32,313 nt of DNA, from NCBI GenBank assembly GCA_028823475.1, contig JAPKBI010000004.1, positions 1 to 32,313 of the forward strand, in the 5' to 3' direction. The position numbers were made by a program, and so were the translations under genes. Shown piece after piece: positions 1 through 32,313 of the stretch. The notes under the pieces were generated by a model. It did no database searches and was not told the origin of the DNA. It saw only the letters and a program-made list of their open reading frames with translations. The first letter of the stretch is position 1, and the number at the start of each line of letters is the position of its first letter. This DNA is from Halioglobus sp. (lineage in GTDB: Bacteria > Pseudomonadota > Gammaproteobacteria > Pseudomonadales > Halieaceae).

Positions 1-88
1 CGGCAAAACTACCAGCGGTAGCCAGCAGTGCAGCACAGCTTACTATTAGGCTGCAAATCAGGTGTTTCTTAAACTTAGGAATTTCCAC
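1..88 (-). CDS. Secreted or outer-membrane protein, N-terminal fragment (cut by window edge)
   Basis: Only the first 29 codons lie in the window, starting at a GTG at 88. A good Shine-Dalgarno (AGGGAG at 98-103, about 9 nt upstream) supports that start. The peptide begins with a short basic segment (KFKK), then a hydrophobic stretch and small residues ending in a GSFA-like cleavage site, so it reads as a signal peptide. The body of the protein is outside the window and cannot be identified. A TonB-dependent receptor would suit a catabolic island like this, but that is a guess from context. A candidate promoter and the 12-bp palindrome shared with the hpa genes lie about 110 nt upstream, suggesting co-regulation with aromatic degradation. 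Confidence 0.6.
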   Translation of the reverse strand, partial: MEIPKFKKHLICSLIVSCAALLATAGSFA

Positions 89-195
89 TCTGTATAACTC
101 CCTGAAATTATAATTAGTTAGTGCGTCTGATAAAGATCATGATTTCAAAATTGTATTTAATGTATAAATTTGGAAAACACGCCACCGGTTAATAT

Positions 196-207
196 TTAAC
201 ATGTTAA
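196..207. promoter_or_regulatory. 12-bp perfect palindrome TTAACATGTTAA (candidate HpaR operator, copy 1)
   Basis: Perfect inverted repeat in the intergenic region upstream of the leftward secreted-protein gene that starts at 88. The same 12 bases occur at 6733-6744 and 15053-15064, and with one mismatch at 22032-22043. It overlaps the -10 region of a leftward candidate promoter. MarR-family regulators bind palindromes of this size, and an HpaR-like MarR gene lies at 16036-16485. The repeat is seen directly; the regulator assignment is inference. Confidence 0.65.
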
Positions 208-228
208 TGAGTTGGAGGCGCCTGTCAA
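201..228 (-). promoter_or_regulatory. Candidate sigma-70 promoter for the left-edge secreted gene
   Basis: On the minus strand a consensus -35 TTGACA (223-228) is followed after 16 nt by TAACAT (201-206), which matches 4 of 6 consensus -10 bases. The -10 lies inside the palindrome at 196-207, so a bound repressor would block polymerase. The MFS promoter has the same arrangement (TTGACC, 17 nt, TAACAT). Confidence 0.45.
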
Positions 229-753
229 GCCTCTATTATTTTCAGAGATCAATATTTGTATGGTTTTCCCTACAGCAGTGTGGGTTAGTCAGCGCTAGTA
301 ATCTGGGGAAAATTGACCTATTTCCACGTATGCCAATCCTGCGCTGAAATCTATTTCTATCGCTTGATGACAGCTCTATTTTTAGGTTTTCAGAAAGTTT
401 ATGGCGGTCATTTATATCGTTAAGTAATTGAAATTATGAGGTTTTTTGGGAGTTTGGCAATAGTGCCACTGATTCTCGTTTATCTGCCGGTCAGACGCAT
501 CGGCCTGTGAGCCGTTGCTGTGGTATTAACTAAACACGTTATCTGAACGTAATGAAAATCAGCTTTTATGGGTTGAACCCTAAATGTGAATGGTGCTGGA
601 GCTATGATTATACTTGCACCTTTTTCGTGTCGTGGAATACCCAAAATGAAGTGTTAGGAGCATGGTGTGGCTGCTGATTGTTCCCTGAGCAGTGCCCTAT
701 CTGCGGGTTTACAGTGTTGCGTGGGGTGTTGCTAGCACATTTCCTCCAACCCA

Positions 754-1515
754 CTATTCAGGGACGTAGTCAAACCATTTATCAACACCTGCTATGTAAC
801 TGGGTCGGCTGATAAAGCGGTTGATCCATTTTAGTGCATGAGGGTACTGTTCGAAGGGAAAGTTATTGAAATGCAGTAGCGTGTAGTTTGGAATCCAGGC
901 AATATCGGCCAGCGTCATTTTGTCGCAAACGAGCCACTCATATTTCTCTAGATTACTGTCGATGCGAGCAAATAGTGCGTGTAATTTCGCCGCAGCTTCA
1001 TCTATCATTGCCTGAGGAATGTGGCCACGGGCCAATGTCATTTTATGAAAGTCGATCAGCTCCTGGTTGGGCTGCTTCATGATGTATTCTTTCATGCTTT
1101 CCTTGGTTTTGGAGCGGTAACGCTCCGTGCCATAGACCCAAACTTTGATGACCTTTATGTGCAAGTCCCGTGTCAAATCTAGCCATTCCTCCATCTCTGC
1201 CCGTTGCTCAGGGTCATCGGGAATGAGTGAGGGTTCTGGATACTTCTCTTCCAGATAACGTAGAATATCGGAAGATTCATAGACGATTTCACCATTGTGA
1301 ACCAGTGAGGGTACTAGTCCATGGGGGTGAATTCGAAAGTACTCATCGGTCAAATTGTCCTGCGTATCGAGATTTATGTAATGACTGTTCCAGGGTAATC
1401 CCTTTTCCGCCAACGCAATGCGAATGCGCATCGCACAGTTAGACTGACTATAATGGAAAAGGTTGATACCTTTCATAGCCTTGGTTGTTGGGTCATCAGT
1501 GGGACGTATCGGCAT
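754..1515 (-). CDS. Glutathione S-transferase family protein
   Basis: A 253-residue GST-fold protein. The ATG at 1515 is chosen because a strong GGAGG lies just upstream; the open frame extends further, to 1572. The N-terminal thioredoxin-like domain (about residues 15-95) carries SQSNCAMRIRIAL at the active-site turn and the glutathione-binding ESSD before helix 3; the C-terminal helical domain follows. The Cys in the active-site turn, with basic residues behind it, is like the isomerase and dehalogenase types (maleylacetoacetate isomerase, TCHQ dehalogenase) rather than classical Ser or Tyr GSTs. It is the last gene of the run starting with the M28 peptidase, 98 nt after the amidohydrolase. 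A plausible job is glutathione-dependent isomerisation or thiolysis of an aromatic intermediate; the substrate is unknown. Confidence 0.85.
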   Translation of the reverse strand: MPIRPTDDPTTKAMKGINLFHYSQSNCAMRIRIALAEKGLPWNSHYINLDTQDNLTDEYFRIHPHGLVPSLVHNGEIVYESSDILRYLEEKYPEPSLIPDDPEQRAEMEEWLDLTRDLHIKVIKVWVYGTERYRSKTKESMKEYIMKQPNQELIDFHKMTLARGHIPQAMIDEAAAKLHALFARIDSNLEKYEWLVCDKMTLADIAWIPNYTLLHFNNFPFEQYPHALKWINRFISRPSYIAGVDKWFDYVPE

Positions 1516-1613
1516 ATTGCCTCCAAAATGTAGGGTTGGGAGAAGTTTGGAATACTGTGCGTCGACTCGCAAGGCTTACCGAAAAGCGTTCCGCCTCATC
1601 GAATTGGTAGCCG

Positions 1614-2927
1614 TTACCGATGTTTGAAGACAATGCCGTTACGCATCACATAGCTGACTTCCTTGACCGCGGAGATATCTTGGAGAGGATCGCGATCAAG
1701 GGCAATAACATCTGCGATTTTACCCGGCTCCAGTGACCCGAGTTTGTCTGACATGCCAAGCAATGCCGCAGTATTGACGGTAGCAGTTTCGATGGCCTCC
1801 ATCGGCGTCATGCCTATTTCTACATAGGAAAGTAGTTCATCCGCGTTGTCCCCGTGATTGGATATACCCGCGTCGGAACCCATAGAGAAGAGCACACCAT
1901 TCTTGTGCGCTTTGTGTAATAACTCATTCACCTCCACCGCTTTCACTTTCAGACCCATTTTCACCGGATCGGGAATGTCAGGATGTTGCTGGAAGTATTT
2001 TGGCAAGGCTGCAGTAGCTACCAGATGCGCGCCGGTTTTCCTGTAGAGCTTGATTGAGGTGTCATCCATATAACTGGAGTGCTCTACAGAATCCACACCC
2101 GCTTCGAGTGCGGCATTGATGCCGTCGGTGCCATGAGCATGAGCCGTTACCTTAAGGTCCAAGCGGTGAGCTGCCTGAACTATTGCAACGAGTTCATCGG
2201 AGAACATTTCCGCGGCAGAATCTTTTTTCCCATTGCGGTCGCCACCGCCACCTGTGGCCATTATCTTGATCACTTCCGCTCCTAGTTTGTACTGATCGCG
2301 AACGGCTCGCCTGCAGTCCACTGCGCCATCGCAGACGCCGCTGGAGTGGTATAGTTGGGCGAAATCTTCGCGGACATTAAAATGATCAGAGTGACCTGCT
2401 GTCGCCGATAGAGCATATCCTGCGGCAATAATACGAGGACCAGGGATTACTCCCCGATTTATTGCGTCCCGCACTGCCATGATGGCTTCGCCGCTCATTG
2501 CCATCAGGTCCCTCACGGTAGTCACACCGGCCATCAGGGTCAGACTGGCATTTTCAACAGCGACCATGGCAAAGTCGGCGTCCGAGGTTTTATAAAAGTT
2601 ACTACGGGCAGCGCGGTTATCCATGGTTAAGTGGACATGCATATCCATCATGCCAGGCATTACAAAGCGCTGGCTGAGATCCACCGTGGTAACATTGGAT
2701 TCGGTGGAGTATTCTTCAGCGTTGACAAAGCCGTCAATGATCTCAATGACCTTGCCATTGCTGATGACCAAGCTTTGTCGCTCTTTTGGAGCAGTACCCG
2801 GGACCGCCAGTAGGGTGCCGGCATGGATAATGGTAATGTCGTCTCCCCCAGTTGGTGTCATGGCAAAAAGGAGCGCACCATAGAAAATAGTAATTAGTAT
2901 CAGTATTAGAGTGGTTAAGCGCTTCAT
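1614..2927 (-). CDS. Secreted metal-dependent amidohydrolase (imidazolonepropionase/prolidase-like)
   Basis: A 437-residue amidohydrolase-superfamily enzyme. The ATG at 2927 follows AAGAGG at a proper distance and begins a hydrophobic signal segment (residues about 4-23), so the enzyme probably acts in the periplasm. Metal-site motifs appear in order: MHVHL (the HxH of strand 1, near residue 97), VIKIMATGG (candidate bridging carboxylated Lys), HAHG, a later VEHSS His and GSDAG (the strand 8 Asp). This set is typical of the branch that includes Xaa-Pro dipeptidases and related amidases. It starts 11 nt after the LigB-like gene and so is probably co-transcribed with it. It may cleave an amide or lactone bond to release the aromatic compound that the dioxygenase opens. 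Family confidence is high; the substrate is unknown. Confidence 0.88.
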   Translation of the reverse strand: MKRLTTLILILITIFYGALLFAMTPTGGDDITIIHAGTLLAVPGTAPKERQSLVISNGKVIEIIDGFVNAEEYSTESNVTTVDLSQRFVMPGMMDMHVHLTMDNRAARSNFYKTSDADFAMVAVENASLTLMAGVTTVRDLMAMSGEAIMAVRDAINRGVIPGPRIIAAGYALSATAGHSDHFNVREDFAQLYHSSGVCDGAVDCRRAVRDQYKLGAEVIKIMATGGGGDRNGKKDSAAEMFSDELVAIVQAAHRLDLKVTAHAHGTDGINAALEAGVDSVEHSSYMDDTSIKLYRKTGAHLVATAALPKYFQQHPDIPDPVKMGLKVKAVEVNELLHKAHKNGVLFSMGSDAGISNHGDNADELLSYVEIGMTPMEAIETATVNTAALLGMSDKLGSLEPGKIADVIALDRDPLQDISAVKEVSYVMRNGIVFKHR

Positions 2928-2938
2928 ATGCCGGCCTC

Positions 2939-3778
2939 TTAAGTTAGTAGGTCTAGGGGTTGTTGATACAGAGACAAAATGCTGCAGGTGGTTGCGTAAA
3001 TAGGTATTGGTTCGCAAAACCACACTTCGCCTGTCTGTTCTTCGGTGGCTGCCGCGATGCAGACCGATGTTCGAATTTCAAAAGCGCCCCCGCCTCCTTC
3101 ACGGTAGGTGTCTTCGTCGGTGTAAGCTAGTAGGGCATCTTTGCGTTTGTTGATGAGGTGGTCGATTAGTGTCCTGTCCCAGGCTTCGTTAATTTTCCCT
3201 GAATCCGGAGTGCAGGGCCAGTGTGAGGTGCCGCCCGTTCCGATAAGCGCAATTTTTTCGGGTGCAGAATTGATTGCTTCGCGTAAGGCCAGGCCAAGTG
3301 CCCAAGATCGATGCAGGGGGCTCATGGGTTTACTCTGACAGTTTATGTTCACAGGTATGATCGGTATTTTGTACTGCGGGGTAAGAAAGTGCAGAGGAAC
3401 AGACATGCCGTGGTCAAATTTCCACTCCTGAGCAAAACAGACATCTACGCTTTGCATTACTTGATTTATTAGGCGAAGTGATAAATCAGGGTTCGCTGGT
3501 ATGGTGGTTCGAGGAATTTTGAGCCAATTAGGGTCTTCAATAGGGCCGTAGTATTCGTCCGCGATACCAATCGAGAAGGTTGGCATGTTATCCATAAAGA
3601 AATTAGCGAAGTGTTCAGAAGACACCATTACGATTGCTTCGGCGCCGGCGCCCTCTATGGTCCGCCGCTGTCGATCAAAGGCTTCCAGCAACTGTCTGCG
3701 CAACTGTGGGTCCGCCATTTCACCCCGTGAGGTGATAGCGGGAGAATGGCAGCAGGTGCCAGCGTAAACAAGGCTCAT
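2939..3778 (-). CDS. Extradiol ring-cleavage dioxygenase, LigB-like catalytic subunit
   Basis: A 279-residue member of the class III (LigB) extradiol dioxygenases, which use Fe(II) and O2 to open catechol rings next to the hydroxyls. The ATG at 3778 has GAGGGA upstream; a longer reading to 3904 would run into the LigA-like gene. Conserved histidines sit in CCHSP (near residue 10), SSEHF (near 55), FDHGMSVPL and GTGGTSHW; the last matches the catalytic GTGGMSH of LigB. It lies 22 nt after the LigA-like gene, the usual order for protocatechuate 4,5-dioxygenase-type enzymes. Protocatechuate, gallate or a related acid is possible; the motifs do not decide the substrate. It is distinct from the HpaD and MhpB types also present in this window. 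Confidence 0.9.
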   Translation of the reverse strand: MSLVYAGTCCHSPAITSRGEMADPQLRRQLLEAFDRQRRTIEGAGAEAIVMVSSEHFANFFMDNMPTFSIGIADEYYGPIEDPNWLKIPRTTIPANPDLSLRLINQVMQSVDVCFAQEWKFDHGMSVPLHFLTPQYKIPIIPVNINCQSKPMSPLHRSWALGLALREAINSAPEKIALIGTGGTSHWPCTPDSGKINEAWDRTLIDHLINKRKDALLAYTDEDTYREGGGGAFEIRTSVCIAAATEEQTGEVWFCEPIPIYATTCSILSLYQQPLDLLT

Positions 3779-3800
3779 AGTCTTTCCCTCAGGGTCACGC

Positions 3801-4115
3801 CTAAATCGCGCCCTTACCGTCTTGCATGGCGTAGAGGCCTTCGCGAACGGGACCATATTGATCAATGCCGTCGCGCATGGCCTGAATATATTGGGGCCAG
3901 TCATAGCCGCTCATCGTAGCATAGTGCATTAATAGCTGAGCGTTAACGCCCATTACATAGAGCAAGCCGATGTCGGGTTTTCTCAAGGCATCGACTTCTT
4001 CCTCTGTGAGTGTGTAATGGCCAAATACCGTATCGCGATCCTCAAAAAAATGCTGCTGCTGCACCGGATCACGATTCAAGTGGTAGAGTAGCTTTTGTAC
4101 GTAATAAAGGCTCAT
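3801..4115 (-). CDS. LigA-like small subunit of the extradiol dioxygenase
   Basis: A 104-residue all-helical protein resembling LigA-type alpha subunits: an N-terminal segment with YYVQKLLYHL and FEDRD, a central LTEEEVDAL segment, and then DIGLLYVMGVNAQLLMHYA, matching the typical 'D-x-x-x-L-x-x-x-G-x-x-x' helix of the family. In known LigAB enzymes this subunit forms a lid over the active site of LigB. The ATG at 4115 is chosen; an in-frame GTG at 4124 would add three residues. It sits directly before the LigB-like gene, 44 nt after the GST gene. Confidence 0.82.
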   Translation of the reverse strand: MSLYYVQKLLYHLNRDPVQQQHFFEDRDTVFGHYTLTEEEVDALRKPDIGLLYVMGVNAQLLMHYATMSGYDWPQYIQAMRDGIDQYGPVREGLYAMQDGKGAI

Positions 4116-4159
4116 TTTGTACACCCATACTGTAAATGAATCAGTTGCAAAATCGGACC

Positions 4160-4828
4160 TTACTCCCAGGGGATTCCGTAATTGCGATCCCGGCGCTCGA
4201 GGGCGACGACGCGCTGTACGGCCGGGCGTTGCCAGACTCGCTGCGCCAGGGCTTTCCAGTTAGGCCTCGGAGGTACGGAGGCAATCCGCTCGTCGGTTGT
4301 CCACAGGTACATCACAAAAAGGTAGGCATCGGCCACTGAAAATTGACTACCCGCCGCCCAGTCAAGGTCGGTGAGCCGGGTCTCAACGATCGCCACGGCT
4401 TTAGCCAAATTTGTAACACCCTGTGCGTAGACGGCGGCAATCACGTCATTGTCCTCGCCCGCATATACTGAAGAGCGGAAAATCGACCGCACATACGTAT
4501 GTACGCTACTGGACATAAAGTTCATCCACTCGTGGGCCCGATAACGCTCGAGGTCGCCGGGAGGCGCGAGGAGGTTCTTGGAAGAAGCATGATCGCCGAT
4601 ATAGGTGAGTATGGCATGTGTCTCCGTCAGCGTGGCCTCGCCAATGCTCAATGCGGGGACTGCGCCGCTGGGATTGGTAGCAAGGTATTCGGGATTCCAA
4701 TTTTTATGTGTGCGAAGATCGACTATTCGGCGTTCATATTGCAAGCCGCTTTCCTCCAGGGCTATATGCGCGGCTAGCGAACAGGCCCGAGGGAAATAGA
4801 ATAATGTAAGGTTCTTCGGTGCTGTCAT
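4160..4828 (-). CDS. Glutathione S-transferase family protein
   Basis: A 222-residue two-domain GST. The thioredoxin-like N-terminus has YFPRACSLAAHIAL at the active-site turn, PSGAVPAL (cis-Pro loop) and TETHAIL at the glutathione-contact position, where ES is more usual. The C-terminal part is the helical domain. The Cys/Ser turn resembles beta-class bacterial GSTs. Its ATG overlaps the M28 peptidase stop as ATGA (4825-4828), which indicates translational coupling. With the GST at 754-1515 it makes two GSTs in one run, as in lignin-ether and quinone catabolism, where GSTs act on aryl ethers or ring-cleavage products. The specific reaction is unknown. Confidence 0.86.
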   Translation of the reverse strand: MTAPKNLTLFYFPRACSLAAHIALEESGLQYERRIVDLRTHKNWNPEYLATNPSGAVPALSIGEATLTETHAILTYIGDHASSKNLLAPPGDLERYRAHEWMNFMSSSVHTYVRSIFRSSVYAGEDNDVIAAVYAQGVTNLAKAVAIVETRLTDLDWAAGSQFSVADAYLFVMYLWTTDERIASVPPRPNWKALAQRVWQRPAVQRVVALERRDRNYGIPWE

Positions 4829-6456
4829 GGCGCAAACTGAGCGTCACGAAGGGGTTTGAACTCTTTGCCATCATACCACTGAGCAAATTCGCTGCTATTG
4901 GCCAATACTTGACCGGTCAAATATAACGCCATCACATCCAGTAGCGCACCCGATACATCCATTGAGTCTGAATACTCGTCGGCTACCTGATGGTACCTGT
5001 GTTCGAAATAATCGTCAGCCTGCGCGTCCATCCATTCAGATCCGTTATCTACATGCTCACTTCCGCTTGCCAACCCTATGGTGGGTACACCAGAGCGATT
5101 AAAACTGAAGCCGTCGTTCCTGTAGGCGATCCCCGCCTCAAGCCTGCCAAAAGGATTGACCACTCTTCCCTGTTTTTTGACGATGGCCTCATGGATAGCG
5201 GTGTCCATTAGTGCCGAATTTCCAAACCCGTGCACAAGCACATCGCGGGTTTTGCCGTTCAGATTCATCATGTCGAGGTTGATTACTCCAACGGTCTGAC
5301 GCAGTGGGACGACGGGGTTTTTGGTGTAATAATAAGACCCCAGCAAACCGCTTTCCTCAGCCGTGACCGCCATAATAAGGACTGAGCGCTGGTTGTTGGC
5401 GGCCGATTTAAACAGGTATGCAAGCTCTATCAGGCTGGCGATACCTGCAGCGTTATCTTTTGCGCCGTTAAATATTTGGTCTCCCTCAAGCTTGGTGTCG
5501 ATGCCAAGATGATCCCAGTGTGCAATATAGATAACAACCTCCTCAGGCCGCTCTAGGCCCGGTATTAGGCCGAGTACGTTGTAAGAGGTTACATACGCCA
5601 GTGCTGAATTAACATTCAGCGTTATAGAAGATGCCAGAGGTTTGGCTTTGAACCCTAGGCGCATCGCCGCACGCAATTCCAGCTCGTAATCCACTCCGGA
5701 AAGCGCCATGGTTCTGGCAGTTGTGGCTGCGGAGATATACCCCTGTATCAAAAGATTCCCCGCTGTACCCTCTGAGTCATTAAGAACCTGTCTAGCTTTG
5801 TTAAACTTGGCGACGTGTTTGGCCCAGTCTAGATTTGAGAGCCTAGTGTCGTGAATAATAAAGGCTGCGGTGGCGCCTTGGCGTTCGGCCTCTTCGTACT
5901 TATAGGAGTCCTTGGCGTAATAGGTAACACCTTTCCCTAAAAATAAAGAGCGGTCTTGCGTTAGGTGGCCCGGGTCGTTGCTGAGTATGATTACGGTCTT
6001 GCCTCTGACGTTAACGTCCTGATAGTCATTCCAGTCGTACTCAGGCGCTATCACGCCGAAACCAACGAAAACCAGTTGGGACTCAACTACAGAAATCCGT
6101 GTTTTGAGGGTGCGGGCGAACGCCAGTATATCAGTGCCGTGTTCCATGGGGTTTGATTCGCCGGCATTGCTTAAGTGTACCTCCGCGCGTTCAGTCGTAA
6201 GACTGGCGATGGGGGTTGCTTGTAAATAGCTGTTGCCGTTGCCGGGAGAGAGCCCCGCCTTTTCAAACTCTTTCCTAATGGTCGCAATGGTTTTCTTACC
6301 TCCCGCGGTGGAGGGTTTACGTCCTTCGTACGTATCTGATGATAAAGTTTTAAGATTCTCGCGAAAGCGTTCCTCGGAGGGGGGTGGGAGGAGAGGGGCT
6401 GAATACGCGCAGCATGACCCAAAGTATAAGATGACAGGAAGGAGTGGTTTGATCAT
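4825..6456 (-). CDS. Secreted M28-family zinc metallopeptidase
   Basis: A 543-residue protein starting at the ATG at 6456, which opens a signal peptide; the frame extends to 6561, but that part lacks signal-peptide character. The hydrophobic stretch ends in FGSCC, which could be a lipobox, or in AYSA, a normal cleavage site. A PA-like insert precedes the peptidase domain. M28 zinc-site motifs appear in order: IAHWDHLG, AKDNAAGI, TAEESGLLGS, INLDMM and a late SEHVDNG. Such enzymes are aminopeptidases or carboxypeptidases that remove single residues. It heads the run with GST, LigAB, amidohydrolase and GST, so it may hydrolyse an amide conjugate outside the cytoplasm. The AGGAG is about 14 nt from the ATG, rather far, so the start is less certain than the family. 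Confidence 0.88.
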   Translation of the reverse strand: MIKPLLPVILYFGSCCAYSAPLLPPPSEERFRENLKTLSSDTYEGRKPSTAGGKKTIATIRKEFEKAGLSPGNGNSYLQATPIASLTTERAEVHLSNAGESNPMEHGTDILAFARTLKTRISVVESQLVFVGFGVIAPEYDWNDYQDVNVRGKTVIILSNDPGHLTQDRSLFLGKGVTYYAKDSYKYEEAERQGATAAFIIHDTRLSNLDWAKHVAKFNKARQVLNDSEGTAGNLLIQGYISAATTARTMALSGVDYELELRAAMRLGFKAKPLASSITLNVNSALAYVTSYNVLGLIPGLERPEEVVIYIAHWDHLGIDTKLEGDQIFNGAKDNAAGIASLIELAYLFKSAANNQRSVLIMAVTAEESGLLGSYYYTKNPVVPLRQTVGVINLDMMNLNGKTRDVLVHGFGNSALMDTAIHEAIVKKQGRVVNPFGRLEAGIAYRNDGFSFNRSGVPTIGLASGSEHVDNGSEWMDAQADDYFEHRYHQVADEYSDSMDVSGALLDVMALYLTGQVLANSSEFAQWYDGKEFKPLRDAQFAP

Positions 6457-6710
6457 GATGTAGCATTGCGCTCCTATGCAATTGGGACGGCCGCTGCCCA
6501 CTAGTGATTGAGTTCCAGTTGAATTAGTGTAGCGCGTAATTTGGATGTTGTGAACGAGCATCTATTTCACCTGCCGAAACAAAAATAAATTTTTGGCCGC
6601 ATTCCGCAAAAGTCTTGGCCTTGAACTGCAGCCACAGTCAATCTGAGCGAATAAGCAAGGCTCTCGGTCATCGTTCAGTCGTGTGATTTCTCTGTTGAGA
6701 ACTCCTCGAT

Positions 6711-6739
6711 TTGACCGCCAGACTAATTGTTATTAACAT
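6711..6739 (+). promoter_or_regulatory. Candidate sigma-70 promoter for the MFS gene
   Basis: TTGACC (6711-6716) is followed by 17 nt and TAACAT (6734-6739). The -10 hexamer lies within the palindrome at 6733-6744, the same design as the promoter at 201-228. Confidence 0.45.
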
Positions 6740-6744
6740 GTTAA
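6733..6744. promoter_or_regulatory. 12-bp perfect palindrome TTAACATGTTAA (candidate HpaR operator, copy 2)
   Basis: Exact copy of the palindrome, here extended to 14 bp as ATTAACATGTTAAT (6732-6745). It lies 100 nt before the MFS start and 277 nt before the divergent M28 start. Its overlap with the candidate -10 favours repression. Confidence 0.68.
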
Positions 6745-6844
6745 TTAAATTCTCGCTCAGACGGCAGTTTTTCGCAATATTACCCTGTGCCGGAGTTAGT
6801 CAGCAAGAGTGCAATCAGTACTTCTTAAAATAAAGGATAAGGCT

Positions 6845-8023
6845 ATGTTGGGTTATTTCGGTGATCGCTCGAAAGCTATAGACGTCAATGCAACGAAATC
6901 TATTGTTGCGATTGTTGTCTTGGCCGTCATTGGGCCGTGTATGTTCATCTTGCAGCCTGCCTATGTCCAGGGGCTGGTGGAGTACATGAGCTTTACAGAG
7001 GAGGAGGCCGGGCTTATCGCCTCTGCTGAAATGTTCGGTTTGGCCGCAACCGCCATTGCGGTGAATTTTTTCCTGGGCAGGTTCAACTGGCGAGTCATGT
7101 CTGCGGTATTTCTTGCAGTATCCGCTATTGGTAACGGTCTATCTACCGGCATCTCTGATGCCGAGGCCCTGATGGTCATTCGATTTATTACTGGCCTGGG
7201 CTCAGGCGGGTTGATTTCGATCACCTTCACCATGATGGGCTTGACCGACCGCGCAGATCGCAATATGGGGTTTATCGTCGCTGCGGTTTTAAGTTACGGT
7301 GCTTTTGGGTTACTCCTCATGCCTTCCTTGTTTCATTGGGTAGGCTTGGAAGGGGTGCTGGCGTTCTTTGGCTTATTCTCAGCCTGCGGCTTCTTATTCG
7401 TAGCCAGTCTGCCGTGTTCTGATCAAACCCACAAACAAACAGCGATAGAAGGCTCGCCCTATACTTGGCGCACAAAGTTGGTAGCGCTATCGGGTGTGCT
7501 GGCCTATAACCTAGCCATCGGCATTGTCTGGGTGTACATCTTTTTGGTGGGTGTAGATGCAGGTATTAGTGAACAGTCTGTTGCAAATGCGCTTACAATT
7601 TCACAGTTTCTGGGTATAGCTGGCGCGATGGGGGCAGTAATTTTTGAGCTTCGGTTTGGCCGTATTTTTCCGCTTATGCTGGGTATTTTCGGGGGTGCGC
7701 TCGGAATCGGTTTTATCTTGGGGACTCCCAGCGCATTTATGTATACCGCCGGTGTCTGTATATTTAATCTACTGTGGAATTTGACGGTGCCCTATATGCT
7801 GGCAGCCTTGGCGGCTTTCGATGCCAGCGGCAGGGTGGTGGCCATGGGAGTAGCCTTACAAATGTTGGGTTTCGCTGTAGGGCCAGCACTGGCGGCTCTA
7901 TTGCTCAATGTATACGGATACGATTTCATTAACACAATTGCCATCGGCTTGTTTGTGGCAGCGGCGATTTTATTGGTGCCGGGGCTGCGCACCCAAAACC
8001 GGGTGGAGGCGGAAGCGAAATAA
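6845..8023 (+). CDS. Major facilitator superfamily transporter
   Basis: A 392-residue polytopic membrane protein with about 12 hydrophobic segments in two halves, separated by a polar stretch near residues 195-215. Loop 2-3 is short and not a strong MFS signature, but the helix pattern, the Gly-rich helices and the size fit MFS. The ATG at 6845 is preferred because AAGGATAAGG lies just upstream; a GTG at 6809 gives 12 more residues. It is shorter than E. coli HpaX (about 458 residues), so I do not call it HpaX. With a palindrome-controlled promoter in common with hpa genes, it probably imports an aromatic acid or a conjugate of one. The substrate is unknown. Confidence 0.85.
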   Translation: MLGYFGDRSKAIDVNATKSIVAIVVLAVIGPCMFILQPAYVQGLVEYMSFTEEEAGLIASAEMFGLAATAIAVNFFLGRFNWRVMSAVFLAVSAIGNGLSTGISDAEALMVIRFITGLGSGGLISITFTMMGLTDRADRNMGFIVAAVLSYGAFGLLLMPSLFHWVGLEGVLAFFGLFSACGFLFVASLPCSDQTHKQTAIEGSPYTWRTKLVALSGVLAYNLAIGIVWVYIFLVGVDAGISEQSVANALTISQFLGIAGAMGAVIFELRFGRIFPLMLGIFGGALGIGFILGTPSAFMYTAGVCIFNLLWNLTVPYMLAALAAFDASGRVVAMGVALQMLGFAVGPALAALLLNVYGYDFINTIAIGLFVAAAILLVPGLRTQNRVEAEAK

Positions 8024-8038
8024 GAAAGGATTGAAGTG

Positions 8039-8076
8039 ACGAAGAACCGTCCGCAGTATTGCGAACGATTCTTCGT
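8039..8076. terminator. Bidirectional rho-independent terminator
   Basis: ACGAAGAACCGT (8039-8050) pairs with ACGATTCTTCGT (8065-8076) with a single G-U position. An inner CGCA/TGCG stem (8052-8055 with 8060-8063) closes a four-base loop. A T-rich stretch follows on the plus strand. It lies between the convergent MFS and YceI genes and can serve both. Confidence 0.75.
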
Positions 8077-8093
8077 TATTTACGGTTTTCTTT

Positions 8094-8666
8094 TTACTCG
8101 CGGATACCTTCTATAGAAAGTGTGAGCTCAACCTCTGCCGCTGCGGCCCCCAGGTTTTCGGCCAGATCCATTCCGAACTCTGCTGGCTTGAGCGTCGCGG
8201 TGCCCTGAAAGCCCTGCCTAAAACCTCCCCATGGGTCTTCACCGCCGCCCACGTGAACGACATCCAGTGTTACTGGCTTGGTCACTCCATTAAATGTCAG
8301 ATTACCAGTAACCGTCGCCGTTTCGTTATTTCCGGCCTGGTAGCTGGTGCTGACAAATTTTACGGTGGGGTGCTTGTCGGTGTTGAGGAAGTCACCTGAA
8401 CGGATATGTTTGTCACGTTCCGCGTGATGAGTGTCAACACTGGCGGCCTTAATCTCGATTGATACAGAGTTGCTGCCGAGCTTGGCTTCATCGTAGCTGA
8501 AGTTACCAGAAAAGTCGTTAAAACGACCATTCAGCCAGGAGTATCCCAGGTGTTTTACTCTGAACTGGACAAAAGTGTGCTCAGTATCAATCTGGTAGTT
8601 ATCCGCCAGTGTGGGGGTGCTGAGTATTACCAGGGAAGTGGCAACAGCAGTGAGAAGTTTTTTCAT
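8094..8666 (-). CDS. YceI family periplasmic protein
   Basis: A 190-residue protein with a clear signal peptide (KKLL start, cleavage after TLA near residue 21). The mature part starts DNYQIDTEHTFVQFRVKHLG, the hallmark of the YceI lipocalin-like family, and ends with a strand-rich domain (FNGVTKPVTLDV, then PAEFGMD). YceI proteins bind polyisoprenoid lipids in a barrel; their role is not fixed. It follows cytochrome b561 by 52 nt on the same strand, the common b561-yceI pairing. SD AAGGAAA lies upstream of the ATG. Confidence 0.93.
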   Translation of the reverse strand: MKKLLTAVATSLVILSTPTLADNYQIDTEHTFVQFRVKHLGYSWLNGRFNDFSGNFSYDEAKLGSNSVSIEIKAASVDTHHAERDKHIRSGDFLNTDKHPTVKFVSTSYQAGNNETATVTGNLTFNGVTKPVTLDVVHVGGGEDPWGGFRQGFQGTATLKPAEFGMDLAENLGAAAAEVELTLSIEGIRE

Positions 8667-8718
8667 GATTAAAGTTTCCTTTATGGTTGGTTATATTACT
8701 GGACTTGAGAAAATCATA

Positions 8719-9264
8719 CTACATTCCAAGCATGCGCTTGAGCGTGTTGTCGCGTTCGACGAAGTGGTGCTTGATAGCCGCCGAGGCGTGGACAATGGTT
8801 AATGTTATAAGAACGTAAGCGGCTATTTCGTGAATCAGGCCACTAGCGTCCTCCAGATTTTCAATGGATGAGGTGATCGCCGGTATGGAAAACCAGTTGA
8901 AAACATCAACTGCTTGTCCTTTGGCGCTAGAAATAAAGTAGCCGCTAAAGCCCATTAGAAGCAGCAACAGATAAAGCAGAGCATGGGTCAAGCGGGCAGC
9001 AGTCCGCTCCCAGGGTTTATGATTTTTCGGTGATTCGGGCATTGTCGAGAGCTTACGCCAAATCATCCTGGCTACTACAACCAGGGTTATCAGGACACCG
9101 ATGCTGCGATGGATGTTTGGCGCACGGTTATACCAGGGGTCGTAATACCCTAGGTCGACCATCCAGAGGCCTAGGACAAACAAGCCCAACACCACAATCG
9201 CAGTAACCCAGTGAACTAAAATAAAGGGAATACTATAACCGGCGGGTGTATTGTCTTTATCCAT
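8719..9264 (-). CDS. Cytochrome b561 (di-heme membrane protein)
   Basis: A 181-residue four-helix membrane protein. Candidate heme-ligand histidines fall in helix 1 (LVHWVTAI), helix 2 (NIHRSIGVL), helix 3 (LTHALLYLL) and helix 4 (TIVHASAAIKHHF), as in the bacterial CybB/YodB group. It likely moves electrons between the quinone pool and a periplasmic partner. It precedes yceI (8094-8666), a standard partner gene. A GAGGT ribosome site is upstream of the ATG at 9264. It may be unrelated to the aromatic genes around it, or may feed a periplasmic redox protein. Confidence 0.92.
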   Translation of the reverse strand: MDKDNTPAGYSIPFILVHWVTAIVVLGLFVLGLWMVDLGYYDPWYNRAPNIHRSIGVLITLVVVARMIWRKLSTMPESPKNHKPWERTAARLTHALLYLLLLLMGFSGYFISSAKGQAVDVFNWFSIPAITSSIENLEDASGLIHEIAAYVLITLTIVHASAAIKHHFVERDNTLKRMLGM

Positions 9265-9351
9265 GCAGTGACCTCATATTAAAGTCTCGTCTATGAGTAT
9301 TTAAAGGAGTATAGACTCGGTGATTGATGTATTGGCTCATTTAAATTCGAC

Positions 9352-10842
9352 TCATCCGATGTCAATCCAGGCTGTTTTCAAAGCCGTATATTTTTCAAGT
9401 GCATGCAGTGACTTGTCGTGCCCATTACCTGATTGCTTCATTCCACTTAGCGGTACTGTGATGTCGGTACCACCATAGCAATTCACATGGATGACGCCAG
9501 ACTGCACCTTTTTTATCATTCGGTGTGCTCTGGCGAGGTCGGCCGTCCATATACCTGCGGCCAGTCCGTAGTCGGTTGCATTGGCAATTCGCACCGCCTC
9601 CTCCTCATCTTCAAATGGGATCACACACAGCAGTGGGCCGAAAACCTCCTCCTGCGCAATCTGCATGTCAGCGGAAACGTTGCGGAAAATCGTGGGCTGC
9701 ATGTAGTAGCCGCCGCTCTGGGAAAGAATGCGCTCACCACCGGCACATAGTGTAGCCCCTTCTTTGATCGCGCTGGCGACATAGCCGAGGTTCTTTTCGA
9801 GTTGCTGTATGCTGTTTACCGCGCCGATATCTGATGCGGTATCAAGGGGGTCTCCCACAGTTAGCTTTTCGGTTTCGGCGACGACCATCGCTAAGAAGTC
9901 GTCGTGAATATCACGGTGTACCAAAAGACGGGACCCGGAAATACATACCTGCCCCGAGTTGCGGAAGATACCGTTTACGGAGGCCTTAGCGGCTTTTTCC
10001 AGGCTGGGCGCATCGGGGAATATAATATTGGGCGACTTGCCTCCCAATTCCAAAAATACCTGTTTTAGGTTTGACTGCGCCGAGTACTCGAGCAAGCGCC
10101 TGCCGATGCCACCTGAGCCGGTGAAGGCGAGAATGTCGACGTCATTGTGTAGGGCCAGGGCTTCGCCGGTAATTGCACCAGGCCCGGTGACTACATTGAA
10201 CGCACCCGCTGGCAACCCGGCCTCCAGTGCAAGCTCCGCGAGGCGAAGCAAACTGAGTGAAGCCGTTTCCGCGGGCTTAAGGACGACAGAGTTACCCGCC
10301 GCCAGGGCAGGTGCGATCTTCCAGGAGCCGATCATTAGGGGAAAATTCCAGGGTACGATTACGCCCACCACGCCGATGGGCCCGCGCTCAATCAGGCCGA
10401 TCACATTGTTAGTCGTGGGAGCGATTTCACCGTATACCTTGTCGACGGCCTCTCCATAGTACCTGAAGGTACCTGCAGCACTGCCCGGCTCTGCCTTTAG
10501 TGCCATATTAATTTCGGTGCCATTGTCGCGAACACCGAGGACGGCAAGTTCATAGGCGTGTGCCTCGATCAACTCGGCGAGCCGGATAAGAACTTTTTTG
10601 CGCCCGACAGGGGCCATTTGCGACCAACTGCCCTCGTTAAAGCTTTTTCTCGCGGACGCAACTGCCAGGTCGATTTCTCCTGCACCCCCATTGGCGATGG
10701 TCGTTAACTGCTTTCCGTCTCGCGGGCTGAACACTTTCAATACGGAGCCGTCACGGCTGGGCTGTCGCCCGCCGTCTATGAGGTGCCCCTGCGGTTCAAT
10801 TTCCGCATTTCTCAACTCATCGATCTGCGCTGAGCTGGCCAT
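9352..10842 (-). CDS. NAD(P)-dependent aldehyde dehydrogenase
   Basis: A 496-residue ALDH-superfamily enzyme of full length. It shows VIVPWNFPLM (cofactor loop), the KPAE segment that binds the cofactor, FTGSGGIG, the general base Glu in LELGGKSPN and the nucleophile Cys in NSGQVCISGSR, followed by EEVFGPLL. The general pattern is nearest to the betaine-aldehyde and phenylacetaldehyde dehydrogenase groups. The gene is divergent from an IclR regulator and has a GGGAG ribosome site. It would fit oxidation of an arylacetaldehyde to an arylacetate that then enters the hpa pathway, but the substrate is inferred only from position. Confidence 0.93.
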   Translation of the reverse strand: MASSAQIDELRNAEIEPQGHLIDGGRQPSRDGSVLKVFSPRDGKQLTTIANGGAGEIDLAVASARKSFNEGSWSQMAPVGRKKVLIRLAELIEAHAYELAVLGVRDNGTEINMALKAEPGSAAGTFRYYGEAVDKVYGEIAPTTNNVIGLIERGPIGVVGVIVPWNFPLMIGSWKIAPALAAGNSVVLKPAETASLSLLRLAELALEAGLPAGAFNVVTGPGAITGEALALHNDVDILAFTGSGGIGRRLLEYSAQSNLKQVFLELGGKSPNIIFPDAPSLEKAAKASVNGIFRNSGQVCISGSRLLVHRDIHDDFLAMVVAETEKLTVGDPLDTASDIGAVNSIQQLEKNLGYVASAIKEGATLCAGGERILSQSGGYYMQPTIFRNVSADMQIAQEEVFGPLLCVIPFEDEEEAVRIANATDYGLAAGIWTADLARAHRMIKKVQSGVIHVNCYGGTDITVPLSGMKQSGNGHDKSLHALEKYTALKTAWIDIG

Positions 10843-10938
10843 TTATTCATTACTCCCTTGACTTTTCATGCCGGTTCACTATTATCACCAGTAGTTTATT
10901 TATTATTAATAAAGTTGGGGGAAACGTCAAGTCCTATT

Positions 10939-11700
10939 ATGCAGACGGTAGATAAAGCGGTAGAACTGTTGGGCTATTTCTCTGAGCGCCAGCCGGAATT
11001 CGGGTTGAGCGAGCTTGCGCGTACGTCTGGCTTCGATAAAGCTAGCACTAGGCGCCTGCTGTTGGCCCTGATAAAGCACGACTATATTGAGCAGAACCCG
11101 ACAACTAAAGCCTATCGCCTGGGCATTGGCGTTCTGCGGCTGGCGAGAGTGAGGGAAACCAGTACGCCCACGGAGGCCATTGTTAATCCTTTACTGCAGA
11201 AACTGGTTGCCATCACCGGTGAGAGCGCACATTTTTCGTTACTGTCTGGAGGGCGAATTTCGTCGGTGGGAATTGTTGAGAGTAGTAAGTCCAACCGCAT
11301 TAGCTTCGTGCAGGGCGAGGAGGGAGCGATACATGCAACCTCATCCGGCATTGTTTGCCTGGCCTTTTCTTCAGATGAGTCTATCAACGAAGTTCTCAAA
11401 GATGGTTTGGAGGCGTTTACCGAACACACAATTACTGATGCGAGACAGTTTCGTAAGATGTTGCAGGCAGTAAGAAACGAGGGTTACCACATCAACCATG
11501 AATTGTACGAAAAGGATGTATGCAGCATAGCTGCACCCGTCTTCAACCAAGCGATGAGACCAATTGGGGCACTCGCTGTAGCCGCACCCACTTCGAGATT
11601 CGGTTCCGGGGCTAAAAAGCAAATATTGACCGCAGTTTACGAAGCGGCAGCAGCGGCATCGCGGGCATTCGGGGCTGAGATTGACGGCAGTAAATTATGA
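10939..11700 (+). CDS. IclR-family transcriptional regulator
   Basis: A 253-residue regulator. The N-terminal winged HTH (about residues 1-65) has VDKAVELLGYF, LSELARTSGFDKASTRRLL and Y-R-L-G-I; the C-terminal effector-binding domain covers the remainder, with GIVESS and VCSIAAPVFN motifs. IclR proteins bind aromatic acids or small acids. The ATG at 10939 fits where the family begins, but its ribosome site is weak; earlier TTG starts at 10915 or 10858 are possible. The gene is divergent from the aldehyde dehydrogenase and overlaps the HAD gene by ATGA, so it probably controls both directions. Confidence 0.9.
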   Translation: MQTVDKAVELLGYFSERQPEFGLSELARTSGFDKASTRRLLLALIKHDYIEQNPTTKAYRLGIGVLRLARVRETSTPTEAIVNPLLQKLVAITGESAHFSLLSGGRISSVGIVESSKSNRISFVQGEEGAIHATSSGIVCLAFSSDESINEVLKDGLEAFTEHTITDARQFRKMLQAVRNEGYHINHELYEKDVCSIAAPVFNQAMRPIGALAVAAPTSRFGSGAKKQILTAVYEAAAAASRAFGAEIDGSKL

Positions 11701-12353
11701 GTGTAAAAACGCGTGCACTGGTGCTGGATTTTGGTGGGGTTATCTCTCGGACATTGTTTGAAACGCATGAAATGACCGAGCAGGCTTTGGGTCTGGCTCC
11801 GGGCAGCCTGACTTGGCAGGGCCCCTTCGATCCTGCCGGTGATCCTCTTTGGGTCGCTATGCAAAATAATGAGCTGACGGAGCGTGAATACTGGCAGCAA
11901 CGAACTCTCGAAGTGAGCGAACTGGCGGGGGAGCGATGGGAAGAGATGTCCCAGTTCGTTATCGCCGCCCGGGGTGCCAATCCCGCGCTAATTATTCGAT
12001 CTGAGGCTCTCGATGCCATGGTTAAAGCGCAGGCTGGTGGCGCCAGATTGGCTATTCTTTCCAATGAGCTGGATTTATTCTACGGCGCGGGGTTTCGTGA
12101 CAAGCTCCCGTTTATGAAACAGTTTGAAGTGATTATTGATGCCACCTACACCAAAATTCTGAAGCCCGACCCGCGCGCCTACCACAGCTGCGCCGATGCG
12201 TTGGGAATGGCGTGTAAGGATTGTGTGTTTGTTGATGATCAGTTGCGAAATATTATTGGCGCCCAGGAAGTTGGGATGCAGACAGTGCATTTTGACGTGC
12301 AAAATCCAGGGCAAAGTTATGAGCAGGCGCTGTCCCTGCTACTGAGTGATTAG
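11697..12353 (+). CDS. HAD-superfamily hydrolase (HAD-IA type)
   Basis: A 218-residue HAD protein. Motif I is LVLDFGGVI, motif II ILSNE, motif III the Lys in KILKPDPRAY, and motif IV VFVDDQ. The residue two after the nucleophilic Asp is Gly instead of the usual Asp, as in YihX-type and some other HAD proteins, so it may not be a typical phosphatase. A cap domain sits between motifs I and II. Its start overlaps the iclR stop (ATGA, 11697-11700), and 9 nt separate it from the aminotransferase. A role in the amine or keto-acid step encoded beside it is likely, but not identifiable from sequence. Confidence 0.87.
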   Translation: MSVKTRALVLDFGGVISRTLFETHEMTEQALGLAPGSLTWQGPFDPAGDPLWVAMQNNELTEREYWQQRTLEVSELAGERWEEMSQFVIAARGANPALIIRSEALDAMVKAQAGGARLAILSNELDLFYGAGFRDKLPFMKQFEVIIDATYTKILKPDPRAYHSCADALGMACKDCVFVDDQLRNIIGAQEVGMQTVHFDVQNPGQSYEQALSLLLSD

Positions 12354-12362
12354 GAGAATAGC

Positions 12363-13694
12363 ATGCAGGATAGAAACTTAAAATATTGGCAGCCCATGAT
12401 TAACCCGGCTGCAACTCACAAGACACCCCCGAAGATTATTTGTGCGGGAGAGGGTGTTGAGGTCACCGATATAGATGGTCACCGGACGCTGGATGCAGTA
12501 GGTGGGTTGTGGAATGTCAATCTGGGCTACTCCTGCCAGCCCATCAAGGATGCGATCACCGAGCAATTACAGACTTTGCCCTATTATTCGTCCTTTCCCG
12601 GTGTCGCGACGGACAAGGCTATAGAGCTTTCCCACGCTCTGACTGATTGGTTTGCTGGGGACGGTATGCAGCGGGCATTCTATACCTCAGGTGGATCTGA
12701 TGCCGTAGAAACGGCACTGCGCTTGGCTCGTCAGTACCACAAAATTCGCGGCGATAAGGATCGCTATAAATTTATCAGCCTAAAAAAGGGCTATCACGGC
12801 ACCCATTTTGGTGGAGCCTCCATTGGTGGGAATGCAAAGAATCGACGCAACTATGAGCCGCTTCTTCCAGGCTGCCACCAGATTGCCTCTCCCTGGCCTT
12901 ACCGCAATCCTTTTAATGAATCCAATCCGGAGATTCTGGCTCAGCTTTGCGCCAACATGCTGGAGGACGAAATCAAGTTTCAGGGGGGCGATACTGTTGC
13001 TGCGTTCATAATGGAGCCGGTACAGGGCTCTGGTGGGGTGATTGTGCCCCACAAAACGTTCATGCCTATGGTGCGTGAGATATGCGATCGCCACGGTGTA
13101 CTTTTGATTGCCGATGAAGTCATTACCGCTTTTGGTCGCACCGGAGCGTGGACGGGCTCCAGGCTATGGAACACTAAGCCTGACATGATGTGTACCGCCA
13201 AAGGTATTAGCAATGGCTATTATCCTTTTGGCGCCACCATGCTGGGTGAGACTGTGGTCGAGGCATTTGAGGGTAATTCCGATAGCCTGGGGGAGATCGG
13301 CCATGGATATACGTATTCGGGCCACCCAGTGGGAGCCGCTGCTGCACTGGCAACCCTTCAGCAACTGGCAGTTACCGACGTTGCGACAAACTCCGCTGTC
13401 CGCGGAGAGGAGCTATCTGCAAGCCTAAAAATACTCATGGCGAAATATGACTGTGTCGGTGACATACGAGGAATTGGACTGATGCAGGTGTTGGAGTTAG
13501 TCTCTGATCGAGGTAGTAAACTACCGCTTGGTAAAAGCCTCATGACGAAAATCTCTGAGACTATTTACCGCGAGGGTGTAATGGTGCGAGTGTCTGGCAA
13601 TAATATCATCTTGTCACCACCACTTATTATTAACGCTGGCCATGTTGAGACTATCGTCAAGGCTATCGATGTCGGCCTCGGTTCGATTCAATAA
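12363..13694 (+). CDS. Class III (omega) PLP-dependent aminotransferase
   Basis: A 443-residue fold type I enzyme. It shows YTSGGSDAVETALRLAR (PLP phosphate site), GYHGTHFG, MEPVQGSGG, the Asp in IADEVITAFGRTG and the PLP-binding Lys in CTAKGISNGYYPFGA, followed by YTYSGHPVGAAAAL. The motifs are those of beta-alanine:pyruvate and other omega-transaminases, which convert a primary amine to an aldehyde or ketone. AGGAG precedes the ATG. In the operon with HAD and UPF0261, and close to an aldehyde dehydrogenase, it could deaminate an amine and hand the aldehyde to the dehydrogenase; the substrate is unknown. Confidence 0.93.
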   Translation: MQDRNLKYWQPMINPAATHKTPPKIICAGEGVEVTDIDGHRTLDAVGGLWNVNLGYSCQPIKDAITEQLQTLPYYSSFPGVATDKAIELSHALTDWFAGDGMQRAFYTSGGSDAVETALRLARQYHKIRGDKDRYKFISLKKGYHGTHFGGASIGGNAKNRRNYEPLLPGCHQIASPWPYRNPFNESNPEILAQLCANMLEDEIKFQGGDTVAAFIMEPVQGSGGVIVPHKTFMPMVREICDRHGVLLIADEVITAFGRTGAWTGSRLWNTKPDMMCTAKGISNGYYPFGATMLGETVVEAFEGNSDSLGEIGHGYTYSGHPVGAAAALATLQQLAVTDVATNSAVRGEELSASLKILMAKYDCVGDIRGIGLMQVLELVSDRGSKLPLGKSLMTKISETIYREGVMVRVSGNNIILSPPLIINAGHVETIVKAIDVGLGSIQ

Positions 13695-13707
13695 AAGAGG
13701 CTAGCTT

Positions 13708-14946
13708 ATGTTATCTCCCACTATTCTGATTGTCGGTACAGCTGATACCAAAGCAGACGAACTCCTATACCTGAAGAAATGCGTGGAGCGAGTCGGTGGT
13801 ACGGGTCGCATTATGGATGTTGGGGTGCTAGGCACCCCAGCCTTTGAACCGAACTATAGCAAGTTTGATGTGGCGATCGCTGCGGGGACAACGAACGAAG
13901 AGATTATCGCGCTCGGAGACGAGAATCGGGCGATGACCAAGCAAGCCGAAGGTGCCAGTAATTTGGCTCTGACACTTCAGCGCAAAGGCGAAATTAATGG
14001 CATGTTGGCCATAGGTGGTACCCTGGCGACAGATCTATCACTGGACGTTGCCTTGGCATTACCGCTGGGTTTTCCTAAGTGTATTGCTTCGACAGTGGCA
14101 TTTTCGCCGCTGTTACCACCACAACGAATGGCCCCGGATGTCATGATGGTACTGTGGGCTGGCGGTCTGTTTGGTTTAAATACAATCTGTAAATCTGTGT
14201 TGAGTCAGGCAGCCGGGGCCATCGTCGGCGCGTGCATGGCGCGGGAGGTTGAGCAAAAATCGCTACCGATTGTGGGCGTAAGCTCACTGGGAAGCAGTTC
14301 ACTCCGTTATATGCTAAAACTCAAACCTGCCCTAGAGCAGCGGGGATTTGAAGTGGCGGTATTTCATACCACTGGTATGGGAGGGCGAGCGCTGGAAGTA
14401 TTGGCTGCTAGTGGTGAGTTGGCCGCCGTTCTCGATTTCAGTCTGGTTGAGGTGAGTAATCATGAAAACGGTTCGGTAGTGAGTGCCGGCGAGGATCGCA
14501 TGGAAGCGGCCGTTTTAGCAAGGCTACCATTAATTGTTGCCCCTGGAGGCGTGAGCTTGATGGACTTCCAAACCTGGTCGCCGCCCGAGCAGAAGATCAA
14601 TGGCAGAGATATACTCACACACAATCGTCTCATCGCCTGTGTGCAATTGACCGTGGAAGAGAAAGTTCAGGCAGCTCGTACTATAGCGGCGAAGCTGGAT
14701 AAGGCAACCGGACCCTGCGCCTTTATTATACCCCTACATGGGATTGACGAATGGGACAGGGAGGGCGGCCCCTTCAATGATCCTGTTGGCCTTTCGGCCT
14801 TTTACGACACGCTTCGAGAAGGGCTGCACGATAACGTTGAGCTGATCGAAGTAGAAACGCATATCAATGACGATTTGTTTGTTGAAACAGCACTAGAAAT
14901 TTTTGATGACTGGCTTGCACAGGGTCTAATTTCCAGGGAAGTGTAA
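13708..14946 (+). CDS. UPF0261 / Tm-1-like ATP-binding protein
   Basis: A 412-residue protein beginning ILIVGTADTKADELLYL, the N-terminal signature of the UPF0261 family related to tomato Tm-1. The N-terminal half has a Gly-rich GGTLATDLS region, and the C-terminal half has FHTTGMGGRALE and LPLIVAPGG followed by an HGID motif. Members are usually encoded next to a TIM-barrel 'phosphoenolpyruvate hydrolase-like' gene; no such gene is present here. The biochemical role of the family is poorly defined. It starts 13 nt after the aminotransferase with GAGG upstream, so it is the last gene of the iclR operon. Confidence 0.88.
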   Translation: MLSPTILIVGTADTKADELLYLKKCVERVGGTGRIMDVGVLGTPAFEPNYSKFDVAIAAGTTNEEIIALGDENRAMTKQAEGASNLALTLQRKGEINGMLAIGGTLATDLSLDVALALPLGFPKCIASTVAFSPLLPPQRMAPDVMMVLWAGGLFGLNTICKSVLSQAAGAIVGACMAREVEQKSLPIVGVSSLGSSSLRYMLKLKPALEQRGFEVAVFHTTGMGGRALEVLAASGELAAVLDFSLVEVSNHENGSVVSAGEDRMEAAVLARLPLIVAPGGVSLMDFQTWSPPEQKINGRDILTHNRLIACVQLTVEEKVQAARTIAAKLDKATGPCAFIIPLHGIDEWDREGGPFNDPVGLSAFYDTLREGLHDNVELIEVETHINDDLFVETALEIFDDWLAQGLISREV

Positions 14947-15052
14947 CCTCCCTGCGGTATTTTAGGACCGCTAAATATACTGCAAACTCAAGCCCTTAAT
15001 TCATTTTTTGTATAAATGACTGTAAGTTTATTAGTATATGCGTTATTTTAAG

Positions 15053-15064
15053 TTAACATGTTAA
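15053..15064. promoter_or_regulatory. 12-bp perfect palindrome TTAACATGTTAA (candidate HpaR operator, copy 3)
   Basis: Exact copy, extended to 14 bp as GTTAACATGTTAAC (15052-15065). It lies 111 nt before the FAH-hpaR pair and so would give autoregulation of hpaR. A possible promoter TTGTAT (15008-15013), 18 nt, TAGTAT (15032-15037) is just upstream, with the palindrome near its start site. Confidence 0.7.
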
Positions 15065-15175
15065 CAGCATGGGTTGCGCGCTCATGGCAGCGCTTACTGG
15101 ATAGCCACTGGCGACTGAGGCAGGAGATTTTCCTCGTTCTGCGTTTTCAACCGAACAATCAATAAGAGATAAGTA

Positions 15176-16036
15176 ATGCGATTTTTAACTTTTGAACGAA
15201 ATGGCCAAGTATCCTGGGGCGTTATAACCGAAGAAGGCATCATTGACCTGGGGCTTCGGGTGGGCGGCGACTTACATTCGATCCTGAAAGACGACAGAGT
15301 TCAAGAGATGCAAACGCTGGCGGATGATATGCCTGCAGATTTTTCTGGCGATGATGTTCGTTTTCTTCCCCCGATCACCACGCCGGAAAAAATCGCCTGC
15401 GTTGGTGTCAACTACGCAAATCGTAATGCAGAATACAAGGATGGTTCAGAACAGCCGAAGTTTCCCAGTTTGTTTATGCGCACGCCAGATTCACTAACTG
15501 GCCATAATCAACCGTTGCTGCGTCCACCGGAAACACCGCAACTGGATTACGAAGGTGAAATCGTCATCATTATTGGTAAGGGCGGCAGACGCATCGCCGA
15601 GGAGGACGCTTACGACCATATTGGAGGGCTGAGCATAATGAACGAAGGTACATTACGCGATTGGGTGCGTCATGCAAAATTCAACGTGACCCAGGGCAAA
15701 AACTTTGTTCACTCAGGAGCCATCGGTCCGTGGATAGTCACCGCCGATGAATTCAGTCCTCAGCAACTGGAGAATATGCGGGTGACTACGCGGGTCAATG
15801 GCGAAGTTCGCCAAGACGATACCACGGCTAGCATGATGTTTCCCTTCCGCTATATCATAAGCTATTTCTCTACTTTCTTTCATCTTAAACCCGGTGATGT
15901 TATTGCCACGGGTACGCCGAATGGCGCTGGGGCCCGGTTTGATCCGCCAGTCTGGTTGATTCCAGGTGACGTTGTCGAGGTGGAGGTTGAAGGTGTTGGC
16001 TTACTGTCAAATGGTGTTATGGACGAGTTGGTATAA
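15176..16036 (+). CDS. hpaG: Fumarylacetoacetate hydrolase (FAH) family protein, candidate HpaG
   Basis: A 286-residue FAH-fold protein. After a variable N-terminal part it shows KIACVGVNYANR, the metal ligands of DYEGEIVIIIG (E-x-E) and a later Asp in NEGTLRDW, then TGTPNGAGA, the conserved C-terminal loop. In the hpa pathway HpaG decarboxylates oxopentenetricarboxylate and isomerises the product. E. coli HpaG is a fusion of two FAH domains (about 430 residues), whereas this is a single domain; its companion is absent or elsewhere. The gene overlaps hpaR by one base (TAATG) and has the palindrome upstream, which supports a role in this pathway. It could instead be a hydrolase for a different ring-cleavage product. 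Confidence 0.7.
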   Translation: MRFLTFERNGQVSWGVITEEGIIDLGLRVGGDLHSILKDDRVQEMQTLADDMPADFSGDDVRFLPPITTPEKIACVGVNYANRNAEYKDGSEQPKFPSLFMRTPDSLTGHNQPLLRPPETPQLDYEGEIVIIIGKGGRRIAEEDAYDHIGGLSIMNEGTLRDWVRHAKFNVTQGKNFVHSGAIGPWIVTADEFSPQQLENMRVTTRVNGEVRQDDTTASMMFPFRYIISYFSTFFHLKPGDVIATGTPNGAGARFDPPVWLIPGDVVEVEVEGVGLLSNGVMDELV

Positions 16037-16485
16037 TGGAAGATAAAAATCTTCGCGGATTTAAGTACTCTCTACCTATGTCTTTGCTGCGCGCGCGCGA
16101 AGCGGTGATGAAAAATTTCATACCTTCCTTACAGGAGCACAAACTCTCTGCGCCACAATGGCGTGTTATCCGGGCACTGCAGGAGGACAATGGTTTAGAT
16201 ATTTCTAAACTTTCAGTGCGCTGTTATTTGATGATGCCGAGCCTCTCCCGCATTATCAAAAATCTGGAGTCCCGCTCGCTAATAGAACGTACAACTAGCG
16301 ATAGGGACCAACGTGTTTCAATTATATCTCTCACGAAAGGCGGAAGGCAGCTGTATGAACTGGTTGCGCCAAAGTCGGTTGAACGATATGAGTACATCAC
16401 TAAAAAGTTTGGTTATGGCAAGCTGGAGCTCTTGTATGAATTACTAGCGGAGCTGGTAGAAAAAATTGATGAAGGTGACGAGTAA
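16036..16485 (+). CDS. hpaR: HpaR, MarR-family repressor of homoprotocatechuate degradation
   Basis: A 149-residue winged-HTH regulator. The N-terminus (SLLRAREAVMKNFIP, LSAPQWRVIRAL) matches E. coli HpaR closely in pattern, followed by the recognition region MMPSLSRIIKNLESRSLIERT and the wing with DRDQRVSIISLT. E. coli HpaR represses the hpa meta operon and is released by pathway compounds such as 4-hydroxyphenylacetate or homoprotocatechuate. The gene starts inside the stop of the FAH gene. It is the most likely ligand of the TTAACATGTTAA palindromes at four promoters in this window; this is inference from its family and location. Confidence 0.9.
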   Translation: MEDKNLRGFKYSLPMSLLRAREAVMKNFIPSLQEHKLSAPQWRVIRALQEDNGLDISKLSVRCYLMMPSLSRIIKNLESRSLIERTTSDRDQRVSIISLTKGGRQLYELVAPKSVERYEYITKKFGYGKLELLYELLAELVEKIDEGDE

Positions 16486-17514
16486 TCGCGGCTAGCCGTA
16501 ACAAACAGCAATTTGGTCACAGTAGTTATATTAGCGGAAAATGGCACAGCCCTAAAGCTCGCAGAATATTTCTGTACTCAATCTCGCTACCGCCGATACC
16601 ATCACCAAGGTGTCATTCTGAATAATAGAAGATGCCCTTAAGACCGTCCCGGCGGCTCAGATTGTGCTGCCTAGTTGACGGGGAGACGGGAATATTAGGA
16701 GGCTGGTTCGACTAGGTAATGCTACACCAGGATCATCTGCATTTAATATGTACTATCAACGATTCTGCTCGACTACGCGATGACCTTTGGAATAGCCGGG
16801 GTCTTCAGGTCAATCAAGTCTGGTGCACTGATCGGACTTATTTCTCGATGCGCAAGGCTTCCTGGCATCTGGAATTCCAGAAAGGTATTGTCTTGGCGAT
16901 GATTTAACTCTCTGGATGCCGCTCCTTGTATAGAGGCGCTGGAAGAATCGCTAGGAAGCTACGGCACACCTGAGATGTTCAATAGCGACTAGGGTTCTAT
17001 GTTTACCAGTGAAGATATCACGGATGTGCTTAAGCACAATGGCATCAAATTCAGTATGGACGGAAAGGGACGATGGAAGAATAATGTTTTTATTGAGCGC
17101 CTCTGGCTCAGGTTGAAATACGGGGAGGTTTAGCTCAAAGCCTACAACAGTGTCGCCTAGGCCAGGCAGGATATCGACGACTGGCTGACGCTTATCAATG
17201 GAGGCTAGCTTGTGTAGGATGATATCCATCCAAGTCTATTATGACCGGCCCTCAGGTCTAACGATTGCAACATGAAACAAACTTGAGGATCTCACTTATA
17301 AAGGCTGACTCACTGTGTCAGGGATAGGATCCACTTCACAATCCAAATTCTAGTAACCCTGGCCTCGGCAAGCGCGATTACTTATCTCGAGATTGTGCAA
17401 ATAATAACAGAGTAGAGCGTTCTCAGCCCAAACCGCTGAAAAGGTTCATTAGTAGATTAGGGCACTAAAACCTAACTCGGAAGGTATGATATGGGCATCT
17501 AAGGTGGGTCGTCA
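16486..17514. other. Non-coding stretch holding a decayed insertion sequence
   Basis: About 1030 bases between hpaR and hpaI. The middle (about 16719-17230) is a broken IS3-type transposase reading, described separately. The flanks (16486-16718 and 17231-17514) have no gene I recognise. No clear inverted-repeat ends of the element were found. Confidence 0.6.
16719..17230 (+). pseudogene. Decayed IS3-family OrfB transposase fragment
   Basis: The reading frame at 16719-16907 includes QVWCTDRTYFSMRK, which resembles the first catalytic Asp region of IS3 OrfB (WCTDITYIP). Another frame from about 16915 continues with ALEESLGSYGTPEMFNSD, stop, GSMF, then SMDGKGRW, NNVFIERLW and LKYGEV, stop, LKAYNSVA. 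These are the later DDE segments in the usual order. At least one frameshift and three in-frame stops break it, so it is inactive. The stop after NSD lies where Q is normal (CAG to TAG). It separates hpaR from the hpa meta operon. Confidence 0.85.
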
Positions 17515-18312
17515 CTAGTATCCGGCTTGTTCCAAATCTGATGTTATCTTTTTGAACTGGTTGGCCAGTTTCCGGGTTGCATTACTCAGTAGTGCGACAT
17601 CTACCCCCACACCGACAAAGCACGCTCCTTTTTCCACGTAGTGTCGCACGAGTGATTGATCTACCGCCAAAATGCCGACCGCTTTACCTGCGGCGAGAAT
17701 GGTCTTAAATCCGCTTTCAATGGCGGAAATCACATCGGGGTGCTCTGGATTTCCGATATGACCCATTGACGCAGATAAGTCAGAGGGCCCGAAAAATATC
17801 CCATCGATGCCGTCCACCGCCGCGATCTCATCAAGATTTTGCAGCGCAATTGTTGTTTCTACCTGTACGAGTAGGCAGATTTCTTCGTTGGCTCTGTGTA
17901 AATAATTGTCTACGCGATTCCAGCGCGCGGCCCGGGACATCGATGTCCCCAGCCCCCGAATTCCATCGGGGGGGTATAGCACATCCTGGACAAGTTGTTT
18001 AGCCTGTTCAGCGGTATCTACCATGGGTACCAGCAGTGTTTGCGCCCCAATATCCAGTAGTTGTTTAAGTAGAGCGGTACGCCCCTCGGCGGGGCGAACA
18101 ATGGCGGGCACGTTATATGGGGCGATGGCCTGAAGATGATTATGTACATCACGCACACTGTAAGGTGCGTGCTCAGCATCGACTAATACCCAGTCAAAGC
18201 CCGCGCTGGCACCGATTTCGGCACAAATGGTGTCGGGCAGGCCCATCCACAATCCGTACTGCGGCTGGTCGCTCTTTAAAGCCTGCTTAAAGTAATTTAT
18301 GGGTAGGTCCAT
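17515..18312 (-). CDS. hpaI: HpaI, 2,4-dihydroxyhept-2-ene-1,7-dioate aldolase
   Basis: A 265-residue class II aldolase of the HpcH/HpaI family, 265 residues against about 262 in E. coli. It catalyses retro-aldol cleavage of the C7 intermediate to pyruvate and succinate semialdehyde, the last step of the pathway. Motifs include YGLWMGLPD, the acid-base His in VDAEHAPYS, the metal ligands in LVQVET and FFGPSDLSASMG, and the substrate Arg region GIRGLGTSMSRAARWN. It starts 53 nt after hpaH with AAGGT upstream and ends the operon. Confidence 0.95.
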   Translation of the reverse strand: MDLPINYFKQALKSDQPQYGLWMGLPDTICAEIGASAGFDWVLVDAEHAPYSVRDVHNHLQAIAPYNVPAIVRPAEGRTALLKQLLDIGAQTLLVPMVDTAEQAKQLVQDVLYPPDGIRGLGTSMSRAARWNRVDNYLHRANEEICLLVQVETTIALQNLDEIAAVDGIDGIFFGPSDLSASMGHIGNPEHPDVISAIESGFKTILAAGKAVGILAVDQSLVRHYVEKGACFVGVGVDVALLSNATRKLANQFKKITSDLEQAGY

Positions 18313-18365
18313 GCTAGTTTACCTTGCTGAAAAGTGTTGCCGCTAAGGAAGCTTAGTTGCGCGAA

Positions 18366-19169
18366 CTAAACGAAGTGACAGGAAATTCCGCCCAACGGAC
18401 CATAGTCGGCGTGAACAGTGTCGCCGGCCTTGACGATGATGGGCCTGATAAATGAGCCGGACAATATAACCTGACCGGGCTCCAACGCGATGCCGTGTGG
18501 TGCGAATCGTTTGGCCACCCAGCATATCCCATTGGCAGGGTGGTTCAGAACACCGGCAGCCAAACCGGTCTCTTCCAATACTCCGTTGACATAGCAGAGC
18601 GCACCACACCATCGTAAGTCCATTTCTTGCGGCCTGATCGGGCGGCCACCCATAACGATGCCAGCGTTGGCGGCATTGTCGGCGATGGTATCGAAAATCT
18701 TACGTGTGTATCCGGTTTCCGGGTGAACCCGGTGGCTGCGCGCTGAGATCAGTTCCAGCGCCGGAACTACATAGTCAGTGGCGTTGAGCACATCGAACAT
18801 AGTGACATGTTCACCCTCAAGGCGGTCTTTCAGGACGAAGGCAAGTTCTACTTCTATTCGTGGATCACTGAAGCGGGCCGTCTCGATATCAGCGCCATCC
18901 TCGAACACCATGTCATCCAGGAGCACACCGTAATCTGGTTGATCGATCTTCATGGTATTTTGCATGGCGCGGGATGTGAGTCCAATCTTATAGCCGATCA
19001 CCCGCCGGCCATCGGATACTTTTCGGTCAACCCATTGTTTTTGAATAGCATAGGCCTCATCCATCGTCATGTTTGGATGGGTGAGCGTAATCGGGTCGAT
19101 CTGCCGCCTGTCGATTTCTGCCTGGTGGAGATCGCTCGCGGCTTTGTTAATATCAGTATCACTTAACAT
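18366..19169 (-). CDS. hpaH: HpaH, 2-oxohept-4-ene-1,7-dioate hydratase
   Basis: A 267-residue hydratase of the HpaH/MhpD group (FAH-like fold), full length for the family. It adds water to 2-oxohept-4-enedioate in the homoprotocatechuate pathway. Recognised segments are [34 protein letters not shown] and the Mg-binding E-x-E of [11 protein letters not shown], with [10 protein letters not shown] and a late [10 protein letters not shown]. The order hpaE-D-F-H-I matches known hpa operons. The spacing is 33 nt from hpaF. Confidence 0.95.
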
Positions 19170-19202
19170 AGTGTATGGCCTTTTTATGAATCCCTGCCCT
19201 GG

Positions 19203-19583
19203 CTATGGGAGATAGTCGCGGAGGTTGTTTTTATTGTACTTCAGTATGGTGGGTAATTCCGACATTTCGAAGGAGATCGCCAGCCCCTGTCGATCAGATA
19301 GCGGTTGCAAAACGGCACTCATGGCCTTGAAGATACTGCCAGCAGCCTCTTTTTTCGCCTCTTCTGATCGGCCTACACCGATTTTTATTTGTAGATGTAA
19401 GAAGCCGAAATTAGGGTTTCCGTCGGCGATTCGAAAGTGTTCGCATCGGTGGGCGCGGCAGCGAATTCCTGCCAGCGGAAACAACTCGGTCTCCACAGCC
19501 GCTTCGCTGAGTGTCTTAAGAAGCTCAGGAATATCAATAGACTCATCCAGATTAGCAGAGTATTCCAATATAAAGTGGGGCAT
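19203..19583 (-). CDS. hpaF: HpaF, 5-carboxymethyl-2-hydroxymuconate delta-isomerase
   Basis: A 126-residue protein, the normal size for this tautomerase-fold enzyme. Pro1 of the mature protein follows the start Met (MPHFILEYSANL) and is the catalytic base in the tautomerase superfamily. It isomerises 5-carboxymethyl-2-hydroxymuconate to the oxo form. The GGAGG ribosome site precedes the ATG, and 12 nt separate it from hpaD upstream. Confidence 0.94.
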   Translation of the reverse strand: MPHFILEYSANLDESIDIPELLKTLSEAAVETELFPLAGIRCRAHRCEHFRIADGNPNFGFLHLQIKIGVGRSEEAKKEAAGSIFKAMSAVLQPLSDRQGLAISFEMSELPTILKYNKNNLRDYLP

Positions 19584-19595
19584 CAGTGGTCCTCC

Positions 19596-20447
19596 TTAGC
19601 TTACTGGAAAGATAGCATTTATCTGGCCGGTGCCCGAACTACCGAAATAGGGTGTGACAACCTCTACTTTGCCCTGATATTTATCCCACCCGAGGCAGCC
19701 CAGTAGCATGGCTGTGTCATGCATGAATCCCTCGCCATGGCATTTATCCGCATACTCTGGCAACAGGGCTGTAAAGGTGTCCCATTCCCCGTTCTCCCAC
19801 ATCTTCACGACGCTCTCGTCCATTGCCTGTAAAAAGGGCGACCAGACCTTAAATGAGTACTGGTCTGTGACGCCGTTCTGAGCGAAGCGATGAGACAGTG
19901 AGCCAGAGGCGAATACGGCAACGTTCCCGTCGTAGTTTTCCTCGACGGCCTTGCGTACCGACTGCCCCAGCACTGCACTGCATTCCAAATCGTGCACTGT
20001 GCATAGAGCAGAGATAGAGATAATTTTGAAAGCGCGATCCTCGTTCATGTAGCGCATGGGGACGAGAGTTCCATATTCCAACGGAAGGGTAGTGTCGGAG
20101 TGCGCTCTGGTGTGTACGCCCGCTTTGGTGGCTGCCTGAGCGATACTCTCGCCTAGCTCTGGATTGCCGTCGTATTCGTAGTCCATATTTTTAATGAAAT
20201 GGGGCAGTTCGTTGCTGGTGTAACAGCCCTTGAAGTGCGCCGCATTATTAATGTGGTAGCCAGAATTCACCAGCCAGTGGGTGTCGAAGACCACGATTGT
20301 ATCAACATTTAGCTCGCGGCAGCGCCGGGAAATTTCCTTGTGCCCTTTAATTGCAGCTTCACGACAACCCTTATTCGGGCCGTCTAACTCGGAAAGGTAC
20401 ATAGATGGTACGTGGGTTATTTTTGCTGCTAAAGCGATGTTGCCCAT
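19596..20447 (-). CDS. hpaD: HpaD, 3,4-dihydroxyphenylacetate 2,3-dioxygenase
   Basis: A 283-residue class III extradiol dioxygenase that matches E. coli HpaD/HpcB in pattern along its whole length. Segments include AAKITHVPSM at the N-terminus, FDTHWLVNSGYHI, TSNELPHFI, YGTLVPMRYMNED and FASGSLSHRF; the histidines in THVPSM, FDTHW and SLSHRF are candidate iron or catalytic residues. It opens homoprotocatechuate between carbons 2 and 3, giving 5-carboxymethyl-2-hydroxymuconate semialdehyde. AAGGAG lies upstream of the ATG. It sits between hpaE and hpaF as in other hpa operons. Confidence 0.96.
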   Translation of the reverse strand: MGNIALAAKITHVPSMYLSELDGPNKGCREAAIKGHKEISRRCRELNVDTIVVFDTHWLVNSGYHINNAAHFKGCYTSNELPHFIKNMDYEYDGNPELGESIAQAATKAGVHTRAHSDTTLPLEYGTLVPMRYMNEDRAFKIISISALCTVHDLECSAVLGQSVRKAVEENYDGNVAVFASGSLSHRFAQNGVTDQYSFKVWSPFLQAMDESVVKMWENGEWDTFTALLPEYADKCHGEGFMHDTAMLLGCLGWDKYQGKVEVVTPYFGSSGTGQINAIFPVS

Positions 20448-20483
20448 AATGAATCTCCTTAATGTGAAATTGTGACTGTATGG

Positions 20484-22001
20484 CTAGCGCCCTAAAAGCG
20501 GGATCTTGTGAGTGCCGTGAGCAATACAGACATTCTTTGTTTCCATGTAGAAGTCGAAACTGAAATCGCCGCCATCGCGGCCGATTCCGGACATTTTGAC
20601 GCCACCAAACGGCGAGGGGAGGTTGCGATTATTCTCTGAGTTTATCCACAGCATGCCAGATTCTACTTGTCTGGCCATACGCATTGCGCGCCCTGTGTTC
20701 TCTGTCCAGATATAGCCGGCCAAGCCGTAGATTGTATCGTTCGCAATATCAATGGCTTGCTCTTCGGTGTCGAAGGATATAACGGTAAGAACCGGGCCAA
20801 AAATCTCTTCCTGGGCAATGCGCATGTTGTTTGTAGCCTGGGTGAAAAGCGTAGGGGTTATATAGTTTCCGGCTCCTAAATCTTCTCTGCGCTCACCTCC
20901 CACAGCAATGGTCGCCCCCTCTTCTCGAGCAATATCCATATAGCTCATCACCTTTTTATAGTGGCCCGTATGGACAAGTGGGCCCACCTCGGTGTCCGGA
21001 TCGAGCGGATGGCCAACTCGCAGGTTCTTTACCCGTTGCTGTAGGGCATCGATGAATTTTTGTTTAATACCACTTTGTATCAATAAGCGACTCGACGAAG
21101 TACAGCGCTGGCCATTGAGGCTGTAGATCATAAATACGACGGCATCCAGGGCACGATCGAAGTCGGCGTCGTCAAACACGATCACCGGGTTCTTGCCGCC
21201 CAGCTCAAAGTGTACGCGTTTTAATGTCTCCGCTCCCTGGCGCATAATATGGCTGCCAGTTGCTCCTTCACCCACCAACCCCACAGCTTTTATTGCAGGG
21301 TGTTCAGTGAGCCGTTTTCCGGCTTCTTCTCCGAATCCATTGATGGTGTTCCAAACCCCGTCGGGTAACCCTGCCTCTTTGGTAATATTAGCCAATAGCA
21401 TTGCGCTCAAAGGCGTCAGCTCAGCAGGCTTGTGCACAACGGTGCAGCCAGCAGCCAGTGCTGGAGCAATTTTCCAGGTGGCGAGCATGAAAGGCGTGTT
21501 CCAGGGGGTAATAATTCCCACGGGGCCAATTGGGCTGCGAATGGTGTAGTTAGTGTGTTCTTTCTGATGGAGGGACAAACCATTTTGCGCTTCAGGAGCT
21601 TTGTCAGCAAAGAAGCGAAAGTTTGCTGCACCGCGGATTGCGGCTTGTTTCATGAAGCGAATAGGTTGGCCGCAGTCCATGGACTCCACCAGTGCAATTT
21701 CGTCGGCATGCTGAACAATTTTATCGGCAAATTGATTCAATATTTTCTTCCGTTCGGCACCGGGGAGGTCACGCCAATCGGCGAATGCGGCTTCTGCGGC
21801 TTCACAAGCTAGGTCCACATCTGCGGCTGTCCCTGTTACCACGGCACCCAAAGAGCTGTTATCGACTGGAGTTGTGTTGTCATAGGTGACAGCTCCCGCG
21901 GGCAACACTACTCGGCCATTAATGAAATGCCCCGTGGTCTTGGCTTTGAACGGTTGCAGATACTGATTAGCCCTGCTTATGTTTTCTGAAAATTCGGACA
22001 T
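20484..22001 (-). CDS. hpaE: HpaE, 5-carboxymethyl-2-hydroxymuconate semialdehyde dehydrogenase
   Basis: A 505-residue aldehyde dehydrogenase. It shows ITPWNTPFML, KPAELTPLSA, the base Glu in FELGGKNPV and the nucleophile Cys in LNGQRCTSSSR, then EEIFGPVLT and the C-terminal PFGGVKMSGIGRDGG. The ATG at 22001 is chosen over a TTG at 22013 because GGAGG is 5 nt upstream. It oxidises the ring-cleavage product to 5-carboxymethyl-2-hydroxymuconate. It is the first gene of hpaE-D-F-H-I; a candidate promoter and the palindrome variant are directly upstream, so the operon is probably repressed by HpaR. Confidence 0.95.
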   Translation of the reverse strand: MSEFSENISRANQYLQPFKAKTTGHFINGRVVLPAGAVTYDNTTPVDNSSLGAVVTGTAADVDLACEAAEAAFADWRDLPGAERKKILNQFADKIVQHADEIALVESMDCGQPIRFMKQAAIRGAANFRFFADKAPEAQNGLSLHQKEHTNYTIRSPIGPVGIITPWNTPFMLATWKIAPALAAGCTVVHKPAELTPLSAMLLANITKEAGLPDGVWNTINGFGEEAGKRLTEHPAIKAVGLVGEGATGSHIMRQGAETLKRVHFELGGKNPVIVFDDADFDRALDAVVFMIYSLNGQRCTSSSRLLIQSGIKQKFIDALQQRVKNLRVGHPLDPDTEVGPLVHTGHYKKVMSYMDIAREEGATIAVGGERREDLGAGNYITPTLFTQATNNMRIAQEEIFGPVLTVISFDTEEQAIDIANDTIYGLAGYIWTENTGRAMRMARQVESGMLWINSENNRNLPSPFGGVKMSGIGRDGGDFSFDFYMETKNVCIAHGTHKIPLLGR

Positions 22002-22031
22002 GAGCGCCTCCAAGGATTGAATAAAAAGAAT

Positions 22032-22043
22032 ATAACATGTTAA
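22032..22043. promoter_or_regulatory. Palindrome variant ATAACATGTTAA (candidate HpaR operator, copy 4)
   Basis: One base differs from the three exact copies; the core TAACATGTTA (22033-22042) is intact. It lies 31 nt before the hpaE start and directly beside the candidate -10 at 22048-22053, so it would cover the transcription start. Confidence 0.65.
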
Positions 22044-22047
22044 CTAA

Positions 22048-22075
22048 AATATAAGCAAGACAATATCACGGCCAA
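22048..22075 (-). promoter_or_regulatory. Candidate sigma-70 promoter of the hpaE operon
   Basis: On the minus strand TTGGCC (22070-22075) is followed by 16 nt and TATATT (22048-22053), matching 4 of 6 and 5 of 6 consensus bases. The palindrome begins 4 nt downstream of the -10, a typical repressor position. Confidence 0.5.
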
Positions 22076-22257
22076 AAAGATGCTGCCTTACGAGCTTAGG
22101 AGCACCCAAGGTGTAACGCTTACTTCGATGTAAATGATTTTAATGCTGACTACACGGGAGCTCGATACACTGCCTGGTTGTACGCTGCGGGAGTGTGTCG
22201 CCTAAGGGAGCATTACACTGAAGACATCTCCGCAGGGTATTTAACACGCACGGAGGG

Positions 22258-23358
22258 TTACTCATATTCGAGGTGCGCGCTGGCAGTTTCGGGATCGCAG
22301 TTTGCGGCGGGAAATTCACGTTTATCGGTGAGGTTGTAGACACCGTGTATGGAAAAAGGTCTCTCCAGATATACCGGGTCCTCTACCAGTGCTTCTACAA
22401 ACATTCTGGTGCCGCCCAGTTTCCTGCCGTTGGTCAGCGTGTAGCGCTCCGTCAGCCTCTTTTGGGTGCTTGAATCTAGTCCATAATCTATACCCCAGCG
22501 AGTGGCCGGAAACCCGGTAGTTTCAACAATCAGGCTGCCAAACTCGTCAAATCGACCGCTGGAAAAACCTACCGGGTTGGATTTGTAGTCAGCCGGCTTT
22601 TTACGGCCATCAAGCCATATAACACGACGCTCGGTTTCCTTGCCTTCTGTTTGAACTACGATGCGATCCCCATGGCGAGTCCAGTTGCGGGCATACACAT
22701 CGAAGATGATTTGCGGTGCTCCGTATTCCTGGCAGGTAAATGCGGGGTCATCTTTAGAATCATAGGCCGCGTAATTTTCTTGTCCTTTCTGTGACAGTGG
22801 CCATGGGTGGGTTAAGCCCATGCCCAAGACGAGGATTTCATCCAGAGTCAGGTAGTATTCCCAAGTACCGCTGAAATCCTTGGAAGTGGTTACACCGTAT
22901 TCGCCGAACACATTTGTCTTTTCTTTGCTGGTAGCATCGCTTTCTGCGGCCACCACAGGCGCTGGGGTTTCTTCACCCCCAACGGGCGGAAGAGAGGTAC
23001 CGTTGGAGAGAATTATCCGATTGTACAAACCCGATTTTTTCCCCGGGGGGCGCTGGGCATTTTTACGGTTGGGGAATACCTTAAACGTGACTTCGTCGCC
23101 GATTTTAACGGTATCTTCCATCCACCCGTTTTTGACCAGGTCGACGATAGCAGAGCCATCGAAGGCCCAGATTTCATTGACGCCTTGTTCATTAATTACT
23201 TCAAGAACGTACCTGACGTGTGGATTCCTCCATCGCATGGCCTTCACTGTGCCTTTGACGCTGATCTCGGTATCAAGGTCGTAGGCGGTGCGGGAGTGGT
23301 GAGCCTGGATGGTTGCCAGCGGGAGTAGCAAAAGTAGTAGTAGGAAGTGCTTGAGCAT
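22258..23358 (-). CDS. DUF6152-family secreted protein, paralog A
   Basis: A 366-residue exported protein with a 19-residue signal peptide ending TIQA. The predicted mature form begins HHSRTAYDLD. The N-terminal DUF6152 domain (about 110 residues) contains ISVKGTV, then WRNPH with its His at mature position 28, and ends near ILSNGTSLPP. An acidic, Ala-rich linker leads to a second domain with HWPLS-like, IWLDGRKKPAD, VETTGF and YTLTNG segments, and the C-terminus SAHLEYE. The function of the family is unknown. It is a tandem duplicate of the gene at 23458-24555, 99 nt away. The exposed His pair is discussed as a finding. GAGG precedes the ATG. Confidence 0.85.
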   Translation of the reverse strand: MLKHFLLLLLLLPLATIQAHHSRTAYDLDTEISVKGTVKAMRWRNPHVRYVLEVINEQGVNEIWAFDGSAIVDLVKNGWMEDTVKIGDEVTFKVFPNRKNAQRPPGKKSGLYNRIILSNGTSLPPVGGEETPAPVVAAESDATSKEKTNVFGEYGVTTSKDFSGTWEYYLTLDEILVLGMGLTHPWPLSQKGQENYAAYDSKDDPAFTCQEYGAPQIIFDVYARNWTRHGDRIVVQTEGKETERRVIWLDGRKKPADYKSNPVGFSSGRFDEFGSLIVETTGFPATRWGIDYGLDSSTQKRLTERYTLTNGRKLGGTRMFVEALVEDPVYLERPFSIHGVYNLTDKREFPAANCDPETASAHLEYE

Positions 23359-23457
23359 AATAAACCTCGCGTTAAATTTTTTATTGCAGGCCTGTGACGG
23401 GAGCTTGAGCGTGGGGCAAACCCAGTGGGCCGTTTACTTCAGTACGAGTAGATCCGT

Positions 23458-24555
23458 CTATTCGTACTCCAGGTGAGCACTAGATGCCTCTGGATCACAA
23501 CTAAACGGCACGTATTGGTGCGCAGGCGCGAGATCGTAGGCGCCCCAGGTCTTGACTGGCGTACTCAGGTATACCGAGTCTTCTACCACCATTTCGAAAA
23601 CCATACGGGTATGCCCGGTGAGTGGGCTGCCGTTAGTCAGGTTATAACGGACAACGACACGTTTCTGAGCGCTAGAATCAAGCCCGATAATGTTGCCCCA
23701 TGGAGTGGAGGCATAGCCCGTAGTTTCTACTATTAGGGTACCATTTTCGTCGATGGTGCCTGTGGAGAAACCGATATCGGAGGGCACAAAGTCAGCGGGC
23801 TTTTTCCTGCCGTCCAGCCAGATAGTGCGACTTTGGTTTTCGGCTGACATCTCGGTTTCCACTTCAATCCTGTTTTCAAACCGTACCCAGTTGCGCGCCC
23901 AGACCCAGAAGACAAGCCGTGGATGGCCAAAATTAATACACTTATAGAACGGATCGTCCTTAAGAACAAAGTTGTTGACTTGATCTTGCCCTTTGGCAGA
24001 AAGGGGCCAGTGTCGCGGTGGATCAAAGCCGCCAGTTTTACCCTCTTCATTGTTGACGAAAAAATGCCAATTGCCACTAAAATCATGGGTGCCGGGAGTA
24101 TTCATGATTTTGTCACTGTACTCACTCTCTCGCTCGGCTTCCTCATCACCCTCGACCTTAGGTGCATCTTCTGCCGGATTCGCATCCAGTACATTGCCAT
24201 CGGCCTGAATGATGCGCAGCAGTAAGCCCGATTGTTTCTCAGGTGTCCGCGAGACGTTCTTGTTGTTCGGATTGCCGATCATGGTTACCGCGTCGCCAAC
24301 CTGCACTGTATCTTTTCTCCAGCCGACTTTAACATAGGCAGAAACTGCAAAGCCCTCGAATTGCCAATTTTCCTTAACACCCTGCGCATTGACGGACTCA
24401 ATTTTGTAGTAAGGGTGTGGATTTCTCCATAGCACTTTGGTCACAGTACCTTTGACAGATATTTCCTGATCTGAGTTATAAGGGGCTCTGGAATGGTGGG
24501 CTAGCGCCATACTCGAGAACAGAAAAATGCATAGTATGACTATTAATCGTTGCAT
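23458..24555 (-). CDS. DUF6152-family secreted protein, paralog B
   Basis: A 365-residue exported protein, clearly paralogous to the neighbour at 22258-23358 along its whole length. The signal peptide ends MALA at residue 19, and the mature form starts HHSRAPYNSD. WRNPH places a His at mature position 28. The second domain shows HWPLSAKGQD, IWLDGRKKPAD, VETTGYA and YNLTNG, with the identical end SAHLEYE. AGGA lies before the ATG. It is the first gene of the pair, 240 nt from the stop of the IclR gene at 24796. The role is unknown; periplasmic location is likely. Confidence 0.85.
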   Translation of the reverse strand: MQRLIVILCIFLFSSMALAHHSRAPYNSDQEISVKGTVTKVLWRNPHPYYKIESVNAQGVKENWQFEGFAVSAYVKVGWRKDTVQVGDAVTMIGNPNNKNVSRTPEKQSGLLLRIIQADGNVLDANPAEDAPKVEGDEEAERESEYSDKIMNTPGTHDFSGNWHFFVNNEEGKTGGFDPPRHWPLSAKGQDQVNNFVLKDDPFYKCINFGHPRLVFWVWARNWVRFENRIEVETEMSAENQSRTIWLDGRKKPADFVPSDIGFSTGTIDENGTLIVETTGYASTPWGNIIGLDSSAQKRVVVRYNLTNGSPLTGHTRMVFEMVVEDSVYLSTPVKTWGAYDLAPAHQYVPFSCDPEASSAHLEYE

Positions 24556-24795
24556 GATAGTTCCTACTGGTTATTGTCTATATCGCCAAGGGTGTTGCAG
24601 AGGCGAACGACACCAGTGTATGCGTCATTGTCGACAAAGAAAACATCCCCGATCAATTATTTTCGCATCATAACTTGGGACGAAGGGGTTCAGGCAGCCA
24701 TATATTAAATCGTTCCGTGATGCGAGACATTGCCGGCCAGTAGTTTTAACGTATTGAATTTAATCTAAACGGATTGGGCCGTAGGGCTATCGAGT

Positions 24796-25584
24796 TTACG
24801 TGGCCGAGTGTTCAGTGAGGGCTATCATTCTGTCCATGGAATCGACTATTTCACCGGCAGATTTTCGCAGTAACGCCAGATACTCCTTGGCCACCGTATC
24901 GTTAAAACAACTGGAGAAAACGGAGAGGCCTATAACGCCGATGACCTGATGGTCACTTTTAATAGGGATGGCCATATGAGTGGATTCACCACGTTTTCCA
25001 ACCCGTAAGCCGTAGCCTCGATCTTTCACCTCGGCTATGTAGCGCTTTATTTTAGAATCGCTCTCAAGAATGCAGTCCTCCTGAAATTCCTCGTCACGAA
25101 GCGCTTGAAGAATGATCTGTAACTGGGTTTCTTCACAGAAACCTAAATACGCTTGTCCCATAGCGGTTTTAAATAAGTTAAATCGCTTATTAACAGTGGA
25201 ACCCTGCATTACAAACTCTGAGTAAGGGCGGGTAGAATATTGAACAACAATGGTGTTGTAATCGAATATACCGATAGCGACGGGCCACTTAACCTCTTGG
25301 GTTATTCTTCTTGCCACCGGTGTGCCGACCTGTAGTAACCATGCCTCTTTACCGTAGCCTGAAGACAGTGACAGCACCTGATCTGTGAGCATATAGACAC
25401 TGCGATCAATATCTTTCCCCACATACCCGCAACTTATCAGTGTAGCGAGTATGCGGTGTACGGTGGGCTTGGGCAGTCCGGTCACCCGGTGGAGGTCGCT
25501 AATTGTAGACAGTCTATGCTGGTTCATCGCACTCATGATTGACAGCGCTCTGGCAATTGGTTCAATCACATCGGGTGAGGGCAT
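24796..25584 (-). CDS. IclR-family transcriptional regulator
   Basis: A 262-residue IclR protein. The winged HTH (about residues 1-70) shows IARALSIMSAM, STISDLHRVTGLPKPTVHRILATL; the effector domain follows, with MGQAYLGF and a Cys in the VFSSCF region. It is divergent from the third DUF6152 gene and the MhpB-type operon, and a perfect inverted repeat (25634-25650) lies between them. The start at 25584 has no good ribosome site, so a start within the first 20 residues is possible. It likely controls the operon at 25882-30638; the effector is unknown. Confidence 0.9.
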   Translation of the reverse strand: MPSPDVIEPIARALSIMSAMNQHRLSTISDLHRVTGLPKPTVHRILATLISCGYVGKDIDRSVYMLTDQVLSLSSGYGKEAWLLQVGTPVARRITQEVKWPVAIGIFDYNTIVVQYSTRPYSEFVMQGSTVNKRFNLFKTAMGQAYLGFCEETQLQIILQALRDEEFQEDCILESDSKIKRYIAEVKDRGYGLRVGKRGESTHMAIPIKSDHQVIGVIGLSVFSSCFNDTVAKEYLALLRKSAGEIVDSMDRMIALTEHSAT

Positions 25585-25881
25585 GGGGAAGGGGTTCTCG
25601 GTAGATAGTTAGTTAGGAAGGCCCTGTGCGTAAGGTTGAATAGTTCAACCAGTATAAAAAAAAATTTCTCAATATGGTACGCTTTTGTGATGTTTTTTAC
25701 TCGAACAGCCTGTTTTTTTGCTCAAATTTAGAAGCGATAACTGGTTGAACGAGTGAAGTAGCCCGAGAAATTGCGGGTTTATTATTCCGCAAGACGAAAC
25801 CCGAGGCTCGAATCATATATCCTTTATTAAACGGTGTGATTAAATGCCTGAGTAGTAGATGAACTTAGCCGGAGAGTATTT
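25585..25881. promoter_or_regulatory. Divergent regulatory region between iclR and DUF6152 paralog C
   Basis: About 297 AT-rich bases with the inverted repeat at 25634-25650 and a half-site at 25743-25750. No gene is seen. It should hold the promoters for both directions, but I cannot assign hexamers with confidence. Confidence 0.5.
25634..25650. promoter_or_regulatory. Inverted repeat GGTTGAA-TAG-TTCAACC, candidate IclR operator
   Basis: Perfect 7-bp inverted repeat with a 3-nt spacer, 50 nt upstream of the IclR start and between divergent genes. A further GGTTGAAC half-site lies at 25743-25750. IclR regulators often bind such repeats in divergent regions. The repeat is seen; the binder is inferred. 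Confidence 0.55.
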
Positions 25882-27114
25882 ATGAAAACCACAACCCATG
25901 TGCTCACTTTTATGTGGTTGCTTGCAATTACTCTTTCAACGCATGCACACCATTCGGCAGTCGTATTCGATTTCGATAAAAGCATCAGTGTTACAGGTAC
26001 CGTTACTCGGCTGTTATGGCGTAGCCCTCATGTCGCCATTAACTTGGAGCTGGTCAATGAAGCGGGAGAAACTGAGATTTGGAAGTTGGAATCTTATGCT
26101 ATTAATGCACTGGTTGAGCGGGGCTGGAAAAAAACCGACGTCAAAAAAAGTGAGATTATTACCGCACAGATCAATCCGCTGAAAAATGGCAAGCCTGGAG
26201 GCGTATTGCAGTGGGTAACTTTAGCAGACGGACGAGTACTGCCGATTCACAAGGATTCACCGAACGGGAATAAGGCGATTAAGGTCAATGTCAGCACCCA
26301 GAGTACGCTATACGTCAGCACGGAGTCAGCCGAAGACGCAGCGGTGCGCCGTAAGGCTGTCCTGGAGCGGGAGAAAAAATGGCGACCAGCCACGCTGCCG
26401 CTGATGAATAATGTCGGTGGCCCGGGCGCGCTGGATCCAGAGGCACTCATCAAGAAGCGCTCGGCAGCACCTTTTGACATGACAGGTGTTTGGGAGTTCC
26501 GCGCCGAAGATGAGCGGGCAGACAAGTACGGTGTTAATCCCTGGGATTTCTATCCTATCCCTAAGCTTACGCCAAAAGCACAGGCCACTTTGGACGAATA
26601 CCGCGCGGTGATAGCGCAGGGTAAGCGTGGTATGGATCCACATGCACGCTGTTATCCGCCGGGGCAGCCAGCACTGATGACTCGATTCGGGGCCTTTATG
26701 GCAATTCAGTTGCCCACCGCGGTCTATATTGTCCACCGTTTTAATAACAGCTTCAGGACTATTTTCCTCGATGGCCGCGGTCATGTTAATGAAGATATTC
26801 GTCAGGAAACCTATAATGGTGATGCCACCGGTCGGTGGGATGGCGATGCTCTCAATGTGGACTTAGTGGGCTTTGGCTCGCCAGAGCACTGGATTATGGA
26901 TGGCATTCAGGTTAGCGAGCAATTTCGGATGACGGAGCATATCAGAATGTTGAATGAGGGCAGCACGTTAATGATTGAGATGACATTTGTTGACTCGGAG
27001 AACTGGGTGGGTGAATGGAAGCACACTAAATTCTATGACCGTCTGTTGAACATGGATATCGAAGAGGCGACCTGTATTGCCGAACTTGATAATTCGGCAT
27101 TACCAGGAATGTGA
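25882..27114 (+). CDS. DUF6152-family secreted protein, paralog C
   Basis: A 410-residue exported protein. The 22-residue signal peptide ends STHA and the mature form begins HHSAVVFDFD. The N-terminal domain keeps the spacing seen in paralogs A and B: His1-His2-Ser3, Asp10, Trp24-Arg25, Pro27-His28 (WRSPH). The second domain is diverged and longer, with HARCYPPGQPALM, IFLDGRGH and TGRWDGDAL, so C is not part of the recent A/B duplication. It precedes the FAH-MhpB operon on the same strand, 232 nt before the FAH start, and may be co-regulated by the divergent IclR. GGAGAG lies upstream of the ATG. Function unknown. Confidence 0.85.
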   Translation: MKTTTHVLTFMWLLAITLSTHAHHSAVVFDFDKSISVTGTVTRLLWRSPHVAINLELVNEAGETEIWKLESYAINALVERGWKKTDVKKSEIITAQINPLKNGKPGGVLQWVTLADGRVLPIHKDSPNGNKAIKVNVSTQSTLYVSTESAEDAAVRRKAVLEREKKWRPATLPLMNNVGGPGALDPEALIKKRSAAPFDMTGVWEFRAEDERADKYGVNPWDFYPIPKLTPKAQATLDEYRAVIAQGKRGMDPHARCYPPGQPALMTRFGAFMAIQLPTAVYIVHRFNNSFRTIFLDGRGHVNEDIRQETYNGDATGRWDGDALNVDLVGFGSPEHWIMDGIQVSEQFRMTEHIRMLNEGSTLMIEMTFVDSENWVGEWKHTKFYDRLLNMDIEEATCIAELDNSALPGM

Positions 27115-27346
27115 TTACCTGGTCCGTCAATCGATCGACGCTTTTGTTGTCATTGAATCCTTTATTTGTTGTGAGAAGTAACAGTTGAAAGATAGACTCG
27201 GTGGTGCCAAGTCCAACGCACAAAAAAGAATACTCTAGTCTTTTATGTTTCGTAAAGTGGAATGGGAATGTGTGTTTGTTGTGAGTTCAGAGCATTTGGA
27301 GGAAGATTTAGAAATCGTTAATTAAATAACTTATTAGGGCTCTATT

Positions 27347-28351
27347 GTGAAACTGGCAAGTATTTCATATCAAGGAATTGATCGAATTGTTGCGGCAATA
27401 GACGAACAACGTGTGGTGGACATCGTCGCAGCATTTGCCGCAGCATTCGATGATCGTGTCAGTGCTCCGGGTGATATGCTCGAGCTGCTACAAGGGGGAG
27501 AAGAAGTCTTGGCTCAGGTCTCGGAGGCGGTCGACGCAGTGCGAAAATCCCCAGATACCGTGGAGATGATTTTCCAGTCCGATGTATACTGGCACGCTCC
27601 GATTCGCAATCCAGGCAAGGTTTGCGGTATCGCGATGAATAACTCCGCCAGTAACAGTCGCAAGATCAGAGCACCAGAGCACCCCGCCTTTTTTCTGAAG
27701 CCAGCCTCGTGCCTGATTGGTCATAAAGAACCTATCGTCATCAGAAAATACTATGGCAGCGTACACCCCGAACCAGAGCTTGCGGTAATCATAGGTAAAG
27801 AGATGCGTGACGTGCCTGCAGTTGATGCGATAAATTATGTTGCTGGTTATACTATCATGAACGACTTGACTGGGAATGACATGCGTGCGGAAGACCTATT
27901 TCAGTATTGGGCTATCTACGCCAAAGAAGATAATCCCAATGAGACGAATCGAGTCGAGCAGCACCTCTCGTATGCGGGTCGTTATAAGGGTTGTGATACG
28001 TTTGGCATATTGGGCCCCTGGTTAGTTACTCGGGAGGAGATTTCAAACCCGGATGATCTCGCCGTTGAGTGTAGTGTAGGGGACGAAATGATCGCCGAGG
28101 ATAGTACGCGATATTACAATTATAAAGTGGCTGAAATACTCAGTTTTATTAATCAGTTTCACACTCTGTACCCTGGCGACGTGGTGTCATGCGGTACGGC
28201 ATTCAAACCTGTGAAAAACCAGAAATCTATTCACTGTGCTAATTTCCAACAGGTTCCTGGACCAGTGTCAGTATCCATTGAAGGTCTCGGTATTCAGGAG
28301 AATCCTGTTATAGTTGAGGACAGAGTGATAGGTGAATGGCGGTTGAATTAG
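27347..28351 (+). CDS. FAH-family hydrolase or decarboxylase of a ring-cleavage product
   Basis: A 334-residue FAH-fold protein with a GTG start and AGGG upstream. After an N-terminal extension of about 100 residues come KVCGIAMNN, PEPELAVIIGKE (metal E-x-E) and NDLTGNDM with a further Asp ligand, then the VSCGTAF loop. Its stop overlaps the NTF2-like gene by 16 nt. In an operon with an MhpB-type dioxygenase it may cleave the C-C bond of the meta-cleavage product, a step that in the E. coli mhp pathway is done by the unrelated alpha/beta hydrolase MhpC, which is absent here. The exact reaction is unproven. Confidence 0.83.
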   Translation: MKLASISYQGIDRIVAAIDEQRVVDIVAAFAAAFDDRVSAPGDMLELLQGGEEVLAQVSEAVDAVRKSPDTVEMIFQSDVYWHAPIRNPGKVCGIAMNNSASNSRKIRAPEHPAFFLKPASCLIGHKEPIVIRKYYGSVHPEPELAVIIGKEMRDVPAVDAINYVAGYTIMNDLTGNDMRAEDLFQYWAIYAKEDNPNETNRVEQHLSYAGRYKGCDTFGILGPWLVTREEISNPDDLAVECSVGDEMIAEDSTRYYNYKVAEILSFINQFHTLYPGDVVSCGTAFKPVKNQKSIHCANFQQVPGPVSVSIEGLGIQENPVIVEDRVIGEWRLN

Positions 28352-28809
28352 AGGCCCTTGCCCGCCTTGAAGCTCGGCTGGCAATTGAAGATTTAAACAC
28401 GCATTTTTGTCATTACCTTGACCACAACAAGGTCGATCTGCTGGTGGGTCTTTTTACCGCCGAGGCATACTACGCACACGGCAGTCGGGTGTCTGTTGGG
28501 GTTGAGAAGATTCGCAGTTTGTTTGATGCTCGTTTGAGTGCGGGTGTACGAACGGCGCGGCATATGTATAGTGGCCTTAAAGTTGAGCTAGTAGCGGCGG
28601 ATCGAGCACGAGGCACGAGTGTCTGTATGACTTTCGCGCAGAATGCTGCTCCGCCGATCACCTCGGCAGTACCGTATCTGGTAGCGGATTTTTTTGACGA
28701 ATATGTGCGCGAGGACGATGGTTGCTGGCGCATAGCAAAACGGCGTATAGAACGCATTTTTATTGACCCTTCAAACAAAGGCCCAGTTGGACAAACGAAC
28801 AAGGGCTAG
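28336..28809 (+). CDS. NTF2/SnoaL-like protein
   Basis: A 157-residue protein of the cone-shaped NTF2-like fold: helical start (LEARLAIEDLNTHFCHYLDHN), FTAEAYYAHGS, then TARHMYSGLKVE and a strand-rich end with YVREDDGCWRIAKRRI. The pattern fits SnoaL_4-type members that include small isomerases and dehydratases, as well as the small subunits of ring-hydroxylating dioxygenases. Its ATG lies within the FAH gene end, showing translational coupling, and the MhpB-like gene follows after 35 nt. It may be an isomerase for the meta pathway; no catalytic residue is certain. Confidence 0.75.
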   Translation: MAVELEALARLEARLAIEDLNTHFCHYLDHNKVDLLVGLFTAEAYYAHGSRVSVGVEKIRSLFDARLSAGVRTARHMYSGLKVELVAADRARGTSVCMTFAQNAAPPITSAVPYLVADFFDEYVREDDGCWRIAKRRIERIFIDPSNKGPVGQTNKG

Positions 28810-28844
28810 GCCTGCGATGGAGTACTTTTTGGCAGGAGATTGCA

Positions 28845-29804
28845 ATGAACACAGTTCTGGTGTGTGCTTCGCACAGTCCACTTTTACATTGTTATAGTAA
28901 GGAACCCGAGAGCTGGCAGGCGCTCCAGGAAGCCTACATCAAAACTGCTACAGTGATTAGGACATTTGATCCGGAACTTGTGATCGCATTTGGCTCGGAT
29001 CACTTTAATGGCTTCTTTCTGAAGATGATGCCGGCTTTCTGTGTGGGGGCTAAAGCTGAAGCGGCTGGCGACATTGGGGGCTATCCTGGTCCTCTGAATG
29101 TACCTCAGGATATTGCATTCAGTGTTGTAGAGTTTCTACGGGACAATGATATTGATCCCGCGATTTCGTATCAGATGACGATCGATCACGCTTTTTCCCA
29201 GACGATTGTTGATATGTTGGGTGGCCTTGATAAACGGCCTGTCATACCCGTATTCATAAACTGTATCACGACACCATTCGTTCCTTTTAAGCGAAGTAGA
29301 TTAATGGGAGAAGCAATTGGTCGATTTACCCAAACTCTTAACAAGCGTGTTTTGTTATTGGGGTCTGGCGGTATGTCACATCATCCCACTCGATACTATC
29401 CCGCTTATGGTGAAGGGGGAGAAAAGGTTCAGGCCTGGCAGCTCTCCGGTGGCGATGATCCATCTTCATTGACGCGGCCAGAATGGTTGGAGCGACTGGA
29501 GGTAATGCATCACGAAGGGGCCGATATGATAGCGCGAGGGGAGCGTACAGCAAAAGATATGCGCTTGAATGCAGAGTCTGATCGAGCTTTCCTTGATACT
29601 CTGGTATCTGGTGGACTTGAGGCTTTCGACACCTGGGACCAGTATAAACTGGTAGAAGAAGCGGGGATTGGTTCTATGGAATTACATACTTGGATTGCTG
29701 CCGCTGCTGCGCATAAAGCTGCTGGCGGATCAAATCCGGTGGTAGATATTTACACCATGGCCCCAGAGATCGGTATCGCGGCTGGTATTGTTCATGCCCT
29801 TTGA
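28845..29804 (+). CDS. MhpB-like class III extradiol dioxygenase
   Basis: A 319-residue protein similar in length and motif order to E. coli MhpB (2,3-dihydroxyphenylpropionate 1,2-dioxygenase, 314 residues). Shared segments are CASHSPL, PELVIAFGSDHFNGFF, the IDHAFSQ region, LGGLDKRPVIPVFIN, GEAIGRFTQTLNKRVLLLGSGGMSHH and ELHTWIAA. The histidines of SHSPL, SDHFNGFF and GGMSHH correspond to iron or catalytic positions. A substrate of the type 2,3-dihydroxyphenylpropionate is likely by family, but the flanking genes differ from the mhp operon, so another alkyl-catechol is possible. AGGAG lies upstream of the ATG. Confidence 0.92.
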   Translation: MNTVLVCASHSPLLHCYSKEPESWQALQEAYIKTATVIRTFDPELVIAFGSDHFNGFFLKMMPAFCVGAKAEAAGDIGGYPGPLNVPQDIAFSVVEFLRDNDIDPAISYQMTIDHAFSQTIVDMLGGLDKRPVIPVFINCITTPFVPFKRSRLMGEAIGRFTQTLNKRVLLLGSGGMSHHPTRYYPAYGEGGEKVQAWQLSGGDDPSSLTRPEWLERLEVMHHEGADMIARGERTAKDMRLNAESDRAFLDTLVSGGLEAFDTWDQYKLVEEAGIGSMELHTWIAAAAAHKAAGGSNPVVDIYTMAPEIGIAAGIVHAL

Positions 29805-29822
29805 TGGCTGAGGTAGAATTCT

Positions 29823-30638
29823 TTGATTGACAATTCACTATTGATCGCCGTCGCGCCGAACGGAGCGCGTCGTAATTATGCGGATCACCCCCACTTACCG
29901 ATATCTCCCAAAGAACTGGCCTACACTGCAGCCAGATGCCTCGAGGCTGGAGCGGCCATGCTTCACTTACATGTGCGGGACGAGTGGGGTGGCCACACCT
30001 TGGATGCCAGACGCTACCGTGCAGCCTTAAAAGAAATTGAGAGCGCCGTTGGCGAAGATATGCTGATTCAGGTGACATCGGAAGCTGCCGGAGTCTATCG
30101 ACCGCACGAGCAAGTGGCTGCCGTTCGAGAATTAGAGCCGCGTTGCGTGTCAATCGGGTTGCGAGAGATCATCCCCGATGATACCGCGATAGATTTTGGA
30201 GCCAGTTTTCTCGCGGAGCTACGAGAGCGAGCTTGTCTGGTGCAGTATATTCTCTATTCGGTAGAGGATATTCAGCGGTATCAGCGCTTCTGTGTCGAAG
30301 GGGTAATCCCGACGTCGGGAAATCTCGTTCTATTTGTACTGGGACGTTATGACAATCAACAATATCAGGAGAGTGCTCTACAGGAGTATCGAGCCGCTCT
30401 AACTCAGCCGGATAACTGGATGGTGTGCGCCTTCGGCAGCCAGGAACAGCGAGTTATGTCCCAGGCCATTCAGCTCAGTGGGCATGTCCGTGTCGGCTTT
30501 GAGAATAATATTTGGCTACAAGATGGCTCGCTTGCTGAAGATAATTCAGTATTGGTCTCTCTCTCTGCGCAGTCAGCTCGGGAGCAGGGGCGCAATTTGG
30601 CTACGATTAAAGACGCGGTCGCGATGTTTGGAACCTGA
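29823..30638 (+). CDS. BKACE-type (DUF849) beta-keto acid cleavage enzyme
   Basis: A 271-residue TIM-barrel protein. The start is a TTG at 29823 with GAGG 9 nt upstream. The zinc motif HLHVRDEWGG (His-x-His) near residue 47 and the late VGFENN Glu are characteristic of the 3-keto-5-aminohexanoate cleavage enzyme family. These enzymes condense a beta-keto acid with acetyl-CoA and cleave it to acetoacetate and a new acyl-CoA. It begins 18 nt after the MhpB-like gene, so it is likely the last step of that operon. The substrate range varies greatly within the family and is not decided here. Confidence 0.85.
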   Translation: MIDNSLLIAVAPNGARRNYADHPHLPISPKELAYTAARCLEAGAAMLHLHVRDEWGGHTLDARRYRAALKEIESAVGEDMLIQVTSEAAGVYRPHEQVAAVRELEPRCVSIGLREIIPDDTAIDFGASFLAELRERACLVQYILYSVEDIQRYQRFCVEGVIPTSGNLVLFVLGRYDNQQYQESALQEYRAALTQPDNWMVCAFGSQEQRVMSQAIQLSGHVRVGFENNIWLQDGSLAEDNSVLVSLSAQSAREQGRNLATIKDAVAMFGT

Positions 30639-30801
30639 TTGATCGAGGGATTGTTATGTCGACCCTAGTCGCTAGTGTGGAGTAACCCTCTGTAGAGGAT
30701 CTAGATAGAGTCACTGATACTTTTAGAGGTGTCATAGTACCCGCCAGCGGCGTGGATATACTCGATGGTTTTAATGTGTAGTCAGTCAATTAGGTGAACC
30801 A
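30639..30801 (+). other. Possible remnant of a short decayed gene
   Basis: Starting with ATG at 30657 a frame reads MSTLVASVE, stop, PSVEDLDRVTDTFRGVIV and continues to a second stop near 30780. The stretch is ordinary coding-like sequence with an in-frame TAA, but I do not recognise a family. It may be random. Confidence 0.2.
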
Positions 30802-31080
30802 ATGAAAAAGTGAACAAGACCCACTTTTAGCCCCGAATTTAGACTGGAAGAATCTAAGTTAGTGGTTGATTAACATTACACCGTTAGTGCAACAGCTCAA
30901 GCCATGAACGTAGGCATTTCTACAATGGCCAAATGGGTCGCCCAGTTAAAACAGGAACGCCCTATGCAGCTGCCACGCTAAAATATGATGCCGTCACACA
31001 GCAAAGAGCGCGTGATAATTTAATCCAAAAGCAACAGTTGAGATCACGACTTATAGATCTTGGATGCTGAGTATTTAATG
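30802..31080 (+). pseudogene. Decayed IS3-family OrfA transposase fragment
   Basis: The frame reads TFSPEFRLEESKLVVD, stop, HYTVSATAQAMNVGISTMAKWVAQLKQERP, then further stops. The segment matches the HTH part of IS3-type OrfA (FSPEFR-LEAA-, MNVGKSTMDKWV-QL-QER). Several in-frame stops show it is inactive. It ends at the ATG of the HNH-like gene. The OrfB debris at 16719-17230 may come from a different IS3 subgroup. Confidence 0.8.
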
Positions 31081-31553
31081 AAAACCTTCTTCCTAACCAT
31101 CATTAGCGGACTAGCCTCGATCTTCTTCATCGTAATTTTAACTGCTACCAATACTTTTGCAGAAGGCTACGACCGCTCAGTATTCAACTTCCACAGCTAC
31201 AAACCTGACACCTCCATAGGCTTCTACACTAACCAATCCTGTGACTTCATTAACATAGATCATGTGGTCAGCCTCAAGGATGCCTACGACAGCGGTGCGG
31301 CCTCTTGGAGCAACTCTAAGAAAAATCCTTCGCTAACGATAGGCTCGCTTCATGCGGCCGCGTGAACAGTTCTAAAGGCTCTGCGGGGCCAAGTGATTTC
31401 CTGCGTAGAAGCAATAATGGCAAGGGTTTGGAGTATAAGATTGTCAGGTTCTGTGAGTATGTGCAGAAGTATCGTGCGGTGAAGATTAAGTTTGGTTTGT
31501 CGCTTGAAGGCAATAATGCCAAGACCTTTACTACCTGTGGAATTAGTCTTTAA
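31078..31553 (+). pseudogene. Secreted HNH-nuclease-like gene, frameshifted
   Basis: The first frame (31078-31365) starts with a signal peptide (KTFFLTII to NTFA, about 28 residues) and continues with SCDFINIDHVVSLKDAYDSGA, the start of an HNH/DUF1524-type nuclease, then ends out of frame. After a -1 shift in the A5 run at 31321-31325 the reading continues SFANDRLASCGRVNSSKGSAGPSDF, and reaches a stop at 31553. FANDRL and N-S-S-K-G-SAGP are the expected downstream parts of the family, so the two parts were one gene of about 158 residues. One base seems to be missing; a true mutation and a sequencing error cannot be told apart here. Confidence 0.75.
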
Positions 31554-32114
31554 ATGGTGGTCAGATATTTTTGGGGCGATTTAGAGTTTTATACGCATTC
31601 TTCGCCAGTTCAGATTCATTCCCGCTCATTAGTAATACTAGGTAGAGCAGGAGTCCCTTCTGACAAAAGGGGTGGTACCCCCGGGGTAGGGTCGGCGTAT
31701 CTGAGAATTAGGGCTTTGTTGCAGGGTTTTTTGGTCATGAAAATAAAATATGACGGTACTTTTGACGGTATAAGTATTTAATAAAATTAAATTAAGTATA
31801 AATATCAATATCTTATCATCTATTATCAAGTCCGGCCCCGGCACCATAGATACACCTAACCCATTCTTTTACCTGTGTATTCTTGCAACTACACCGTTAG
31901 GGTAGACAATGCGGTATACACAAAATCACCCGCAAGACACATACTTATGAGTGGCTTAGTGAATATACATTTCATTGGATTTACTACTCATTTATCACAG
32001 GATGCTAAAAGAGTGGGAATTGCTATTAATACTATTGAAATGATTGCCAGCAGAGGTTTTGTTTAATTTTAAGCGTGCTAACATGATAGCTACTCATTAG
32101 AATAAGACCAACAA
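31554..32114. other. Long intergenic region before the symporter
   Basis: About 560 AT-rich bases. A short palindrome TACCCC-C-GGGGTA lies at 31676-31688. Small open frames here have no recognisable family or good ribosome site. No terminator for the HNH-like gene and no clear promoter for the symporter could be assigned. Confidence 0.5.
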
Positions 32115-32313
32115 ATGTCCCTAGACCAGCAGATAGACCAGCTAATAAACCCTCTTGCAGAGGGCTTATCAGACATTATTTTTTATCAAATAAATATCTT
32201 TGGGCAGGGCTTTCCACTCATTGTCTTATGGCTGGTATCAGCAGCGGTATTTTTCACCTGTTATCTTGGTTTTATTAACATACGCGGCTTCTCAAAAGCG
32301 ATTAGCATCGTTA
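32115..32313 (+). CDS. Sodium:alanine/glycine symporter (AGCS family), N-terminal part
   Basis: The window ends after 66 codons. The peptide opens with a short polar segment, then IFGQGFPLIVLWLVSAAVFFTCYLGFINIRGF, the first conserved hydrophobic region of bacterial alanine/glycine:cation symporters (the LWL-AAVFFT-YLGFIN-RGF pattern). It probably has about 11 membrane segments in full. The ribosome site is weak. It seems unrelated to the aromatic island and marks its right boundary. Confidence 0.82.
   Translation, partial: MSLDQQIDQLINPLAEGLSDIIFYQINIFGQGFPLIVLWLVSAAVFFTCYLGFINIRGFSKAISIV

Follow-up and report, generated by a model that had tools for sequence, protein, structure and literature searches.

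Locus and gene content

Three predicted secreted proteins of the DUF6152 family, here called paralogs A, B and C, are encoded in the window, that is, the whole 32,313-nucleotide stretch of Halioglobus sp. DNA that was analysed (Table 1). The three reading frames assigned to this family in an earlier note were confirmed at their positions, with PF19649 (DUF6152) profile scores of 76.9, 78.4 and 82.5 bits for A, B and C, respectively, all above the cut-off of 27. PF19649 was the sole match in the Pfam scan of these proteins, and no CopC or LPMO profile was hit. A shares 46% identity with B and 27% with C. The sequences also bear out that HHS lies directly behind the predicted signal-peptidase site in all three, preceded by Ala in each. 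Counted from the first His, the aligned residues common to A, B and C are H1, H2, S3, D10, W24, R25, P27 and H28. The observation on the three paralogs is correct and was in fact understated.

Table 1. Genes and sequence features of the DUF6152 locus, in window coordinates
Feature	Position	Strand	Description or basis
Separate gene	9352-10842		Profile match to Aldedh
LigB-type ring-opening dioxygenase	19596..20447	-	Profile match
Aldehyde dehydrogenase-like gene	20484..22013	-	Lies downstream of A in the catabolic cluster; family judged by eye on its sequence
Paralog A	22258..23358	-	366 aa; DUF6152 domain and C-terminal barrel; signal peptide residues 1-19; predicted mature start HHSRTAYD
A, C-terminal GxW domain	22261..22878	-	Weak match to a calycin-like (streptavidin-type) barrel; no Pfam family
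A, Pro27-His28 codons	23218..23223	-	Predicted OB-fold, turn joining strands 1 and 2
A, His1-His2 codons	23296..23301	-	After predicted signal-peptidase site TIQA^HH
Paralog B	23458..24555	-	365 aa; architecture as A; signal peptide residues 1-19
B, Pro27-His28 codons	24415..24420	-	Alignment of A, B and C
B, His1-His2 codons	24493..24498	-	After ALA^HH
IclR-type regulator	24796..25584	-	Between B and C
Paralog C	25882..27114	+	410 aa; diverged; architecture as A; signal peptide residues 1-22
C, His1-His2 codons	25948..25953	+	After THA^HH
C, Pro27-His28 codons	26026..26031	+	Alignment of A, B and C
FAA hydrolase family protein	27347..28351	+	Downstream of C; profile match
SnoaL-like protein	28336..28809	+	Profile match
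Second LigB-type ring-opening dioxygenase	28845..29804	+	Profile match

The C-terminal barrel of A, B and C is putatively calycin-like and probably ligand-binding, and its best structural match was apo shwanavidin (E 0.039, probability 0.92; model pLDDT 70.6, pTM 0.73). In relatives, this barrel is encoded by a separate neighbouring gene, and altogether it is fused to or adjoins DUF6152 at 25 loci. The IclR-type gene is a probable local regulator. At this locus and its relatives, DUF6152 is indeed associated with aromatic ring cleavage. The family in general has another setting, most members having DUF6644, TonB receptors or PQQ dehydrogenases as neighbours. Known copper genes are not prominent around the family and are absent from its most frequent neighbour families.

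Conserved histidines and the predicted fold

Conservation was assessed in 101 distinct DUF6152 domains from Pseudomonadota, 100 of them complete. A collection made with regular expressions was not used for the count, being biased toward proteins with HH and PH, and the search models were instead built solely from sequence C-terminal to PH, so that they contained neither motif. Both [A/G/S]^HH and PH were present in every one of the 100 complete domains, and the sole exception, the 101st, is incomplete because it runs off the edge of the retrieved locus. The residue preceding HH was Ala in 88, Gly in 10 and Ser in 2, while the His of the PH motif lay at positions 25-29 throughout and nearly always at 27-29. 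H1, H2 and H28, whose conservation among homologs the earlier note had left to be checked, are thus invariant. In contrast, D10, W24 and R25, which the three paralogs share, are not conserved throughout the family (W24 52%, R25 13%). Across the sampled tree, H1, H2, P27 and H28 and little else are invariant; N26 reaches 83%. A genome search with the core-only models recovered the positions already given by the Pfam search, the only additions being marginal matches (E 2e-4) in two 865-aa frames, and yielded no credible member lacking HH or PH. No phage or viral copies were present among the loci matched by peptide or DNA patterns.

Among 130 other predicted secreted proteins from the same loci, His stood at +1 in 5 and HH in none, indicating that the conservation of HH, carried by 100 of 101 DUF6152 domains, exceeds chance. 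A crude signal-peptide predictor, which served for the background rate, placed the site before HH in 19 of 27 DUF6152 proteins. A survey of signal-strapped N-terminal-His proteins puts His at +1 in 2.6% of secreted proteins (PMC12537917). DUF6152 was not found in the parts of the survey searched, and HH proteins may have been missed by it because candidates with their second ligand at position 2 were rejected (PMC12537917). Neither DUF6152 nor DUF6644 is named in the literature searched. An anticorrelation between W4 and W24 (47 and 38 versus 5 and 10) was considered as spatial evidence and dropped, since it tracks one deep split in the tree.

No solved structure was found for DUF6152 by sequence. 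The AlphaFold2 model contains strands at residues 13-24, 28-36, 42-51, 70-78 and 89-98 and a helix at 52-57, and this predicted five-strand barrel with a helix between strands 3 and 4 corresponds to an OB-fold. Per block of ten residues, pLDDT was 68-91 across residues 11-100 and mostly >80; H28 opens strand 2, and the modelled residues 1-3 fall below 50. Foldseek assigned a probability of 1.00 to OB-fold proteins, and the best structural matches listed, namely the LysRS anticodon domain, PriB and SSB, are all OB-folds. CusF was absent among the 50 structural matches listed for DUF6152. CusF is a small periplasmic OB-fold copper chaperone, which the candidate would resemble as a copper handler of this kind, and it binds Cu(I) via internal His, Met and Trp rather than an N-terminal His.

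The earlier note had proposed DUF6152 as a candidate histidine-brace family with the ligand set of LPMOs, CopC and YcnI-type proteins. Like LPMOs and YcnI/DUF1775, DUF6152 combines an N-terminal His, here predicted, with another conserved residue that could ligate copper. However, membership in these families was rejected, because the predicted fold is an OB-fold instead of their beta-sandwich and no CopC, LPMO or YcnI/DUF1775 profile match was obtained. Unlike for LPMOs, no evidence was found for polysaccharide oxidation. If a histidine brace in DUF6152 is real, it would have an independent origin. A conserved His exposed by signal peptidase, as predicted for DUF6152, also occurs in DUF4198, DUF6702 and the anglerases Ang-1 and Ang-2 on HupE_UreJ_2; of these, DUF4198, DUF6702 and Ang-1 differ in being beta-sandwiches. 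For N-terminal-His domains attached to HupE_UreJ_2 proteins, Cu(II) binding in vitro is described (PMC12537917).

The membrane partner DUF6644

Among the new findings, the genomic coupling of DUF6152 to DUF6644 weighs most. The latter is a family of multi-pass membrane proteins in which a membrane His and a Lys are invariant. A same-strand DUF6644 gene lies within 200 bp, often 1-20 bp, of 33 of the 35 HHGW-type DUF6152 genes, and annotated neighbour pairs occur in Caballeronia, Azospirillum and Comamonas plasmids. In the 399 genomes sampled, all 29 that bear DUF6644 also possess DUF6152 (hypergeometric P about 2e-34). At one locus (L036), a single fused protein comprises DUF6152, the barrel and DUF6644. 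In the window, no DUF6644 gene adjoins A, B or C; the genome to which it belongs gave no match to CopC or CopD but carries DUF6152 and DUF6644. It also encodes, in the same gene cluster, a HupE_UreJ_2 protein predicted to start with His.

Judged by sequence, DUF6644 is related to CopD, remotely. One member reached 36.1 bits with the CopD profile (cut-off 32.1) and 3 of 37 had E<0.01. The profile-profile score between DUF6644 and CopD was 29.0, against a maximum of 23.4 over 149 shuffles and 12.7 for the unrelated membrane control HupE_UreJ_2, with the membrane His and Lys co-aligned. DUF2214 matches, found in 14 of 37 members, outnumber those to CopD, so DUF6644 may be CopD's sister and serve a different function.

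The pairing of a secreted N-terminal-His protein with a CopD-type multi-pass membrane partner or fusion is shared by DUF6152-DUF6644, CopC/CopD and YcnJ, a CopC-CopD fusion. In the CopD-type membrane protein a His is essential, and the function of YcnJ under copper limitation needs both the CopC and the CopD sites (PMC13344008). Nevertheless, DUF6152 differs from CopC in its predicted fold and profile, and DUF6644 is a Pfam family of its own, only remotely related to CopD.

A candidate metal module and its alternatives

The best reading of these data is that DUF6152-DUF6644 is a CopC/CopD-like metal module on a new scaffold, probably for copper. The invariant H1 and second His and the CopD-like partner strengthen the earlier idea of a metal site, although not a kinship with LPMO, CopC or YcnI. 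It is somewhat better than an even chance that secreted DUF6152 binds a metal through its N-terminal His and hands it over to DUF6644, with A, B and C as specialised forms. In this mechanism, signal peptidase I would expose His1 in all members, as suggested by their sequences, and one metal ion, most likely Cu(II), would be held by the N-terminal amine, the His1 imidazole and His28 in the beta1-beta2 turn, with His2 near this histidine-brace-like site. The commonest form of DUF6152 would work with DUF6644, capturing periplasmic metal and passing it on as CopC does to CopD in YcnJ. A, B and C, in which a specialised DUF6152 is joined to a calycin-like barrel within an aromatic ring-cleavage cluster, would most likely serve the catabolic programme by capturing metal, either as such or complexed with a ligand, which is the least certain step.

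Against this reading, several genomes carry 4-9 copies of DUF6152, numbers more in keeping with a role tied to a substrate than with a housekeeping importer. As an alternative, DUF6152 might be a redox enzyme, i.e., a mononuclear copper oxidase, oxygenase or peroxygenase. The barrel of A, B and C would then hold an aromatic substrate, to be activated by the copper site before uptake and ring cleavage. The recurrent association with this barrel, the presence of multiple paralogs in catabolic clusters that also contain LigB, FAA hydrolase and aldehyde dehydrogenase genes, and the PQQ dehydrogenase, TonB receptor, RPE65 and GMC oxidoreductase genes in the vicinity of HHS-type members are in line with such an enzyme. 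It is nonetheless unlikely, as DUF6152 in its most widespread form consists of one small domain whose sole partner is a CopD-like membrane protein, which is the pattern of a carrier, and the characterised non-LPMO N-terminal-His families are described as acting in transport or sequestration (PMC12537917, PMC10952591).

Equally unlikely is that the N-terminal-His site is real and takes nickel, zinc or cobalt instead of copper. The N-terminal-His protein DUF4198 prefers Ni(II), and HupE_UreJ_2 is described as a family of nickel permeases (PMC12537917); one such protein shares the gene cluster in the genome of the window. However, DUF6644 resembles CopD and not a nickel transporter, and Cu(II) is the ion that an N-terminal His would normally prefer under the Irving-Williams order.

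It is less probable still that no metal is involved and that the histidines serve processing, protein-protein contact with DUF6644 or binding of an organic ligand; no experiment on DUF6152 was found in the literature searched, yet the exact HH and distant Pro-His, invariant over long branches, and the CopD-like partner are hard to explain in this way. The least probable alternative is a haem or electron module, in which DUF6644 would be a membrane protein with b-type haem, akin to the CopD/HemJ/DUF2214 type, and DUF6152 histidines would ligate haem: the DUF2214 matches, a single weak match of one DUF6644 member to UPF0093 (HemJ), the predicted OB-fold, as in the OB-fold haem chaperone CcmE, and cytochrome c'-like and PQQ dehydrogenase-like genes near some DUF6152 members agree with it, whereas DUF6152 has no recognised haem motif and a His at the exact mature N-terminus is left unexplained.

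Returning to the CopC/CopD-like reading, its fullest form, which is less likely than not, can be put forward tentatively: a new, widespread copper module with an independently evolved OB-fold brace, in which A, B and C couple the copper site to a ligand-binding barrel and handle or oxidise aromatic compounds or copper-ligand complexes in the periplasm. If true, copper would be handled by a module on a fold unlike that of the N-terminal-His copper proteins compared here, DUF6152 and DUF6644 would both gain a role, and the histidine brace would have originated separately on a further scaffold.

Conserved histidines at the predicted mature N-terminus of DUF6152

The three DUF6152 (PF19649) paralogs of the window, A, B and C, are built alike: a signal peptide ending in Ala is followed by HHS, the DUF6152 domain (~105 residues), a linker and a C-terminal domain of ~200 residues without a Pfam family. 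Numbered from the first His of the predicted mature protein, H1, H2, S3, D10, W24, R25, P27 and H28 are identical in all three, as the earlier note had read them. Together with counterparts in MAGs named Porticoccaceae (L074) and Cellvibrionales (L075), they form one well-supported clade. Their ring-cleavage surroundings comprise LigB, FAA hydrolase, SnoaL, aldehyde dehydrogenase and IclR.

Coordinates of DUF6152 genes and associated features (L numbers, fetched loci)
Feature	Location	Strand
DUF6152 gene A	window 22258-23358	-
DUF6152 gene B	window 23458-24555	-
DUF6152 gene C	window 25882-27114	+
HupE_UreJ_2 with His after predicted signal peptide	L054:494-1405	+
HupE_UreJ_2 with His after predicted signal peptide	L077:11499-12155	+
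HupE_UreJ_2 with His after predicted signal peptide	L152:9144-9887	-
HupE_UreJ_2 with His after predicted signal peptide	L153 about 9124-9810	-
Small membrane-anchored protein	L054:1413-2069	+
Small membrane-anchored protein	L152:8584-9279	-
Small membrane-anchored protein	L153 about 8558-9178	-
Stand-alone barrel protein	L152:4880-5710	
Stand-alone barrel protein	L076:8339-9094	
Stand-alone barrel protein	L054:4556-5386	

Conservation of the histidines was examined in whole genomes, plasmids and named MAGs of Pseudomonadota, the sole group covered. To lessen circularity, search models were made only from sequence after the Pro-His (PH) motif, and the preceding residues were then inspected. 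A, G or S directly before HH, plus PH with its His at 25–29, was found in 100 of 101 distinct domains (position 28 in 40, 29 in 33, 27 in 26 and 25 in 1), the remaining one being truncated at the locus end. Most of these loci had been fetched by the Pfam profile, which includes the N-terminus; as an independent check, a core-only alignment search of 399 genomes recovered the sites of the Pfam search and added nothing but marginal hits in two 865-aa frames. As a background rate, 130 further proteins encoded at these loci and predicted to be secreted include 5 with His at +1 and none with HH. At the sequence level, the observation on A, B and C is confirmed and widened to the sampled family, in which the signal peptide would be cleaved before H1. 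A literature search found no paper on DUF6152.

Predicted fold and the possible C-terminal barrel

The AlphaFold2 model of mature A (12 input sequences) gives the DUF6152 domain as an OB-fold, mostly at pLDDT >80 (strands 13–24, 28–36 and 42–51, helix 52–57, strands 70–78 and 89–98), and Foldseek matched it to OB-folds (LysRS anticodon-binding domain, PriB and SSB). H28 opens strand 2 at the beta1–beta2 turn; residues 1–3 have pLDDT <50. The earlier note had likened the proteins to the histidine-brace families LPMO, CopC and YcnI. Its metal-site idea is strengthened; membership of those families was rejected because they are beta-sandwiches and the predicted fold of DUF6152 is not; any brace in DUF6152 would therefore be convergent.

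In 41 proteins from 25 loci, some of which overlap, the C-terminal domain is either fused to DUF6152 or forms a secreted protein of its own encoded nearby. Its model (pLDDT 70.6) bears a weak likeness to streptavidin-type calycin barrels (E 0.039), and with low confidence it may be a ligand-binding barrel. The stand-alone secreted form, likewise without a Pfam family, adjoins short DUF6152 genes at several loci.

The DUF6644 membrane partner

Three annotated plasmids (Caballeronia, Azospirillum and Comamonas) carry an explicit pair of DUF6152 and the multi-pass membrane protein DUF6644. In the fetched loci, a same-strand DUF6644 gene lies within 200 bp of 33/35 DUF6152 genes with a predicted mature HHGW start, typically with a gap of 1–20 bp, and a single protein (L036) fuses both domains with the barrel in the middle. 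Across the 399 genomes, DUF6152 occurs in 42 and DUF6644 in 29, all 29 of which have DUF6152 (hypergeometric P ~2e-34, optimistic owing to genome relatedness). His, Lys, Trp and Gly-Arg are invariant in DUF6644. Profile-profile comparison with the copper importer family CopD scored 29.0, against a maximum of 23.4 for 149 block-shuffled controls, 15.2 for the reversed and 12.7 for the HupE control, with the membrane His and Lys co-aligned. CopD was matched at E<0.01 by 3/37 members, one exceeding the Pfam cut-off; since DUF2214 matches more (14/37), the best description of DUF6644 is a distant relative of CopD. Bacillus subtilis YcnJ needs both its CopC-domain Cu(II) site and a CopD-domain His when copper is limiting (PMC13344008).

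HupE_UreJ_2 permeases near DUF6152/DUF6644 also carry His directly past the predicted signal peptide (AHN, AHG, GHD, AHD), in three clusters alongside a small membrane-anchored protein without a Pfam family. HupE_UreJ_2 proteins with an N-terminal-His domain have been named "anglerases", and these domains bind Cu(II) in vitro (PMC12537917).

Copy number and proposed role

The window's own genome (G000, a MAG ~75% complete) has nine DUF6152 matches; CopC (PF04234) and CopD (PF05425) gave none in this incomplete MAG. One contig (C262) carries a short DUF6152 gene, then two DUF6644 genes. Another, C521, carries the window cluster again, at 94% identity over 12.3 kb. The shared segment (window 17502–29802; C521 6779–19101) comprises the ring-cleavage genes as well as A, B and C and lies within differing flanks, reflecting either real duplication or strain mixture. 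Beyond it lie two more DUF6152 genes, a gene that we take by eye to be LigB-like, and genes for a membrane-anchored protein, a HupE_UreJ_2 protein with a predicted N-terminal His, and DUF6644. Two f64 genomes (G208 and G180) hold seven to eight DUF6152 copies each; in this group and others, neighbors of HHS-type genes include TonB receptors, PQQ dehydrogenases and an RPE65-type oxygenase.

Invariant HH and PH, pairing and fusion with DUF6644, and the remote CopD homology of DUF6644 are demonstrated at the sequence level, and the interpretation in the earlier note is partly supported. In the proposed mechanism, signal peptidase would expose H1, Cu(II) would be held by the H1 amine, H1 imidazole and H28, and the metal would pass to DUF6644. 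Alternatively, the site may be that of an oxidative copper enzyme, bind another metal or serve haem, or the histidines may serve no metal. Under the metal-site interpretation, the least certain step is the role of A, B and C, for which the barrel and the ring-cleavage neighbors suggest a link to a substrate or to a metal-ligand complex. In genomes that carry 4–9 paralogs, the copy number argues that at least some DUF6152 copies are not a housekeeping importer.
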